Program-made: the position numbers and the translations under genes
Shown here: positions 1-64,000 of the stretch, piece after piece
Numbering within the stretch: the stretch's first letter is position 1
How the letters are laid out: each line of letters starts with the position of its first letter
Notes under the pieces: generated by a model
Database searches by the model: none
What the model was told of the DNA's origin: nothing
What the model saw: the letters and a program-made list of their open reading frames with translations, nothing else
DNA from: a candidate division KSB1 bacterium
GTDB taxonomy: Bacteria; Zhuqueibacterota; Zhuqueibacteria; JANLFK01; Oleimicrobiaceae
NCBI GenBank assembly: GCA_024655945.1
Contig: JANLFK010000003.1
Coordinates: 124,001-188,000, forward strand
DNA: 64,000 bases
Direction of reading: 5' to 3'

Positions 1-2
1 TC

Positions 3-365
3 GTCGCCCGCAAGAGTGGCCTTGACTTTGGCGAACTCATCGACCTGGTCCCTGGAAAGCGAGGTGCGTCTGGCCGCTTGATGAGCCTGCAGGTAATAGG
101 TACTAAGCGCTCATTCACGGTGGGCAAGGAACTGGAAATCCGCCGCATCCTTTCTGAGACGCACCTGTACAGCGCCTGTTTCTACGTCAAACGCCAAGTG
201 GACGCGCAGGGCAAAGTACAGCGGTTCGTGCTGCGCGGCGCGGGCTGGGGGCACGGCGTTGGCCTGTGCCAGGTGGGGGCCACGACCATGGCCGCGCAGG
301 GCTACGACTATCGACAAATCCTCAGCCACTACTACCCGGGCACGGAATTGGCAAAGCTCTATTGA
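3..365 (+). CDS. SpoIID/LytB domain protein, C-terminal part (start outside window)
   Basis: The frame is open from the window edge and ends at a TGA at 363-365, leaving about 120 residues. It carries the C-terminal SpoIID/LytB signature: a G-W-G-H-G-V-G-L-C-Q run, an A-A-Q-G segment, then 'ILSHYYPGTEL'. SpoIID-family proteins bind peptidoglycan, and some are lytic transglycosylases that cut stem-peptide-free glycan. In non-sporulating Gram-negatives the family is usually exported and concerned with cell-wall remodelling or amidase activation. The N-terminus, including any signal peptide and the catalytic Glu, lies upstream of the window. Family assignment is firm; the exact role is not. Confidence 0.85.
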   Translation, partial: VARKSGLDFGELIDLVPGKRGASGRLMSLQVIGTKRSFTVGKELEIRRILSETHLYSACFYVKRQVDAQGKVQRFVLRGAGWGHGVGLCQVGATTMAAQGYDYRQILSHYYPGTELAKLY

Positions 366-722
366 GGCTGGGCCCACAGTGCCGAGAGTCTCACCCGGGG
401 AACGGCCCGAGGGCCGCGCATGAGCCCGGGCCGGCACCGTTGGTTTTTGCTCCGGAGCCGGCAAAGGGTTAATGCTTCCCGTACTTTGGGCGTGAATGCG
501 CCTGGTCGCGGCGCGCCCAGGCGCGGAGGGCAGCACCTTTCTGCAGAGCTGCTTGGGAGGACGAAGCGCCTCGGGCTGCCCTTCGCCATTTCTCTCGTGA
601 ACCCCCCTTCGCGATGGAAGTTCAGGATCTGTGCGCTAACGCCGTCCCCTCTCCGCAAATTGGAGTTGATGCCCCTATGCATAGAGGCGGTTAAGGAACT
701 GTCATAAGCTGCGGAAAGGGCA
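366..722. other. Intergenic stretch without a recognisable gene
   Basis: About 357 bases between the SpoIID-like gene and the receiver gene. Reading frames here look like arginine/proline-rich noise, and I see no tRNA or known RNA motif. The only structured element noticed is an imperfect 18-bp dyad at 671-688, annotated separately. No convincing sigma70 promoter is visible. Confidence 0.5.
671..688. promoter_or_regulatory. Imperfect 18-bp palindrome, possible operator
   Basis: A perfect 10-bp palindrome CTATGCATAG (675-684) is flanked by a further 3 complementary bases on each side with one mismatched pair (74/85). It lies about 35 bases upstream of the receiver-domain gene at 723. A dimeric regulator could bind it, but nothing else supports this. 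Confidence 0.25.
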
Positions 723-1106
723 ATGAGGATCATCATCGCGGACGACGTCCTGAAGTCGCAGATGCAGGGCTATCTGGCACTGCACCGTCGGCACGAGTGC
801 GAAATTGCTGAGGATCGCCAGAGGGTGGTGACCTTGGCCCGGGAGTTCAACCCCGACGTCATCCTGCTGGCCGCCGGCTTTGACTCGCACACCGAAAACG
901 GCGACTGGGCGGACCTGGTGCAGGAATTGAAGCAGATCGCGCCCAAGTGTCGGGTCATCGCCATAACCGACGTCGACTGGGATGGCGGGGACAACGCGGC
1001 CCGCGCTATGGGTGTATCTGGTGTCCTCAGGCGCCCTCTGCGCCAGCAGAAGCTGCTCGACCTGATCGCCAGAGGCGAGCAGGACGTACGGCTGGCTGGT
1101 GCCTAA
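723..1106 (+). CDS. Degenerate response-regulator receiver domain protein
   Basis: A stand-alone CheY-like domain of 127 residues. It keeps the N-terminal acidic pair (Asp7-Asp8), the post-beta4 Thr (Thr82) and the overall alternating alpha/beta pattern. At the phosphoacceptor position after beta3 (PDVILL-x) it has Ala50 instead of Asp, and the usual Lys before the conserved Pro is Arg104. Canonical phosphorylation is therefore unlikely; it may act as a pseudo-receiver through protein contacts. The start is the ATG preceded by GGAAAGG. No output domain or histidine kinase is adjacent. Confidence 0.75.
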   Translation: MRIIIADDVLKSQMQGYLALHRRHECEIAEDRQRVVTLAREFNPDVILLAAGFDSHTENGDWADLVQELKQIAPKCRVIAITDVDWDGGDNAARAMGVSGVLRRPLRQQKLLDLIARGEQDVRLAGA

Positions 1107-1323
1107 CCTGCCGGCGCCGCCGACCCGAGAGCACAGACCGCTGGGGGCTCCCCTGTCTCAATGCCGCGCCGGCAGAGGTCTGCTCTTGCAGCACGACCGC
1201 TCGCTCCAAGGAGGGCCAGCCAGGCTTCCGTATGTGCCCACCTACTTCGCTCTCTACGTTCCCAACGACTGTCCTTCGCGTTGTCATTCCTCAGGCGGTG
1301 TCAGCACCGGCTGCGAAAACCAC

Positions 1324-1352
1324 TTGATTTTTACCGCGAATTGTGCTATGTT
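1324..1352 (+). promoter_or_regulatory. Sigma70-type promoter for nadB
   Basis: TTGATT (1324-1329), a 17-bp spacer and TATGTT (1347-1352). Transcription would start near 1359, about 25 bases before the nadB ATG, which has GGGAG just upstream. Confidence 0.6.
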
Positions 1353-1383
1353 GCTGGCGACGACCGAGTAGAGGGAGAGCCGG

Positions 1384-3051
1384 ATGGCAAGCAAGCATGG
1401 GAATGACGTGCGCTGCGATTTTCTGGTCATCGGCACCGGTATCGCCGGCCTGTCGTTTGCGCTCAAGGCCGCCGAGCATGGTGACGTGGTGGTGGTCACC
1501 AAGAAGGAGCGGGCGGAGTCCAACACCAACTATGCGCAAGGGGGGATTGCCTCGGTATTCGCGCCAGACGACTCCTTCGACATCCATCTGGAGGACACGC
1601 TGCGGGGAGGGGCGGGTCTCTGCCACGAGGACGTGGTACGCATGGTGGTCTCCGAAGGGCCGCACCGGGTGCGCGAGCTCGTGGAGTGGGGCGCGCAGTT
1701 CACCGTGCGGCAGGAGGGCGGCAAAACGGTTTTCGACCTGGCCCGCGAAGGTGGCCACAGCCGCCACCGCATCGTGCACGCCCGCGACCACACCGGCGCC
1801 GAGGTGGAAAGGGCACTCATCGCCGCAGTAAAGGACCACCCAGGCATCCGGGTCCTGGAGAATCACGTAGCCGTTGACTTGCTCACCGAACACCACCTCG
1901 GCCGCGAGGCGGAGGCCAGGGCAAAACGCCTGCACTGCTGGGGCGCCTACGTCTTAGATGTGGCCGGGAAGCGGGTGATGCCGTTCATGGCGCGGGCGAC
2001 CGTACTCGCCACCGGCGGCTGCGGACAGGTCTACCTGCACACCACCAATCCGGAGATCGCCACTGGCGACGGCGTGGCCATGGCCTATCGGGCAGGGGCG
2101 CGCATTGCCAACATGGAGTTCATGCAGTTTCACCCCACGTCGCTCTACCGCGGCCCGCACGCCACAGGGCGCTCCTTTCTCATCTCGGAGGCAGTGCGCG
2201 GCTTCGGCGGCATTCTGCGCACCAGCGACGGCGAGGATTTCATGCGCCGCTACCACCCGATGGCTTCCCTGGCACCGCGCGATGTGGTGGCCAGGGCCAT
2301 CGACACAGAGATGAAGAAGCGGGGCGAGCCTTGCGTCTACTTGGACGTCACCCATTTGGACCCGGAGGCGGTAAAGACGCGCTTCCCCCACATCTACGAA
2401 ACCTGCCTTCGCCACAAGATTGATATGACCAAAGAGTGGATTCCGGTCGTGCCGGCAGCCCACTACTCCTGTGGCGGCGTGATGACCGACATGTGGGCAC
2501 GCACCAATCTCACCGGGCTGTACGCCTGTGGCGAGGTGGCGTGCACAGGCCTGCACGGGGCAAATCGACTGGCCTCCAACTCGCTCCTGGAGGCGGTCGT
2601 GTTTGCGCATCACGCCTATGAGCACGCAGTGCAATTCGCCAAGGAAGCACGCCAGCCCTTGCCGGAGGTTCCCCCTTGGGATGACTCAGGCACCTTCAAC
2701 AGCGAGGAATGGGTGCTCATCGCCCATGACCGGGAGGAAATCCAAACGCTCATGTGGAACTACGTGGGGATCGTGCGTTCCGACTTTCGCCTGCAACGCG
2801 CCTTTCGCCGCGTCCGGCTCATTCAGGCCGAGATCGAAGCATTCTACAAGCGCACTACGGTGACCGAAGGCCTCATTGAGCTGCGCAACATCGCCCAGGT
2901 GGCCGACCTCATCATTCGCTGTGCCCTGCGCCGCAAGGAGAGCCGCGGCCTCCACTATACCACCGACTACCCGGAACGCGACGATCTCCACCGGAAGCGC
3001 GACACCATCCTGTGCAGGCGCCGCCGCCTGAGAGCGCCGCCCAAACACTAA
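1384..3051 (+). CDS. nadB: L-aspartate oxidase
   Basis: A flavoprotein of 555 residues that oxidises L-aspartate to iminoaspartate, the first step of de novo NAD synthesis. The N-terminus has the FAD-binding 'VIGTGIAGLSFALKAAE' motif (about residues 15-32), followed by the N-Y-A-Q-G-G-I-A segment typical of the succinate dehydrogenase/fumarate reductase flavoprotein family. The substrate-site 'HYSCGGV' motif (near 360) and 'RLASNSLLE' (near 395-403) are intact. The helical C-terminus is normal in length but ends in a basic tail. It reads as a single gene behind its own promoter; nadA and nadC are not nearby. The alternative, a fumarate reductase flavoprotein, is unlikely given the NadB-specific C-terminus. 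Confidence 0.95.
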   Translation: MASKHGNDVRCDFLVIGTGIAGLSFALKAAEHGDVVVVTKKERAESNTNYAQGGIASVFAPDDSFDIHLEDTLRGGAGLCHEDVVRMVVSEGPHRVRELVEWGAQFTVRQEGGKTVFDLAREGGHSRHRIVHARDHTGAEVERALIAAVKDHPGIRVLENHVAVDLLTEHHLGREAEARAKRLHCWGAYVLDVAGKRVMPFMARATVLATGGCGQVYLHTTNPEIATGDGVAMAYRAGARIANMEFMQFHPTSLYRGPHATGRSFLISEAVRGFGGILRTSDGEDFMRRYHPMASLAPRDVVARAIDTEMKKRGEPCVYLDVTHLDPEAVKTRFPHIYETCLRHKIDMTKEWIPVVPAAHYSCGGVMTDMWARTNLTGLYACGEVACTGLHGANRLASNSLLEAVVFAHHAYEHAVQFAKEARQPLPEVPPWDDSGTFNSEEWVLIAHDREEIQTLMWNYVGIVRSDFRLQRAFRRVRLIQAEIEAFYKRTTVTEGLIELRNIAQVADLIIRCALRRKESRGLHYTTDYPERDDLHRKRDTILCRRRRLRAPPKH

Positions 3052-3114
3052 CGCCCTGCGCCCCTCAAAGTTTGGCTGAGGGCAGGTAAAAAACCTCCAG
3101 CACAGGAGCAGCCT

Positions 3115-3414
3115 ATGGGACTAAAAATCCTGTCTGCGACTTTCGGGGGCCTGGTGCTTCTCATTACCGTCGACCTGTTTATGGCCTGGTACGCTGCATT
3201 CTTGCGGCGGCGCGGCGTCCCTGGTCGGCTCGCCAACATGTTCCGGCGTCTGCTCTGGGCCATTCTCGCCCTGCTCTTTTGGTCTGCCCTTCTTCGCTAT
3301 GGCATGCCGGAAGCGTTCAGCTCATCGTACTTTCTGTTCGCCCTGTTCATCTACAGCTTGCGCGGCCTGCTTGTGGCGTTCATCCCGCAGAGGAAGGCCG
3401 GCGGGAGCTCCTAA
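3115..3414 (+). CDS. Small membrane protein of unknown function
   Basis: A 99-residue protein with three hydrophobic stretches (about residues 5-28, 45-60 and 70-90) separated by basic loops, so it is probably an inner-membrane protein with three spans. It follows nadB by 63 bases and has AGGAG six bases before its ATG, so it is probably cotranscribed with nadB. A terminator follows at 3493-3515. I do not recognise a family. Confidence 0.7.
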   Translation: MGLKILSATFGGLVLLITVDLFMAWYAAFLRRRGVPGRLANMFRRLLWAILALLFWSALLRYGMPEAFSSSYFLFALFIYSLRGLLVAFIPQRKAGGSS

Positions 3415-3492
3415 GAACTACTTGGGTGCGGTAGTCGTGAGGTCGTGGCTTCGGTTGGAGAACCTCCTTTCCCAGAAGCAACAGGAGATGCG

Positions 3493-3515
3493 CGAGGCTG
3501 CGGCCTCGTTTTTTT
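3493..3515 (+). terminator. Rho-independent terminator after the nadB unit
   Basis: Perfect 6-bp stem cgaggc/gcctcg (3493-3498 with 3503-3508), a four-base loop and seven consecutive T (3509-3515). The next promoter begins three bases later at 3518. Confidence 0.85.
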
Positions 3516-3517
3516 GC

Positions 3518-3546
3518 TTGACAGTCGCCTTGCAGGTGCGTATATT
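3518..3546 (+). promoter_or_regulatory. Near-consensus sigma70 promoter for the OLD-like ATPase
   Basis: TTGACA (3518-3523), exactly 17 bases, then TATATT (3541-3546). It sits directly behind a strong terminator and about 57 bases before the ATG at 3603, so the ATPase gene is an independent unit. Confidence 0.8.
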
Positions 3547-3602
3547 GTAGCAGAAGCGGCTTCCGGACGTCGTTCGCAATCCCATGCACGGGGTGCAACA
3601 TC

Positions 3603-4757
3603 ATGATCCTGTCACGTGTGCACATCAAAGCCTTCAGGTCGATCCTCGAGCTCAACGTGCCCCTGAATCCACGCATCAATGTGCTCATCGGCTCGAACGA
3701 AACGGGCAAGACGAACATCCTCCGGGCCATCGAGTCCTTTTCGCCAAACGCCCAGTTCGACATCTCCCTCACCTGCCAGTATTCCAACCACTACTACGAA
3801 GGCAGGTGCCCGGAGGTGGAGCTGGAATTCACCTCGCTCAGCGCCGAGAATAGAAAGGAGCTGAGCGCCCTATCCAAGGCGTTCGAGGAGGCACAGAGCT
3901 TCTCGGTGGTCAAGACCGGGCCTACGCTGCAGGACTATCGCGTGCTGATTGGCGGGCAGCTTTTGGAGGATATTAACGTGCGGCTTGTGCTCGATGCACT
4001 GCCGCGTCTGCTCTACTTTGAGGACATCCGCCTCGTGAAGAGCGAGGTGAACCTGGCGAGCCTCCAGGAGAACAAGAGCGGATTCACCACGGAGCGTAAC
4101 CTCTTGAAGGTGGCCGGCCTGGAGGACCTGAGCCTGGCGTTTGAGGATTCTTCCCGGGGACGCCGTGCGCGCGAGGAGGCGGGCAGGGCGCTGACCGAGC
4201 AGGTGCGTCGCGTCTGGTCCCAAGAGCCAAGCATTGAGGTCAAGCTCAACGTCAACCGCGACGTACTCTACATCGACGTCACTGACGACAGCACGGTCTT
4301 TGACACGCCACAGTCGCGGAGCCTGGGGTTTCGCTGGTACCTGTCGTTCTACGTGAACTTCATGGCCCAGAGCTTCGAAGGGCGGGCCAACGAACACATT
4401 TTCCTGCTGGAGGAGCCAGGCATCCACCTCCACCCGGCGGGGCAGAAAGACCTGGTCAAAGTCATCGAGGACCTCTCTGCCAAGAACCAGCTCATCTACA
4501 CGACCCACTCTCCGTTCATGATCAACCGGCAGCATCCGGAACGGGTGCTCTTGGTCACCAAGGACAAAGACGGTACGCACGTGGACAATCAGGCCTATCG
4601 GCAGAACTGGCGCCCTTTGCGGCAATCCATAGGCCTGATGATCGGGGATCTGTTCTTTTTCGAGGACAGCGGCTTGATCCTGGAGCTTCCGCGAGGCAAG
4701 CAGGGCAAAGGGGTGCTCAGCCGCCTCCGGGTGTGGGGTGCGCAACCGGGCAACTGA
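3603..4757 (+). CDS. OLD-like AAA ATPase lacking a TOPRIM domain
   Basis: A 384-residue ATPase of the SMC/RecF/OLD type. It begins with the 'IKAFRSI' strand typical of OLD/RecF heads, then Walker A GSNETGKT (30-37), a long inserted helical region, Walker B 'LLEEPG' followed by 'IHLHP' (about 268-277) and an H-loop 'TTHSP' (about 300). OLD-family proteins normally continue into a C-terminal TOPRIM nuclease of about 200 residues. Here the chain stops about 80 residues after the H-loop, and no TOPRIM-like reading resumes downstream. It is therefore a naturally short ATPase or a truncated one. Such ATPases appear in phage defence and DNA repair, but no partner gene is adjacent, so the function is open. 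Confidence 0.8.
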   Translation: MILSRVHIKAFRSILELNVPLNPRINVLIGSNETGKTNILRAIESFSPNAQFDISLTCQYSNHYYEGRCPEVELEFTSLSAENRKELSALSKAFEEAQSFSVVKTGPTLQDYRVLIGGQLLEDINVRLVLDALPRLLYFEDIRLVKSEVNLASLQENKSGFTTERNLLKVAGLEDLSLAFEDSSRGRRAREEAGRALTEQVRRVWSQEPSIEVKLNVNRDVLYIDVTDDSTVFDTPQSRSLGFRWYLSFYVNFMAQSFEGRANEHIFLLEEPGIHLHPAGQKDLVKVIEDLSAKNQLIYTTHSPFMINRQHPERVLLVTKDKDGTHVDNQAYRQNWRPLRQSIGLMIGDLFFFEDSGLILELPRGKQGKGVLSRLRVWGAQPGN

Positions 4758-5307
4758 AGGAAGGGGCAATCCAGGGAGCAAAGCCACAAAGGCGCAAGGG
4801 GGGGCGGCCCACACCCTCGCCCTGGACACCTGCGCCTGGCGTGCCAGGCAAGCCTGCGAGGCCCGCAGACGGGAGAAGGCGCTCTGGCGCGGGCCGTCTT
4901 CCGGCCCACGGTGAAGTTGACGCTCGCGGTCAAGCTGGAACGGGAGATCACGAAGGCCCAGGCCGGCGACACTCGCCGCTGGGTACGAAGCCCGCGGCTC
5001 AGCCAGCTTCCGGCCCGATCGTGTAACGAAAGAGACTCTGCGGGCCACGCCGCCAATCCTATGTCGATACACCACTGCCAGAAAGGAGGAGTTCGTGAGA
5101 GCGACGCCCCTCAAGGCAGGCCCAGTGGTCGTGGTGCCAATGGCGCAACCACGCGTTGCCCTCGCCGACCGCAGCCCACCTCCTGTCACCGACCGACTTT
5201 CCCGTCCACCATGTGTCCATGGGATTGCCGTGCCCGCGCTCTTGGTTTAGTGGCTGTCACACGGTCCAGACTTGCAGTAGTCACAGGAAAATTGAGAAGG
5301 GTGAACT
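4758..5307. other. 550-bp stretch without a recognisable gene
   Basis: I checked this gap for a continuation of the OLD-like ATPase (TOPRIM acidic motifs), small genes and RNA motifs and found none. Open frames here are proline/arginine-rich and do not look like protein. The gap ends at the AAGGGTG ribosome-binding site of the next gene. It could hold decayed sequence. Confidence 0.4.
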
Positions 5308-5736
5308 ATGAGCATGAAGGCTGGATTGTGGATCGATCATCAGAAAGCCACCATCGTCTACCTGGACCGAAAGGAAGAGAGCACGCGGATCATCGAGTCG
5401 GACGTGGAGCCGCGCATTCGCGTCACTGGCGGCTCGCGCTCTGCAACCCCCTACGGGCCACAAGAGTCGGCAGCCGAGCGCAAGCGGGAGGAACGACGCA
5501 AGCACCAGAGGGAGGCGTACTACAGCAAGGTGGTGGAGGCCTTGCGCCTCTGCGAGGAGGTGTTCATCTTTGGCCCTGGTCCAGCCAAAGGCGAGCTGAA
5601 GAAGAGCATGGAACGCCAGAAGGATTTGAAGGTGCGCGTGGCGGCGGTCGAACCTGCCGACAAGATGACCCCCCAACAGATCGCAGCCAAGGTGCGCGCC
5701 TTCTTTGGCCAAGAGCGGCGCGTGCGTCGTTTGTGA
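5308..5736 (+). CDS. eRF1 domain 2-like ('translational machinery') small protein
   Basis: A 142-residue protein starting with a 'GLWIDHQKA' strand, followed by 'GGSRSATPYGPQ', a basic helical region, 'VFIFGPGPAKGELKK' and a C-terminal 'ADKMTPQQIAAKVRAFF'. These segments match a bacterial family often labelled translational machinery protein, related in fold to domain 2 of eRF1/pelota. The FGPG-AKGEL loop is the family's hallmark. No biochemical function is established, so I do not assign one. The start has GAGAAGGGTG upstream. It is monocistronic and converges on the PD40 gene. Confidence 0.65.
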   Translation: MSMKAGLWIDHQKATIVYLDRKEESTRIIESDVEPRIRVTGGSRSATPYGPQESAAERKREERRKHQREAYYSKVVEALRLCEEVFIFGPGPAKGELKKSMERQKDLKVRVAAVEPADKMTPQQIAAKVRAFFGQERRVRRL

Positions 5737-5745
5737 GAACGGCAG

Positions 5746-5780
5746 AGGGCCCCACCGTGTGCCCATGGCAGTGGGGCCCT
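5746..5780. terminator. Hairpin between convergent genes
   Basis: A perfect 10-bp inverted repeat, AGGGCCCCAC (5746-5755) with GTGGGGCCCT (5771-5780), and a 15-base loop, lies exactly between the convergent stops at 5736 and 5790. No T-tract follows on either strand, so it is at best a weak bidirectional terminator or an RNA 3'-end stabiliser. Confidence 0.5.
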
Positions 5781-5789
5781 GACGTCTTG

Positions 5790-6665
5790 CTATTTGGCGA
5801 CCACCACGTAGATATCGGCTGCAGCCGGCAGGCCACTCCTGCGCGTGGAGCTGAAGTAGAAGGACTTCCCTGAAGGCGACAGATAGGGGCACGAGTCCCA
5901 GGCCTGAGAATTTAACGGGGCGGGGAGCACCTCGCCCACGCTCCAGGTACCGTTTTCGTACCTTGTTTCCCAGAGGTCAAGGCCACCGTGCCCCCCAGGC
6001 CGATCGGAGGCGAAAATAATCTTCTCCATCGCGCCAACGACACACGGGTCAAAGTCGTTCTGAGCAGAATTGATCTGCCGGCCGAGATTGGCAGGGGAGG
6101 CCCATTCCTTGCCACTCCACGCGCTGCGAAAGAGGTCATGGCCGCCGGCGCCGCCGCGCCCATCTGAAGAAAATACCATCACCCGCCCATCTGAGGAGAA
6201 GGAGGGCCCCCAATCATCGCCTCGGCTGTTGACCACGCTGCCGAGGTTCTCGGGCTCACCGCAGCCATTTTCCTGCAGCGGGACTCTCCAGATATCCGCG
6301 CCCCCGCGACCGCCCGGGCGGTCACTGCAGAAGTAAAGCCAGCGGCCATCCGGAGTAACGGCCGGATCGAATTCCTGCCACTGGCTATTGAAAGGAACCG
6401 GCTGCGGCGGTGTCCACTGCCCTTTCTGCCAGCGACTGAAGTAGATGTCCTGATTGAGACTATCCTGAGGGTCCCACCCCATGGTGGCAAAGAAAAGCGT
6501 GCGCCCATCCGGCGTCAGGCAGCACCTGGTCTCGCACCGGGGGGTGCTGATGATGCCTTCCGCCAGCAGATGGGGCTGGCCGGTCTTGTAAAACTCCCGG
6601 TCCGGGCGCGCACAAGACAGTGTCAGCACAGGAGCCGCGATGAAAATGAAACACCACAGTCTCAT
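5790..6665 (-). CDS. PD40 (WD40-like) beta-propeller lipoprotein
   Basis: A 291-residue exported protein. The N-terminus is a lipoprotein signal (hydrophobic run to residue 17, lipobox 'LTLSC'). The rest contains repeated PD40 blades of the form P-x-x-x-x-D-G-x-x-x-x-F-x-S-D/T-R (for example 'TPDGRWLYFCSDRPGG', 'SSDGRVMVFSSDGRGG' and 'IIFASDRPGG'), as in TolB and Pal-associated propellers. Such lipoproteins typically face the periplasm or outer surface and bind proteins or glycans. The start has GGGAGG 9 bases upstream. It is the last gene of a minus-strand run of envelope and sugar-metabolism genes. A partner is not evident. Confidence 0.8.
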   Translation of the reverse strand: MRLWCFIFIAAPVLTLSCARPDREFYKTGQPHLLAEGIISTPRCETRCCLTPDGRTLFFATMGWDPQDSLNQDIYFSRWQKGQWTPPQPVPFNSQWQEFDPAVTPDGRWLYFCSDRPGGRGGADIWRVPLQENGCGEPENLGSVVNSRGDDWGPSFSSDGRVMVFSSDGRGGAGGHDLFRSAWSGKEWASPANLGRQINSAQNDFDPCVVGAMEKIIFASDRPGGHGGLDLWETRYENGTWSVGEVLPAPLNSQAWDSCPYLSPSGKSFYFSSTRRSGLPAAADIYVVVAK

Positions 6666-6705
6666 CTTCTGTTGCCTCCCTCGGTCATTGTGTGCAGCTC
6701 AGTCC

Positions 6706-7596
6706 TCAGCCTACTCGGTGTTGGGCAAGACGTTCCAGCGCCTTGACCAGCGCTTGAGTGCCTTCCTCTCCTTCGCCTGTCGCCTGGCAACTGGCAAACA
6801 GTTGATGGACCAGGCTCAGTGCCGGCAGAGGAAGGTGGAGTTCTCGGGCCATCTCCAACGCCAAGCGCAAGTCCTTCTGTTGGAGCCGCACCATGAAGCC
6901 CGGCGCGAAGTCGCGGGCAATCATCTTCGGCCCTAAGTTCACCAACTGCCATGAGCCGGCGGCGCCATTTTTCACCGCGTCGATCATCACCTGCGGGTCA
7001 AGGCCGGCCTTGCTGGCCAGGAGGAGCGCCTCACAGGTGGCCAAGTTGTTCACCGCCACGAGCACCTGGTTGCAGAGTTTCGTCATCTGGCCCATGCCAT
7101 TGGGGCCGACGTGCACAATGCTCTTGCCCATCGCTTGGAAAATGGGCAAACAGCGCTCGAACACCTCCTTGTCGCCGCCCACCATGATGGCCAACGTGCC
7201 GGCCTGCGCGCCGGTGTCGCCGCCGCTGACCGGCGCATCCAGCATGGCCGCGCCGCGCTCCTTGAGCGCTGCGGCAATCTTCACAGTGACGCTGGGGGAG
7301 ATGGTGCTCATGTCGATAACCACCATGCCAGGGCGGATGCCCTCGCAGACACCTTCAGGCCCCATGATCACGGCCTCCACATCGGGCGAATCGGTCACCA
7401 TGGTGATGACCACATCACTGCGTTCGGCCACAGCACGTGGCGACGGTGCGGCCTGTGCTCCGCGACTGACCAGCAGCTCCACGGCCGGCTTGCTCCTATT
7501 GTAGACCGTCACCCTGTAGCCAGCACGCAACAGATTCGTCGCCATGGGCTTTCCCATGATGCCCAAGCCAATGAAACCTATACGCGTCGTGCTCAT
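6706..7596 (-). CDS. NAD(P)-dependent beta-hydroxyacid dehydrogenase (tartronate semialdehyde/3-hydroxyisobutyrate type)
   Basis: A 296-residue enzyme with the Rossmann motif 'GFIGLGIMGKPMATNL' at its N-terminus, the substrate-binding 'DAPVSGGDTGA' loop near residues 120-130, and the catalytic Lys in 'GMGQMTKLCNQ'. The family reduces tartronate semialdehyde to glycerate or interconverts 3-hydroxyisobutyrate and its semialdehyde. Sequence alone does not settle the substrate. I chose the ATG at 7594-7596 because GGGAGG lies just before it and the Rossmann strand begins right after; the frame stays open upstream but reads as non-protein. The UroD-family gene lies 31 bases upstream and is probably cotranscribed. 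Confidence 0.9.
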   Translation of the reverse strand: MSTTRIGFIGLGIMGKPMATNLLRAGYRVTVYNRSKPAVELLVSRGAQAAPSPRAVAERSDVVITMVTDSPDVEAVIMGPEGVCEGIRPGMVVIDMSTISPSVTVKIAAALKERGAAMLDAPVSGGDTGAQAGTLAIMVGGDKEVFERCLPIFQAMGKSIVHVGPNGMGQMTKLCNQVLVAVNNLATCEALLLASKAGLDPQVMIDAVKNGAAGSWQLVNLGPKMIARDFAPGFMVRLQQKDLRLALEMARELHLPLPALSLVHQLFASCQATGEGEEGTQALVKALERLAQHRVG

Positions 7597-7627
7597 AGCC
7601 TCCCTTCTCTCCTCTTCTCGCCAGCAG

Positions 7628-8692
7628 TCAATAACGACCGTACTTCTCCACCAATTGCATGGCACCACAGTAGTTGGCAAAGCTCACGTCATCGGGCACG
7701 CTATGGTCCGAGTGGTAGATGTATGCTCCATCGCTCTTGGCCACGGCGAACTTGGTGCTGATCTCCTTCTCCAAGGGCGCGAGGTCCCCCAAGGCCATCA
7801 GCCGCACGTCGATGCCCCCCATCAAGGCTAAGCGCTCGCCGTAGAGCCTCTTCAGCTCCACCAAGTCCATGCCTGCCTTCACTTCTAAGGGCTGCAAGCA
7901 GTCGCACCCAGCCTTGATGAGGTCTGGGATCAGAGGCTTCACACAGCCACAGCTGTGCAGGATAACCCTCAAACCTTTCCCGTGAAAGAAGTCAACGATC
8001 TTCTTGTGAAAGGGAAAGAGCAGTTCGCGGTACATTCGCGGGGAAAAGAGAGGCCCATTGCGGTAGCCCATGTCGTCGTAAAGGAAGGCTCCGTCGAAAT
8101 CAAAGCCGCCTCCGAGCATCTCCTCGGCGCCATCGATGAGCAACTGCACGCCGGTGGCGAAGATGTCGCGCACCCATTCGGGGTCGTCGAGCATGGCCAT
8201 GAGCAGCCGCTCGCTGCCCACGATGCCCTGGGAGCGGTCATACCCCATGGCTCCGGCGAAGTGGCAAAACCAGCCGGCTTCCTTGTCGGCCCTGAAGCGC
8301 GTCAGCCCCGAGGCCCAGTCTATCCTCCTGTCGTTCCACCTGAGCAGCGGTTTGTACTCTTCCCAGCTGCGGCGGTCCTTGACGGCAAAGTCTAAGTAAC
8401 CGGGGGTGGAAGTGGCATTCTTCCAGTTCTTGACGGTTGCACCCAGACTGTTGCGCACGACCCGGTACTCATCGGTCTCCTCCAGCACCACCTCCGGCAG
8501 CTGGAAGGAGATGTCAAAGTCATACCCGCGGAACGCATAGCCAAAGTGCTCCACCGGGCTAACACCTTCGGGCAAACCTTCGCGATGCCAGCGGGCGATG
8601 GTGGTCTCCCACGGCGAATCGTGAATGGGAACCCTGTCAGGCTTCCGATGTTGGAGCGCGCAGAGCACGCGCTCCCGGGGTGTCATCTGCAT
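7628..8692 (-). CDS. Uroporphyrinogen decarboxylase-family protein (likely corrinoid-type methyltransferase branch)
   Basis: A 354-residue TIM-barrel protein. It opens with 'TPRERVLCALQHRKPDRVP', the standard start of non-heme UroD-family members, and has the H-S-C-G metal-binding segment ('RVILHSCGCVKPLIPDLI', about residue 235) followed by 'LQPLEVKAGMD'. True HemE enzymes lack this start and keep different active-site residues. This branch includes MtaA/CmuA-like methyltransferases and many uncharacterised proteins in glycan or aromatic catabolism clusters. Its neighbours (hydroxyacid dehydrogenase, GH172-like enzyme) favour a catabolic role, which is inference. Confidence 0.8.
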   Translation of the reverse strand: MQMTPRERVLCALQHRKPDRVPIHDSPWETTIARWHREGLPEGVSPVEHFGYAFRGYDFDISFQLPEVVLEETDEYRVVRNSLGATVKNWKNATSTPGYLDFAVKDRRSWEEYKPLLRWNDRRIDWASGLTRFRADKEAGWFCHFAGAMGYDRSQGIVGSERLLMAMLDDPEWVRDIFATGVQLLIDGAEEMLGGGFDFDGAFLYDDMGYRNGPLFSPRMYRELLFPFHKKIVDFFHGKGLRVILHSCGCVKPLIPDLIKAGCDCLQPLEVKAGMDLVELKRLYGERLALMGGIDVRLMALGDLAPLEKEISTKFAVAKSDGAYIYHSDHSVPDDVSFANYCGAMQLVEKYGRY

Positions 8693-8719
8693 TACAGCCT
8701 CATCTGTGGTGAAGTGCGG

Positions 8720-10489
8720 CTACTGGCCCTGTTTGCGCAAGAACTCTTCCAAGCCGTCAAACACCGCCTTGGCCATCTGTTCGACGAAGGAGTCGTTCAT
8801 CAGCAGCATCTCGTCCTCGGGGTTGGACATGAAGGCTCCCTCCACCAGGAAGTAGAGCATGTCTGTCTGACGAGTGATGAAATAGGTGGAGTAGATCTTG
8901 CCGAATCCCGCCAGCCCAATCTGGCGCAGCTTCGGGTAGACGGTCCAGGCGAGGTCCTGGCTGTGCGGCTGCGTGTAGTAGGTGCTGGTGCCGCGCATCA
9001 TCGGGTCAGCACCTTCGCCCACGGAATTGTTGTGCATCATCACGAAGATGTGGCCACGGGCCTGTTGGGCAATCTGCACGCGTTCTTTGAGGCTGAGGGT
9101 GCTGTCGTCCTCACGGGTGAGCACCACCCGAGCTCCGGCATTACGCAGCATGCTGGCCAGCATCTTTGCCCACTTGAGGTTGACGTCCTTTTCCATGATC
9201 CCTGTGGGGCTGATGGCGCCAGGTTCGTCGCCGCCATGGCCGGGGTCCAAAACGAAGGTGAGTCCGGCGACCGGGCTGGAGGGCGGCTTGGCAATCTGGG
9301 GCGCGCGGCGCACTTCTACCACCAGTCCGCGCTCTCCATAGCCGACCGTGTAGCCCCATTGCTGTTTCTGATTCAGCTCAACCCTCAGGCGATAGACACC
9401 CTCTGCAGGCTGCGTCCAGCTCACGCGCTCGATGACAACCTGCTTCTCTGGGTACGTCAGCCATTGCGGGCCCTGGTGGGCGCCATACAGGTAGATGTCC
9501 AGCCAAGCCGGCCGCAGGCTCTGCTCCACGCGGAAGGGCACTTTGCCGGTCATGTCCAAGACTAGCTGCACACGGTCATCCAGCACGCTACAGGTCATTG
9601 AGCTCACCACGGCGCGGGGCACGCTCGTCCCGAGAGGCAGCATGCGCAGGTTGCTGGCGTCAAGCCAGGCTACATCCTGGGGTGAGAGACGGGCGCGGTA
9701 GCGACTCCCGATCTTGCCGGTCACTTCCACGCGCATGCCTGCCGGCAGGGTCCAGATGATAGCTCCCCCTTGCGGTGCGTTCCACATGGCAGCCTCGGAG
9801 GTGAGCTGGGCCACGAGGGGCACGGCACTGTCCAACACCGAGATGGTGCCCTTCGTCTCCACCTTCGCCTTCTTGCCGTCTACGCCACGCAGCTCGTACC
9901 TGACTGGCGTGGGCCGGAGAGACCGCTCGGCCTTTATCCTGATCACTGCCTGGTAGATGCCCACCATGCCCTCTGCCTCCTCCGGAGGCAACTCCACCAT
10001 GGAGAGGTCTTTGCACAGATGGTCGATGCTACACCTGGCGCTCCCGCCCGGACTCCCCTTGAAGCGCAGGCGGAGCAGGTCGCCGTTCTCCAACACCATG
10101 TCCACGGCGGGCTCAACGAGGTTGGTGTCGATCTGTGTGGGGGAGGACGGCGAAACCTGCAGCGGCGGAATTCGATAGATGGACAGGGTATCGGCGGCAC
10201 CTTGCCCATTGGCCTCGCCCTGAATCACCACCTGGTTGAGCCCCGGGGATAGCAAGACACGATCGACGAAGGCGCCGCTCGGATAGACGCGCACCTGATG
10301 GTCGTTTACGCTGACCTTGGCCGTGGGCAGTGTGCTGCCGGCAATGCGCAGGCGCGGGACGCTGACGGTGTCGCTTCGCGCCGGAAAAGTGATCTTCAGC
10401 AATGCGCCCTGCTTCGCCTGATCGATTTGGCCAAAAGCTAAGGTGCACCATGCGGCAAGTGCAACAACTCCGATAGTCATGTTCCTCAT
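8720..10489 (-). CDS. N-acetylmuramoyl-L-alanine amidase, multidomain (AmiC-like)
   Basis: A 589-residue exported zinc amidase that cuts between MurNAc and the stem peptide. Order: signal peptide (1-20), an Ig-like beta domain ('RIAGSTLPTAKVSVNDHQV'), a beta-rich middle, an SH3-like segment (about 235-285), an AMIN-like region (about 300-390), then the Amidase_3 domain from about 410. The catalytic features are present: 'LDPGHGGDEPG', Glu in 'GIMEKDVNLKWA', 'MMHNNS', and the late Glu in 'FLVEGAFMSNPEDE'. The start ATG has AGGAAGG just upstream. The gene follows the GH172-like gene by 33 bases and is probably in the same unit. Confidence 0.9.
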   Translation of the reverse strand: MRNMTIGVVALAAWCTLAFGQIDQAKQGALLKITFPARSDTVSVPRLRIAGSTLPTAKVSVNDHQVRVYPSGAFVDRVLLSPGLNQVVIQGEANGQGAADTLSIYRIPPLQVSPSSPTQIDTNLVEPAVDMVLENGDLLRLRFKGSPGGSARCSIDHLCKDLSMVELPPEEAEGMVGIYQAVIRIKAERSLRPTPVRYELRGVDGKKAKVETKGTISVLDSAVPLVAQLTSEAAMWNAPQGGAIIWTLPAGMRVEVTGKIGSRYRARLSPQDVAWLDASNLRMLPLGTSVPRAVVSSMTCSVLDDRVQLVLDMTGKVPFRVEQSLRPAWLDIYLYGAHQGPQWLTYPEKQVVIERVSWTQPAEGVYRLRVELNQKQQWGYTVGYGERGLVVEVRRAPQIAKPPSSPVAGLTFVLDPGHGGDEPGAISPTGIMEKDVNLKWAKMLASMLRNAGARVVLTREDDSTLSLKERVQIAQQARGHIFVMMHNNSVGEGADPMMRGTSTYYTQPHSQDLAWTVYPKLRQIGLAGFGKIYSTYFITRQTDMLYFLVEGAFMSNPEDEMLLMNDSFVEQMAKAVFDGLEEFLRKQGQ

Positions 10490-10522
10490 CGTTCCTTCCT
10501 CGCAGCAAGATGAGCGGGTTTT

Positions 10523-12502
10523 TCACTTCGGCGTAGTGCTGAACAAGAGTTCGCCTTCAGGATCTGGGATGCGCAGGTAGAAACCCCAGAAACCGAGCAC
10601 GTCCACCACTTTCACCAGCAGTTTGTTCCACCCGGCCTGGAGTTGCACCGCCACCTGATCCTGGTCAGGTGATGGGGGGCGCAGCGCTGGATTATGAACC
10701 ACCAGCACATCGTTCACCCAGAGGCGCACACCGTCGTCACTGCCGATCAACACGGGGACAGTCCGCGGCTTAGGGGAGTAGACGTAAGTCAAGGCGTAAG
10801 CAGCGGTGTAGTCGTTGGGCGTCAGCAGCGCGTCCATGTTCACAAAGCCGGTGGAGTCGGCCCGTACGTTCTGCCAGGAGATGGGCTTGCCGCCCTTGCC
10901 GGTGTAGGTTGCGGAGAGGTCGATCTCCCGCTCTGGCGGCCAAGCGGTGAGCAGGCCATAGGCCCCATCCTCCTCTGCGCCGGCGTCGAAGGGCCCGATG
11001 AGCAGCCACTCCTCCACGAACTGCCTGCGTGGCCGCAGCAGGATGCAATCCAAGCCGATGTCCTGGCCGCTCGCCGTAGTCGCCCGCCCCACGCTGGCCA
11101 GCACAAGAAAGTGCTCGCCCTGGGGCAGCTTCACGTCCCGGAGTTCCACCGCACCGGCGTGCGTCGTTTCGGGGGCGTACCCGTCAAACACAACCTCCTG
11201 AGGGTGCCCGGCCAGGGCTATGCGCACCTGGCCGTACGCCGGGCCCTTGGTCATGAAGCAGCAGACGTCATAGCGGTCCGACATGGCAACCGGAAAAGTC
11301 ACTGCGACCTGGTCACCAGTCGCCAGGCCCGTGCATGCCAGCTGTTTGCCGTTGCTCCACTCGGCGCCGTGGGTGGTCATCTCCTCTGCGCGGAGCACAA
11401 CCTTTTCCCGATCACCAACCAGGACCTGCGCTGCCAGATCCTCTGCCTCGACGACCCCCGGCGGCACAATCACCCTAAGAGGGATGCGCGCCTTGGGCGG
11501 CGGCAGCGGCGTTAAGGGCTTATGCGGTTCCCTCTGATACCAGAAGGCGACGCTACTGTAGTCGCTGGGCACCTCATTGCCGTGACCGTGTTCAATGGTC
11601 GCCAGGAGGCTACGGCGAAACGGGATGGCATCGCCAACATGAAAGCGATATGCCACCACCTTGGCCTGCTCCTCATCTTTGATGATACAGCCATGCAGCG
11701 CGCCAGGGTACGTACCGCGATTGAAATACCAGCCACTGGTAAAATAGTCCTCTGTGCCGGTGCCATAGATCGAAGGCGTGGTTTCTCCGTCTACGTAGAT
11801 CATTTCGTCCCCCTCAAGGAACGTGATGTCCCCGCTGCGCCCTTGCATGTTGAGGATGCACCCCACAAAGTGGCCGTACCCCTCTGCGTCGAGGATGGTG
11901 TAGTTCTTGCCAGCTGCTGTTTGCGCCTCGCGCCGCCAGTAGGCGTGGAACCGGCCGACGTTCTTCTCCAGCTTGTCCACCTCCTGGTAGTCGATGTGAT
12001 AGTAGAAGGAATCAATGTCATAGTCCGTCTCATTTGTTACCTCGATGCGCGCCCGGCGGGCAAAGGGCATGGGAAAGTAGCAGTAGTAGCCGCCACTGGA
12101 CATGCCCAGCAAGAGCGAGGTGTAGTGGGTGTAGGCGAAGCCTGTCCCGAAAAAATCGCCGACAGGGCAGAGCACGCTGGGGGAGCTTTCGTCGTCCCAG
12201 TACATGCGCAGCACGATGCGCCGCAGGAAGTATGGGTCGCGCGAAGCGATGGTCAGCCAAATGCGCGTGATTACGCCGGCGCCCTTGATATCCGCCAGCA
12301 CGGCGGTCTGCCCGCGGGGGATGACCAGGCGATCGGCATTGCCACCGGTGGTGTCGAAACTGGAGATTTGCCGCAGCCGGCTCTGCTTGAAGTAGGGGAG
12401 CCTTCCCAGCGAAAAGTCCTCCACCCGTGCCTGGGCCAGCACCCAGTGCGGAAGAACCACCAGCGCGAGAAGGCCTGTCGCCCACAACAGATGCTTTTTC
12501 AT
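10523..12502 (-). CDS. Secreted DUF2961/GH172-like glycoside hydrolase
   Basis: A 659-residue exported protein (signal peptide 'LLWATGLLALVVLPHWVLAQA'). Residues about 25-340 form the DUF2961 (GH172-like) domain, with a 'SSFDTTGGNADRL' start and the acidic 'YGTGTEDYFTSGWYF' motif. That Glu aligns with the catalytic acid reported for GH172 enzymes acting on fructofuranose or arabinofuranose linkages. The C-terminal 300 residues are beta-rich, with a carbohydrate-binding-like segment and a PA14-like 'IGSDDGVRLWVND' motif. I chose the ATG at 12500-12502: AAGGAGG precedes it and the signal peptide begins there. The exact sugar cannot be read from sequence. Confidence 0.8.
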   Translation of the reverse strand: MKKHLLWATGLLALVVLPHWVLAQARVEDFSLGRLPYFKQSRLRQISSFDTTGGNADRLVIPRGQTAVLADIKGAGVITRIWLTIASRDPYFLRRIVLRMYWDDESSPSVLCPVGDFFGTGFAYTHYTSLLLGMSSGGYYCYFPMPFARRARIEVTNETDYDIDSFYYHIDYQEVDKLEKNVGRFHAYWRREAQTAAGKNYTILDAEGYGHFVGCILNMQGRSGDITFLEGDEMIYVDGETTPSIYGTGTEDYFTSGWYFNRGTYPGALHGCIIKDEEQAKVVAYRFHVGDAIPFRRSLLATIEHGHGNEVPSDYSSVAFWYQREPHKPLTPLPPPKARIPLRVIVPPGVVEAEDLAAQVLVGDREKVVLRAEEMTTHGAEWSNGKQLACTGLATGDQVAVTFPVAMSDRYDVCCFMTKGPAYGQVRIALAGHPQEVVFDGYAPETTHAGAVELRDVKLPQGEHFLVLASVGRATTASGQDIGLDCILLRPRRQFVEEWLLIGPFDAGAEEDGAYGLLTAWPPEREIDLSATYTGKGGKPISWQNVRADSTGFVNMDALLTPNDYTAAYALTYVYSPKPRTVPVLIGSDDGVRLWVNDVLVVHNPALRPPSPDQDQVAVQLQAGWNKLLVKVVDVLGFWGFYLRIPDPEGELLFSTTPK

Positions 12503-12536
12503 TGCCGCCACCTCCTTTGAACCATTGCAAGAAGGG

Positions 12537-13466
12537 CTACCACAGCGCGCCTCGGTACTCCTCGAAGCCCCGGTGCAGACCAAGACGCCGGGCCAATGCG
12601 ATTACCCCGGCAACCTCCTTGGGGCTCACGGCGCGCGCAATTTCCGGGAACTGGTGCGCCCGATAGCACGGGCGATATTGCGCCATGATGTTCACGTAGG
12701 AATCCGCGGAGAGCTCCTCGACGATGAAACGCAGCACCGCCTCGGAGCCGGCAACCCCGTTGGGTATCACCAGATGGCGGATGAGCAATCCGCGATAGGC
12801 GATGCCCAGCGCGTCCACCTTCAGCTCCCCCACCTGGCGATGCATCTCCCGCAGCGCCTGCTTGTTCACGGCAAAGTAATCAGGCGCGTCGCAGTAGCGT
12901 GCTGCCCACGATTGGTCACCGAACTTGGCGTCGGGCATGTAGATGTCAAAGATGCCCTCCAGGAGCCGGATAGTCTCCACGGCCTCGTACCCGCCGCAGT
13001 TGTAGACCAGCGGCACATTGAGTCCACCTTGGATTGCCAATGGCAGCGCCTCGACAATCTGCGGCACGAAATGAGTCGGGGTCACAAAGTTGATGTTGTG
13101 GCACCCTGCGCGCTGCAGGGCAAGCATCATCTCGGCCAGCGCCTGGGGCGAGACCTCGCGCCCTTCGCCGCCGTGGCTTATCTCCCAATTCTGGCAGAAC
13201 ACACAGCGCAGGTTGCAATGGGCCAGAAAGATGGTGCCGGAACCGTGCATGCCGACCAGCGGCACTTCTTCGCCGCAATGCGGGAAGGCACTGGAGACTA
13301 CCGCCGCTTTCCCCGCTTTGCAGTAGCCGACCTCCCCTGCCAGGCGATCAACCCCACACCGCCGGGCACACAGGGCGCATGAGCGCAAGACGGCCCGCAG
13401 GGCGACGATGCGCTCCTCCAGCTTGCCGCGCTCATAAAGCGCCAAGTACGAAGGTCTGTACTCCAT
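12537..13466 (-). CDS. PflX-type radical SAM protein
   Basis: A 309-residue radical SAM protein. The 4Fe-4S motif C84-x3-C88-x2-C91 sits in 'AHCNLRCVFCQNWE'. An N-terminal cluster of cysteines (C30, C33, C37, C49) in 'SCALCARRCGVDRLAGEVGYC' is typical of the PflX family, uncharacterised relatives of pyruvate formate-lyase activase. No glycyl radical enzyme is adjacent, so the target is unknown. The start at 13466 begins the conserved 'YERGKLEERI' region. This start lies inside the 3' end of the upstream DUF123 gene (35-base overlap), suggesting translational coupling. Confidence 0.8.
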   Translation of the reverse strand: MEYRPSYLALYERGKLEERIVALRAVLRSCALCARRCGVDRLAGEVGYCKAGKAAVVSSAFPHCGEEVPLVGMHGSGTIFLAHCNLRCVFCQNWEISHGGEGREVSPQALAEMMLALQRAGCHNINFVTPTHFVPQIVEALPLAIQGGLNVPLVYNCGGYEAVETIRLLEGIFDIYMPDAKFGDQSWAARYCDAPDYFAVNKQALREMHRQVGELKVDALGIAYRGLLIRHLVIPNGVAGSEAVLRFIVEELSADSYVNIMAQYRPCYRAHQFPEIARAVSPKEVAGVIALARRLGLHRGFEEYRGALW

Positions 13467-14007
13467 CCTGCGCCTCGTTGCGCAACAAGTCAACCGGCAG
13501 GAAATCCCTCTCGGCGAGCCGCAAGAGGTGGCTCTCACAACCCGAGCTGCAGTCAGAAGCACCGAAACCAGGCAGCACTGGCAGGCACCCCCTTTCCTGT
13601 AGGTATTTTCGCAGCATGCATTCGCTCTGGTCTGCGGACAGCACTACGCCTAAGACAGTCGCCGCCCTGGCGCTAGTCAGATAATCGATGTGCCAGCGCC
13701 GGACCTTCTGACGGCGCACGTGCCGCGCCACCCTTCGCGCCATCCCACGTCTGGCACTGCCCACGTAGAGATAATGACCTGGTTCAAGCCGGCATCGCCC
13801 CAACTTGCCGACGAGACCGGCGAAGGGGCGCCTCAGCCGCACCACTAAGACATAGCTCACCGCCGTCCGCAGCGCTGCAGAGCGCAGGGCGCCTGTTGCG
13901 ATCGCCTGAGCGGTGAGCCAGACCAGGCGCAATGCACCCCGCTCTGCAGCCGCACCGGCAACTCCGGGGCGCCAGGTGTGTTTAGTTGGGCACTCCGCCC
14001 GGAACAT
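13432..14007 (-). CDS. DUF123 (GIY-YIG-fold) protein
   Basis: The core 'SYVLVVRLRRPF...GRCRLEPGHYLYVGSA' followed by 'RVARHVRRQKVRRWHIDYL' is the DUF123 signature, a GIY-YIG-related fold with a WHIDYL motif. Members include stand-alone proteins and fusions to endonuclease III; activity is unproven. The start is uncertain. The ATG at 14007 has AGGGG eight bases upstream and gives 191 residues. A TTG at 14082 would add 25 residues. The 3' end overlaps the radical SAM gene by 35 bases. Confidence 0.7.
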   Translation of the reverse strand: MFRAECPTKHTWRPGVAGAAAERGALRLVWLTAQAIATGALRSAALRTAVSYVLVVRLRRPFAGLVGKLGRCRLEPGHYLYVGSARRGMARRVARHVRRQKVRRWHIDYLTSARAATVLGVVLSADQSECMLRKYLQERGCLPVLPGFGASDCSSGCESHLLRLAERDFLPVDLLRNEAQDGVQTFVLGAL

Positions 14008-14096
14008 TCGAGAGCCCCTGTCCACGAACCTCCATGCTTGGCCAAAGCCCCCGAGCGGGCGTGCTGGCCCGGCGCGAGGCAATTAGCTCCGGCCTC

Positions 14097-15299
14097 TCAG
14101 AGGTAGAGAAGGTGCCAGCCAGCGCGAGGATGTATGCGCACCGTCGGCGCCGGCATGTGCACGATGTTGAGCGTCTCAGCAACCGTGCGCAACACGGAGC
14201 TCCGGAAGTGGACCTTTCTGAGGTCAAGATCCAAGGCCAGGTACACTTCCTTGCGGCCGCCGATCTTGTCTGTCGTCCCGTAGCCCACCGCGACGTCCAC
14301 CACGTCCGGCCAGTATCGGCGGACCACCTGGGGCAGCAACAGGTGGGCGTCCAGACATAGCCAGAAGGTCATTCCGGCATAGTCCTCGACCATGTACCTG
14401 CCGTAGCACGGGTCGCCAGACGGATGATAGCTCCATTTGATATTCACCCTCTGCAGGCGCGGATGGCGACGCTGCAGAATGGGAAAGGCTGCCCCTGCTT
14501 CGTTCGCCAACAGATCCCCAAGGCTGAAACCCCATTCGGCGAAGAAGCCGTCATAAAGCTCAATTTCCAGCATGAGGAGCGAGGCGAGAGCGAACCCTGC
14601 CCAGTCGGCTTGGTTCTCGGACAACCCCACCCACCTGGCCGTGGCAGCACCGTACCGTGAGAGCAGGCTGGCGCTGTAGAGGTGGCCGCACTTATCCACA
14701 TGGTGCCAGAGGCTGTCGTCGAAGCCGAGGTCATAGGACCCGCTGGTGCGCCGCCAACCCCGGTAGAGGTGAAAACGCGTGCGCGGGTGGTCCCACCACA
14801 CCTTGTGGAAATGGGCGTAGGCGGCAGTGTTGGCGGCCACCAGTCCAGCCGCGGCGAGCACAAGCCTTTGCAGCCTGAGGTCGGGCAGGCGTGGCTCACC
14901 GCCGCCCATGGAGGGCAAAAGCCCCGCGCTGCTGTCGCTGCGAACGACGGACCGCTTCTCTGCCGAGAACCCCAGGGAAGCGGGGACGAGCGCCGCCTTG
15001 TGGCTCGTGGACACCTGCGGCTCGCCTCGTTGCCTGGCCGTGGGCGCTTGCGCCAGCGCCTCTCCCTTCGCCAGCAGGGCAAACCCGAGGAGCAGCAGAA
15101 GCGCGAGACTGCGGAGCACGCAGGCCAACCGCCAGGCGCCTTGCCATTCGCCTACGGGCGTCGCGCAGTTGCTGCCTTCCCCTCCAGCCACCGGCCTGGG
15201 CACCTCGGGAGCGCGCCATGCATCAGTGGCGCGGCGCGGGCAAACTCTGCGGCGCCTTGAGGGCCAGAGCAGGACGGCAGAAGAATCCCGCTTGCTCAC
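14097..15299 (-). CDS. DUF2279 membrane-associated protein
   Basis: A 400-residue protein. A basic N-terminal extension precedes one clear transmembrane or signal segment (about residues 62-84, 'LACVLRSLALLLLLGFALLA'). The central region (about 165-290) has the DUF2279 pattern: 'HVDKCGHLYSASLLSRY', 'ADWAGFALASLLMLEIELYDGF' and 'GFSLGDLLANEAGAAF'. The family is widespread in FCB bacteria and includes YfiM-like lipoproteins; function unknown. A GTG start at 15299 is favoured by AAGGAG six bases upstream, although the long arginine-rich lead before the hydrophobic stretch is unusual and a later start is possible. Confidence 0.7.
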   Translation of the reverse strand: MSKRDSSAVLLWPSRRRRVCPRRATDAWRAPEVPRPVAGGEGSNCATPVGEWQGAWRLACVLRSLALLLLLGFALLAKGEALAQAPTARQRGEPQVSTSHKAALVPASLGFSAEKRSVVRSDSSAGLLPSMGGGEPRLPDLRLQRLVLAAAGLVAANTAAYAHFHKVWWDHPRTRFHLYRGWRRTSGSYDLGFDDSLWHHVDKCGHLYSASLLSRYGAATARWVGLSENQADWAGFALASLLMLEIELYDGFFAEWGFSLGDLLANEAGAAFPILQRRHPRLQRVNIKWSYHPSGDPCYGRYMVEDYAGMTFWLCLDAHLLLPQVVRRYWPDVVDVAVGYGTTDKIGGRKEVYLALDLDLRKVHFRSSVLRTVAETLNIVHMPAPTVRIHPRAGWHLLYL

Positions 15300-15311
15300 T
15301 CTCTACTCCTT

Positions 15312-15350
15312 GAAAAAAACGTCGGCTGCGGGGCGGCACAGCCGACGTTG
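15312..15350 (-). terminator. Rho-independent terminator
   Basis: Perfect 11-bp stem aacgtcggctg/cagccgacgtt (15318-15328 with 15339-15349), loop of 10, followed on the minus strand by a run of T (15313-15319). It ends transcription of the membrane-protein gene at 15399-16685. Confidence 0.9.
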
Positions 15351-15398
15351 TCCCACCTTGCCTCTTCCCCGATCTCCTCGGGCAAAGAGGGTTTTCGG

Positions 15399-16685
15399 CT
15401 ACTTCCTTCGCGCTCGCGGCGTCCGCGCCTTGGGTGCTGCCTTCTTGACGGCAGGTCGGCGCGCTGCGCGACGGCGAGCCGCGGGCGCCGGAGCAGGCTC
15501 CTCTTTCTTCTCCTCAGCGGCAGGCGCCGCTGCTGGAGCCTCCTCCTTCTTTGCCTCCTCTTTTTTCACCTCTTCCGGCTCTTCCTCCTCCTTGTCCTTG
15601 CGCTCCAGGAGGTTCTCCTGATCCTTGATCTTCTTGATGATGACGTACAGGAGGGTGTTGCCGATCTGCAGCACGGCCATCCCATAGGAGACCACCCACC
15701 AGGCCAGCGCGAGCATGGTCAGCGCGAACAGATAAGCCGAAATGGTGAGCGTCGCGGAGAGCCCCTTGATCGGGTAGAACTCGCGCGCGAAATAGACGTA
15801 CGGCGACAGCTTCCAATAAACCGCCCGCGCCCAGTCCTGCGAGACGAACAGCCACTTCTGCAGCAGATACTGGCCATGGCTCGCCAAGTTGATGAACTTG
15901 TCCCCAAATGACCAGGACACCGAGAAGATGGCGCACATGAGCAGGAAGGCCTGCTTCACGGCAAAGGCGAACAGGCCCATGCAGACAAGGGTGGTGACGC
16001 CGATGAGCGCTTCGTACACCACGAAGCGCCATGGCTGGCTCCACACCACCGAGAAGCTCTGGAAGACAGCCTCGAAGGCATCCTCATCGGTGGTAGCGAT
16101 GATCGCCGGCACGATGATGATCGACACTGCCAGCACCACCAGCAGGAAGAAGAGCAGCAGGGCGGAGAACATCCAGATGAAGGTGAAGAGCGAGGCACCG
16201 AGCTCACCAACGTAGGGGATGACTCGAGCGAGAAGGCCGATGACCAAGCCGCCCACCACAAAGCAGCCAGCCATCACCGCAATGGCCACCGGCGTCGACA
16301 GCACCGAGCTGGCTTTGCGCAGGGCGAAGGCAAAGGCCTCTCTCCAGGTGTAAAAATTGTTGCCCTTGAGCAGCATGTAAGAGGCCCGCGCAATGGCAGT
16401 GCTGGTGAGCAGGTAGGCGGCCAACAGGATGGCCACGCCGACGGCAAAGATGATCCACGCATACCAGTGAGCTCCGCCTGCGCCGAACAGGCACGGCAGC
16501 AGTCCGCTCTCGTTCCACGCCTCGCCCAGTCCCTTGCCGTTGGCCAGCAGGCTCAGGTATGTGAAGATGAGGTAACCTATGTAGCCGATGCCATAGCCAA
16601 CGAAGGCGATCCACATGCGCTGCATGCTGAAGCCAAGCCGCGCCGAACGAAACAGGTCCCGAAAGTCGAATCGTAGCTGCACCAT
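15399..16685 (-). CDS. Polytopic membrane protein with a histone H1-like Lys/Ala/Pro tail
   Basis: 428 residues. Residues 1-345 contain about seven hydrophobic stretches and resemble an integral membrane protein of unknown family. From about residue 350 the chain becomes cytoplasmic-like: first a charged acidic segment ('ERKDKEEEEPEEVKKEE'), then alternating Ala/Pro and Lys/Glu blocks, and a final strongly basic end ('AARRRAARRPAVKKAAPKA') ending in Arg-Lys. Such tails bind nucleic acid or polyanions in eukaryotic and bacterial H1-like proteins. The start ATG has AAGGAGGG upstream. It is a single-gene unit with its own promoter and terminator. Confidence 0.75.
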   Translation of the reverse strand: MVQLRFDFRDLFRSARLGFSMQRMWIAFVGYGIGYIGYLIFTYLSLLANGKGLGEAWNESGLLPCLFGAGGAHWYAWIIFAVGVAILLAAYLLTSTAIARASYMLLKGNNFYTWREAFAFALRKASSVLSTPVAIAVMAGCFVVGGLVIGLLARVIPYVGELGASLFTFIWMFSALLLFFLLVVLAVSIIIVPAIIATTDEDAFEAVFQSFSVVWSQPWRFVVYEALIGVTTLVCMGLFAFAVKQAFLLMCAIFSVSWSFGDKFINLASHGQYLLQKWLFVSQDWARAVYWKLSPYVYFAREFYPIKGLSATLTISAYLFALTMLALAWWVVSYGMAVLQIGNTLLYVIIKKIKDQENLLERKDKEEEEPEEVKKEEAKKEEAPAAAPAAEEKKEEPAPAPAARRRAARRPAVKKAAPKARTPRARRK

Positions 16686-16747
16686 CGCTACCCTCCTTAT
16701 CCCGTTTGTTCGCTACCGAACAGCCTTAGACCAGCGGAAACCTTAGA

Positions 16748-16776
16748 AGTTTAACAAAAAAAGCGTTCTTTGTCAA
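16748..16776 (-). promoter_or_regulatory. Sigma70-type promoter for the tailed membrane protein
   Basis: On the minus strand: TTGACA (16771-16776), 17-bp spacer, TAAACT (16748-16753). It lies about 63 bases before the start codon at 16685, with no other gene in between. Confidence 0.75.
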
Positions 16777-16792
16777 GGGAAAACCTGCCGAG

Positions 16793-18076
16793 TCAGGCAC
16801 CTGGAGCGCTCGACCCCTTGGTGATGCGCACGCGCTTGATGCGCCGTTTGACCACCCGCTCGATCACAAACACGGTGTTGCCCTCTCGCACCTCCTCTTT
16901 CTGCTGGGGCAGGTGTCCCATGCGCTGCAACAGGAAGCCGCCCAACGTGTCGTACCCCTCCTCGGTGGGCAGCTGCAGACCCAGGGCTTCATTGAGCTCC
17001 TCGATGTTGATCTTGGCGTCCACGAGCCAGGTACGGTCGTTGATGCGCCGCACCAGCGAGGGCTCCTCGTCATACTCGTCCTGGATCTCGCCGACAATCT
17101 CCTCGATTACGTCTTCCAGCGTGACCAGACCGACCGTGCCGCCGTACTCATCGACAACGATGGCCATGTGCGTGCGCTGCGCTTGGAACTCTTTCAGCAT
17201 ATCGTTAATAGGTTTGCTCTCCGGCACAAAGATCGCCGGCCGCGCAAGGCTCTCCAGCGACGGCCTGGCCTCGGGCTGGTTGAGATAAGGCAGCAGGTCT
17301 TTGGCATGGATAATCCCCCGGATGTTGTCGACGCTGTGCTCGTACAGAGGGATTCGGGTGTGCCCGTGGCGGGTAATGAGCTCCACCAGTTCGGCCATGC
17401 GCGCGCCGGTTTCTGCACACACCATGTCCATGCGGGGCACCATAATCTCACGTACCTGCGTCTCGCCGAACTCAAAGATGGAATGGATCATCTCCCGCTC
17501 TTCCTCCTCCAGGTAGCCATGCTGGTCGGCTACCGCGACCATCGCCTTCAGCTCATCCTGCGAAAGGGCAAGCCCCTCGGGACGACTGCCGGCAAGGCGG
17601 GCCACTCCGTCAGCCACAGCGTTGAGGAGGAGGGTAACCGGGTACAGGAGGTACCAGAGCACCAGTACGAAGCCTGACAGGCGGGTTGCCATGCAGAGAG
17701 AGTTACGCGTGGCCACCAGTTTCGGCGAAAGCTCTGCAAAGACCAAGATTGCCACCGTGATGAGCACGCCCGCAAGGGTAGCGGCTAAGTTGCGGCTCAG
17801 GCCCAGCGGATCGGCAAGACGCGTAAAGGTGAGCGTCGCCACCACGGCAGCCGCCACATTGGCCGCGGTATTGGCTGTCAGGATGGTGACCAGGAGCCGG
17901 CGTGGCTGCGCGCGAAGACGCACAATCTGGGCTGCGGAACCCTTCCCCGCCTCGCGCAACCGTTCAAGCTCCAAGTGGGAAAGGGCGAAAAACGACGTCT
18001 CCGCCGCCGACGTCATCGCCGAGATCCCTATCAGCAGCACGAGAAAGATCAGCCCAAACAGCACCGAGCCGAACAC
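16793..18076 (-). CDS. CorC/TlyC-family (CNNM-like) membrane protein with CBS domains
   Basis: 427 residues. An N-terminal DUF21/CNNM transmembrane domain (about 1-180) contains the 'SAAETSFFALSHLELERLREAG' helix typical of Mg2+ transporter-like proteins. A CBS pair follows (about 205-330; 'IMVPRMDMVCAE', 'VDEYGGTVGLVTLEDVIEEIVGEI'), then a CorC_HlyC domain. Relatives export or regulate Mg2+ or Co2+. Start is GTG at 18074-18076 with GAGGG nine bases upstream, only 3 bases after the ybeY stop, so it is translationally linked to that operon. Confidence 0.88.
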   Translation of the reverse strand: MFGSVLFGLIFLVLLIGISAMTSAAETSFFALSHLELERLREAGKGSAAQIVRLRAQPRRLLVTILTANTAANVAAAVVATLTFTRLADPLGLSRNLAATLAGVLITVAILVFAELSPKLVATRNSLCMATRLSGFVLVLWYLLYPVTLLLNAVADGVARLAGSRPEGLALSQDELKAMVAVADQHGYLEEEEREMIHSIFEFGETQVREIMVPRMDMVCAETGARMAELVELITRHGHTRIPLYEHSVDNIRGIIHAKDLLPYLNQPEARPSLESLARPAIFVPESKPINDMLKEFQAQRTHMAIVVDEYGGTVGLVTLEDVIEEIVGEIQDEYDEEPSLVRRINDRTWLVDAKINIEELNEALGLQLPTEEGYDTLGGFLLQRMGHLPQQKEEVREGNTVFVIERVVKRRIKRVRITKGSSAPGA

Positions 18077-18079
18077 TGC

Positions 18080-18538
18080 TCAATTCCCTCTCTTGCTTCC
18101 TGCGGGAGCAGCCGCTTGCCTTCCCTCGAAGAGTCTCAGGTATTCCTCCTGGCGCGCGTGCATCTGTGTCGCGGCATCGCCGTCCCGGTCGTCGTAGCCG
18201 AGCAAGTGGAGCAGACCGTGCACAACCAGGCGACAAACTTCGTTTTCAAAGCTCACGCCCACAGTGCGGGCCTGTTCCTCCGCCCGGTCCAGGCTCACAT
18301 AAACTTCGCCATCCAGCGCGTCCGGCCCATCACCCAACGGAAAAGCGACTACGTCAGTAGGGTAGTCGTGCCCAAGGAAACGCCTGTTCAGCTCCTGCAG
18401 CCGGTCATCGTCGCAAAGCACTATGTTGACCTCGCCCGGCTCCCTGCCACCCTCGGAGCCGAGGACCAGCTCCGCCAGCCTCTTGATCCGCCGCACCAGA
18501 AAACGCCTTCTGGGGTGGGCATTGAACACCCGCACCAT
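18080..18538 (-). CDS. ybeY: Endoribonuclease/rRNA maturation factor YbeY
   Basis: 152 residues with the family order: 'LNRRFLGHDYPTDVVAFPL' followed by the metal site 'HGLLHLLGYDD'. YbeY acts in 16S rRNA 3' processing and ribosome quality control. His107 and His111 are present, but the third ligand position, usually His, is Asp117. From memory, FCB-group YbeY proteins often show Asp here too, so this is likely lineage variation, not loss. The ATG at 18538 has GGGAG nine bases upstream; a GTG at 18556 overlapping the pgpH stop is the alternative start. Confidence 0.9.
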   Translation of the reverse strand: MVRVFNAHPRRRFLVRRIKRLAELVLGSEGGREPGEVNIVLCDDDRLQELNRRFLGHDYPTDVVAFPLGDGPDALDGEVYVSLDRAEEQARTVGVSFENEVCRLVVHGLLHLLGYDDRDGDAATQMHARQEEYLRLFEGRQAAAPAGSKRGN

Positions 18539-18552
18539 ATCGCGTTTCTCCC

Positions 18553-20883
18553 TCACCGCCTGACCTCCGGGCCGGCGGCCTCCTGGGCCTCGCTCTTCGG
18601 GTACTCCAGCCGGCGGTGGTAACGCCCGATGAGGAATTTGAGAAAGGCCTCGCCCACCTTGTTCAGGTCGCGCAAGGTGAGAGGACTCTCATCCAGTTCT
18701 CCTGCGCGGAACCGGTCGTCGATGATCTGCGAAACCAGGGCCCTGAGCCTGCTCACGGAGGGCTCGCGCAGGGAGCGCGATGCTGCCTCCACGGCATCGG
18801 CGAGCATGAGTAATGCGGCCTCCTTTGTCTGTGGTTTAGGCCCCGGGTAGCGGAATTCGTCTTCCCGCACTGCATTGCCACCATTTTGCCCCTTTGCCTT
18901 CTCGTAGAAGTAGGCCATCACAGAGGTGCCATGGTGTTGTTCGAGGCAATCGCGGATCTCCGCGGGCAGTCCGTGTTCCTTGGCCATTTCCGCACCGCGC
19001 CGCACATGGTTGACCAAAAGCAGGGCACTCATCGTAGGGCTCAGCCGGTCCTGCGGGTTGCGGCCGCCACGTTGGTTCTCGACGAAATACTCGGGCTTTT
19101 CCATCTTGCCGATGTCGTGGTAGTAGGCGCCCACCCGCACCAGTAGGGCATTGGCACCGATGACCTCCGCCCCTGCCTCGGCTAAATTGCCTACCATGAT
19201 ACTGTGGTGGTAAGTCCCCGGTGCCACCAGGGCCAGCTCGCGCAGCAAAGGATTGTTGAGGTCGGAAAGCTCCAGATAGGTCATGTCGGTGGTGATTTCG
19301 AAGGCCAGCTCCAGCACCACCACCAGGCCGTAGGTTATCAACGGGCTCACAATACCGTTGGTCAGACCATACGTCCATTCTTTCGCTAACGCCGACAACG
19401 GTGCCTCGCGCAGGAGGCCGAGAACCGTGATGCACACGGCGTAAGCCAGGCTGGTCATCAACATGGAACGCACAACCCAGTTGCGCTTCTGGACCTTGGT
19501 GACAGAAAGGCTGGCCACACTCCCTACCAGCACCGCGGTGGCCACCAGCGCAAAGTCGTTGCCCCGCATGCCACCGAGAATGAGTCCAAGTCCCACAATG
19601 GCGATGAAGGCCACCCGCGCATCGAAAAAGATGGTGAGCAACATGGCAGCCACGGCAACAGGAACGAGGTTGCTGGAGAGCGACAGGCGGTTCACGCCGT
19701 AGGCGACTGCCACCACAAGCAGCACGACTAAGGCCAGGAGGAGCAATTGCCGGGGGTCGTAGAGCAACGAACGCCGCTCGCGGTACAGGAAGAGCGCCAC
19801 CACCCCCAAAGCTACCACAGTCAGGAGCATTCTGCCCAAAAAGCGTAACGCCAGCGTGACCAGGGTATGCGATCCCTGCTCTGCCCGCGCCTCAGCCAGC
19901 GAGGCGAGCACTTCGACGTGGTGCGCAGTCACCTTTTCGTGGCTGTCGATAATCCGCTCCCCCTCCAGTACCATCCCTTTGGCCCGCGGCACGCTGGCCA
20001 CCTCTGCGGCAACCCGCGCCTGGGTCTCCGCCGCATCAAGAAAAACATTGGGCTGCAAAAAACGGATGGCGATCTGAAAAGCCACCTTGGTCATCTGGGC
20101 GTCGGCACCGACATTCTGACGGATCTTCTCTAAAGCAAAGTCCTGTGCCTCTTTTGGCCCGCGATAATAGGCAAGCTCCTCGATGGTCTCCACGCCGTCA
20201 CTGACCACGGAGATCTTCTCGGCCCCTGTGGGCAGGCGGTCTTTCTCGGTGTCCAGGACCCCTACTTTCAGGGCTTCGGTCACCACCTCCTGCAGCATCG
20301 TAAACAGGCGGCCGGTGCCCACTTCTCCGTTGGCCTTGGCGGGCGGTCGCGTGCGCCGCAATGGCGCTTTCCGCTCCAGGAAGAAGGAGAGATCGCTGTC
20401 GGTCATGACGATGCCGAAGCGCCTGAGAAGCCCGGACAGCGAATCGCTCTTCTGACCAACAGTTCCGGGAGCAGACCACACCTGGTAGAGCTGGTCGAGA
20501 AAGCTTTCCAAAGCGGCACGTTGCTGATCGGGGACTTCGGCGCGCCGTACAAAGACGGCTGGCACGCGGCGCTTGGCCGCCTCAACATCCGCCGCATACT
20601 CCTGCGGGCTTTTGTTGATGGCGAAGGTAAAAGGGGCGATGATTTGGTCGCCTATGTAGACATCCCCTTCCCGCAAGTTGAAGGTGTCCACGGAGCCAGA
20701 GCCCGGGAACATCAGCGCCACGCACACCACCATGGCCGCCGCCACACTTGCCTGCACCCAGGTGATAGTACGGGAACTCCACTCCTTCTGCCTGCGGTTG
20801 GTGCGCCCCCTGCGAAAGACGCGCAACACGAGCGCCTGCAGGTAGTCCTTTGCCCCGCCACGGCGTCCGGCGCCATTAGCCAT
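18553..20883 (-). CDS. pgpH: 7TM-HD phosphodiesterase, PgpH/YqfF family
   Basis: 776 residues. After a cytoplasmic lead and first transmembrane helix (about 45-65) comes an extracytoplasmic 7TMR-HDED domain (about 65-345), a block of transmembrane helices (about 350-550), then an HD domain with 'YHHSIMVGNLAEAGAEVIG' and 'YYHDIGKMEKPEYF'. Characterised members hydrolyse the second messenger c-di-AMP to pApA. The start ATG overlaps the phoH stop (ATGGCTAA), and the stop overlaps the alternative GTG start of ybeY, so phoH-pgpH-ybeY-corC forms one coupled operon, an order known in several phyla. Confidence 0.9.
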   Translation of the reverse strand: MANGAGRRGGAKDYLQALVLRVFRRGRTNRRQKEWSSRTITWVQASVAAAMVVCVALMFPGSGSVDTFNLREGDVYIGDQIIAPFTFAINKSPQEYAADVEAAKRRVPAVFVRRAEVPDQQRAALESFLDQLYQVWSAPGTVGQKSDSLSGLLRRFGIVMTDSDLSFFLERKAPLRRTRPPAKANGEVGTGRLFTMLQEVVTEALKVGVLDTEKDRLPTGAEKISVVSDGVETIEELAYYRGPKEAQDFALEKIRQNVGADAQMTKVAFQIAIRFLQPNVFLDAAETQARVAAEVASVPRAKGMVLEGERIIDSHEKVTAHHVEVLASLAEARAEQGSHTLVTLALRFLGRMLLTVVALGVVALFLYRERRSLLYDPRQLLLLALVVLLVVAVAYGVNRLSLSSNLVPVAVAAMLLTIFFDARVAFIAIVGLGLILGGMRGNDFALVATAVLVGSVASLSVTKVQKRNWVVRSMLMTSLAYAVCITVLGLLREAPLSALAKEWTYGLTNGIVSPLITYGLVVVLELAFEITTDMTYLELSDLNNPLLRELALVAPGTYHHSIMVGNLAEAGAEVIGANALLVRVGAYYHDIGKMEKPEYFVENQRGGRNPQDRLSPTMSALLLVNHVRRGAEMAKEHGLPAEIRDCLEQHHGTSVMAYFYEKAKGQNGGNAVREDEFRYPGPKPQTKEAALLMLADAVEAASRSLREPSVSRLRALVSQIIDDRFRAGELDESPLTLRDLNKVGEAFLKFLIGRYHRRLEYPKSEAQEAAGPEVRR

Positions 20884-21922
20884 GGTTTTCCCCCCCGGCC
20901 TTTTCTGCCTGCATCCTGCTCTGGAAATTGTCGTAGGCGCGGATGATATCCCTGACGAGGCGATGCCGGACGACGTCCTGCTCACTCAGGTAGGCGAAGG
21001 CGATGCCTTCGATGCCGTTGACCACCCGTTGGATCTGCACCAGGCCCGATTCGCTGGAAGCCGGCAGGTCGATCTGCGTAATGTCGCCGGTGACGATGGC
21101 TTTTGAGCCGATGCCCAGGCGGGTGAGGAACATCTTCATCTGCAGGGCCGTGCTGTTCTGCGCCTCATCAAGAATCACGAAGGCGTGATTCAGGGTGCGC
21201 CCGCGCATGTAGGCCAGCGGCACGATTTCGATGACCCCCACCTCGAGAAAGCGCCGCAGTTTTTCTGCGGGGAGCATGTCGTAGAGGGCATCATAGAGCG
21301 GGCGAAGATAAGGATCCACCTTCTCCTTGAGGTCGCCAGGGAGAAAGCCGAGGCTCTCCCCCGCCTCCACAGCGGGACGTGCCAAGATGATGCGCTCCAC
21401 TTCGCGGGCCTGCAGGTGAGCCACGGCCATGGCGACGGCAAGGTAGGTCTTGCCGGTGCCTGCCGGCCCAATAGCAAAGACGATGTCGTTTTCCTCAACT
21501 AGCCGCACGTAGCGCGCCTGCCCTTCCGAACGTGGGCGGATGGCTCCCCGATGCGCCATCAGCACCACTGGCAGGGGCTCGCGTTTCTCCACCGAGCGGG
21601 GCTCGGGTGCCGCACCGGCGGTAACGCTGCTCTTTACCAAGCCGATGACCGTGGCAACGTCGTGGGCCGTGAGGTGCACCCCACGGCCCACCATGGCGAT
21701 GAGTTCGCTGAGAGCCTGCTCCACCAGCTCCACTGCTTCCGCCTCGCCGCGCACCAGAAGCTGTGCCCCACGCGCAACCAGCTGCACACCGAACTCGCGC
21801 TGCAGAAGCTTGAGGTATGCGTCCTGCGAGCCGAAAAGGGCCACCTGGTCGATGCCCGGTAGGGGAATGCGACGTACCGCTTCTTCTTGTGTTTCCTCTG
21901 TGCTCGTCTCCCTGTGCTCCAT
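20876..21922 (-). CDS. PhoH-family ATPase (YbeZ type)
   Basis: 348 residues. An N-terminal KH-like region ('LKLLQREFGVQLVARGAQLLVRG') precedes a P-loop ATPase with Walker A 'GPAGTGKTYLA' and Walker B 'FVILDEAQN'. The 'GDITQIDLP' motif is standard for PhoH/YbeZ proteins, thought to be RNA helicase-like partners of YbeY. The ATG at 21922 is only about seven bases downstream of an intrinsic-terminator-like hairpin that contains the only good Shine-Dalgarno candidate (GGGAG). Confidence 0.92.
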   Translation of the reverse strand: MEHRETSTEETQEEAVRRIPLPGIDQVALFGSQDAYLKLLQREFGVQLVARGAQLLVRGEAEAVELVEQALSELIAMVGRGVHLTAHDVATVIGLVKSSVTAGAAPEPRSVEKREPLPVVLMAHRGAIRPRSEGQARYVRLVEENDIVFAIGPAGTGKTYLAVAMAVAHLQAREVERIILARPAVEAGESLGFLPGDLKEKVDPYLRPLYDALYDMLPAEKLRRFLEVGVIEIVPLAYMRGRTLNHAFVILDEAQNSTALQMKMFLTRLGIGSKAIVTGDITQIDLPASSESGLVQIQRVVNGIEGIAFAYLSEQDVVRHRLVRDIIRAYDNFQSRMQAEKAGGENHG

Positions 21923-21928
21923 ATCACG

Positions 21929-21973
21929 AAAAAGCTCCCAGTTTCTGGCCAGCGCCTGGACAACTGGGAGCTC
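21929..21973 (-). terminator. Terminator or attenuator hairpin abutting the phoH start
   Basis: Perfect 11-bp stem agctcccagtt/aactgggagct (21933-21943 with 21962-21972), an 18-base loop, and on the minus strand five T after the stem. It could end the LysM transcript, whose stop is 195 bases upstream, or attenuate phoH, since no promoter can fit between it and the start codon. Confidence 0.8.
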
Positions 21974-22167
21974 GTATTCGGATCCGCTGCAGTGGCCCGC
22001 CCAGGTCCCATGAGCTTAGCGCGGACCTGGCGCGCAGGCCCCAGCTTTGGGACAGCCTTTGGCCGGCTCGTTTCCCTGGGCTCAGGGAATCACAGGCCGA
22101 GATCGACCAGGCGCCTGCCCCGTCGGCTAGAGCCCCGTACCCTGTGCGCTACAACGACTCGGTCCAC
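21974..22167 (-). other. Structured leader or spacer upstream of phoH
   Basis: A 194-base stretch between the LysM stop and the terminator-like hairpin. On the minus strand it can form a CCAGGTCC/GGACCTGG helix (around 22001-22040) and a small CCCTG/CAGGG hairpin (around 22073-22088). No protein gene and no clear promoter are visible. It may be the phoH leader or simply an untranslated spacer. Confidence 0.35.
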
Positions 22168-23019
22168 CTACTTGCGGATCACCAGCACCGTGTGCGGGTA
22201 GATCAGGTTCGGGTCATTCCCGATGACCGACTTGTTGGCCTCGTAGATCTTGGTCCACGCTGCCGGGTCGTTGAGCACACTGGGGTCTTTGGCAATCTTC
22301 TGCAAAAAGTCGCCCTTGACCACGATGTACTGGTCAGGTCCGCAGCCGCGCAGGATCTTCAACACCCAATCCGGATAAATCAAGTCTGGATCCTTGATCA
22401 GGTCGCGGTTGACCGAGTAAATCTTCATCCACTGGTAGGGGTCGCCGTAGATCTCCTTCTTGCCCGAGATCTTCCAGAGGTAGTCGCCCTTGACCACCAC
22501 ATAGCTGTCGTAGACCGCCTTGGGCATGCGCGCCTCAACATCGGCGATCTTGGCCTCGGTGCCAGCAACCAGCTCGCGCATCTCAGACAAGGCGTAGATA
22601 GGGCTCTTCTTCTTGTCGGCCAGCTGCGCCTTCAGGGCCGCAAGTTCTTCCTTCTTCTCGAACAGCTCCTCCGGACTCAGGGCCGCCAGGCCATCCACCT
22701 GTTTCGCAATGGCCTGCAACGAGGCGCGGTAGGCGTCGACTGCTGCCTTGTCGACTCCCAAAAGGGCGTAGACCTCGTCCCAACAAGAAGCCAGGTCGGC
22801 GTCAGCCTTGGCGATCTGCTCCTTGAGCGTCTGGATCTCCTTGTCGCGTGCCGCGATTGCAGCCTTTGCGTCGGCCTCGCGCTTCTGCCACTTGGCCAGC
22901 TCGGCGCGGTATTCGTCCATGCTCATCTTCTCCGCACAGAGGGCGACCGTGGCGTCGACGAGCAAGAACAAGCCGAGCACAACCGCGAGGCTGAGCAACC
23001 ATTTAGCCGAAATCCTCAT
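22168..23019 (-). CDS. Periplasmic protein with coiled coil and two LysM-like domains
   Basis: 283 residues. Signal peptide (about 1-30, '...LLVDATVALCAEK'), then a charged helical or coiled-coil region (about 30-175), then two tandem repeats: 'YVVVKGDYLWKISGKKEIYG...LIYPDWVLKI' and 'YIVVKGDFLQKIAKDPSVLN...LIYPHTVLVI'. Each is an extended LysM unit of about 50 residues. LysM binds peptidoglycan, so the protein probably bridges envelope layers. ATG at 23019 is preceded by GGAGGAAA. It follows the small lipoprotein gene by 48 bases and shares its promoter. Confidence 0.85.
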   Translation of the reverse strand: MRISAKWLLSLAVVLGLFLLVDATVALCAEKMSMDEYRAELAKWQKREADAKAAIAARDKEIQTLKEQIAKADADLASCWDEVYALLGVDKAAVDAYRASLQAIAKQVDGLAALSPEELFEKKEELAALKAQLADKKKSPIYALSEMRELVAGTEAKIADVEARMPKAVYDSYVVVKGDYLWKISGKKEIYGDPYQWMKIYSVNRDLIKDPDLIYPDWVLKILRGCGPDQYIVVKGDFLQKIAKDPSVLNDPAAWTKIYEANKSVIGNDPNLIYPHTVLVIRK

Positions 23020-23067
23020 CGCGATTTCCTCCTTCGCTTCCGCTTGGCAATGGTTTTCCAATTGCGC

Positions 23068-23334
23068 CTACTTGCCCAACCGCTCCGCCACAGCCTTCTT
23101 CTCCTGCTGGCACTTGGCCAGTTCTTGCTGCTTGGCCGCCAACTGCTCGTCGAGGGACGCCTTCTCTGCGTCCTTGGCCTTGAGCTGGTCTTCAGCGGCC
23201 AGCGCTGCCTGCTTGGTCTCTTCCAGCTTGTTCAGCTGCTCCTGGCTCGGGTGCTTTGCGCACCCCACCGCAAAACTCACCAAGAGCAGCATAGCCAGTC
23301 CGAGGACCCACCCTGTCTTGAGCGTCTTGCGCAT
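23068..23334 (-). CDS. Small coiled-coil lipoprotein (Lpp/OprI-like in design)
   Basis: 88 residues: lipoprotein signal ending in 'SFAVGC', then a nearly continuous Lys/Glu/Gln/Ala heptad-type helix ('LEETKQAALAAEDQLKAKDA', 'LAAKQQELAKCQQEKKAVAE'). By design it resembles Braun-type outer-membrane lipoproteins, although sequence similarity is not claimed. ATG at 23334 with AAAGGAGG upstream. First gene of the pair with the LysM protein and close to a strong promoter, suggesting abundant expression. Confidence 0.75.
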   Translation of the reverse strand: MRKTLKTGWVLGLAMLLLVSFAVGCAKHPSQEQLNKLEETKQAALAAEDQLKAKDAEKASLDEQLAAKQQELAKCQQEKKAVAERLGK

Positions 23335-23401
23335 CGGGCCACACCTCCTTTCTTGGGACCAATGAACTATTTTCGCCGACCCACCACCACTCTGCTGCCG
23401 T

Positions 23402-23430
23402 ATAATACGAAAAAAAGCAATAATTGTCAA
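23402..23430 (-). promoter_or_regulatory. Near-consensus sigma70 promoter for the lipoprotein-LysM pair
   Basis: Minus strand TTGACA (23425-23430), a 17-base AT-rich spacer, then TATTAT (23402-23407). Transcription would start about 60 bases before the lipoprotein ATG. Confidence 0.8.
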
Positions 23431-23478
23431 GCAAAATCGTATGGGCTGAGGCGCACTTTTTCGCTCCCTCTTGCACCT

Positions 23479-25242
23479 CTACTTGGCCAGACGCAACCCC
23501 AATTCTCGCAGCTGCTCAGGCGAGATCTCAGTGGGAGCCCCGTCCATAAGGGAAAGCGCGCTGGTGGTCTTGGGGAAGGCGATTACGTCCCTGATGGTCT
23601 CCTTGCCCGCCAGCAGCATTACCAATCGGTCGAACCCAAAGGCGATGCCACCATGTGGTGGCGCCCCGTACTGCAGGGCCTCCAGCAGAAAGCCGAATTT
23701 CCGTTCTGCTTCTTCTGGCGAAATGCCCAGCACGCGAAACACCTCCCGCTGTAGTTCTGCGTCGTGGATGCGGATGCTGCCGCCGGCGACCTCGGTGCCG
23801 TTGAAGACCAGGTCATAGGCCTGCGCCCGCACCCGCTCCGGGGCCGTTTGCAGAAGGGCAATGTCCTCGCGGCGCGGCGAGGTGAAAGGGTGGTGCATGG
23901 CTACAAAGCGCCCCTCCTCCTGGCTGTACTCCAGCAGCGGGAAATCGGTCACCCACAGCAAGCTGATCTTGCCCTCGTCGATCAACCGGAGCTCCCTGCC
24001 CAGCCGCAGGCGCAGGGCCCCCAACACCGGCAGACACACCTCGCGGCGATCCGCCACCAGGAAGAGCATGTGGCCGGCAGCCGCATGCATGGCAGCGTTG
24101 ACGGCAGCAATCTCCTCTGCGGAGAAGAACTTCGCCGCGCCTCCCTCCCAACCGTCAGGCGTCACCTTCAAGGCCACCAGCCCCTTGGCCCCCAGCTCCT
24201 TGGCTGCCGCGGTCAGGTCATCGACCCGTTTCCTGGTGAAGGCCTCTGCTTGCGGGACGCACAGGCCGGCTACCATGCCGCCGCTGTTGACCGTCTCGGC
24301 AAAGACGCGGAACTGGCTGGCGGCCACCAAGGAACTGATGTCGGTGATGGGCAGCGCAAAGCGTAGATCGGGCTTGTCGGTGCCGTACTTCGCCATGGCC
24401 TCAGCGTAGGGCAATGCGGGCAGGGGCGTAGCCAGGTGATAGCCGAGCACCTGCTCCAGCACCTCCGCCATCAGCCCTTCACACACGGCGCGCACGTCAT
24501 CAGCGTCGACGAAGGACAGCTCCATGTCGATCTGGGTGAACTCTGGCTGGCGGTCGGCGCGCAGGTCCTCGTCGCGGAAACAGCGGACAATCTGGAAATA
24601 GCGGTCGAACCCCGCCACCATGAGGAGCTGCTTATAAGTCTGCGGCGACTGGGGCAGGGCGTAGAACCTCCCCTTGTGGATCCTGCTCGGCACCAGATAG
24701 TCGCGTGCGCCCTCCGGTGTGCTCTTGATAAGGCAGGGTGTCTCGATTTCCACAAAGCCATGCGCATCCAAGTAGCGGCGCACCACCTGGTAGACGCGGT
24801 GCCGGAGCAAGAGGTTCCGCTGTAGTTCCGGCCGCCGCAGGTCGAGGTAGCGGTAGGTAAGGCGCAGCTCCTCGGAGGCGTCAACTGGGTCTTTGATTTC
24901 GAATGGCGGGGTCTTGGCTTTGTTCAGGACTTCCAGCTCCGTGGCCACCACCTCAATGTCGCCGGTTGCCAGGTTTGGGTTGCGCATCCCCTCGGGTCGC
25001 ATGCGCACCGTGCCGGTGACGGCCACCACCGATTCCGCCTTCAGCTCCCGCGCCTGCTCACAGAGTTCCGGACGCGCCCAAGCATCAAAGTTGATCTGCA
25101 CAAGGCCGTAACGGTCCACCAGGTCCACGAAGTAGATGCCGCCATGGTCCCGGCGATGGCGCACCCAGCCCATCACCGTCACCTCCTGCCCCTGGTGACT
25201 GGCGCGCAATTCTCCACAGGGATGCGTTCGTTTCCTTTTCAT
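23479..25242 (-). CDS. aspS: Aspartate-tRNA ligase, probably non-discriminating
   Basis: 587 residues, full bacterial-type class II enzyme: OB-fold anticodon-binding domain (1-110), catalytic core with motif 2 'FRDEDLRADRQPEFTQIDME', the bacterial GAD insertion (about 290-410) and motif 3 'GIAFGFDRLVMLLAGKETIRD'. Position His33 (in 'RRDHGG') and Gly85 (in 'RPEGM') match the His/Gly pair of non-discriminating AspRS, as in Pseudomonas aeruginosa, rather than the Leu/Lys of E. coli. Such enzymes also load Asp on tRNA-Asn for amidation by GatCAB. ATG at 25242 preferred; GTG at 25245 possible. Confidence 0.96.
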   Translation of the reverse strand: MKRKRTHPCGELRASHQGQEVTVMGWVRHRRDHGGIYFVDLVDRYGLVQINFDAWARPELCEQARELKAESVVAVTGTVRMRPEGMRNPNLATGDIEVVATELEVLNKAKTPPFEIKDPVDASEELRLTYRYLDLRRPELQRNLLLRHRVYQVVRRYLDAHGFVEIETPCLIKSTPEGARDYLVPSRIHKGRFYALPQSPQTYKQLLMVAGFDRYFQIVRCFRDEDLRADRQPEFTQIDMELSFVDADDVRAVCEGLMAEVLEQVLGYHLATPLPALPYAEAMAKYGTDKPDLRFALPITDISSLVAASQFRVFAETVNSGGMVAGLCVPQAEAFTRKRVDDLTAAAKELGAKGLVALKVTPDGWEGGAAKFFSAEEIAAVNAAMHAAAGHMLFLVADRREVCLPVLGALRLRLGRELRLIDEGKISLLWVTDFPLLEYSQEEGRFVAMHHPFTSPRREDIALLQTAPERVRAQAYDLVFNGTEVAGGSIRIHDAELQREVFRVLGISPEEAERKFGFLLEALQYGAPPHGGIAFGFDRLVMLLAGKETIRDVIAFPKTTSALSLMDGAPTEISPEQLRELGLRLAK

Positions 25243-25372
25243 CACTCCTCAATATGTGTGCCACAAGCAAGCGCTGACCGGTCACAAAAAAGACCGTGAG
25301 CACTGCGCTACGGTCCATGGTCTCCCGCAGAGAATACCTCGGCGCCCGCCAAGCCTCGCCAAGCAAGGACGG

Positions 25373-26404
25373 TCAGAAACCGAAGGTGTAGACCTGGCGA
25401 AAGGTGGCATCCCCCAGAGATGCATCCACCGTGCCGAAATCGTCCCAGCGTTGAATACGGCGCAGGATGCACGCCTCAAGCTCTGGGCTGTTTAGGGTGG
25501 ACGAGACGATGGTAGCGCTGCTCACCTTTCCCTGCGGGTTGATGGTGAAGCGGACCACCAGTTTTCCCTTTAACGTCGGGTTGCGCTTGAGCTCCTTCTG
25601 ATAGCAGTATTCGATGGCGTCGTTGTGGCCGTTCACTACCTTGGAGACCTGGTCTGGGTCTCGCCCGGCAAGGCTCGTTACCTCGCCCTCACGATCTATG
25701 GGCGTGACCGGTCCCACCACCAGATTGCCGACCCTGACGACCGTCGAAGAGGTCGCTGTGCCGAGCTCACCGAGCAGGGTATCGATGGTGCCGGTTTCGG
25801 TGGTGCGGGCGCCACGCACCTCTCGCTCCCGGGTGGGCGCCCCCGTGCTCTTCAGTCCCCCAACGCTTCCGAGCACCGTGCCTATGTCGGCGCTCGGCTC
25901 CTCGCCGCCGAGGAGTTGGCGTGCCTGCTCTCCTGCTCCGCCGCTTCCTGCAGTGAGAACTCGCAGCACGCCGGTGGAACGCGCCTCTGCAGCCAGGCGT
26001 TCGCGTGTCGCCGCATGGGCAGGCGAAAGCGGTGCCTCGGCTGCGGTGCCGGCTGCCCCGCTCACAGGCGAGCTGGAAGCAGCACCTTTGCCCGGTGTGC
26101 GCGCGGCCACTTCGGCCCCACCTGGCGTTACTTCTTTGGCCCCTCGGGTGGCCGGCACGGGTAGACCTTCCCGCAGCGGCATCTCCTTTGGCGGCTGGGC
26201 ATGACGCACAATGAGGGTGGCAAGACGTGCCTGCGTGGCGGCCGGTACCTCCTCCTTCTCCTGCGTGGGCCGCGAAAGAAGCAGAACCATCAGCCCAAAA
26301 TGGACCACCACGGAAGCGCCCAGGATGAGCACAAAGGTACGGCTCACCTCCGCGAACCAGCCCTTCCGGTACTCTTTGGGCAGCACCATCTCAGTTGCAA
26401 CCAC
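25373..26404 (-). CDS. AgmX/PglI-type TonB-like energy transducer
   Basis: 343 residues. One N-terminal transmembrane helix ('FVLILGASVVVHFGLMVLLLS'), a long low-complexity Ala/Gly/Pro-rich periplasmic linker, and a C-terminal globular domain (about 240-343): 'NDAIEYCYQKELKRNPTLKG' followed by 'KLVVRFTINPQGKVSSATIV'. This is the AgmX/PglI C-terminal pattern, a TonB-like domain known from Myxococcus gliding genes. It would transmit energy from the ExbB/ExbD channel to an outer partner. A GTG start at 26404 is preferred because GGAGG lies 6 bases upstream; the ATG at 26389 lacks a ribosome-binding site at a good distance. Last gene of the 36129-25373 operon. Confidence 0.85.
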   Translation of the reverse strand: MVATEMVLPKEYRKGWFAEVSRTFVLILGASVVVHFGLMVLLLSRPTQEKEEVPAATQARLATLIVRHAQPPKEMPLREGLPVPATRGAKEVTPGGAEVAARTPGKGAASSSPVSGAAGTAAEAPLSPAHAATRERLAAEARSTGVLRVLTAGSGGAGEQARQLLGGEEPSADIGTVLGSVGGLKSTGAPTREREVRGARTTETGTIDTLLGELGTATSSTVVRVGNLVVGPVTPIDREGEVTSLAGRDPDQVSKVVNGHNDAIEYCYQKELKRNPTLKGKLVVRFTINPQGKVSSATIVSSTLNSPELEACILRRIQRWDDFGTVDASLGDATFRQVYTFGF

Positions 26405-26438
26405 AGCACTCCTCCGCTGGCGTGGCAGCGCCACCTTG

Positions 26439-26969
26439 CTACAGAGTGGAGGCCGTCTCCGCCGAGCGCCCGGTCGGACGTTCCAGCTGGTAGACGGCCA
26501 GACGCAGGTTCGTGTACTCACACATCCCGCAGGTAGCGAGAACCTTCACCAGGATGCCATACTCGAGGTCTTTGTCTGCCTGGACATTCACCCTGCCCGA
26601 GAACTTGATGCCGTACTTCTGCTCGGCCTCTTTGGCGCGGTCGGCGTATACCTTGAGCCTGTCCCGCAGTCTGGGTACGATCAACCCCTCCTGCCCCGCC
26701 ACGTTTACCACGGTCTCCACGACCTCATCGTTCACCATGACCGTCTCCTTGGAGACGATCACGTCCAGCGCCGTCTCGGGAATCGTCTCCACGGTGGACT
26801 TGGGCAGGGTCAAGTTCTCCGAGGGGTGAATCAATCCCCCCTCGGTCGAGTAACTCTTCAGCAAGAACACCAGGATGATGGTGAACATGTCCATCAAGGA
26901 GGTCAGGTTGAGGAACCCCTTGCCTGGGTTGGTATCATGCTTCTTGATGCGCGAGGGAATATAGGCCAT
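26439..26969 (-). CDS. ExbD/TolR-family channel subunit (canonical)
   Basis: 176 residues. A short cytoplasmic lead, one transmembrane helix with the conserved ion-translocating Asp ('LNLTSLMDMFTIILVFLL', Asp27), then a periplasmic domain. ExbD subunits sit inside the ExbB pentamer and couple proton flow to periplasmic motion. The start has CCGGAG upstream. It is 28 bases downstream of the second ExbD-like gene in an ExbB-ExbD-ExbD-TonB arrangement. Confidence 0.9.
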   Translation of the reverse strand: MAYIPSRIKKHDTNPGKGFLNLTSLMDMFTIILVFLLKSYSTEGGLIHPSENLTLPKSTVETIPETALDVIVSKETVMVNDEVVETVVNVAGQEGLIVPRLRDRLKVYADRAKEAEQKYGIKFSGRVNVQADKDLEYGILVKVLATCGMCEYTNLRLAVYQLERPTGRSAETASTL

Positions 26970-26997
26970 TGCTTACTCCGGGACGAAGCTCTTGCCG

Positions 26998-27549
26998 TCA
27001 CTGGATGCCGGCAGCGAGTGCCACCTGTGGGAAAAGGTTCACCGTGCGGCCCTCCACCTGGCATGACCGCGCGGCGTCCATGGTCGAAACCACTACCTGG
27101 TAACGAACCCCTGGGTCCGCATTGATGATGATACGCTCGTCATCGGCGAATGTCCCCTGAGCCCGACTCTTGATCTCAAGGAGCACGCTGGACAAGCGTT
27201 CATAGTCGTACACTGGCGAGCCGTCTTCGCCAAGCTTCTTGGGGATGGAGGGACCACCTCCCTCACCCCTCAGCACACCGAGCACGCTGGAGATGTAGAA
27301 GCCCTGGTCGGTGATGCTTACTGCCAAATCGAGGGTGCGCGCCGTCTCGGTGGGCATGCCACTGGCCCCCGTTCCCTGCACCAGTGGGGCCGGCGGCAGG
27401 TCAAGCTGGATGACCCCGATGCGCACAAACGTCACCGTCGACAGCAGCAAGGGGATCAGGACCACCATCAGGTTCATCACCGGAAAGAGGTTGATCTCCA
27501 CCTGCTCGGCAAAGGTACGGCTGCTTCTGAGTGAAGGTCGAAACGCCAT
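26998..27549 (-). CDS. ExbD/TolR-like subunit lacking the membrane aspartate
   Basis: 183 residues with the ExbD layout: short cytoplasmic lead, one transmembrane helix, periplasmic domain with 'IIINADPGVRYQVVVSTMDAA', the usual ExbD strand-helix. In the membrane helix ('EINLFPVMNLMVVLIPLLL') the position of the obligatory Asp is Asn26. The protein therefore probably cannot carry protons itself and may serve as a structural second subunit of a heterodimeric ExbD pair. It begins one base after the ExbB stop. Confidence 0.85.
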   Translation of the reverse strand: MAFRPSLRSSRTFAEQVEINLFPVMNLMVVLIPLLLSTVTFVRIGVIQLDLPPAPLVQGTGASGMPTETARTLDLAVSITDQGFYISSVLGVLRGEGGGPSIPKKLGEDGSPVYDYERLSSVLLEIKSRAQGTFADDERIIINADPGVRYQVVVSTMDAARSCQVEGRTVNLFPQVALAAGIQ

Positions 27550-27550
27550 G

Positions 27551-28201
27551 CTATTGATTCCCTGTGATCAGGTTAATCAACTTGACCATGTGCTCATCGA
27601 TCTCGTCGATGATCTTAGTGGTCTTGTTGTGCAGCCAGGTGTAGGCGACGATGGTCGGCACTGCAATGATCAAGCCGAAGAGGGTTGTGTTCATCGCCAC
27701 GGCGATGCCCGCAGCCAGAAGGCGTGCCTTCTCCGCCGGGTCGATGCCAGGACCCGACACGCTGCGAAAGGCAATGATCAGCCCGTACACCGTGCCCATC
27801 AAGCCGATGAGCGTGGCCACGTTGGCGATCATGGCCAAGTACCCGGTGCGGTTCTGCAGTTTGGGGATGACCTCCAGCGTGCCCTCGTCGACGGCGTTCT
27901 GGATCGAGCGAAAGTCGACCGTCTCGCTCTCGCTCACCTTGCGCAGACCGGCGGAAACGACCCGCGCCAAGGCGCGATCGTTGGCAGCCTCGCACAGTGC
28001 CAAGGCCTCGCGGTACTCCCCGGCCTTGATATGCTTTCGAATTTGTGCCATGAACATCGCGGCATTGATGTCGCTCTTCAGTTTGATGTAGATGAAGCGC
28101 TCGATGAAGATGGCCACCGCCATAGCGGCAATGAACAGCAGTGTCCACATGAACACCCATCCCGCGCTGCTGGGACTGAAACCGCTGATCAATTCAGACA
28201 T
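27551..28201 (-). CDS. ExbB/TolQ/MotA-family proton channel
   Basis: 216 residues. Three transmembrane segments (about 15-35, 120-145, 165-190) and the family core 'LQNRTGYLAMIANVATLIGLMGTVYGLIIAF', followed by 'LAAGIAVAMNTTLFGLIIAVP'. In relatives this protein forms the pentameric ring around ExbD. ATG at 28199-28201 has GGAGGTG upstream. A 92-base gap separates it from the small secreted protein gene. Confidence 0.92.
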   Translation of the reverse strand: MSELISGFSPSSAGWVFMWTLLFIAAMAVAIFIERFIYIKLKSDINAAMFMAQIRKHIKAGEYREALALCEAANDRALARVVSAGLRKVSESETVDFRSIQNAVDEGTLEVIPKLQNRTGYLAMIANVATLIGLMGTVYGLIIAFRSVSGPGIDPAEKARLLAAGIAVAMNTTLFGLIIAVPTIVAYTWLHNKTTKIIDEIDEHMVKLINLITGNQ

Positions 28202-28248
28202 GCAACACCTCCACGCATAGGGGTTTTTTGCTCTCCTCTGCGAAGGCA

Positions 28249-28267
28249 CCGTGGCTCACCGCCACGG
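28249..28267 (-). other. Intercistronic hairpin without T-tract
   Basis: Seven-base perfect stem ccgtggc/gccacgg with a 5-base loop, in the gap upstream of the exbB-like gene. No T-run follows on the minus strand. It might protect or process the mRNA between the TPR and channel halves of the operon. Confidence 0.35.
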
Positions 28268-28293
28268 GCAACATCCTGGAGCGAGCAGCCATG

Positions 28294-28632
28294 CTACTTC
28301 TTCTGACGAGCAATGAGCTTCTGCAGACGCTTGATTTTCTTGGCCGACTCCAGTTCCTCCTGGAACCCGGTCAACCCGCTCGGGACTTCTCGCAACTCGC
28401 GCTCGAAGCTCCTCTCCACGAAAAGCGGCGTCTTGAACTCCGGCTTGACGCGCTTAGGGAGTATGGCCACGCTGGGCTTTTCCACGACCGTCACGATGAG
28501 GATGGGCGGCAGAATTTCTTCCTCCACTTGCTGAGTAGCCGCAGGCCTCGTGCTTTCCTGAGCAGCAAGCGGACCTACCTGCAGCAGCAAGGCCACCCAC
28601 ACAAGAGCCACCAGAGAAAACAGAACTCGCAT
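28294..28632 (-). CDS. Small exported protein of the TPR/ExbBD operon
   Basis: 112 residues. Clear signal peptide (1-25, '...LLQVGPLAAQES'), then a short proline-containing region ('EEEILPPILIVTVVEKPS') and a basic helical C-terminus ('ESAKKIKRLQKLIARQKK'). I do not recognise the family. Its position between the giant TPR gene (13 bases upstream) and exbB suggests a periplasmic accessory of the machine. Confidence 0.75.
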   Translation of the reverse strand: MRVLFSLVALVWVALLLQVGPLAAQESTRPAATQQVEEEILPPILIVTVVEKPSVAILPKRVKPEFKTPLFVERSFERELREVPSGLTGFQEELESAKKIKRLQKLIARQKK

Positions 28633-28645
28633 GTGCAACCTCAGC

Positions 28646-31600
28646 TTAAGGGATCTGCTCTCGCTTTTGGATAAGCAACTCCTTCTCCTTCTCGTCCAGC
28701 ACGAGCGGGGCAAGGCGCTGCCGCTCTTCCTTCCAGCCGGGAATGGTACGCCAAGTCAGCAGCAGGTGCAGCCCATCGATTTCGCCGTCCACATCTTTGG
28801 CCTCGACGGCCACCACGTTTTCTCCCTCATGGAGAAGGTCAGTCACTTCGTGCACGTAGACACCCAGAGGCTTCTCTGGCGGCTGCACGACCTGGGTGAC
28901 AAAGTGGCCGTTGACGAACAGGTTGTAGGAGCCATCTGCTGCCAGGAGCACCTGACCGCCTACCGGCAAGCCCACCACGCTAAAGGTGCGGCGCAGGTAG
29001 ACCAAGGGCCCACGGCGCTGCTCAACCTGGGGCACAAGGCCTTGGGCGAGGGAGTCGAAGCGCACGCTCACCGTCTCCGGCTGCACACACCACAGGTACA
29101 GGCCTGGCGGCCGCTTGGGGCCTTGAACATTCGCCACCACCGTGGGCACTGCCCAGCTCTTATCGTCAAAATCTAATGTCGGCCAACCCTTGGTGTACTG
29201 CCACGCCGCCCGCCAGTTGAGATCCGTGGCCAGCGTGTCCGCCACTGCGCGAAGGCCGAGCCGGGGTGCATAAGTATCGGGGTCGAAACGGGCCAGGTGC
29301 AACACCAGGTTCTTGGCCCAGACATTGTCGATGCCCAACGAATCGCACGCCGCAACACCCGTGCGCAGGATCTGCTGCAGCCCCTCGTGGGCGGCAAAGT
29401 AGTTGTCCTCGAAAGTGAGGATGGCGTCTCTGAACACCGGCTCTTGCTGCTCGCGATAGCGACCGACAAACGCCTGCCCGCGCTGTTTGGTCATGCCACA
29501 AATGCTATCCAGTCTCTCGACGTAGTGGAAGAGGCCCTGTGTCAGCTTTTGCTCAGTGATGGCCACACCTTGGCCATCGAGGCCATGCTTGCGCGCGCGC
29601 TTCAGGGTTTCCTGGTAGCCCTCGCTAAAGTTGACTGCAAATGCTGCGCCAAATTCCAGCAAGTTGGCCATCTGGTCTGCCAGCTCCACCAGGTCCTCGC
29701 CGGCCTGAGTCACGCGAGCACCTGTTTCCACCAGAGCAAGATACTGGGCTTCCCTGTTCCGGTAATCCTCAAGCACCTCAGCCGCCAAGGAGGCAAAGAG
29801 GTCTGGCAGCATGTTAGAGACCTCAATGGCGCTGCTCTTGGCGAGGGCCACTAGCTGGTTTTGCACGCCAAGCTGTTCCGCCGCCTCGGCGCTCTCCGCG
29901 TAGGCGGCAGCCGCGGCGTCAAGAAGCGGTTTTACGGCAACGAGCAAGAGCTGCCGACGGTACTCCACGGAAGTGAGCAGGTCCAGGCCAGATGGCAGCG
30001 GCACGGCAAGCAGGCGCTCAGCCGAGAGTCTCTTCAGCTCGCCAATGGTGTAAAGATTTTCACAGACTTTTTCCTTGCACCGCCCGATCCAGCGGTTTGC
30101 CACCCGAAGCACGCTATCGCTTGCGGCCACCTGCACGGAATCCGCGCCTGGCGGCACAGGGAGCTGGCGCCGGTAATCCTCAGCCAGCCGCGTCAACACG
30201 CCAATCGAATTGCGGTACGAATCGGTGGCCCGGCGGTAGAGCTGAGCGGCCACCTCGGCTGCCTCATTGCGCGCCACCGCTTCCTCGGCGGGGTCCATGC
30301 GTGGTATTTCCTGCCGCCCGTAGCTGCGCGCGAACTCTTCATAGCACGTGCCCACGCGGTAGGTGGCTTCGTAGAGCCGGACCGTGCCCATACCGGCCAC
30401 GCGCGTGTAGTCCTTCACCAACTGCAGGAGCAAATCCCGCTTCTCCTGCAGCGCGTGCTGCAGCTGGCTCTTCGGCAGCCGGAGCTCGATGGCGACAAAG
30501 CGAGCATACTGAAGTTCACTGAGCGCAAAGAGAGCCTCGGCGGCATAGAAATCGTTGCCTGGCAGCCCCTTGCTCTTGAGCTCCTCGTGGCTACTCACCG
30601 CCTTGTGGTACTCGCCGGCTGCACGCTCCTTGTCGCCAGTCTCGGCAAAATATTCGCCGCGCCGGTAGTAGCTCTCCACGACGCGGGGCGATGCAGGGTA
30701 TTTGGTGACAAACTCGCCATACGCCGCGCTTGCGTTCTGCCAATCCTTCAGCTTCAGGTAGTAGCCGGCGATGTCGTAGGCGAGGTCTTCAGCTTCGCGG
30801 GTTTCCGGGTAGCGAGCAAGGAACTGGCGATTCACCCGGATGGCCTGTTCCCACTCCTCAGCGGCTGCGTGGCAAATGCTGGCATTGTACAGCGCGTCCT
30901 TCGCCTTGCCCGGGTCGACGTGCAGCTCGGCAAGCCGCGCGTAGGTCAACGCCGCGTTGTGGAAATCATCCACTTCCCGGTAGTCGAAAGCCAAGTTGTT
31001 GAGCGCGTCCAGGCGATAGACAGAAGCGGGCCAGCCGGCCAACAGCCGGAGGTACGTTTCGATGGCGCGATTGAACTCCTTGGCCTTATCGAACTCCAAC
31101 GCCGCATTGAACAACGCCAGGTCGCCAAACTCGACATCCGGAACCTCTGCCACCACGCGATCAAATTCTTCCCCTGCCTTGTAGTGCTCTTCGGACTCGG
31201 CAAGCAGCTCGGCAGCCAAGAAGATGGATTCGGCCAGCCGGCGGCGTGCCTTGGAGACCAGCTCCGGCGAGGGGTTGTCTTCTATGATCCTCTTTGCCAC
31301 CGCCTCGGCGCTGGTAAAATCCATCTTGCCGAAGTAGCTCTCCATGATGATGTAGCGCGCATTGGCCAGCTCTTCGCTGTCGGGAAAGTGCTTGACGAGC
31401 GTCTTGAAGTACTTGAGCGCCTCTTTGAACTGATTGTGGTTGTAGTACAGCGCGCCGGCATTGACCAACATGCGCGCGGTCTGCGGCTCGTGGGGGAAGA
31501 GCATGATGTAGTTGTCGTATGCCTCGGCAAGGCGCTGTTCCGCCGGATGCAGCGGGGTCGGCGGATGGACCAGACGCGCATGGATGGTTGCCGCGCTCTC

Positions 31601-33223
31601 CTTGGTCACAGCTCCCGGCTGCTGCTCGCGGGCCACAGCTGCCTGGGCGGCAGCAGCCGCTACCTCTTCCCGCGCCCCCTCCCGCGCTAAGGCCACGGCA
31701 TTCTCGGCCGCCTGCCTTTGATAGCGCGAATCCCAATACTTCTGACTGATCGCCACGTACTCCGTGTAGGCAGCCGCATAATCGTCCAGATGGGTATCTA
31801 GCGTCAAGGCCATGTTCCAGTGAATGCGCGGCGCACTGGAGTCGGCAGGGAACCTTTCCAGGTACTTCCGGCTGTCGCTCACCGCCTGCTCGTAAAAGTC
31901 CCGATCGCCCGTGGCTTCGCCCTTCTGGTACAGGAAGGTAATGTTGTCGCGCAGGGCCTCTTCGGCCAGGCGCTGCGCCTCTGCGCGTACGTTCGCATCG
32001 GTGTTCCTTGCCCACCAACTGGACCCTTCGCCGTACAGACTCACCAGTTGGTTGCGGCTCTGGTAGGCCTTGAGCTCATCCTTGAGCAAACGGTAGGCTT
32101 CGACAATGCGGCTTTGCACCACGGGCGCCAGGGGGCTCTCTGGGTAAAGGGCCAAGAGCAGCTCGTAGGCATAGATGGCATTGCGGAACTCTTCCTTCTC
32201 CTTCAGGTACCCGTCGCCCATGCGCTTGAGAATCTGCGCGCCGTACGGTCGACCGCCGATCTTGTTCAGGTAAGCCGCGGCACGCGCAGGTCCGCCGTAA
32301 TCAAGGAAGCTTATGGCGATGTACTCGACCGATTCGTCACGCAGGGCCGGGTTGGTATAGGCGCCACGCGCATCCAGGGGCGAGTACCGGTCGATGTCGT
32401 CAGCCAGCAGCGTGAAGTAGGACACAGCCTCCGGGAATTGGCTGAGCCGATAGTAACTCCATCCCAAGCGGTACAGCGCCTCGTCGTAGCGGGGGCTGTC
32501 CGGGAACTTCAAGACTTGCTGGTAGAACTCGATGGCCTTGGGCAAGTCGTTCCGCGGCGGGCTGAAGTAGTACTCCCCGATGCGCATCAGCGCGTTAGGC
32601 AGATAGCGGCTTTGCGGGAACTCCTCCACCACGCGCTGATACAGAGCCACCGCGGCCGTATCCTGCCCCAATGCCTCGAAAATGAAAGCCTGGTTGTAGA
32701 GCGCGTCGTCCATGTACTGGCTGTGGGGAAACCTCTCCCTCACCGCCTGCAGCAGAGCCAATGCCTTGCTGAAGTCCTTGCGCGGCTCCACTGGGGGGGA
32801 GTTCCTCTCGCCGTGCTCGTAGGCAGCAAGCTCTTCCTCGTACTGGCGCATGGCCGCCAAGTAGTCGTCTTCTGCCTGTTCATAGTAGAGCTCGGCAAGT
32901 CGCATCATCACTTCGTCGAGGATGCGACTCTGGGGGTTTTGAGCAATGAAGAGCTCGGCGTCGCGCATGCCGCGCTGGCGGAGGGCCACCCGTTCCTTTT
33001 CGCGTGCTGCCAAGCGGTTGGCGTACAGCTGGCGATAGGCCTGCAATTCCTCCAATGAGTAGCTGGCCATCACGCTATCGCCGAACAGCGACCTGAGCAC
33101 CATGGCCAGCGAATCGGCAGAGGTCTGCGCCAAAGATGACCCGGCGACCACCAGGACAATCCCCGTTACCAGCAAGGCCCTTGCCAGCGGTGACCTTCTT
33201 CGCTGCATGCGCATAGGCTCCAT
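28646..33223 (-). CDS. Giant periplasmic TPR protein with a C-terminal beta-sandwich
   Basis: 1525 residues. Signal peptide (about 10-32, '...VAGSSLAQTSADS'), then many TPR-like helical repeats from about 60 to 950, with the typical Y/A/P pattern (for example 'ALYNQAFIFEALGQDTAAVA' and 'YYNHNQFKEALKYFKTLVKH'). A helical region follows, and from about 1340 a galactose-binding-like beta domain ('YLRRTFSVVGLPVGGQVLLA', 'YNLFVNGHFVTQ'). The repeats resemble BamD/YbgF-type TPRs that scaffold envelope complexes. It starts 5 bases after the stop of the other TPR gene. Which outer partner it serves is unknown. Confidence 0.85.
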   Translation of the reverse strand: MEPMRMQRRRSPLARALLVTGIVLVVAGSSLAQTSADSLAMVLRSLFGDSVMASYSLEELQAYRQLYANRLAAREKERVALRQRGMRDAELFIAQNPQSRILDEVMMRLAELYYEQAEDDYLAAMRQYEEELAAYEHGERNSPPVEPRKDFSKALALLQAVRERFPHSQYMDDALYNQAFIFEALGQDTAAVALYQRVVEEFPQSRYLPNALMRIGEYYFSPPRNDLPKAIEFYQQVLKFPDSPRYDEALYRLGWSYYRLSQFPEAVSYFTLLADDIDRYSPLDARGAYTNPALRDESVEYIAISFLDYGGPARAAAYLNKIGGRPYGAQILKRMGDGYLKEKEEFRNAIYAYELLLALYPESPLAPVVQSRIVEAYRLLKDELKAYQSRNQLVSLYGEGSSWWARNTDANVRAEAQRLAEEALRDNITFLYQKGEATGDRDFYEQAVSDSRKYLERFPADSSAPRIHWNMALTLDTHLDDYAAAYTEYVAISQKYWDSRYQRQAAENAVALAREGAREEVAAAAAQAAVAREQQPGAVTKESAATIHARLVHPPTPLHPAEQRLAEAYDNYIMLFPHEPQTARMLVNAGALYYNHNQFKEALKYFKTLVKHFPDSEELANARYIIMESYFGKMDFTSAEAVAKRIIEDNPSPELVSKARRRLAESIFLAAELLAESEEHYKAGEEFDRVVAEVPDVEFGDLALFNAALEFDKAKEFNRAIETYLRLLAGWPASVYRLDALNNLAFDYREVDDFHNAALTYARLAELHVDPGKAKDALYNASICHAAAEEWEQAIRVNRQFLARYPETREAEDLAYDIAGYYLKLKDWQNASAAYGEFVTKYPASPRVVESYYRRGEYFAETGDKERAAGEYHKAVSSHEELKSKGLPGNDFYAAEALFALSELQYARFVAIELRLPKSQLQHALQEKRDLLLQLVKDYTRVAGMGTVRLYEATYRVGTCYEEFARSYGRQEIPRMDPAEEAVARNEAAEVAAQLYRRATDSYRNSIGVLTRLAEDYRRQLPVPPGADSVQVAASDSVLRVANRWIGRCKEKVCENLYTIGELKRLSAERLLAVPLPSGLDLLTSVEYRRQLLLVAVKPLLDAAAAAYAESAEAAEQLGVQNQLVALAKSSAIEVSNMLPDLFASLAAEVLEDYRNREAQYLALVETGARVTQAGEDLVELADQMANLLEFGAAFAVNFSEGYQETLKRARKHGLDGQGVAITEQKLTQGLFHYVERLDSICGMTKQRGQAFVGRYREQQEPVFRDAILTFEDNYFAAHEGLQQILRTGVAACDSLGIDNVWAKNLVLHLARFDPDTYAPRLGLRAVADTLATDLNWRAAWQYTKGWPTLDFDDKSWAVPTVVANVQGPKRPPGLYLWCVQPETVSVRFDSLAQGLVPQVEQRRGPLVYLRRTFSVVGLPVGGQVLLAADGSYNLFVNGHFVTQVVQPPEKPLGVYVHEVTDLLHEGENVVAVEAKDVDGEIDGLHLLLTWRTIPGWKEERQRLAPLVLDEKEKELLIQKREQIP

Positions 33224-33228
33224 CTCAG

Positions 33229-36129
33229 TTAGTCCTGCTGCTGTGGTCGCATGGACTGGCGGGACGAGACCTGCTCGCTCTCGGTGGTGTCAAAGTAGGC
33301 GGTCTTGAAGTAGAGAGCCCGTTCTTCCCGCTCTTGGGCCACCCTCTTTGCTTCCAATTGTGCGCTCAGGCTGGCCAGCTGCAGGTCGAGCTGCTGCAGG
33401 TAGGCGTCCAGTGCCTGGCGGCGTTGGGTAATGAGGCCATCGATTGCCGCAAGCCGGCCGGCATACGTTTCGATGGCCACCTCGTGGTCTTGCAGCGAGC
33501 TGTAGCTGATGTCGCTCATCTCCAGGCCGGCGCGATCGGCCCACTCCTGGAGCTGAGACCCGATCTCCTGGATAGGTTGTGTGGCCACCCACATCCGGAA
33601 TCGGCTGAGGTTGTTCTGCAGCATGCGCAAGCGGCGCTCGATGAGCTCCAGCCCGAAGCGCGCACTGAACGGTACCTGCCCGCCATTGGTTTGCAGCTGG
33701 CGGATGTTCTCCAAATCGGCTGCCACGCGGTTTCGTTCGGCTTCAAGTTCTCGGACCGCGGTGGCAATGGACTGCGCCCGGTAGCGCATCTCCATTTCCT
33801 GGGCAACAGCCGGAAAGTCCACCAGATAGCTGGAGTTGAGGGAGGCCGGCCGATTCTGCAAGTCGATGAGAATCTCCAGCAGGCGAAAGCGCCGGCGATC
33901 CGCTTCGGTGGCCAGGTCCTCGCGCCCGGCAGCCTGGGCATCGGCAATCAGGACACCCAGCGCCTCGATCTGGTCCAAAAGGCCCTGCGCCTCTTCGCGC
34001 AAGTCTGCGATAACTCTCGTGCCAAGGTTGGAGCGGAAACGCACCGCCTCCAGCGATCTCTGGATGGCCTGCCGGAGGCGAACCACCTCGGGGTAGGTGA
34101 CCATGTCGCGCCGAGCCAACGCCTCCCGCTCCAAGCGATTGAGCGCCTGCACCTGCGCTAAGAGGCGCTGCAGCTCCGTGCGGTACAGCCCGGCGATGTC
34201 TACCACGCCCCGCGCGTCGACGACATAGCGGTGTCCAGCCAGCGCCTGGTCGCTCCTGCCCAGGATGCGACTGCAATGGGCGGCCAGTACGACGGCTTCG
34301 TAGGAATAGGACGATGTCGGAAACTCAGCCACCAGCCGCTGGCACGTGGTCAGAGCCAACTCGTAGTTGCCCTGCTTGAAAGCTGCCCAAGCTGCAGCGA
34401 TCACGCTCTTGTCGCGCTCCGCATAACCGGAGGAAACTCGGGCAAAATACTCCTCTGCCCGCCCGTACTCGCCCCGCTGGTAGGCGATGAGCCCCAGCCT
34501 GAGCAGCGCCGCATTGCGAATCTCCACGGCGCGCTGGTCAGTCCAGGGGAGAGTGGCACGGTCGGCCAACGCGGAAAAAATGGGTACCGCCCCGTTGTAG
34601 TTGTTCTGCGCTGCATAGATCACGCCGGTGAGAAAGCGCGCCTCCAGCCAATGAGGCGAGGAGGCGGGTATCTTGCCAAGCGTCTCCAAAGCCGCCTGCA
34701 GCCGCCCGTCCCGAAACAGAGACTCGCCGGCCAACATGTAGGCCCTGTGCAGCTCCTGGGGATGAGCTCTGTCCGCCGCGGCCGCCAGTTGCTCGAAATA
34801 GCGGTAGAAGTCGCTCTTCCAGCCGTACACGCCGCTTATCTGCATCAAGCGCAGCAGGGATTCGGTGTAGTACTCGGAGCCCGGCTGCTTCCCCCCAATC
34901 TCCTGGTAGCCGGTCAGCGCGGCCTCCAGAAAGCCCTGTGCCAACAAGCACTCGCTGCGGTAGAAGGTCACCGGGTCCAGCCCGCGGTAGTAGTCGCCAT
35001 AGTCATCGAGTACCGCGGCCAGTTGCAGCTCGGCCAGGACGTAGTCACCTTGCGCATAGTGAGCCAGGGCATCGGTCAGTTCGCGGGCCAGCATCCGGTC
35101 GCGCTGCGCATCGCTACCTTGGGCGATGAGCCGGCGCTTTGCTACCAGGTAAGGGGTAAAGCGCGCCTCAAGGTCGGCAGAACGCTCCTTCTCCCATTCG
35201 GCAAGAAACTCCGTCACGGTTGGCCCTGTCCCCGGAAGAGGCCCCTTGTAGCCAGCCAGGCGCACCATGCGTTGGTCGATCCGATCCACCAGTTCCCACT
35301 TTGTGCGCAGGACTGTCTCTCTGACCACCGCGGCGCTGTCACCAGGGGGAACAGGAAGAGTGTCCAGGGTCTGGAGCACGCGCACCAGGCTGTCCACCTC
35401 GGCCAGATAGGCGTCCAGCAGCCGCCGTTCCACCGCCGAGGGAGGCCGCACCTGGGTCAAAGCAGCGGCAATCTGCGCCTTTTGCCGGGCGATCTCCTCT
35501 TGGGCCTGGGAATTGGCCTGAGCAGCAGGCTGCCGGGCCAGCAGGTCAAGACGATCGTACACAGAGAGGAGGGAGTCCAGCTCGCCGGAGAACTCCTTGA
35601 TGAGCCCACCTAAGTCGGCAGGGGCATAGCCGACTTCCGCGTAGATCTTGCGGTCCTCGATGGCCGAAGCGATCTCATCACGAGTGCGGACCACCTCCTC
35701 CCACAGCTGCAGATTTTCAGCAGGGAGGGAGCTACTCAGCTTGGAGAGGTCATCGTAGATGGCCAACAGCTGCTCGATCTCTGCGGCATAGGCGGCTGCC
35801 AGCGAATCGCCAGAGCCATAGACCAGCGGGAAGACGAGCTCCTGGAGCGGCTGCCCTTCCTTGGCACGCGCCTGCCCTTCCTGAGAGACAAGCCTGATCA
35901 GCTGGACGAGCTGCTTTTCCTTGGCAACCAGCCAGGTGAGAAAGCCCTCAGTCTGCCAGGCGATGTACTCACGGAGGCGTTCCGCAAACAGGGGAGCAGT
36001 GTCCTGGTCCGCCCCGGACGGCAGGCCAGGGGAAGGAGGCGCCACCGACAGGCAGAGCATGCAGACCAGCAGGAGGAGCACCCCGTAGCCCCACCTCTTC
36101 CACCCTCTGTCTTCCCGTAACGCTCTCAT
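33229..36129 (-). CDS. Large periplasmic TPR and coiled-coil protein
   Basis: About 966 residues. A basic N-terminus and a hydrophobic signal or anchor ('YGVLLLLVCMLCLSVAPPS') are followed by helical coiled-coil stretches, TPR-like repeats in the middle (about 380-680, for example 'YQRGEYGRAEEYFARVSSGY') and a long coiled coil at the end ('LQQLDLQLASLSAQLEAKR'). It is the first gene after a consensus promoter. The start is uncertain: the frame is open to an ATG at 36195, but predicted transcription starts near 36197, so that ATG would be leaderless. I prefer 36129, where the signal sequence begins, although its ribosome-binding site is weak. Confidence 0.8.
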   Translation of the reverse strand: MRALREDRGWKRWGYGVLLLLVCMLCLSVAPPSPGLPSGADQDTAPLFAERLREYIAWQTEGFLTWLVAKEKQLVQLIRLVSQEGQARAKEGQPLQELVFPLVYGSGDSLAAAYAAEIEQLLAIYDDLSKLSSSLPAENLQLWEEVVRTRDEIASAIEDRKIYAEVGYAPADLGGLIKEFSGELDSLLSVYDRLDLLARQPAAQANSQAQEEIARQKAQIAAALTQVRPPSAVERRLLDAYLAEVDSLVRVLQTLDTLPVPPGDSAAVVRETVLRTKWELVDRIDQRMVRLAGYKGPLPGTGPTVTEFLAEWEKERSADLEARFTPYLVAKRRLIAQGSDAQRDRMLARELTDALAHYAQGDYVLAELQLAAVLDDYGDYYRGLDPVTFYRSECLLAQGFLEAALTGYQEIGGKQPGSEYYTESLLRLMQISGVYGWKSDFYRYFEQLAAAADRAHPQELHRAYMLAGESLFRDGRLQAALETLGKIPASSPHWLEARFLTGVIYAAQNNYNGAVPIFSALADRATLPWTDQRAVEIRNAALLRLGLIAYQRGEYGRAEEYFARVSSGYAERDKSVIAAAWAAFKQGNYELALTTCQRLVAEFPTSSYSYEAVVLAAHCSRILGRSDQALAGHRYVVDARGVVDIAGLYRTELQRLLAQVQALNRLEREALARRDMVTYPEVVRLRQAIQRSLEAVRFRSNLGTRVIADLREEAQGLLDQIEALGVLIADAQAAGREDLATEADRRRFRLLEILIDLQNRPASLNSSYLVDFPAVAQEMEMRYRAQSIATAVRELEAERNRVAADLENIRQLQTNGGQVPFSARFGLELIERRLRMLQNNLSRFRMWVATQPIQEIGSQLQEWADRAGLEMSDISYSSLQDHEVAIETYAGRLAAIDGLITQRRQALDAYLQQLDLQLASLSAQLEAKRVAQEREERALYFKTAYFDTTESEQVSSRQSMRPQQQD

Positions 36130-36203
36130 AATTCCGCTCGCGTAGACTGTCCCTCCGCCTCCGGCCCACATGCCCGCCGGCAGGTACAACGCCATTGCGC
36201 AGT

Positions 36204-36232
36204 ATTATACGAACATTTTCGCACTATGTCAA
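36204..36232 (-). promoter_or_regulatory. Perfect consensus sigma70 promoter of the TPR/ExbBD operon
   Basis: Minus strand TTGACA (36227-36232), exactly 17 bases, TATAAT (36204-36209). Both hexamers match consensus fully. It would drive the whole 36129-25373 unit. Confidence 0.85.
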
Positions 36233-36321
36233 GAGAAATTCCGACGCCTCTCCCGCCCTTGCCAACCGCCCTAAGGATCGTAGTGCTTGCGGGCTACGGT
36301 GATCGAGCGAGGGCACAGAGG

Positions 36322-36747
36322 TCAACTCGCCGGAACCGGCACCACCTCCCCTTCTGCACCGTGCCGGGCTGCCTGCTTCCTGTCACGCGGCTGTTCTGCC
36401 ATGTGGCAGCTGCCATCGAAGAAGGCACCTTCATCTATGACCAGCTTGCTGGTGCGGAGTTCCCCACGGAAGTAGGCCTTCGCCTCCAGCACGACCTTGC
36501 CTTTTGCCAGTATCTTGCCTTCCACGTGCCCGCCGATCACCGCATTGGCAACATTGATCTCCCCTTTGATCTCTCCATCTTTACCCACCACCAGCGACTC
36601 GGTAGCGGACACATTGCCATTGATACGGCCATCCACCCGCAGGCTATTCACGACGGACACCGAACCTTCTATCACAGTGCCCCTACCAATGATGGTGCTC
36701 AATTCCCCAGCTCTTCCCACCTCTGCGACATCCTTCTTCCACGACAT
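36322..36747 (-). CDS. Bactofilin
   Basis: 141 residues, with the DUF583 bactofilin core of short repeating beta-helix turns ('GRGTVIEGSVSVVNSLRVDG', 'INGNVSATESLVVGKDGEIK', 'EINVANAVIGGHVEGKILA'). Flanking ends are short and disordered. Bactofilins polymerise into nucleotide-free filaments that position wall enzymes and chromosome-segregation proteins. The ATG at 36747 has GAGG five bases upstream. It lies 45 bases after the M23 peptidase gene, a pairing seen in curvature and shape modules of other bacteria. Confidence 0.93.
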   Translation of the reverse strand: MSWKKDVAEVGRAGELSTIIGRGTVIEGSVSVVNSLRVDGRINGNVSATESLVVGKDGEIKGEINVANAVIGGHVEGKILAKGKVVLEAKAYFRGELRTSKLVIDEGAFFDGSCHMAEQPRDRKQAARHGAEGEVVPVPAS

Positions 36748-36792
36748 GCACACCTCGTTCCGTTAGACATGCTATCGCCAGGCGGTGTCCCA

Positions 36793-37665
36793 TCAATCCT
36801 TCAGGGCAAGAATATAGACTTGGGGATCCACCGCCACCCCATCTTTCCACACTTCGAAATGAAGATGCGGGCCGGAGCTTTCCCCGGAGCTCCCCAATAA
36901 GGCGATGTGGTCGCCCTTCCGGACAAAGTCACGGGAAGATACCAGCAACTGCCGCGCATGGCCGTACAGCGTGAAAAAGCCGTTCCCATGGTAAAGAAGC
37001 ACCATGTTGCCCAGGTCATGGCTCCATCCGGCAAAGACCACGATCCCGTCGCCTGCTGCCCTGATTGGCGTGCCACTGTCCGCCACCAGGTCGACGCCCG
37101 GGTGGATCTTGCCTTTCTCGTCCGCCGTCGCGTTGAAGCGGGCGCTCAGATAGCCGTGGACCGGCAGGAGAGTAGGCAGACTCCGCGCATAGTCCTGCGC
37201 CCTATTGTCGGAATCCTCAACGAAGGCCATGGTGCGGTCATCGGACTGGCTACGGGGCGGATACTCGGGCCCACCAGTGGCCGCCTCCGCCACTTCCGAC
37301 CGCCTACCGAGACGCGTCAGCGATTCGCTGCGCCGGCGGCTGGTCTCCACGCCGATGCCCAAGGCTGCTCTGATCTTGTTGTGTGAATCCTCCAGCGCGG
37401 CCAGCTCCTTGCTCATCTGCTCGATGCGCACGGTGCTCTCTCTCAACTCCTGGTTGACCGCGATCAGCTTCTGATTCTCCTGGTGCACCACCGCATAGCG
37501 CCAGTAGGCACCAAATCCCAGGAGAATATGTAGACCGAGCAGTACGCCGCCGACCTTGAGCCATTGCACCCGGCGGTTGCTGAGGGTGAAGGTAATTGGC
37601 TCCCCCTTGTCGTCGGGGACGATGAGAACCGAGACGCTGCGTTTATGTCGCTTGTGCTTGATCAC
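36793..37665 (-). CDS. M23-family peptidoglycan endopeptidase, membrane-anchored
   Basis: 290 residues. One transmembrane helix (about 36-56), a coiled-coil stalk (about 60-105), then a LytM/M23 domain with the complete zinc site: His188 and Asp192 in 'HPGVDLVADSG', His267 and His269 in 'HLHFEVWKDG'. It should cut peptide cross-links in the periplasm. The start is GTG at 37665 with GGAGGTG upstream. Between parB and bactofilin in one direction, it is the likely wall-acting effector of the bactofilin filament. Confidence 0.92.
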   Translation of the reverse strand: MIKHKRHKRSVSVLIVPDDKGEPITFTLSNRRVQWLKVGGVLLGLHILLGFGAYWRYAVVHQENQKLIAVNQELRESTVRIEQMSKELAALEDSHNKIRAALGIGVETSRRRSESLTRLGRRSEVAEAATGGPEYPPRSQSDDRTMAFVEDSDNRAQDYARSLPTLLPVHGYLSARFNATADEKGKIHPGVDLVADSGTPIRAAGDGIVVFAGWSHDLGNMVLLYHGNGFFTLYGHARQLLVSSRDFVRKGDHIALLGSSGESSGPHLHFEVWKDGVAVDPQVYILALKD

Positions 37666-37703
37666 GAAAATTGCACCTCCTGCTGGGCAACTCTTCCCTG
37701 CGG

Positions 37704-38570
37704 CTACATGGCACGGCAGATGAGGCCGGTGAGGCGTTCAAGGTCTTCGTCTGAGTAGTACTCGATCTCGATACTCCCCTTTTGGCCTCGTGGCTTGATG
37801 TGCACCTGGGTGGCCAGGGCGTAGCGCAGGCGGTTTTCCATCTCCCGCACCTGTGGCGGCAGTTCGCGCGCTGCGGGTGCTTTGCTCTGCCGCTTCCCCT
37901 GCGTGGCTTCGCGCACCAGCTGCTCCACCCGTCGCACCGACAAGGCGTGCTTGACCGTCTGCTGCCAGATGCGGATCTGGTCTTCGCTGTTGCTCAGGGT
38001 AATCAGAGCGCGGGCGTGGCCCACGCTCAGCTCGCCGCTGGCCAGGCTCTCCTGAATGCGGCGCGGCAGTTTGAGGAGCCGCAGGAAGTTGGCGACCGTC
38101 GAGCGGTCTTTGCCCACCTTCTGCGCTACTTCCTCCTGGGTCAAATGGCATTCGTCCATGAGGCGCTGGTAACTGCGCGCCACCTCCAAAGGGTTGAGAT
38201 CCTCGCGGTGGATGTTCTCGATTATGGAGAGCTCCAGCATCTCCTCGTCGCTGCGCACGTCGAGAACGTAGGCTGGAATGGTAGGCAAGCCGAGTTCACG
38301 CACGGCGCGCAGCCGGCGCTCGCCCGCAATGAGCTGATACCGGCCATCGAAGCGGCGCACGGTGATGGGTTGCACCAAGCCTCTCTCGGCGATGGAGGCC
38401 TTGAGCTCCTCCAAGGCTTGCGTGTCAAAGCGCTCCCGGGGCTGGAACGGGTTAGGCAGCACGCTGTCGACTGCCACGTCTTGAATCGCGGGGGCACCCT
38501 GCTCATCGCCTGGGGGTATGTCCGGGATGAGCGCTCGCAGACCCTTGCCCAGCGCAGGTTTACGAGCCAT
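37704..38570 (-). CDS. parB: Chromosome partitioning protein ParB
   Basis: 288 residues with 'LGKGLRALI' at the N-terminus, the CTPase/ParB domain ('[15 protein letters not shown]', '[12 protein letters not shown]'), the helix-turn-helix ('[21 protein letters not shown]') and a C-terminal dimerisation region. ParB loads on parS and slides as a clamp. No full parS palindrome was seen in the window. The start at 38570 overlaps the parA 3' end by 11 bases, indicating coupling. Confidence 0.95.
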
Positions 38571-39330
38571 TCTTGATAATCTCCTCTGCCAGCTGCATAT
38601 AGTTCTCCGCCCCTGTGCAGATGGCATCGTAGAGGATGATCGGCTTGCCAAAGCTGGGGGCTTCACTCAGCCGCACGTTGCGGTGGATCACCGTGGAAAA
38701 CACCCGCCCTTCGAAGTAGCGACGCACGTCCTCTGCCACCTGCAACGACAGGTTCAGGCGACTGTCGAACATGGTCAGCAACACGCCCTCAACCTTGAGG
38801 TCGCTGTTCAGGTGCTTCTGCACCAGCCGCACGGTGTTGAGCAGTTGCCCCAATCCCTCCAGCGCATAGTACTCGCACTGGATGGGGATGAGCACCGAAT
38901 CGGCTGCCGCCAAGGCGTTCAAAGTAAGCAGCCCCAACGATGGCGGGCAGTCGATGAAGACGAAGCGGTACTTGGGCACCAGCTTCTCTAACGCGCGCCG
39001 CAGGCGGTGTTCCCGGGACATGGCAGAGACCAACTCCACCTCTGCCCCTACCAGGTCAATGGACGAAGGCACCAGGTCGAGATACTCCAGCTCGGTGCGC
39101 ACAATGACCGAGTTGATGTCCGTCCCATCGATGAGCACGTTGTAGATATTCGCCGCGGTGGAACGGGGATCGATGCCCAAGCCGCTGGTGCTATTGGCCT
39201 GGGGGTCGATGTCGATAAGCAAGGTAGGGTACTCGGCAACAGCCAGGCAAGCAGAGAGGTTTACCGCCGTTGTTGTCTTGCCTACCCCGCCCTTCTGGTT
39301 GGCTATCCCGATGACCTTGTGCCGTTTCAC
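38560..39330 (-). CDS. parA: Chromosome partitioning ATPase ParA/Soj
   Basis: 256 residues. Deviant Walker A '[15 protein letters not shown]' near the N-terminus, Walker A' '[16 protein letters not shown]', Walker B '[18 protein letters not shown]', and the usual C-terminus. The start is GTG at 39328-39330 with GAGGG eight bases upstream. First gene of the parA-parB-M23-bactofilin run. Confidence 0.95.
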
Positions 39331-39361
39331 GACGCTCGCCCTCACTCGCGTAACCGGCGTT

Positions 39362-39390
39362 AATATAATCCATTGCCAAAACAAAAGCAA
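39362..39390 (-). promoter_or_regulatory. Sigma70-type promoter for parA
   Basis: Minus strand TTGCTT (39385-39390), 17-base spacer, TATATT (39362-39367), about 32 bases before the parA start. It is divergent from the plus-strand promoter at 39424-39452. Confidence 0.6.
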
Positions 39391-39423
39391 GGCAAAAGTT
39401 GCCCCTTGCGCGGAGCTTTTCCC

Positions 39424-39452
39424 TTGACATTCTCCCGAGAAGATTGTAATTT
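39424..39452 (+). promoter_or_regulatory. Sigma70-type promoter for proline dehydrogenase
   Basis: TTGACA (39424-39429), 17-base spacer, TAATTT (39447-39452), 48 bases before the ATG at 39500. Confidence 0.75.
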
Positions 39453-39499
39453 CTCCTCGCCTAATCGGCCATGTGGCGCAACCTTGGAGAGGCACAGCC

Positions 39500-40396
39500 A
39501 TGAAACTGCTGAATCGGCTCATCGTCTTCTTCATGCCTGCAGTGCCCCGCTTCATTGTCAAACAGTTTGCCAAGCCGTACATCGCCGGGCCGACTCTGGA
39601 GGATGCCATCCGTGTGACCAAGCAGCTCAACGCTCAGGGGATGTGCGCGACCTTAGACGTCCTTGGCGAGCACGTCACCCGCCGCGAGGAGGCCTCCGCT
39701 GCGGCGCAGGCCTACATCCAGGCCCTGCAGGCGATAGCCGACCACCGCTTAGATGCAAACGTCTCTCTGAAGCTCACGCAAATGGGGCTGAAGATCGATA
39801 CGGACTTTTGCTACCAGACCGTGGCTGGCATCGTGGCTGAGGCGGCGCGGCACGGCAATTTTGTCCGCATCGACATGGAGGACTCTTCCTGCACTTCCGA
39901 CACCATCGCCCTCTACCTCCGTCTCCGCGAAAAATACGACAACGTCGGCATCGTGCTGCAGGCCTACCTGCGCCGCACCCTTGCGGATGCAGAGCACCTC
40001 ATCAAGCACAAGACCAATTTCCGCCTGTGCAAAGGGATCTACGTAGAACCGCACCACCTTGCCTGGAAGGACCCGGAGATCGTCAACTACAATTTTGCCT
40101 ACTTGGCAGAGCTCATTCTGCGCAACGGCTGCTACGTGGGCATAGCCACCCACGACGAGCGCCTGATATGGCATGCGCTGCGCATTATCCACACCCTTGG
40201 CTTGCGCAGGGACCAGTACGAGTTCCAGATGCTCTTGGGGGTCACAGAAAAGCTGCGCTCCATACTGGTCAGCGAGGGGCACCGGCTGCGGGTGTACGTG
40301 CCTTTTGGGCAGCAGTGGTACGCCTACTCGACCCGGCGCCTCAAGGAGAACCCGCAGATCGCTGGCTACATTGTGAAGAGCCTGTTCCGTCGTTGA
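39500..40396 (+). CDS. Proline dehydrogenase (stand-alone, PutA-family domain)
   Basis: 298 residues of the FAD-dependent TIM-barrel that oxidises proline to pyrroline-5-carboxylate. Recognisable family segments: '[19 protein letters not shown]', '[15 protein letters not shown]', '[19 protein letters not shown]', 'LCKGIYVEP' and '[21 protein letters not shown]'. The length fits single-domain ProDH. ATG at 39500 with GGAGAGG upstream. P5C dehydrogenase is not adjacent. Electrons likely go to the membrane quinone pool, as in relatives. Confidence 0.92.
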
Positions 40397-40441
40397 CCCA
40401 GAAGAACGAGTGCCTCGAAACCTTTGCGGAGGAAACAAGTC

Positions 40442-40909
40442 ATGTCCACGACCAGTCTGCGCATATTCGGCATTGCCCTCATCGTGGGGGGCCTGGTGGT
40501 ACTCTTGGCTGCCACCAAGCTGGTCAGCATGGCCGCCCTTTGGCCGCTCATCCCGCTGACCATCGGTGTGGCCATGGCCACTGCCTACTTCAGCGGACCG
40601 CGTAGCACGCCCCTGCTCCTCAGCGGCGTCATGCTCGGTCTGGCCAGCCTGCTCCTTCTCTACTGCGCCATCGCCGGCTGGGATGCCATGGTGCAGCTGT
40701 GGCCGCTGCTGCTGGTCGCACCTGGCGGGGCCTTTCTGGCCGTCTATGCTTTCACCCGCGAGACCAACAGCCTCTCCGTGGCGCTCATGCTCATCGTGAC
40801 TGCCGCCCTGTTCTTGCTTCTCAACCACGTCTTTGGCAAACTTTGGGGTGTGGTACTGGTGCTGGTCGGTGTGCTTGTCTTCGCCCTCTCACTGCTGCGC
40901 AAGGCTTGA
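40442..40909 (+). CDS. Small polytopic membrane protein
   Basis: 155 residues with about five hydrophobic spans ('IFGIALIVGGLVVLLAA', 'ALWPLIPLTIGVAMATAYF', 'MVQLWPLLLVAPGGAFLAVY', and two more). The LWPL-type repeats resemble the LiaI/LiaF-like transmembrane region (DUF5668-like), but I am not certain. The ATG has GGAGGAAA upstream; it follows proline dehydrogenase by 45 bases. Confidence 0.7.
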   Translation: MSTTSLRIFGIALIVGGLVVLLAATKLVSMAALWPLIPLTIGVAMATAYFSGPRSTPLLLSGVMLGLASLLLLYCAIAGWDAMVQLWPLLLVAPGGAFLAVYAFTRETNSLSVALMLIVTAALFLLLNHVFGKLWGVVLVLVGVLVFALSLLRKA

Positions 40910-40989
40910 GCTCACTGACCCTGCGTCCATTGGCCACCACCTCGATTCGCCGATTGGGAGACAACTTCTGGAAAGGAGGCACATCGGGG

Positions 40990-41217
40990 ATGAAGAAACG
41001 GATTGCCAAGAAAATCCTCAAGTACCGTGACCGACTGCGCTATACGCCAAAGCAAATCAGAAGGGCAGAGGAGAAACTGAAAGTCGGTCAAGTGACTCCT
41101 TCGGCGCCGACCGAGAAAACGGCGGCACAATTGAAGCGTTGGCAAAGCCGGGCCTCCCAGCTGCACTGCGCCCCGGCCTTTTGTTCAATGCGCTTACACC
41201 AGGAGCATCACCCATGA
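40990..41217 (+). CDS. Small basic protein
   Basis: 75 residues. The N-terminal 50 are strongly basic and helical ('MKKRIAKKILKYRDRLRYTP', 'IRRAEEKLKVGQ'), suggesting nucleic-acid or ribosome contact. AAAGGAGG lies ten bases upstream. The last 25 residues look unlike normal protein and overlap a terminator-like hairpin; the stop (TGA) overlaps the ATG of the next gene. The gene may be real with a poorly conserved end. Confidence 0.5.
   Translation: MKKRIAKKILKYRDRLRYTPKQIRRAEEKLKVGQVTPSAPTEKTAAQLKRWQSRASQLHCAPAFCSMRLHQEHHP
41145..41183 (+). terminator. Possible intrinsic terminator inside the small basic ORF
   Basis: A GCCGGG/CCCGGC stem (41147-41152 with 41172-41177) with a single extra C, then TTTT (41179-41182). 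Its position within the 75-codon frame makes its role unclear. Confidence 0.4.
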
Positions 41218-43805
41218 ACCGTCTCAGTTGGGCAGTTTGCGGCCTTGTCTTGCTCTTGAGCTTGGCCGCTGCTTCGGCGGCCCACGGCCAGTGGCAGCCG
41301 TTAGCCAAGTTCCCCATCACCGACGGTCCCCTGACGCTGGAACGTGCAGTGCAACCAGGCACCTACTGCGAGGCAGTGGGGAGAAGGGCAGCCCTCCTTG
41401 GCCTCGAGGAGGGGGTGTTTGAGGCATGGGTATTTCCCTTCAAGCTTCTGCATGGCCTGCAGCTGGCCGTGCTGATGGACGGGCAGGCCTATCCGTTCGA
41501 TGCCAGCCGCCTGGCGCGCACCATCACCGTGCGCCCGGAGGCAGTGACCATCTGCTACTCACACCCAGCCTTCACGATGCGCCAGACCTTCTTCGCGCCC
41601 TTGGAAGAGCCGGGTCTGGTCACTCTCTTGGACGTGGACACGCAGAGCCCTCTCTCGCTTCTCGTGAGCTTCTTCCCAGACCTAAACCCCATGTGGCCAG
41701 GCGGCATGGGGGGCCAGTTCTGCTATTGGGATGACCAGGAGCGGCTCTACGTCATCTCCGAGAGTCGCTTCAAGTTCTCCGGCGTCATCGGCTCGCCATA
41801 TGGCCGGCCGCAATCGTCGCCGCCGGCGCACGAGCTGGCCAGCAATCCTATGCGCTTCGAGCTGCGCGTCGATCCTGCCGAGAGCAAAGGACACTTCCTG
41901 CCCATTGTCATCGCTGGCAGCAGCACCCCAGGGTTGAGCGAAGTGAAGGCCACCTACTGGCGGCTCCTTGGGCGCGCCGAGGAACTGCTCGCCGCCACTC
42001 GTGCCCACTACGAAACACTTCGCCAGGAGCTCCTGGTGCTGGAGCTTCCCGACAAGGAGTTGGAGATGGCCTTCAATTGGGCGCGCGTGGCCCTGGACAA
42101 GGGGCTGGTGGACAATCCGCACCTCGGCCGCGGGCTGGTTGCCGGCTACGGCACCTCGGGCGTGGGACGCCGCCCCGGCTTCGCTTGGTTTTTTGGCGGC
42201 GACGCCTTCATGAACTCCCTGGCCATGAACGCCTACGGCGACTTTGCCACCGTGCGCCAGGCCGTCTCCTTCCTGCAGAAGTACCAGCGCGCCGATGGCA
42301 AAATGATGCACGAGTTGTCACAAGCCGGGGGCCTGATTCGCTGGTTTGAGGAGTACCCCTACGGCTACATTCACGGCGACGTCACCCCCTTCTACATCGT
42401 GCAGATGGCGGACTATCTGCGTGCCAGTGGCGACCTCGCCTTCATGCGCGCCAGTTGGGAATCGCTCATGAAGGCCTACCGCTGGTGCCTGGCCTGCGAC
42501 GAGGACGGCGATGGGCTCATGGATCACTCCAAGGCGGGTCTGGGTGCTGCCGAGCTCGGCTCCCTGCGCCAAAACATTCGTACCGACGTCTACCTGGCGG
42601 CCCTGTGGACGCAGGCGCTGGCGGAGTTAGAGTTCATGGCCGGGGCTTTGGGCAAAGAGGGTGTGGCCAAGGAGGCGCATGCCAGGCACCTGAAGGCGCT
42701 GCAGGCCATGCACAGGAGCTTCCGCAACCCGGACAAAGGGCTCATCAACTTTGCCATCGCCAAGGAGGGGGGAGTCAACGACGAGGTCACCTCCTGGCCG
42801 GCGGTGCCGCTGCTCTTCGGCCTCTTCCCCCCGGATGACGCGGCGCCGATGCTGGAACGCTTCGCTTCCTCCGAGCTGAGCACCGATTGGGGAACCCGGA
42901 TGCTCTCCAATGGCAGCACTGCCTACGACCCGCTCAGCTACAACAACGGCGCGGTGTGGCCCTTCCTCACGGGCTTAGTTGCCTTGGCCGAGTATCGGTA
43001 CGCGCGCCCTGTGTCCGGATTCTTGCACTTGATGGGTACCGCCCACCTGACCACCGCCGATGCCTTGGGCTACCAGACGGAGCTCCTTTCCGGCGACCGG
43101 TACCGTGCCTTGGACACCTCAGTGCCCCATCAGCTTTTCGGCTCTTCGCAGTTTGTTCATGCCCTTGTACGGGGGCTGTTAGGCCTGCGCGGCAATGTCC
43201 TCACGCGGAGCGTGGAGTTCAGTCCGCAGCCGCCGTGCACCTGGGAGCAGTTTACCGTGCGCAACTACCGACTGGGCGACCATATGTTCGCCTTTCAGTA
43301 CACCCGCACGCCTGGGCAGGTCCGCATAGCGTGCGAGCACCAGGGCAAGGGCGACTTTCACCTCACCTGTGCCCCGTACCTGCCCGTAGGCTCTGTCGTG
43401 CACCAAGTGCGCATAGATGGGAATCCTGCCCGTTTTGTCGTCAGCGACTCCCTTGGCCTGCTGCGCTGCGCCGTAGCGCTCCAGCTGGCCGCCTCTGCAG
43501 TGGTGGAGATCGACTACACGGCCGGACTGAGCATTGCCCCCCCTGTGGCATCGCCGCGCGTCGGCGATCTCCCTCAGGGGCTGAAGGTCATCGGCCACTC
43601 CCTCGAGGAAGGATGGCACAGCATCGTCCTGGAAGGACGCGCCGCGCGAAGCTACGAGCTCGCCATGCACACGGAGCGCGGGGTGCTTGAGGCACAGGGG
43701 GGCGAGCTCATCCGCAGAGACGGAGACTTTTGCCTCGCGCGCGTCTCCTTCACAGGCGAGGGCGACGCCTACGTCCGCCACGTGCTGAAGCTGCGCCTGC
43801 AGTGA
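41214..43805 (+). CDS. Secreted amylo-alpha-1,6-glucosidase-like (six-hairpin) enzyme
   Basis: 863 residues. Signal peptide (1-25, '...LAAASAAHGQW'). A beta-rich N-terminal domain (about 30-280) precedes an (alpha/alpha)6 barrel with 'PGFAWFFGGDAFMNSLAMNAYGDF', 'EEYPYGYIHGDVTPFYI', 'DEDGDGLMDHSKAGLG', 'DVYLAALWTQALAELEFM' and 'SYNNGAVWPFLTGLVALAEY', the pattern of debranching-enzyme/GH63/GH133-like glycosidases. The paired acidic residues in GGD and the later D/E segments are likely catalytic. A C-terminal beta domain closes it. Substrate cannot be read; exported location suggests extracellular or periplasmic glucans. ATG 41214 with CAGGAG upstream. Confidence 0.8.
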   Translation: MNRLSWAVCGLVLLLSLAAASAAHGQWQPLAKFPITDGPLTLERAVQPGTYCEAVGRRAALLGLEEGVFEAWVFPFKLLHGLQLAVLMDGQAYPFDASRLARTITVRPEAVTICYSHPAFTMRQTFFAPLEEPGLVTLLDVDTQSPLSLLVSFFPDLNPMWPGGMGGQFCYWDDQERLYVISESRFKFSGVIGSPYGRPQSSPPAHELASNPMRFELRVDPAESKGHFLPIVIAGSSTPGLSEVKATYWRLLGRAEELLAATRAHYETLRQELLVLELPDKELEMAFNWARVALDKGLVDNPHLGRGLVAGYGTSGVGRRPGFAWFFGGDAFMNSLAMNAYGDFATVRQAVSFLQKYQRADGKMMHELSQAGGLIRWFEEYPYGYIHGDVTPFYIVQMADYLRASGDLAFMRASWESLMKAYRWCLACDEDGDGLMDHSKAGLGAAELGSLRQNIRTDVYLAALWTQALAELEFMAGALGKEGVAKEAHARHLKALQAMHRSFRNPDKGLINFAIAKEGGVNDEVTSWPAVPLLFGLFPPDDAAPMLERFASSELSTDWGTRMLSNGSTAYDPLSYNNGAVWPFLTGLVALAEYRYARPVSGFLHLMGTAHLTTADALGYQTELLSGDRYRALDTSVPHQLFGSSQFVHALVRGLLGLRGNVLTRSVEFSPQPPCTWEQFTVRNYRLGDHMFAFQYTRTPGQVRIACEHQGKGDFHLTCAPYLPVGSVVHQVRIDGNPARFVVSDSLGLLRCAVALQLAASAVVEIDYTAGLSIAPPVASPRVGDLPQGLKVIGHSLEEGWHSIVLEGRAARSYELAMHTERGVLEAQGGELIRRDGDFCLARVSFTGEGDAYVRHVLKLRLQ

Positions 43806-43827
43806 GAGAGAAAATTGAGGGGCGCCT

Positions 43828-44403
43828 ATGACAGAAAAGCGAGTGACCACTACCTTGGAGCAGTTTCTGTATTTCTACCCCAAGAATGTCACCTTGGTGG
43901 GTGTCCGCCACGGCGAGCGTGCGAACTTTATGGCGGCGGCCTGGAACACTGCCCTGTCCTTCAACCCACCGCTGTTCGCCGTGGCAATCACCAAGAAACG
44001 TTTCACCCACAACCTCATCGCGCAGGCGGGCAACTTTACCTGCAACTTCCTGCCCAACGAAAAGGCCGACATTGTGCACTCTTGCGGCCGGGTGTCGGGT
44101 GCAGAGGTGGACAAGGTCGAGCGGTTCGGCCTCAAACTGGAGCCCTCGCGCCTGATTTCCTCCCCGGGCCTGCAGGATGCCTACGCCATATTGGAGTGCA
44201 CCTTAGAGAGCCTCGCCACTTTCGGCGACCACGACCTCATCGTGGGGAGGGTGGTTGCGGTCCACTACCTGGAGGAGTTCTTTGACGAAAACGGTGCCCT
44301 GCGACCCGAGCGGGTGAAGCCCACTCTCTATCTGGGCTCGGATACCTACGTGACCACGGACGCGGCTACCGTAGTGCGGCGGCCACGCAAGCCGACACTG
44401 TAG
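43828..44403 (+). CDS. Flavin reductase-like (FMN-binding split barrel) protein
   Basis: 191 residues of the DIM6/NTAB-like family: 'YPKNVTLVGVRHGERANFMA', 'NPPLFAVAITKKRFTHNLIA', 'FTCNFLPNEKADIVHSCG' and 'GDHDLIVGRVVAVH'. These proteins bind FMN and are stand-alone flavoproteins or reductase components; substrate unknown. GAGGGG precedes the ATG. It follows the glucosidase-like gene by 22 bases. Confidence 0.85.
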   Translation: MTEKRVTTTLEQFLYFYPKNVTLVGVRHGERANFMAAAWNTALSFNPPLFAVAITKKRFTHNLIAQAGNFTCNFLPNEKADIVHSCGRVSGAEVDKVERFGLKLEPSRLISSPGLQDAYAILECTLESLATFGDHDLIVGRVVAVHYLEEFFDENGALRPERVKPTLYLGSDTYVTTDAATVVRRPRKPTL

Positions 44404-44407
44404 CCGA

Positions 44408-44455
44408 GCGTTTCGGGCCGGAAGAGGCGAACAGCCTCTGCGCCACCCGAAGCGC
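44408..44455. other. Compound hairpin between convergent genes
   Basis: Outer arms gcgtttcggg (44408-44417) and cccgaagcgc (44446-44455) pair with one wobble; inside is an agaggc/gcctct stem. A further GGGCACG/CGTGCCC pair lies at 44461-44500. No T-tract; it may mark the 3' ends of the convergent transcripts. Confidence 0.35.
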
Positions 44456-44541
44456 ATGGTGGGCACGAGAAATACGCGCACCCGGCCTTCCACCGTGCCC
44501 AAGGCGACGTCGTGGAGCTAACGCCAAGGAGGGGCGCGCCG

Positions 44542-45579
44542 CTACCCGAGGGCCCGCCCGTGGATGCGTACGCTTCCAGGCTCGCCTTCTTGCCCGGCCA
44601 CTTCAATGACCACCGGCAAGAAGGAACGCACCACCTCGATGTTGGTGAGAAGATGACGGCTAAGCCGGGCCACCCGGAGCTCGGAGAGCCCCTCGGCAAG
44701 CAGCAAGGGGATGACCAGCTGGTCGGCCACATACTCGTCTACCGCGGCATCGGTGGCCAGGAAGCGCTCGAGCTGGCTCACGGCCTCATCTGCTACCCGC
44801 TCGGCCGGCTTGCCGCGCTCGCCCAGCGCATAGTAGCAACACTGCGACTGCGCAAAGGAGGCCAGCAGGAGCAAGAAAGTGCCCGGAGAGGGAGCAGGCA
44901 GGGAAAGGAGCTCGATCTCCGCGTGGATACCAATGGCTGCCAAGCGGCGGAGAGCCTGACGCCGCTGCCGCTCGGCGATGCTCTTATCCGGCCGCGCCAC
45001 TGCCGACACTCCGGTGACTTTGCGCAGCTCTCCCCGCTCTGTGCGCCCCAAGGGCCTCACCGGCCCTGCTGGTTCCACGACCATGCGGACGAGTCCGCCG
45101 CCTTCCGGGTAGAATCCGCCGCGCTCCAGCTCCATGGAGATGCGGAAGCCCGCTTGGCTCAGCAGGGGCAGCCAGTGCAACTGCAGGAAGTGAAAACAGG
45201 GGCTCCATGGCACGTGCGTGCCGCCCGTGATGGTGAGCACAGAACGCGCCGCACAACGGGCAAGCGGCACGGCTACCGTCTGGGCCACCAGCGAGGTAGA
45301 CCCAGCCGTGCCGATGTCGATGCGGTATGTGCCCGGTCTCAGGACACCGGGTGCAAAGCGCAAGGTAGTGGAACCAAGGGCCGCGCCCTGCACCTGGGCC
45401 TGGCCAACGGCCACCGCCGCTTCGATGGCTTTGAGGTGTTGCGCCACGAGACCCGGCTTTGGCCGCCGCGCCCGGATGTTTTGGATTTCAAAGCTCTTGC
45501 CGGTCAGCAGGGAGAGCGTCAGAGCACTGCGCAGGACCTGACCTCCCCCCTCACCCATGGATCCGTCGAGCACGAGCAT
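44542..45579 (-). CDS. rtcA: RNA 3'-terminal phosphate cyclase
   Basis: 345 residues. N-terminal 'DGSMGEGGGQVLRSALTLSL' and the C-terminal active-site segment 'RLSRHLLTNIEV' with His309, the residue that is adenylylated in E. coli RtcA. The enzyme makes 2',3'-cyclic phosphate ends and can also adenylylate 5' ends; it is linked to RNA repair. The ligase RtcB and the RtcR regulator are not adjacent. ATG at 45579 with GAGG nine bases upstream, 25 bases after the PAP2-like gene. Confidence 0.95.
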   Translation of the reverse strand: MLVLDGSMGEGGGQVLRSALTLSLLTGKSFEIQNIRARRPKPGLVAQHLKAIEAAVAVGQAQVQGAALGSTTLRFAPGVLRPGTYRIDIGTAGSTSLVAQTVAVPLARCAARSVLTITGGTHVPWSPCFHFLQLHWLPLLSQAGFRISMELERGGFYPEGGGLVRMVVEPAGPVRPLGRTERGELRKVTGVSAVARPDKSIAERQRRQALRRLAAIGIHAEIELLSLPAPSPGTFLLLLASFAQSQCCYYALGERGKPAERVADEAVSQLERFLATDAAVDEYVADQLVIPLLLAEGLSELRVARLSRHLLTNIEVVRSFLPVVIEVAGQEGEPGSVRIHGRALG

Positions 45580-45604
45580 GTGCGCTGACCTCTATGCGTC
45601 AATC

Positions 45605-46216
45605 CTAAAGGAGGAACTCATTCAGCAGCCACAGTTGTCCAAGCGTGAGGAGCAGACCAGCGCAGGCACCAGCCACCACTTGCGCCGGCGTGTGTGCCCG
45701 CAAGCGCAGTCGGGCCCAGCCGACTACCAGAAGCAGGACGTAGGCAGGGAGCATTGTTGCGCCAAAGGCATAGGTGAGTCCGGCCAGCGCCCCTGCGGCA
45801 CCCATTGCGTGGGCGCTCATCTTCCAGCGCAGATTGATCAGGGCAATGAGCAGCGTATTCACCGCATAGCACCACATCAGACCCCAAACGGAGAACGGCG
45901 CCCTGACGGCAAGGAGGAGCGCCAAACCAACGGCGTAGCAGAGCGCCGCCATCAGGTAAGGTCTGGTGCGCTGCTCGCGGAGGGGCACGTGCTTGTCGCT
46001 CACTCGCTTTTCCCGCTCCAACTTGAGCACGTAGGCCACGGGCAGAATAGAACCGCTGACCCAGCAGATAGCGGTCGTCACCACTCCCCGCAAGGCGGAG
46101 GTTTCGTCGTGCATAGACAAGGCAAGAAAGGCCACCGCCGAAAGCACGGTGGGCACCGTCACATTGGAAATCACCTGCGCGATCCGCTCCACTGCCATCT
46201 CCTGGTCTGTTCCCAT
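45605..46216 (-). CDS. PAP2-like membrane protein
   Basis: 203 residues with five or six hydrophobic spans. PAP2 phosphatase-like motifs are visible: K-x6-R-P in 'KHVPLREQRTRPYL', 'MSAHAMGAAG' in place of PSGH, and 'RLRAHTPAQVVAG' in place of SRxxxxxHxxxD, with Gln at the position of the usual Asp. It could be a divergent lipid phosphatase. The start may be 46216 or the in-frame ATG at 46195. Confidence 0.7.
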   Translation of the reverse strand: MGTDQEMAVERIAQVISNVTVPTVLSAVAFLALSMHDETSALRGVVTTAICWVSGSILPVAYVLKLEREKRVSDKHVPLREQRTRPYLMAALCYAVGLALLLAVRAPFSVWGLMWCYAVNTLLIALINLRWKMSAHAMGAAGALAGLTYAFGATMLPAYVLLLVVGWARLRLRAHTPAQVVAGACAGLLLTLGQLWLLNEFLL

Positions 46217-46233
46217 TCTGTGCAGCGTCTAAA

Positions 46234-46262
46234 ACACTACAAATTTCCGCCCACTTTTGCAA
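46234..46262 (-). promoter_or_regulatory. Possible sigma70 promoter for the PAP2-like/rtcA pair
   Basis: Minus strand TTGCAA (46257-46262), 17-base spacer, TAGTGT (46234-46239), in the divergent gap before the SpoU gene. The hexamers are weaker than others in the window. Confidence 0.4.
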
Positions 46263-46302
46263 GGGAAAAGTCGCCGGGGCCTCGCTCTGCGGGAGCGTGT
46301 GC

Positions 46303-46854
46303 ATGCGCAAGTTGACTCCTCTTGAACTTTCGCGTCTCCGGCCGTCGCCTGCGGAGATGCGCCACCGTCCGCGCAGGCCCCTCTACGCGCTGGCCGACAA
46401 TGTGCGCAGCATGCACAACATCGGCGCGATGTTCCGCACCGCAGACGGCGCAGGCCTGGCCAAGCTGTTTCTCTGCGGCATCTCGGCCTGCCCGCCACGG
46501 CCGGAAATCCGCAAGACCAGCCTCGGCGCAGAGGAGGCGGTGCCGTGGGAGTACGTGCCCAGCGCGGCCCAGGCACTGCGCCGCCTCAAAGCCGAGGGCG
46601 TGCAGATTGTCGTTCTGGAACACACCGATTGCAGCCACGACTTTCGCGTGGCACCCTATCGCTTCCCCCTCTGCCTGGTTGTCGGGCACGAACACTACGG
46701 GGTGTGCGACGAGGTAGTCGCCTTGGCTGACCTGGCAGTGGAAATCCCCATGGCTGGGGTGAAGGAGTCGCTCAATGTGAGCGTGGCTTTTGGCATAGCC
46801 CTGTTTGAGATCGTACACCACTTCGATGCTCAGCAAGGACAGAGGCTGGCATGA
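46303..46854 (+). CDS. SpoU/TrmH-family RNA 2'-O-methyltransferase
   Basis: 183 residues with all three SPOUT motifs: 'NIGAMFRTADGAGLAKLFL', 'LCLVVGHEHYGV' and 'IPMAGVKESLNVSVAFGIAL'. It should methylate a ribose in tRNA or rRNA; the short length without an N-terminal RNA-binding domain resembles TrmL/TrmH-like enzymes. ATG at 46303 with GGGAG upstream. Confidence 0.9.
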   Translation: MRKLTPLELSRLRPSPAEMRHRPRRPLYALADNVRSMHNIGAMFRTADGAGLAKLFLCGISACPPRPEIRKTSLGAEEAVPWEYVPSAAQALRRLKAEGVQIVVLEHTDCSHDFRVAPYRFPLCLVVGHEHYGVCDEVVALADLAVEIPMAGVKESLNVSVAFGIALFEIVHHFDAQQGQRLA

Positions 46855-46939
46855 GTGGGCCACACTCCGGCCCACAGGCAGGCCTGCGGCGTCCTTGGGG
46901 GACACGCGCCTCTGACCAGGTAGCAAAGGGGAGCAGACA

Positions 46940-47110
46940 ATGAAGGCCCTTGCGACAAGGGGAGCAATCTACATTGGCATCAGTGCGGCCGGGCTCTTCT
47001 ACCAGTTTTTCTTCGCCGAACGTCCCCAGGCGCTGCCCGTGTTCGTTTTCTGCGCCCTGCTGGGCATCGGTCTGTACTGCCTCTTCGCCCTGGGCAAGTG
47101 GCGGCCCTGA
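46940..47110 (+). CDS. 56-residue membrane protein
   Basis: Short open frame ATG-TGA coding for two hydrophobic helices ('GAIYIGISAAGLFYQFFF' and 'ALPVFVFCALLGIGLYCLFA') joined by a short polar turn, with a basic C-terminus. GGGGAG lies seven bases before the ATG. The hydrophobic pattern and ribosome-binding site make it credible; no family recognised. Confidence 0.6.
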   Translation: MKALATRGAIYIGISAAGLFYQFFFAERPQALPVFVFCALLGIGLYCLFALGKWRP

Positions 47111-47254
47111 CGAGCCAGCGAAGGCATCTCTACTACCCGGTCCTCTAGCCGCCTCGCCCCTGCCGCCCACGGCCCGCAGGGGCCAAGACGCAAACGGCCT
47201 GCCCACGCTGAGGAGTTGGCAAAGCCGCAAGTGAACCTCCCGTCCTTCCCCACG

Positions 47255-47295
47255 AAAAACAAGCGCCCATCGACCAATGGCCGACGGGCGCTTGT
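47255..47295 (-). terminator. Rho-independent terminator of the outer-membrane operon
   Basis: Ten-base arms acaagcgccc/gggcgcttgt (47259-47268 with 47286-47295) and, on the minus strand, a T-run (47255-47259) just after the stem. It follows the PorV-like gene by about 17 bases. Confidence 0.9.
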
Positions 47296-47312
47296 CAACT
47301 CACCCAAGGAAT

Positions 47313-48359
47313 TCAGAACTTCAGGGTAACGCTGAGTTGCTGCGTGTTGCCCAGGATCTGGTAGTCCGTGTAGGCATAGTCCAGGGTCAGGTCCAACCCA
47401 GCCACCGCATAGTGAAAGCCGACGCCTGCCGCATAGCTCGAGGTGTTGTAGGTGTCGTGCTCATCGTGTGCCAACACCACCCCACGGTAACCGCCACGCA
47501 AAGCGACGATGTTGTTCCACACATACTCCACGCCAAAGTTCGACCGCAGGAGCGAGTCGTTGGTATCGGTGGCATCGGCATAGACAGTGACCTGATTGGA
47601 CTCACTCTTGGCCAGTTGCCCGTCCACACCCACCAAACTGGAGGAGATGCCCATGCGGAAAATCATGGGTAGCGGCCAGACCTCAGTGCTCAGGTCGGCA
47701 TAACGCGTGGGGTTGCCAGTGTACTCCGGCCAACGCGTGTGGCTCACGCGCAAGTCCGGGCCGGATAGGCGCATATTGCCCCCGAAATTGGAAAGGCTCA
47801 TGGCCAACTTCATCCCCAGCAGTCCAGTATCCAAGAGCGAGCCTAAGTCGGCGGCAATAGTGCGCGCCTTCTCCCTGTAGATCCCCTCCTGGATGAACTT
47901 GGCGGTGATGCCCAAGCTCAGCCGGTCCGTCATGTGGCGGGCGAAGGTCAGGCCGACGGCATAGTTGTTCAGGCTGTAGAACGCGCCGGTCCCCAGCGGC
48001 ATGTCCACGGTGGTAATCTCGATGTCGTCCGAGGTCATGTAGGTGATGCCCACGCCCACAGTGCTCCCTGCACCCAGTGGATAAGCCAGCCCTAAGAAGT
48101 TATGGGACAGGCCTGCATACATCGAGGAGTAAGAGAAGAAGGCAGAGAAACGGTCAACTGCCGCCACGGCCGCCGGGTTCCAGTACAAGCCGGCGATGCC
48201 CGGCGTGGCCGTGCCCGACTCACCCAGGGCTGCAGCCCGGGCGCCGACCCCCACCTTCAGGAACTGCGCGGCGCAGGTGCCCACCCGTGAGTTCTCCTGT
48301 GCCCACGCGGTCAGCACCCAGACCGTTGCAACCAGAAGCACTATGGCTAACTTTCTCAT
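47313..48359 (-). CDS. PorV/PorQ-like outer-membrane beta-barrel
   Basis: 348 residues. Signal peptide (1-20), then 'GTCAAQFLKVGVGARAAALG' and 'TPGIAGLYWNPAAVAAV', the N-terminal pattern of the PorV/UPF0164 FadL-like barrels. The chain ends in Phe ('QQLSVTLKF'), as expected for BAM substrates. In FCB bacteria PorV shuttles type IX cargo at the surface. It is third in the operon, after the large secreted protein. Confidence 0.88.
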   Translation of the reverse strand: MRKLAIVLLVATVWVLTAWAQENSRVGTCAAQFLKVGVGARAAALGESGTATPGIAGLYWNPAAVAAVDRFSAFFSYSSMYAGLSHNFLGLAYPLGAGSTVGVGITYMTSDDIEITTVDMPLGTGAFYSLNNYAVGLTFARHMTDRLSLGITAKFIQEGIYREKARTIAADLGSLLDTGLLGMKLAMSLSNFGGNMRLSGPDLRVSHTRWPEYTGNPTRYADLSTEVWPLPMIFRMGISSSLVGVDGQLAKSESNQVTVYADATDTNDSLLRSNFGVEYVWNNIVALRGGYRGVVLAHDEHDTYNTSSYAAGVGFHYAVAGLDLTLDYAYTDYQILGNTQQLSVTLKF

Positions 48360-48422
48360 GATCGGCTCCTTCCGCTTTCACCCAGTGGCGTGACTGCCAC
48401 CCCGATGATTTCCGGACCAGCA

Positions 48423-51400
48423 CTACCTCAGGATCGCAAACTTGCCCACCTGGGTATGCCCGTTGGGCGTCTCCACCACGTAAAGGTACATGCCGTACGC
48501 CACCTCCTGCTGGTTGAAGCTCAACATGTTCCAGTAAGTCCAGCTCTGCGTCTCATGCTCGTGGTGAAGGGTATGAACCCGCTCTCCGGTAATGGTGTAG
48601 ATGTGAATAGCACATTTGTTGGGCAGATTGGTGAACTGAATCTGCCGCTGGTTGGGGTCGAGCTCCCATTGCGCGGAGATGATGTACGGATTGGGCACGA
48701 CGCGCACCTTCTTCAGGTCGGCCTTCTCTGCTTCCCGCACCACATAGCGACTGGTGTTGAGGCGGAACTTGTCCCGCTTGCCCACAAAAGGCTTGCCGGA
48801 GATAATGCGCAGCCGATCGCCGGTCTGCGGGGCGATACCCGTGTCCACCTTGGTGTACACCCATGCACCTCCCACAAGCGTGCTGTCGATCCTTGGCGGC
48901 GGAGCTGAGAGCTTAAACGTCCAGGTGAACTTGGCCGGCTTGCCTGCCTCCACCACCTCGCGCAGCTTCAGCTCGTCACCGCTGGTCCACTTCGCTTTCA
49001 TCTCGGGCGTAGTATCCGCTGGGTTCGCCGTGAAGTGGCCGAAGGGCGCCTTCTTGTTGAGCGTCAAATTCCAGATCTCGAAAGGCGTGGTGTAGGTGGC
49101 CGGTTGAAACGCCGTGTCCAGCTCGCTCACAAACCGGAACTCATAGTCGAAGGGAAAGTCGCCGGCCGGAGTGCCTGTGACCTGCCAGTTGCAGGGCGAC
49201 TTTGTCCCCAGTTGCCCACGGTACCAGTAGGCCGAGTCGGGGTCAAGGCGCACGGTGCTGAAGCGCTCCACCACGGTAAGCTGCAGGCCATCGAAGATCG
49301 GTCCCTCAGCCGAGGCGCCGAGCGGACCGTTATCCACCACTTGCTGTCCAGTCGCCTCGTCCAGGACGTCGTAGTACTTCACTCCCGGCTTTGCATCGTC
49401 AATGGTAATCAGGTACGAGTGTCCGGTCACCGCAAACTGGTCGAAGATTGAGGCGGTGAGAGTGTTGCCGGTGTAAGCGCCGGGCAAAGGCTCGACTGCG
49501 ATGGTCGGCGCCACGTAGTTGCTGGGCGTGAGGCCAGGGGTGACCTCCACCAAGTTGGGCGCCGCCTGCGGGTTCACACCTTTGGCGCACTCTAAGGAGT
49601 TCAAGTCCGCCCACCCGGCCAGGGCTAAGGAATCGCCACGGGCCAGGCTTATACCACGGTCGTAGGAGGTCACGCTGTACCAGTAGGTGACCCCGTTCTT
49701 CACATTGTTGTCCGTCCAGGAGTGCACCAGGCCCGTATTGTTGCCCAGGTCGAGGTGCGGGTAGTTGGGGTCAAGGCCGCTGACATTGTTGTTGAGGTCA
49801 AATTGCGCAACCGGCAGGAACCCCACCGCGTTGCCCAGCCCGTCGCGGACGATCTCGCCCCATTGATTGTTGGTCGGGTTGGAGGTCGTCCGGTAGATGC
49901 GGTAGCCTTCGAAATCCTTGGCGCCGGTCATCAGGTCGCGGCTCTCCTCGGCGCTGCGGTCCCAGTAGAGCGTCACCTTGCCGTCGCCGGGCACTGCCGT
50001 GACGCGCGGCGGCGAAGGCGGGTCGGCTCCCTGGTAGTACAGCTCGTACATGAACTGCGCATTGCGTGCGTTGAACTTGTAGTCTTCGAAATCATCGCCG
50101 GCGATCATGCAAAAGCTAAAGGTTGTGGTGTCGCCTGCCGCTAGGTCGAACGGCCCTGTGCTCATGATGAACACGCAGTCCAAGCCCGTGGGGAACTTTT
50201 CCCTGATCAGCTCTGGCGAATCCAAGTGGGGATTCAGCTGGCCACTGGGATCCGGCCAGAAGTAGTTGTCCTGCTGCTCGATCGACAGGTTGGACGTGTC
50301 GCCGCTCATCAGCTTGTACTGCTCCAGCTCCTGCTTGTCGGGGGTCAACACGCCTGGCCGCTGCTCCCAATTGAACCAGTGCCAGTCGGTGAGCCCGAGC
50401 TGTTGGCCCTCGGGGATATCGATGATCCCGTCCTTGTCCAGATCCACACCGCCCGGAGGAGCCTTCGGTGTCTCGAGGAGCTTGAGGCCAATGTACACCT
50501 TCCACGCTGCCGGATCAGCCACGCCGCTAAAGTCGCCAGTACCCCAGCGGTAGTCGTAGAAATAGGCCGTGTTGTACCGGTAGGTGGTGTCCTTCTTGGC
50601 ATCGTACTCCGAAATCAAGAACCCCATCCAGTCCATACGGTCGTTGTAGGTGGTGGTGAGGTTATACTCCGGGAGGTCTGCATCGATGTAGAAACCGAAG
50701 TAGACCCCCTTGTAATCGTACCCGATGCCCCGCGGGTCAATCGCCTTGCTGTTGTTGATGATTCGGCACGGGAAGAAGATAAAGTCCTCGGCGTAGGACC
50801 TCCCGTAGGTGTAAGCCGTCACCTCCAGGTCGATGCCGGTGGCATAGCCCTGGTCCACGCGACCATCAGCCTCGGCATAGCGCTGGCCGACGTTGTTCAG
50901 GTCATAGTCGTTCATCACGAAAAAGACTTCTTTGTCGGAGGTGAACTTGCCGGGGATGGTCTCCCCGGTCTTGGGGTCTCGCGCCCACGGGCCGGGCCAG
51001 ATGCGATTGCCGCTGGCATCTTTCGGCCAGGAGGCCTCAATGGTGCTGGTGGCGACAATGGGCAGCCCCTTGATGCTCGAAGGGGCGTTGGCCATGACGT
51101 CGCCCACGGTCACATCGCCAGAGTGCAGCTTGCCGTAGGAGCCAGCCTTGGGCCCCCAGTCTGCGGCTACGTTGCGCTCCGAAACCGTGGCCCCCATGCT
51201 CACCGTGTCGCCCTTGACAGGGTCATAGCGGCGCGGTGCCCATGGCCCATCCGGAATGCCCAACATGGGGAATAGGTCGGGCACGTAGGACCACCCTTTG
51301 TAGAAGAACGCCGGCACCAAAGGGCGGTAGTCCCAGGTGGACAGACGGCCGTCGTTGAACACGGCGTGCTGCACCTTAGCCACATCCAGTATGCCCACGG

Positions 51401-51521
51401 CGATGTCGCGGGTGTGCATGGGCTTTTGCAGACCTTTTTGCTGTTGCTGGTTCAGGTCCGCTGCCCAGGCCAAGGCCGCCAGTAGGGCCACACAGAGGAA
51501 CACGAGCGCTTCTCGTCTCAT
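48423..51521 (-). CDS. Large secreted protein with fibronectin-like and Por/FlgD-type C-terminal domain
   Basis: 1032 residues. Signal peptide, a long beta-rich region with aromatic repeats, a fibronectin type III-like domain (about 515-600; 'PPRVTAVPGDGKVTLYWDRS'), and at the end 'KVRVVPNPYIISAQWE', 'IHIYTITGERVHTLHH' and 'YGMYLYVVETPNGHTQVGKF'. The ending is the FlgD-like Ig/Por-secretion type C-terminal domain. Such domains direct type IX secretion or surface anchoring in FCB bacteria. ATG at 51521 has CAGGAG seven bases upstream. Cargo function is unknown. Confidence 0.8.
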   Translation of the reverse strand: MRREALVFLCVALLAALAWAADLNQQQQKGLQKPMHTRDIAVGILDVAKVQHAVFNDGRLSTWDYRPLVPAFFYKGWSYVPDLFPMLGIPDGPWAPRRYDPVKGDTVSMGATVSERNVAADWGPKAGSYGKLHSGDVTVGDVMANAPSSIKGLPIVATSTIEASWPKDASGNRIWPGPWARDPKTGETIPGKFTSDKEVFFVMNDYDLNNVGQRYAEADGRVDQGYATGIDLEVTAYTYGRSYAEDFIFFPCRIINNSKAIDPRGIGYDYKGVYFGFYIDADLPEYNLTTTYNDRMDWMGFLISEYDAKKDTTYRYNTAYFYDYRWGTGDFSGVADPAAWKVYIGLKLLETPKAPPGGVDLDKDGIIDIPEGQQLGLTDWHWFNWEQRPGVLTPDKQELEQYKLMSGDTSNLSIEQQDNYFWPDPSGQLNPHLDSPELIREKFPTGLDCVFIMSTGPFDLAAGDTTTFSFCMIAGDDFEDYKFNARNAQFMYELYYQGADPPSPPRVTAVPGDGKVTLYWDRSAEESRDLMTGAKDFEGYRIYRTTSNPTNNQWGEIVRDGLGNAVGFLPVAQFDLNNNVSGLDPNYPHLDLGNNTGLVHSWTDNNVKNGVTYWYSVTSYDRGISLARGDSLALAGWADLNSLECAKGVNPQAAPNLVEVTPGLTPSNYVAPTIAVEPLPGAYTGNTLTASIFDQFAVTGHSYLITIDDAKPGVKYYDVLDEATGQQVVDNGPLGASAEGPIFDGLQLTVVERFSTVRLDPDSAYWYRGQLGTKSPCNWQVTGTPAGDFPFDYEFRFVSELDTAFQPATYTTPFEIWNLTLNKKAPFGHFTANPADTTPEMKAKWTSGDELKLREVVEAGKPAKFTWTFKLSAPPPRIDSTLVGGAWVYTKVDTGIAPQTGDRLRIISGKPFVGKRDKFRLNTSRYVVREAEKADLKKVRVVPNPYIISAQWELDPNQRQIQFTNLPNKCAIHIYTITGERVHTLHHEHETQSWTYWNMLSFNQQEVAYGMYLYVVETPNGHTQVGKFAILR

Positions 51522-51566
51522 GGTCATTCTCCTGGGGTAGAGTCTACGGTTACCTTCCCTGACCGC

Positions 51567-54500
51567 CTACATCTCCAGGCGCAGGCCCAAGTCGATCCGC
51601 CGCCGCTCTCCGTACCAGTGCGGCCGGTCGTATTGTGTGCTGTACGCGGTGCGGCTCATGGTTGGTCCGGGGTCGGTCGGGCTGCCGGTCTCGGAGTATA
51701 CGGTGAGCACGTTCTCGCGGTCCAAGATGTTCCACACCCGTGCCACCAAGGCGGCGCGCAGGCGCCCGAACAGCACAAAGTCGCGGCGGAGGACGCCGTC
51801 CAGCGTCATGCGCCACGGCCGCCGCGCCGTGTTCGGCTCCAGCGCCTGTCCACCCACCGTGGGTGTGTAGGGGTAGCCACTGGCGCCGCGGAAGATGAAT
51901 TGCAATGTCGTGCGCTCAAACGGTCGCAGGCCAAAGATCTTTGGCCCCTGGCCTCTTCCCAATGCATACCCGGCGTTGATGTTGATGACATGCGTCTGAT
52001 CCCATGGCATCAGATACTCCTTCTTGGGTCGGTTCTCCTCGGTGTCACTGTCCCAGTACCCGGCCCAAGAATAGTACTTGTTTGCCTTGGCCACAGAGTA
52101 GGTGTACTCCAACGTGCCAAAGTAGTTGTCGCTGAAGCGCTTCTCCAAGCTGATGTCGATCCCTTTGGAGCTCCCAAAGTCGCTGTTGTGGATAATCGAG
52201 TAGCTATAGAGCCCTAGGCTGTCGGGGTCGAAGCCGGTGATGCGGTAGCTGCCCGGGTCGCCGTTGTTCTCCTTAGCCCATGCCGCCACGCTCAGTTTCC
52301 AGTTGTCGCCAATCTGCTGGTCCACGCCCAGCTCGTAGGCCTCGGTGCGCGCGGCATCCATGTTGGCCCAGCCGAACAGCGGCAAGGGCGAGTTCAGGTT
52401 GAGGGTCTGATTGGTATAGAGGTCCCGGTAGTCAGGCACCTGGAAGAAGTGACCATAGGCGAAATGGAAGGTGGCCCGATCGGTAATCGGATGGCCGATG
52501 CCCAAACGGGGGCTCCACTGCCACTTCTTCCTCCCGGTCTGCACCTCCGAGGTGGGGTCGTTCCAGTTCTCCCACGCCCGCCCCTTGGAGTCGGCAAAGT
52601 CGAAGCGGATTCCTGCGTTGACGATGAGGTTTCCAAACTCCATCTTGTCCTGGATGTACGCGGAAATCTCCACCGGATGGGTGTGGTAGTACTCCACGTA
52701 CGGGTTGGCAATGTACGGGTGTTGGAGTTCCAGGAAGAAGAGGCCTCCGGATTCGCCACCTGCCAGCTTGCCAAGCAGGCTGTTCTTGTCAAAGCCGAAG
52801 GTCTTGTACTCGCCGCCAATCTTCACCTGGTGGCTGCGATGCGCCTGCCAGGTGAGGCTGCCGGAGAGCTCAAAATCTTGCTGGAAGTTCCGCGTCCAGT
52901 ACTGCGTGGTGTAGCCGTAGTACACGTAGCGCGGCACCTGCACGCCATGCTCGGCGATGGTATCCACGCGTACGAAGGTGAGGTCGCAGGCGAAGCCGCC
53001 GGTGGAAGTCCTGTCCGGGTATTCCTGCGCGGTCACTGGCCATTCACGCGCGATCTCCTGTCGTCGCGCCTCGATCTCCGCCTCCGTGGGCTTGCGACCG
53101 TTTTCCTTTTGGAACTGTTCGATCCAATTCTCCAAGAATGCATCCCTGAAGAGTTCGGAGTGGCCTGCGGTTAGCTCGTGCCCGTCCGGACCATACACAC
53201 GATAGCGGCGATGCTTCCAGAAGCGTGAGCCGCGCAGCTCGTAGAAGAGCTTGGGGCTCACCTGGTGGGTCCAGATCAGACCCTGCTGTTCAGTCTGGTC
53301 GGTGACGATGTGAATGCCCTGCTCGGCAAAGCGCCAGAAGTCATCGAAGTAGCGGAACCGCCGCTGCGTCTGCCGGTGGGTGTAGACCAGCTTCATGCTG
53401 GGGTTGATGCGCCACGACAGCTTGCCGGCAAAGTCATAGTCGGAGTTGAAGCCAAAAGCCATCCAACCGGCAGTATCGTCCCAGCGAATCAGGTCGTTGA
53501 TGCCGTCACCTTCGCCGGCGTCTTTGGTGTTCGGCTTGCGGTCTTCTCCCCAGTCAGCCTTCCAGGACCATGCCTTGCGCCAGGCGCCTGTGGCCCAGTG
53601 GCGCATCACATCGCCGGCGTAGCGGTAGGTGCTGTTGTTGCGCAGCTTGTTGATGTCAGTTACCTCGGTGATAATCCCTGCGGCAATCTGTTCCTGGATC
53701 TTCTTGTAGCGAGGATCCTCGGGATGGTCCAGGAGCCAGTTGAGCGGTGTGGGGTCGTAGGTGTGCTGGTCGTACTCCAATACGGCGTACTTGCGGTAGC
53801 CCTGCGACCCGGAGAGGAAGAAGCTCAGGCCTTTGACAAAGGGTACCGGGCCGCCAAAGGAGCCGATCACCTGGTGGGCGTTGCGCAGGTCGTCGCTCTT
53901 GGAGCCCAGCCAACCCGCCACCTCGCCGCTGGTCACCTCGGCCATGCCGGAGTAGTAGTCGCGCCCTTCTTTGGTGACGATGTTGACCACCGCCGATTGC
54001 GCCTCGCCGTACTCAGCGTCAAAGTTGCCGGTGATCACCGTCAGTTCGTCGATGGCCTCCCGGTTGACCGTGGTCCCCATGCCGGCGTAAATGGCATCCT
54101 CCACGTACATACCGTCCACCATGTAGGCGATCTGGCCGCTTCTGCCGCCGCGCACGTGGGTCTGGTCAAGGCCGCGCGCCTCAAAGCCGGCGATCTTGTT
54201 CTGGTAACCCTCCATGACGGTGATGCCAGACTGCAGGGTCATGATGTCCTGCACCGAGCGCACCGGCATGTTGGTGATCATCTCTGCGGTGACCGTGGTG
54301 CGCTTGGTGGTGACCGCAGGCTCGATGAGCGGCCGCTCCGCCGTCACCTCCACAGCCTTGCCCAGGTCGATTACCGTGGACCTGAGCTCGAAGTTGATCT
54401 TGGTGGTCAGGTCGACGCTCACCCGCACACCGGTGACCGTTTCCCGCTGATAGCCGATCATGGAAGCCGTTACCCGATACACGCCCGGCCGCACGTTGAT

Positions 54501-54701
54501 GATGAAGTAGTAGCCGTCAGCGTCGGTTGCTGCCCCCATCTTCGTGCCCTCGATGAACACGTTGGCACCGGGCAGGGGCTGGCCCGTTTCCTTGTCCTTG
54601 ACGAACCCGGCGAGCTTGCCTGTGGTGCCGGCAAACAGCATCACCGGCACTGCCAGCACCAGGGCCAGCGCCAGGGCCAGGACTACCTGTGCGCGTTTCA
54701 C
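51567..54701 (-). CDS. TonB-dependent outer-membrane receptor with carboxypeptidase-regulatory-like domain
   Basis: 1044 residues. Signal peptide, a CarboxypepD_reg-like domain (about 28-110; 'GFVKDKETGQPLPGANVFIE'), a plug domain (about 125-240; 'QTHVRGGRSGQIAYMVDGMY'), then a long beta-barrel. The design is that of OmpA/SusC-like receptors of FCB bacteria; the partner SusD is absent and the next genes are instead a secreted Por-type protein and PorV. The start is GTG at 54699-54701 with GAGGAGG eight bases upstream. Confidence 0.93.
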   Translation of the reverse strand: MKRAQVVLALALALVLAVPVMLFAGTTGKLAGFVKDKETGQPLPGANVFIEGTKMGAATDADGYYFIINVRPGVYRVTASMIGYQRETVTGVRVSVDLTTKINFELRSTVIDLGKAVEVTAERPLIEPAVTTKRTTVTAEMITNMPVRSVQDIMTLQSGITVMEGYQNKIAGFEARGLDQTHVRGGRSGQIAYMVDGMYVEDAIYAGMGTTVNREAIDELTVITGNFDAEYGEAQSAVVNIVTKEGRDYYSGMAEVTSGEVAGWLGSKSDDLRNAHQVIGSFGGPVPFVKGLSFFLSGSQGYRKYAVLEYDQHTYDPTPLNWLLDHPEDPRYKKIQEQIAAGIITEVTDINKLRNNSTYRYAGDVMRHWATGAWRKAWSWKADWGEDRKPNTKDAGEGDGINDLIRWDDTAGWMAFGFNSDYDFAGKLSWRINPSMKLVYTHRQTQRRFRYFDDFWRFAEQGIHIVTDQTEQQGLIWTHQVSPKLFYELRGSRFWKHRRYRVYGPDGHELTAGHSELFRDAFLENWIEQFQKENGRKPTEAEIEARRQEIAREWPVTAQEYPDRTSTGGFACDLTFVRVDTIAEHGVQVPRYVYYGYTTQYWTRNFQQDFELSGSLTWQAHRSHQVKIGGEYKTFGFDKNSLLGKLAGGESGGLFFLELQHPYIANPYVEYYHTHPVEISAYIQDKMEFGNLIVNAGIRFDFADSKGRAWENWNDPTSEVQTGRKKWQWSPRLGIGHPITDRATFHFAYGHFFQVPDYRDLYTNQTLNLNSPLPLFGWANMDAARTEAYELGVDQQIGDNWKLSVAAWAKENNGDPGSYRITGFDPDSLGLYSYSIIHNSDFGSSKGIDISLEKRFSDNYFGTLEYTYSVAKANKYYSWAGYWDSDTEENRPKKEYLMPWDQTHVININAGYALGRGQGPKIFGLRPFERTTLQFIFRGASGYPYTPTVGGQALEPNTARRPWRMTLDGVLRRDFVLFGRLRAALVARVWNILDRENVLTVYSETGSPTDPGPTMSRTAYSTQYDRPHWYGERRRIDLGLRLEM

Positions 54702-54768
54702 TGCTGCGGCCTCCTCTGTTTGGTAAAAAAAAGCTGCAACTTTTTCCCTACCTGCTGCGTCTTAAGGG

Positions 54769-54848
54769 TGTGCCAAAACAAAAAGGGCGGTCCTCGGCCC
54801 TCAATCCCTGCGCGGATTTTGGGAGACCGCCCCCTGGCTTCTGGCACA
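54769..54848 (-). promoter_or_regulatory. Nested leader hairpin with T-tract upstream of the receptor gene
   Basis: Inside the predicted 5' untranslated leader, TGTGCCA (54769-54775) can pair with TGGCACA (54842-54848), enclosing a perfect 8-bp stem GGGCGGTC/GACCGCCC (54785-54792 with 54825-54832) that is followed on the minus strand by TTTTT (54780-54784). This is the layout of an intrinsic terminator within a leader, so attenuation is possible. No known riboswitch class was recognised. Confidence 0.55.
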
Positions 54849-54851
54849 ACG

Positions 54852-54889
54852 GGCTATTGGCATGGGTCTGGCAGCTCCTGCTAATAGCC
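54852..54889 (-). other. First leader hairpin of the receptor operon
   Basis: GGCTATT (54852-54858) pairs with AATAGCC (54883-54889), with an inner GCAG/CTGC stem. It starts about 20 bases after the predicted transcription start. Confidence 0.4.
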
Positions 54890-54917
54890 TTTCCCTTTTT
54901 CGGGGCTTCTATCTGAT

Positions 54918-54946
54918 AAAATAAGGATTCTGTGCCAGTTTGTCAA
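54918..54946 (-). promoter_or_regulatory. Sigma70-type promoter of the TonB receptor operon
   Basis: Minus strand TTGACA (54941-54946), 17-base spacer, TATTTT (54918-54923). Transcription would start near 54911, giving a leader of about 210 bases before the GTG start. Confidence 0.75.
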
Positions 54947-55077
54947 GAGAAAAATTATATTTCTCTCAAGGATGCGCAAGAAAAAAGCGAGGGTTCGAAG
55001 AGAGCTCCTGGGAGGAAGCGCTGGCAGGGATTTGCGGCGAGGTTTCTGCCACGACAAATCCGGGCTTTAGACAGGCG
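54947..55077. other. Gap between the receptor promoter and the pentapeptide gene
   Basis: Together with the leader this makes a 376-base gap without a gene. No terminator with a T-tract is seen after the pentapeptide gene stop at 55078. Confidence 0.35.
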
Positions 55078-55641
55078 TTAAGGGCCTCCGGTCTTGGCCC
55101 CTTCCGTGCGTGCCCCCTGCAAGTTTGCATGTGCCAGGTGTGCGCCGCGCAGGTCGGCCTCGGACAGGTCAGCCCCCGTCAAGTCCGCACGCTCCAAGTG
55201 AGCACCCCGTAACGTAGCGCCTGCCAAGTTCGCCCCTTTCAAATTGGCACGCTTCAGGCGCGCGTTGGTCAGGTTTGCGCCGCGCAGGTTCGCCTTGGCA
55301 AGGTGCGCACCGAACAGGGCACAGGCAGTCATCTCTGCGCTGGCAGCCGAGGCTCCCTCAAGGTTCGTGTCCTGCAGGTTCGTCTCCACCAGCACCGCAC
55401 CGTCCAGGCGGGCGCGACAGAGATTGGCGCCATAGAGAAAAGCTCGCGTGAGATCGGCCCCGCTGAGGTTAGCTCGCTCGAGATTGGCATTTTGCAGATG
55501 GGCATCGCTGAGGTTAGCGTTGCGGAGGTCCAGACCCCGCAAGTCTTCGTAGGACAGATCGGCTTCGCGGAGATCGAGGCCGGCCAGCGACTCGCCCCGT
55601 CGGGCGCGCGCCAAGACCTCCTCCCGGGTCAACCGTGCCAT
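55078..55641 (-). CDS. Pentapeptide-repeat protein
   Basis: 187 residues, almost entirely A(D/N)LxX pentapeptides from about residue 15 to 180 ('ANLSDAHLQNANLERANLSG', 'LTNARLKRANLKGANLAGAT'). They should form a right-handed quadrilateral beta-helix. Some relatives mimic DNA and protect gyrase; most have no known function. It lacks a signal peptide. Last gene of the ABC-export operon, nine bases after the STAS gene. Confidence 0.92.
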   Translation of the reverse strand: MARLTREEVLARARRGESLAGLDLREADLSYEDLRGLDLRNANLSDAHLQNANLERANLSGADLTRAFLYGANLCRARLDGAVLVETNLQDTNLEGASAASAEMTACALFGAHLAKANLRGANLTNARLKRANLKGANLAGATLRGAHLERADLTGADLSEADLRGAHLAHANLQGARTEGAKTGGP

Positions 55642-55650
55642 GAAGCCCTC

Positions 55651-55989
55651 CTAAGCAAAGCTGCGCAGCCCCTCTTCCTCGGTGTCGAACACTTCAAACA
55701 CAGAGTCCAGGCGGGTAATCAGCAGCGGTCGGCGGGTCCCTTCGTTAAGTCCCACCAGGCGCAGGTCACCGCCGGCGCTGCGCATGGTAGTCAGCCCGCT
55801 GATGAGCATCCCCAGCCCGGAGCTGTTCATCCAGGTCACCTGGCTCAGGTCCACCAGCACATTGACGATGCCCTCGCCGATGGCCCGATAGAGCATCTCC
55901 CGGAAGCGCTCGGTGTCCTTCCCTCCCATGAGCTTGCCACTCAGGCCCACCACCAACACGTCACCCACACGCCTTTCCTCGAGCTCCAT
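55651..55989 (-). CDS. STAS-domain anti-sigma factor antagonist-like protein
   Basis: 112 residues. The SpoIIAA/RsbV-type STAS fold, with 'VLVVGLSGKLMGGKD' and the phosphorylation-site loop 'TWMNSSGLGML' (Ser57 at the conserved position). No anti-sigma kinase or PP2C phosphatase is adjacent. ATG at 55989 with AGGAGGGAG upstream. Sits between the second ABC permease and the pentapeptide protein, 25 bases after the permease stop. Confidence 0.88.
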   Translation of the reverse strand: MELEERRVGDVLVVGLSGKLMGGKDTERFREMLYRAIGEGIVNVLVDLSQVTWMNSSGLGMLISGLTTMRSAGGDLRLVGLNEGTRRPLLITRLDSVFEVFDTEEEGLRSFA

Positions 55990-56014
55990 GCTCCCTCCTG
56001 GCTTGACCAACAGG

Positions 56015-57238
56015 TTACTCGTACCGCAATGCTTCGATCGGGTCCAGCCGTGCGGCCCTGGCTGCCGGGTAGATACCGAAGATGATGCCCACCAACGAGA
56101 TGAACCCTAAGCCCAAGAGGACCGCCCACACTGGCACCGCAGCGGGCAAGGGCGTGAGGGCGCCGATGAGCAACCCAATGCCCACGCCGAGCACGGCGCC
56201 GATGATCCCGCCGAATTCGCAGATCAGCACCGCCTCCAGCAGGAACTGCCCCAGGATGTCGCGGCGCCGTGCACCCACCGCCTTGCGGATGCCGATCTCC
56301 CTGGTGCGCTCCGTCACCGAGACCAGCATGATGTTCATCACCCCGATGCCGCCCACCAGCAGGGAGATGCCGCAGATGACCAACGCCGCCACAAAGACGA
56401 TGTGGGTCACGTTGCGCCAGGTCTCCATCAGCGAGTCCCTGGTCATGATTTCAAAATCGTTGGGCTCGCCGGGCGGCACGCGCCGCACCGCCCGCATGAT
56501 CCCGGTGGCCTCTTCGATGGCCTGGTTCAAGAACTCGGGGCGCACTGCCTTGCAGTCCACATACACGCTGCGGTTCATCCCGTAGAACTTGCCAAAGGTG
56601 GAGATGGGGATAATCACATGCGCGTCCTGGCTCTGGCCAAAGACGGAGCCCTTTTCCTCCAACACGCCGATCACCGTGCAGCGATGTCCATCGATGAGGA
56701 TGTCCTGTCCCACCGCCTCGCGGAACGGGAAGAGCTGCTCGGCCAGGTCCGTGCCGATGACGCACACCTGCCGACGTCTCTGCACGTCCGTCTCGTTGAT
56801 GAAGCGGCCCTCGCTGACGAACTGCCCGTCGGCCTCCTGGCGGTATTGGTCGCCGCCGAAGACCACGATGTCCGGGTTCGTCTTCCTGTCGCCGTGCCGC
56901 AGGGTGGCGCCAAAGCGAAAGACCATCGGTGAGACCACGCTGAGCAGCGTGGCGCGCCGCTGCAGTTCCTCTACTTCCTCCAGGGTGATGTTACGCCGGT
57001 TGCGGTATTTCTGCCAGGAGTCGCCGATCTGCACCGCCGGATATTTGCGGATCTGGAAGGTATCCGCGCCCAGCACCGACAGCTCCTTTTCCCACCAGTT
57101 GTTGAGGCCCTGAATAATGGTCTGCATGCCGATGACCGCGAACACGCCGATGATGATCCCTAGGGCGGTCAAGACGGAGCGGAACTTGTTAGCGCCGATG
57201 GCGCTCACGGACATCTTTATGCTTTCGCGCAAATCCAT
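56015..57238 (-). CDS. MacB/FtsX-type ABC transporter permease (second copy)
   Basis: 407 residues. An N-terminal transmembrane helix ('FRSVLTALGIIIGVFAVIG'), a large periplasmic MacB_PCD domain (about 45-240), then an FtsX domain with three helices ('ISLLVGGIGVMNIMLVSVTERTREIGIRKAVGAR'). It lacks its own ATPase and probably pairs with the upstream permease and the LolD-like ATPase. It is a diverged paralogue of the preceding permease. Confidence 0.9.
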   Translation of the reverse strand: MDLRESIKMSVSAIGANKFRSVLTALGIIIGVFAVIGMQTIIQGLNNWWEKELSVLGADTFQIRKYPAVQIGDSWQKYRNRRNITLEEVEELQRRATLLSVVSPMVFRFGATLRHGDRKTNPDIVVFGGDQYRQEADGQFVSEGRFINETDVQRRRQVCVIGTDLAEQLFPFREAVGQDILIDGHRCTVIGVLEEKGSVFGQSQDAHVIIPISTFGKFYGMNRSVYVDCKAVRPEFLNQAIEEATGIMRAVRRVPPGEPNDFEIMTRDSLMETWRNVTHIVFVAALVICGISLLVGGIGVMNIMLVSVTERTREIGIRKAVGARRRDILGQFLLEAVLICEFGGIIGAVLGVGIGLLIGALTPLPAAVPVWAVLLGLGFISLVGIIFGIYPAARAARLDPIEALRYE

Positions 57239-57265
57239 GGCAGTGCCTGCCTGGTTCCTCCACTG

Positions 57266-58495
57266 TTATTCGTAACGCAGGGCGACGATGGGGTCAAGGC
57301 GCGAGGCCTTCCACGCCGGATATAGGCCGGCGAACATCCCCACGCCGCACGAGAACCCCAACCCGAGAAGCACGGCACTCGGGGCAATGGTGGCCTCCAG
57401 AACCGGAAGCCTCCCGAGAATCATGCCCACCCCGAAGCCGAGGCCGAGGCCGATCAGCCCGCCCAAAGCGCTGATGACCACCGACTCCACAAGAAACTGC
57501 AGCATGACATCTGAACGGCGCGCGCCCACGGCCTTGCGAATGCCGATCTCGCGCGTCCGTTCCGTCACCGACACCAGCATGATGTTCATGATGCCAATGC
57601 CCCCCACTAAGAGCGACAATGCCCCAATGCCAAAAGCCACAGCATAGAGCACACGCGTCAGGTTTTTGTAAAGGTTTTCCAAAATGTCCTGACGGTTGAT
57701 AGCAAAGTCGTTCTCCTTGTCCGGCGGCACCTGCCGCACCCGCCGCAGAATGCCGATGATCTCGTCTTCCGCATCGGCAAGACGAGAGGCGTCGACGACC
57801 TTCACCAGAATCGTCAGGCTCCGGCGGGAGCCGTACAGCTTCTGAAAGATGGAGAGCGGCACCATGACCACGATATCGTTGTTCCGCCCGAGCACTTCGC
57901 CTTGCTTCTCCAGCACGCCGACCACGGTGAACTTGTAGTCCCCCACGGTGATCTTGCGCCCGATGGGGTCAACGCGGTCAAAGAGCTTGGCAGCCACCTC
58001 CTGGCCGATGACGCACACCGCATGTCGCCGCTCCACGTCGGTTTCGGTGATGAACCGACCGAACTCCGGCAACACGTTGGCCGCATCCTTGTAGTTGGCC
58101 TCCACCGCGTAGATGGTGACGTTGCTCAGTTTGGTGCTGCCGTACTTGACCGTGCGCCGCGTGCCGGTCATCGGGGAGACTACCGTGGCTAAGGTACAGA
58201 AGCGCTTCAGGGCATCGGCTTCCTTGGCGGTGATGTTCTTGCGATTGCGATACTTGTAGAACTCCCGCCCAGAGACCCAAGGAAACTTTTGCACGTAGAG
58301 CAGGTCGGCTCCCAAGCCGGCAATCTGCGAGTAGACGGCCTTGTTGAGCCCCTGAATGACCGACACGATTCCCGTGATGGTGGTGACCCCGATGATGATG
58401 CCCAGCACGGTGAGGAACGCGCGCATCTTGTGTGCCCACAAGGCCAGCACCGCCATGCGGGCACTGTCCCACAATGCTGTGGCAAAACGGACCAT
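57266..58495 (-). CDS. MacB/FtsX-type ABC transporter permease (first copy)
   Basis: 409 residues with the same layout as its neighbour: transmembrane helix, MacB_PCD periplasmic domain, FtsX domain ('LSLLVGGIGIMNIMLVSVTE'). MacB-type transporters work as mechanotransmission machines with MacA and TolC to expel peptides, lipids or toxins. ATG at 58495 with GGGGAGG five bases upstream is preferred over the GTG at 58501. Confidence 0.92.
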   Translation of the reverse strand: MVRFATALWDSARMAVLALWAHKMRAFLTVLGIIIGVTTITGIVSVIQGLNKAVYSQIAGLGADLLYVQKFPWVSGREFYKYRNRKNITAKEADALKRFCTLATVVSPMTGTRRTVKYGSTKLSNVTIYAVEANYKDAANVLPEFGRFITETDVERRHAVCVIGQEVAAKLFDRVDPIGRKITVGDYKFTVVGVLEKQGEVLGRNNDIVVMVPLSIFQKLYGSRRSLTILVKVVDASRLADAEDEIIGILRRVRQVPPDKENDFAINRQDILENLYKNLTRVLYAVAFGIGALSLLVGGIGIMNIMLVSVTERTREIGIRKAVGARRSDVMLQFLVESVVISALGGLIGLGLGFGVGMILGRLPVLEATIAPSAVLLGLGFSCGVGMFAGLYPAWKASRLDPIVALRYE

Positions 58496-58519
58496 GCTCA
58501 CCTCCCCTCGCCCGCTCGG

Positions 58520-59200
58520 TCAGTTGGTGGCTTCATCGCGCTCGATCATGCCGTCGCGCAGGCGGATGATGCGGTTGGTGTGCTCAGCGATGTACTCTTC
58601 GTGGGTGACCAAGATGATGGTGTTCCCTGCCTCGTGCAGCTTCTCGAAAATGTCCATAATTTCTTGTCCGGTGCGGGTGTCGAGGTTGCCAGTGGGTTCG
58701 TCAGCCAGGATGATGGACGGCCTATTGACCAAGGCGCGGGCAATAGCCACCCGCTGCCGCTGTCCGCCGGAGAGTTCGTTGGGGCGATGGTGCATGCGGT
58801 CGGCCAGCCCCACTTTGGCCAGTGCCTCCTCGGCGAGTTGGCGTCGCTTGCTCGCCGGCGTGCCGTTGTAGATGAGCGGCAGTTCCACATTGTGCAGGGC
58901 GTTGGCGCGGGGCAAGAGGTTGAAGGTCTGGAAGACAAAGCCGATCTCGCGATTGCGAATCTCCGCCAGCTGGTCGTCGTCCATGCTCCCCACGTTCTGC
59001 CCTTTGAAAAGGTAGCGTCCTGAAGTCGGGGTGTCCAGGCAGCCGAGGATGTTCATCATCGTCGACTTTCCCGACCCCGAGGGCCCCATGATGGCCAGGT
59101 ACTCATTCTCCTCGACGCGCAGGGACACGCCACGCAGCGCATGCACGCGCTCGGCACCGACCTCGTAGATCTTCACCACGTTCTCAAGCTCGATCAACAT
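58520..59200 (-). CDS. MacB/LolD-type ABC transporter ATPase
   Basis: 226 residues. Walker A '[12 protein letters not shown]', Q-loop '[11 protein letters not shown]', signature '[15 protein letters not shown]', Walker B '[12 protein letters not shown]' and H-loop 'VTHE' are all intact. ATG at 59200 with GAGGTGG upstream. Separate ATPase and permeases differ from E. coli MacB, where both are fused. Confidence 0.95.
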
Positions 59201-59258
59201 CTGCCACCTCGACAGTTCTGCCTTCCGCAAGAGAAAGCCACGACCTCGCCCTGCCCAG

Positions 59259-60548
59259 CTACTTCTTCTCCTTTGCCACGGGCGGCTTGCCAGAACTGAT
59301 CTTCACGGCAGCGCCGTTCTTGAGCTCCTTGGACAGCACGCGGTAGCTTCCGGTAACCACCTGTTCACCCTCGCTGACCCCGCTCACGATCTCGATGTCC
59401 GTTTCGCTGCTGATGCCGGTCACCACCGGAAGCATCTTGGCCACGCCGCCCTCCACCACAAAGACCACCTCGATCTGTTTGGGGGCGGCCTTTGCTTTCT
59501 TTTCCTCCTCCTCAGACGGCGGCGCTCCAGACCCCTCCATGCTCTCGTCCCTGGTGCCGCCCTTCTTGCGGCGCCATTTCGAACCGCCTGCCTGGGCCAA
59601 CAGCGTCGTATCCTCCGGCGTCCGCATGGTGATGCACTGGATGGGCACGTACAGCGCCTGTTCTTTCGACTTTGTTTCGATCTCCACTGTGGCCGACATG
59701 CCTGGCCTAAGCTGCGGCACGCGGTCCACCACCGACACCTTCACCTCGAAGTTGGTGATCTCCTCCTGCGTGCCACGCCCCCGGGTGATAGCAGTGTGGG
59801 CGACCTCACGCACCCGCCCGCGCAGAACGGTATCGGGGAGGGCGTCCACCTGGATGCGCGCGCTCTGCCCCTCGGTGACATCCACCACATCGTTCTCGTC
59901 GATCTCGGCCACCACCTCCATGCGCTCCAGGTCGGCAACCTCCATGATCACGTCTGCCTGGAACTGGGAACCCAGGGTTATCTCCCCCACCTCCTTGTTC
60001 AGCTTGATGACGGTGCCGTCGATGGGCGAGGTAATCGTGGTCTTGGCGAGGTTGTCCTCGGCCTGGGCCAAGGTTGCTTGAGCCTGTTCGACCTCGCTTT
60101 CGGCCAGCATCAAGGCCGCCTCGACGGTTTGCAGCTGCGCCAGCGAGGTCAGCTTCTGCGCGTAGAGTTCCTCGGCGCGCTCGTACTCCGCGCGCGTCTT
60201 GGTCAAGTTGGCCCGTGCCGATTTGAGGGTCGAGCGTGCCCTCTCCACTGCCGCTTCGTACTGCTCGCGCTCCAACCGAACCAACAGCTGGCCGCGCCGT
60301 AGCTGCTGGCCCTCGCGCACCGGCAGCTCCACAATCTTGCCGGCCACATGCGCGGTGATGTTCACCTTGAGCTCCGGTTGCACCTTCCCCGCGCCGGAGA
60401 CGACCTGGGTGATCGTGCCGCGCTTCACCGAAGCCACCGTCACTTCCAGCGCCTTCTTCTTTGCGGACTGGCTGCCAAGTATCACGGCCAGCCCTATGAC
60501 CACCGCCAGGCCTAACAGGAAAATGGCCGCTCTCTTCTTCTTCGCCAT
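59259..60548 (-). CDS. MacA-like periplasmic adaptor (HlyD/RND-type)
   Basis: 429 residues. N-terminal transmembrane anchor ('[18 protein letters not shown]'), split lipoyl domain around a coiled-coil hairpin (about 95-175; '[20 protein letters not shown]', '[20 protein letters not shown]'), beta-barrel and membrane-proximal domains. A Lys/Glu/Ser-rich insertion (about 310-345) is unusual. ATG at 60548 with GGAGAAG upstream. Confidence 0.92.
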
Positions 60549-60577
60549 TGCCACTTCTCCAGCTGTGTCACTTTCAC

Positions 60578-61027
60578 CTATGGGGAAACGAGCGTGAACA
60601 CCTGACTGCGCATGAATTGTCCGTCAAGGTAGACCTCGACCCACCAGTCGCCTGCCGGCGCCGAGTCCGTTGTGTCCAAGTAGAACCAAGTGACTGCATG
60701 CCCGCTATCGGAAGTCAGCTCCACCTCGCGGTGGCCTTGCAGCTGCCCCTCAGGGTCGAACCATTTGACGCCCACCGTGTGCGTCTTGTACCAATTGCCC
60801 CACCTGATCCAGAGGTAGACGACGTCGCCCACCCGGAAGGTAGTGGTCACCAGGACCGGATGCGACTGTTCGTCCACCGCCACGCAGGTGAGGCACTCGA
60901 TGATGTACGGCTCCTCCTTGGTGGGCGCCACCACGCCGCCGCCTTCGCCAGCGGTCTTTTCACAGCCGGGCAGTGCGACCAGCGCTATGAGGCAAGAAAG
61001 GAGGCCAACAACCGAGGTGCGCGTCAT
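60578..61027 (-). CDS. Lipoprotein with beta-sandwich-like domain
   Basis: 149 residues. Lipobox 'LVALPGC' at about residues 16-22, then a beta-rich domain with an aromatic pattern ('VGDVVYLWIRWGNWYKTHTV', 'GDWWVEVYLDGQ'). Family not recognised; the design resembles small Ig-like accessory proteins. ATG at 61027 with GGGGAGG nine bases upstream; an ATG at 61051 overlapping the TolC stop is possible. Confidence 0.75.
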   Translation of the reverse strand: MTRTSVVGLLSCLIALVALPGCEKTAGEGGGVVAPTKEEPYIIECLTCVAVDEQSHPVLVTTTFRVGDVVYLWIRWGNWYKTHTVGVKWFDPEGQLQGHREVELTSDSGHAVTWFYLDTTDSAPAGDWWVEVYLDGQFMRSQVFTLVSP

Positions 61028-61047
61028 TGGAAGCTTCCTCCCCTTTC

Positions 61048-62436
61048 TCATGACCCTTGGCTGGCTTTGCCCAGCGTGCCCATCAGTGCCTCGAGGGTGG
61101 CGCGCGCAACTTGGCTATCGTATTTGGCGCCGACCACGATCTGCTTGGCGCGGGTGACGGCCACGCGCGCGTCGTTGATCTCCAACAGCGTGCCCGAGCC
61201 CACCCGATAGCGCTCCTCCGCTAAACGCAGGTCCTCTTCCGCAGCCAGCAAGTTGTCGCGATTGATCCGGGCAATCTCCTGCAATGCCTCAAGGTAGAGG
61301 AAGGCCTGGTTGACGCGCAACGCCAACTGTCGCAATTTGTCGGCATGCTCCTCCTGCACAGTGCGATAGGAAGCCGCCTCGCGTTCCACTGCCGCCTTGT
61401 CCGCAAAACCCCGGAAGAGGTTCAGCTCCACCTGCATGCCCAGCGAAAGGTAGTAATCTCGCTTCAGGTCCTTCGAGTAGACTTTGTCGAAGAACTCATT
61501 GTCGCGCGAGTAGGTGAGCCCAAGAGCGAAGGTGGGCAGATAGGCCAGTTTGGCCGCGCGCACGCCCAGGCGGGCGGCCTCCAAAGACTGCCGCAGCTCC
61601 CGCAGCTCTGGGTTGTTCTGCAAGGCCATTTCCAGCACCTGCTCGCGCGTGTGCGCAAAGGGCGTTTCGGATGCTTCCACCTCCACCACTGCCAGCTCCG
61701 CATCCGGATCGCGTCCCATGGCCACGTTCAGGTTCCCCATGGCGGCGCGCACCTCGTTCTCCTGGGTGATGACATTGATCTTGGCCTCACCCACGGTCAC
61801 TCTGGCCTTGTACACATCGCCCTGCGCCACTGCGCCAAGCTCGAACATGCTCTGCGTGCGCTTGAGCTGCTCCTCCGCCGACTGCAACGCTTCCCGGTAT
61901 ACCTCTAAGAGCTTCGTGGCTTTGAGCAGGGCGAAATACTTTGTGTATACATCCAAGACGACCGCCTGCTGGGCGGCAATCAAAGCCTGCTCTGCTGCTT
62001 GCTGGCGAGAGCGCGCCTGCTGCAGGAGGTTGACGCTTCGCCCCCAGTCGAACAGGTTCTGCGCCACCGACAGCCTGGCGTAATGGCTGTTGCGCTCCAC
62101 ACCCTTCTGCACTATCTCGCGCTGTTCGTAGATGACTTGGCCAGTTTGAGGGTCAAAGCCCACCGGCACGTCCATCTTGCGAATGCGGTCGCCCTGAATG
62201 AACCGCCCGGAGGCGAAACTGGCGTTCACGTGTGGCAGAAGGCCAGACCAGGTGCCTAACGTCGTGGCCGCCGCCAAATCCACCCCCAGTTCCGCCTTGC
62301 GCACCCCGGCGTTCTTCTCGAGGGCCAGGGCGACACAGTCCTCCAAGGTGAAGGGACGCCCCGCTTGTTGCGCCGCAAGCCCCCCAGCCGCGGCAAGCAC
62401 GCACAAAGTTGCAACGACGACACCAACCCTTGCCAT
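61048..62436 (-). CDS. TolC-family outer-membrane efflux protein
   Basis: 462 residues. Signal peptide, then two OEP repeats made of long helices and short strands ('FTLEDCVALALEKNAGVRKA', 'LEMALQNNPELRELRQSLEA', 'EERYRVGSGTLLEINDARVA'). It should form the trimeric outer-membrane channel of the MacA/MacB-like system encoded downstream. GGGAG precedes the ATG. Confidence 0.92.
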   Translation of the reverse strand: MARVGVVVATLCVLAAAGGLAAQQAGRPFTLEDCVALALEKNAGVRKAELGVDLAAATTLGTWSGLLPHVNASFASGRFIQGDRIRKMDVPVGFDPQTGQVIYEQREIVQKGVERNSHYARLSVAQNLFDWGRSVNLLQQARSRQQAAEQALIAAQQAVVLDVYTKYFALLKATKLLEVYREALQSAEEQLKRTQSMFELGAVAQGDVYKARVTVGEAKINVITQENEVRAAMGNLNVAMGRDPDAELAVVEVEASETPFAHTREQVLEMALQNNPELRELRQSLEAARLGVRAAKLAYLPTFALGLTYSRDNEFFDKVYSKDLKRDYYLSLGMQVELNLFRGFADKAAVEREAASYRTVQEEHADKLRQLALRVNQAFLYLEALQEIARINRDNLLAAEEDLRLAEERYRVGSGTLLEINDARVAVTRAKQIVVGAKYDSQVARATLEALMGTLGKASQGS

Positions 62437-62463
62437 ATCCCTGCTCCCAGAATGCCAGCCGGC

Positions 62464-63174
62464 CTAAGTGAGCGCTGCGGTGATGGCAGCCGCGGCCAGC
62501 GCGTAGACTATGTAGAGTGCCACCACGCCAGTGGCCGCCTTCTTCGTAGTGAAGCGGTAGACGACCGCCATACCAATGCACACCAGCACCAGCTCCCACA
62601 GCGAGAAGACATCCGTGCGCGCCAGAAGCTGGTAGAGAAAGGTGCCCTTCTGCTCAGGGTCAAGGAACGCGGCCAGGCTGGTCTGCACGTTCACCGTGCC
62701 CCGGGAGAGCATCAGCGGCGTCTTGACGATGGTGGCCAGCACGCCGATCAGCGACGTCCAGGTGTACATGGCAAACACCTTCTTGAAGTTGCTCGCCCCA
62801 CCCAGCACGATGTTTCCCAGAAAAAGAAGGACCAGTGCGACGACCACTATGGCCACCACCGCGCCAACCGGTGCCATCACTGGGCCGGTGATCCGCCCGA
62901 TCTTCGCCCCCACTGCCAAGGCCCGGTCTGCCTCCTCTGGGCTCATGCCGCGCTGTTCGATCAGCTTGTCCCGCTGCTTGGCCATGCCTTCTTCCATGGC
63001 CATTGGCGTGATGAAAATGGCCGCCACCATGGCCGCAATGACCACCAGCACCAGCGGTAGAACCCACCGCGGCCGGCGGTCGATCGCCTCATAGGCCTCG
63101 CGCGGACTGACAAAAATGTTGACCAACGTCCCTAACAGGGAATCCCCTTGCGCAGACACCTGCTGATTCTCCAT
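62464..63174 (-). CDS. Yip1-like membrane protein
   Basis: 236 residues. A cytoplasmic lead with 'TLVNIFVSPREAYEAIDRRP', the standard start of the bacterial Yip1-domain family, then five hydrophobic spans. Function in bacteria is unknown. ATG at 63174 with GGAGGAAA upstream. First gene of the export operon. Confidence 0.82.
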   Translation of the reverse strand: MENQQVSAQGDSLLGTLVNIFVSPREAYEAIDRRPRWVLPLVLVVIAAMVAAIFITPMAMEEGMAKQRDKLIEQRGMSPEEADRALAVGAKIGRITGPVMAPVGAVVAIVVVALVLLFLGNIVLGGASNFKKVFAMYTWTSLIGVLATIVKTPLMLSRGTVNVQTSLAAFLDPEQKGTFLYQLLARTDVFSLWELVLVCIGMAVVYRFTTKKAATGVVALYIVYALAAAAITAALT

Positions 63175-63348
63175 GCTCGTTTCCTCCGCACCTTGGTCCT
63201 TCTGCAGCTCTGCGGCCAGGTACCTTGCGCCCACGGCCCTGGCTCCGTAATTGCTCACAGAGTATACACTTCGCGAGGGGCAACTATTGCATGCCGGCTT
63301 CTCCAAAAAACCAGAAGATGGAACGAAAAAGCACCAGAAAAGTTTCGG

Positions 63349-64000
63349 TCAGGGCAACCGCTTTCGCGTGGGCTCGCCGCTGGCCAGCACCTCGTCCTTG
63401 ATGGAAAGCAGATAGCGGTAGGCTGCATCGTGCTCATTGGGGATCTGGCCGTCCAGGATCGCCTCCTCAATCATCTTTTTCAGGCGGCCGACCATGGGGC
63501 CCGGTCCAATGCCGCACACCGCCATGATTTCGTCGCCGCGCACCGGCGACTGGAAGGCGCGCATGCGGTCTTTCTCTTCGACCTCGTGGATGCGCTGCAC
63601 AAGATGGTCAAAGTTGGCCAAGTGCTGGCTCACCCGCGCGGGATTGCCCGAGGTAATGTCCGCCCGGCAAAGGATGAAAAGTTCCTCCAGGTGCTGGCCA
63701 GCCTGGACGATGAGCCGACGAATGGCCGAATCGCTGACGCCTTCATCTGCCAAGTGAATGGGGCGCAGGTGCAGGCGAATCATCTTCTCCGCGTACTTTT
63801 CCGTTTCGTTGGGCAGGCGCAGCCGCCGGCAGATGCCCTTCATCATGCGCGCACCGATCTCATCATGCCCATGAAAAGTCCAGCCCACGCGCGGCACAAA
63901 GGCCTTGGTCTGCGGCTTGGCCACGTCGTGGAAAAGGGCCGCAAAGCGCAACGGAAAACTCTCGCTCACTGCCGCCACATTGTCCAGAACCTTGAGCGTG
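63349..64000 (-). CDS. CCA-adding enzyme/poly(A) polymerase-family protein, C-terminal HD part (start outside window)
   Basis: About 216 residues visible. A class II nucleotidyltransferase C-terminus with an HD domain: 'LRFAALFHDVAKPQTKAF', 'GWTFHGHDEIGARMMKGICR' and 'MIRLHLRPIHLADEG'. The frame continues upstream beyond base 64000, where the N-terminal nucleotidyltransferase head must lie. HD-containing members include bacterial CCA-adding enzymes with phosphatase or phosphodiesterase activity. Confidence 0.85.
   Translation of the reverse strand, partial: TLKVLDNVAAVSESFPLRFAALFHDVAKPQTKAFVPRVGWTFHGHDEIGARMMKGICRRLRLPNETEKYAEKMIRLHLRPIHLADEGVSDSAIRRLIVQAGQHLEELFILCRADITSGNPARVSQHLANFDHLVQRIHEVEEKDRMRAFQSPVRGDEIMAVCGIGPGPMVGRLKKMIEEAILDGQIPNEHDAAYRYLLSIKDEVLASGEPTRKRLP

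Follow-up and report, generated by a model that had tools for sequence, protein, structure and literature searches.

What might an ExbB/ExbD-type motor drive when the genes ahead of it encode two giant TPR proteins? The question is raised by seven genes in a 64,000-nucleotide stretch of DNA from a candidate division KSB1 bacterium (hereafter the window), in which a first-pass annotation had seen a dedicated, energised machine spanning the envelope. Phylum-wide collinearity, the motifs of the motor, the signal-peptide-like N-termini of the scaffold proteins and the AgmX-type transducer all argue for such a machine, but the combination of motor and TPR proteins is not new as a kind, the Glt/Agl core complex having already been described (PMC3169522).

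Layout and conservation of the operon

The features discussed below are as follows, with the seven genes numbered G1 to G7.

36204..36232, minus strand: promoter, sigma-70 consensus TTGACA-17-TATAAT (12/12 consensus bases)
33229..36129, minus strand: G1, periplasmic helical/TPR protein, 966 aa (988 aa from 36195); TPR families
28646..33223, minus strand: G2, giant periplasmic TPR protein, 1525 aa; TPR_6 116.6 bits, collinear orthologues
28742..29251, minus strand: C-terminal jelly-roll of G2, residues about 1325-1494; AlphaFold2 model, pLDDT 88
28294..28632, minus strand: G3, exported protein, 112 aa; alignment of orthologues
27551..28201, minus strand: G4, ExbB/TolQ/AglR-type proton-channel subunit, 216 aa; PF01618 89 bits
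26998..27549, minus strand: G5, ExbD-1, with Asn at the proton-carrying Asp site; PF02472 47.6 bits
26439..26969, minus strand: G6, ExbD-2, with the proton-carrying Asp kept (LTSLMDMFTIILVFLLK); PF02472 49.2 bits
25373..26404, minus strand: G7, AgmX/PglI-TonB-type force transducer, 343 aa; NF033768 93.2 bits (cut-off 40)
23479-25245, minus strand: AspS, downstream neighbour
23068-23430, minus strand: lipoprotein-like coiled-coil protein, downstream neighbour
22168-23061, minus strand: LysM protein, downstream neighbour

The layout proposed earlier, a perfect promoter ahead of seven same-strand genes with mostly small gaps, the largest of 92 bases, was borne out in both its parts. All seven open reading frames lie on the minus strand in the order G1-G2-G3-ExbB-ExbD-1-ExbD-2-AgmX-type, separated by 5, 13, 92, 1, 28 and 34 bases (with the start codons as chosen in the analysis), and the promoter is the single perfect TTGACA-(16-18)-TATAAT in the 64 kb window, with none found in 100 shuffles (0 expected). 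Its 29-base core is identical at 29/29 and 28/29 positions in two congeners in which the flanking intergenic DNA has diverged, and in seven further relatives the DNA upstream of G1 contains a candidate promoter that matches 10-11 of the 12 consensus bases. The spacer holds an operator-like inverted repeat, CGAAAATGTTCG, which is intact in one congener; in the other, one arm is broken by one base, and because of this difference we do not claim an operator role for it. The open reading frame of G1 opens at ATG 36195, with the -10 box ending 8 bases ahead; since this first ATG falls at the expected transcription start, the true start is probably ATG 36129, which gives a protein of 966 aa. No strong terminator was seen after G7, so the transcript may read on into aspS.

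Wherever a contig was readable, the order of the seven genes was identical, in a total of 106 KSB1/Calditrichota loci with an ExbB of the window type (a count that includes repeats of one genome). The proposed co-occurrence of the TPR genes with exbB, exbD and agmX holds throughout KSB1, where no readable locus separates them. Most of 60 relatives have an orthologue of G2, and G7 was matched with at least 277 bits in 57 of the 82 genomes of the phylum that were searched, other classes included. A genome scan located the window type of ExbB also in Fibrobacterota, Raymondbacteria, Bacteroidetes MAGs and Latescibacterota and, more distantly, in Moraxellaceae. As a rule for the whole FCB group the linkage stands in part: TPR genes are kept upstream of the motor in Bacteroidetes, Latescibacterota and Calditrichota loci, but the closest motors in Fibrobacterota proper (L130, L142) have no adjacent TPR gene.

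The conserved block extends beyond G7: AspS comes next in most loci, and AspS, the lipoprotein-like protein and the LysM protein (LysM domain score of 37 bits) follow the seven genes in unchanged order in 39 loci, and PhoH is often next beyond the LysM protein in KSB1/Calditrichota loci. The lipoprotein-like coiled-coil and LysM proteins are possible envelope partners, and these neighbours may be functionally associated with the operon.

The motor, its unequal ExbD pair and the transducer

The annotation of an ExbB, two ExbD-like subunits and an AgmX-type protein was upheld by family models (89 bits for PF01618, 48 and 49 bits for PF02472, and 93 bits for NF033768 against its cut-off of 40). 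ExbB carries the family signature GIS-x-AMNTT in TM3. The 5:2 ion motors (ExbBD, TolQR, MotAB) have a pentameric wheel around a dimeric axle that carries the membrane Asp; in the window operon this Asp is present in ExbD-2, and ExbD-1 has Asn. The E. coli TolR sequence served as the anchor row of the alignment, and the register of this Asp/Asn position was checked independently against solved ExbD/TolR chains. ExbD-1 has Asn in every window-type row (21 KSB1, 1 Calditrichota, 2 Bacteroidetes) and likewise in the rows of the B type (the paralogous operon described below; 11 rows), of types F3 and F4, of Latescibacterota and of gammaproteobacteria. Two of the three F2 rows have Asn and the third Ser, and the F1 fusions, which align unevenly, show 2 Asn, 1 Gly and 2 gaps. 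ExbD-2, for its part, has Asp in 54 of the 54 systems compared. The Asn of ExbD-1 together with the Asp of ExbD-2 predicts an asymmetric axle, and the alignment extends this prediction to almost every sampled system of the two-ExbD/TPR family. A text search of the literature found no report of such an Asn/Asp pair; in the Myxococcus motor AglQ and AglS both carry Asp, and whether they form a heterodimer was left as an open question (PMC9389320).

In an ExbB tree of 58 rows, built without M. xanthus AglR/Q/S, all two-ExbD/TPR systems stand apart from TonB-type ExbB (100/99). Support of 99/95 unites the window type with types from Calditrichota, Bacteroidetes and Latescibacterota and with one type from Fibrobacterota; paralogue B, the other Fibrobacterota types and the gammaproteobacterial systems fall outside this clade. 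A different arrangement was observed in Fibrobacterota/Raymondbacteria motors (L130 9992-12597, L142 9992-12560, L131 9989-12580), in which a stand-alone ExbB is followed by a second ExbB fused to an ExbD of the ExbD-1 type (about 430 aa) and then by an Asp-type ExbD; these are possibly motors with two wheel proteins.

The transducer G7 consists of one TM helix with the motif S-x3-H, a low-complexity linker and a TonB-like C-terminal domain (tonB_Cterm, 31.7 bits; cut-off 27.1). S-x3-H is the motif of the motor-docking helices of TonB and TolA; in G7 it is retained in much of the class, other polar residues taking its place in other classes. GltG is the best full-protein model for G7, at 77 bits, but its cut-off is 650, and Pfam and NCBIfam searches found no FHA domain. 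The genome of the window also holds unlinked AgmX-type paralogues of G7 (L061 9457-10602, plus strand; L062 about 9400-9711, minus strand), with no ExbB or ExbD nearby. Among the 32 genomes that carry an L061-type paralogue, 31 also possess the window-type operon, which is itself present in 62 of 79 classifiable genomes (Fisher p = 0.0007, kinship ignored). Akin to AglRQS, which is shared by GltG and NfsG in Myxococcus (PMC3858216), one motor may serve both the G7 of the operon and its unlinked paralogue.

The TPR proteins and the jelly-roll of G2

The predicted structure of G1 is all helices (pLDDT 77), and the protein scores 38 bits with the GltC model, far below the cut-off of 450. The N-terminus of G2 is signal-peptide-like (...SSLAQ), as are, read by eye, the starts of the G1 and G2 orthologues, and a G2 profile matches a gammaproteobacterial TPR protein of 993 aa with 205 bits. 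A model of the final 531 residues of G2, built with 22 orthologues, shows a helical bundle followed by a jelly-roll (fragment residues 331-500); with a mean pLDDT of 88, it confirms the beta-sandwich that had been read from the sequence at the end of the 1525-aa protein. The jelly-roll aligns to the N-terminal sugar-binding domains of GH2 glycosidases over 137 residues (VIA-align Z 14.5, rmsd 4.1); Foldseek E-values are modest, and Pfam reports Glyco_hydro_2_N in 6 and Bac_rhamnosid_N in 4 of 22 G2 orthologues, with weak E-values. Almost every window-type G2 protein has the domain, as does one type from Fibrobacterota, but the TPR proteins of the B-type, F2 and gammaproteobacterial systems lack it. 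The likeness of the modelled fold to the GH2 domains suggests that the jelly-roll may bind sugar.

Between G2 and ExbB lies the small protein G3, which has a signal-peptide-like start and the motif I-x-V-V-E-K-P-x-V-x-I-L-P-K-R ... R-S-F-x-x-E-L. Weak profile cross-matches (25-31 bits) connect it to the paralogous operon's small gene, and it sits where non-myxobacterial Glt/Agl core complexes have an extra gene, to which it may correspond.

Relation to known machines and rival readings

The Glt/Agl core complex consists of TPR proteins, ExbB, two ExbD and GltG, and was adapted in Myxococcus to gliding and to spore-coat transport (Luciano et al. 2011, PMC3169522). The window operon resembles it in that a single cluster holds TPR proteins, ExbB, two ExbD and a transducer of the AgmX/TonB type, and differs from it in having two giant TPR proteins where the core has three (GltC, GltD, GltE), in the jelly-roll that ends G2, in a transducer without FHA and in a separate ExbB clade. 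NCBIfam models and gene layout provide the link to Agl/Glt, and the proteins of the operon are far from reaching the NCBIfam equivalog cut-offs for GltG and GltC. The operon stands on a supported branch of its own, marked by TPR proteins of greater length, the jelly-roll and the lack of FHA in its transducer; it is a distinct FCB variant of the Glt/Agl core-complex kind and falls short of membership under the published cut-offs.

This layout has a second version in the same genome. About 50 kb beyond the window, a paralogous operon (L031, G000:C3:236000-250000, 3062-12053, minus strand) has the order 605 aa - 389 aa - TPR 464 - TPR 1000 - 124 aa - ExbB - ExbD - ExbD - 489 aa. Like the window operon it runs from two TPR genes and a small protein through ExbB, ExbD-Asn and ExbD-Asp to an AgmX-type transducer, but its TPR proteins are smaller (464 and 1000 aa) and lack the jelly-roll, an additional barrel-like gene lies upstream, and the N-terminus of its transducer (AgmX/PglI domain, 93.4 bits) is FHA-like by eye, with no Pfam match to FHA. 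Identity to the window operon is 28% for G2 and 38% for ExbB, and eleven KSB1 copies of the L031-type operon form one clade in the ExbB tree. L031 is the more canonical, Glt/Agl-core-like copy, close to the published layout (PMC3169522). Its two upstream genes encode an MG2-type protein (605 aa) and the barrel-like protein (389 aa), for which family searches gave nothing informative. Beside it (L031 217-2889, minus strand) an M6-type protease-like protein matches a T9SS-type model for a C-terminal sorting domain (30 bits, cut-off 23), a hint that KSB1 may have type IX-like secretion. Farther afield, operons of PVC bacteria (PMC12204202) likewise combine a TPR gene, one TolQ-like, two unlike TolR-like genes and one transducer; in these TPR-TolQ-TolR-TolR-vWA operons the transducer is a vWA protein, that of the window operon being of the AgmX/TonB type.

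The anatomy of the proteins gives good support to a mechanism of motor plus scaffold, and we consider it fairly probable that the seven genes specify a proton-driven machine of the Glt/Agl-core kind, which would span the envelope and act through its AgmX-type arm on a periplasmic TPR-glycan scaffold. In such a machine, five ExbB would encircle an ExbD-1/ExbD-2 heterodimer, and proton flow via the single Asp site would turn or ratchet this axle; the transducer would ride on ExbB, its tip passing through the wall and acting cyclically on the TPR scaffold, which in turn would hold a periplasmic glycan or an outer-membrane assembly. By analogy with the Myxococcus Agl-Glt/Nfs system, which moves polymers on the cell surface (PMC3858216), the machine would most likely use its energy to handle a polymer associated with the surface or the wall, or else a surface complex. 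The window operon contains no outer-membrane partner gene, and the earlier remark that it lacks an outer-membrane receptor is correct for all the genes read.

The rival that survives best, which we nevertheless regard as unlikely, is a Tol-Pal-like tether, in which the motor and CpoB/YbgF-like TPR proteins would pull the two membranes and the wall towards one another, for instance when the cell divides. The likeness is real in several parts: TolQ is the best ExbB equivalog model for G4 (69 bits), the motor as a whole is TolQ/TolR-like, the repeats of G2 score 146 bits with a YbgF/CpoB-type model, and G7 ends in a TonB/TolA-type domain. The neighbours (bactofilin, M23 peptidase, ParB, the lipoprotein-like protein and LysM) would also suit a tether, and the genus of the window has no TolB or Pal over cut-off. 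Yet neither gene occurs in the operon or among its conserved neighbours, and two dissimilar ExbD, one of them without the Asp, are as foreign to Tol as are the giant scaffold and the AgmX-type transducer. Away from the operon, 7 of 20 genomes have TolB/Pal genes that score over cut-off, and five relatives (G007, G009, G011, G012 and G016) hold a canonical TolB-Pal pair together with the window-type operon, a coexistence that weakens the idea of the operon as a replacement for Tol-Pal.

A true gliding engine like Agl-Glt of Myxococcus would account for the core parts that the two have in common, but the core complex is also present in non-gliding bacteria and is insufficient for motility (Luciano et al., PMC3169522), the group A genes gltA, B, F, H, I, J and K were not seen beside the operon, and flagellar genes are present in the same genome (L032), which makes this reading quite improbable.

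The third rival derives from Fibrobacter succinogenes S85, in which the genes FSU_2396-2403 show the order TPR-TPR-[unlisted]-ExbB-ExbD-ExbD-TonB, as in the window operon, and differ from it in an OmpA gene upstream and in the F2-type TPR proteins without jelly-roll; their placement in the F2 branch, which is not that of the window operon, follows layout and size. The ExbB, ExbD, TonB and TPR proteins of this locus were raised on cellulose (PMC6851124), several were detected on cellulose only (PMC4619616), and the TPR protein FSU_2397 and the OmpA protein FSU_2396 were reported to belong to one complex that also includes cellulases and a fibro-slime protein (work of Arntzen et al., cited in PMC6851124 and PMC4619616). 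The authors read the motor as one for TonB-dependent import of cellodextrin (PMC6851124). That the window operon is such a TonB-type energiser of outer-membrane import, as its ExbB/ExbD/TonB-like parts might suggest, is the least probable of the three readings, since in the lineages read the operon showed no gene resembling a TonB-dependent receptor, the same genome has another, TonB-type system (L033 4083-10726, minus strand: TPR of 1011 aa, TonB-dependent receptor-like, ExbB, ExbD and TonB), the window ExbB clade stands apart from the TonB-type ExbB of that genome (100/99), and the giant TPR genes are collinear with the motor in all readable KSB1 loci. Both Tol-Pal and TonB-dependent uptake fit worse than a motor acting on a TPR-glycan scaffold.

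More tentatively, and with rather more doubt than belief, we extend the scaffold-bound motor to a general proposal: all two-ExbD/TPR machines might depend on an axle that is always a heterodimer and has just one proton site, in a motor of 5:1:1 rather than symmetric 5:2 stoichiometry. The FCB branch might have coupled this motor to a giant TPR scaffold that grips sugar and, in many of its genomes, to two transducers, as an envelope machine distinct from Tol, Ton and type IX secretion.

Taken together, our results extend the family of the gliding-motor core to a phylum-wide FCB operon, of which we found no description in the literature, and show that a single genome holds two paralogous versions of this core. 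With the Asn/Asp pair, the question of an AglQ/S-type heterodimer (PMC9389320) becomes directly testable in natural motors, and the modelled jelly-roll offers a concrete lead towards what may be a glycan cargo. The Fibrobacter cognate, which has appeared in cellulose proteomics but was read there as nutrient import, provides a cultivated test system.
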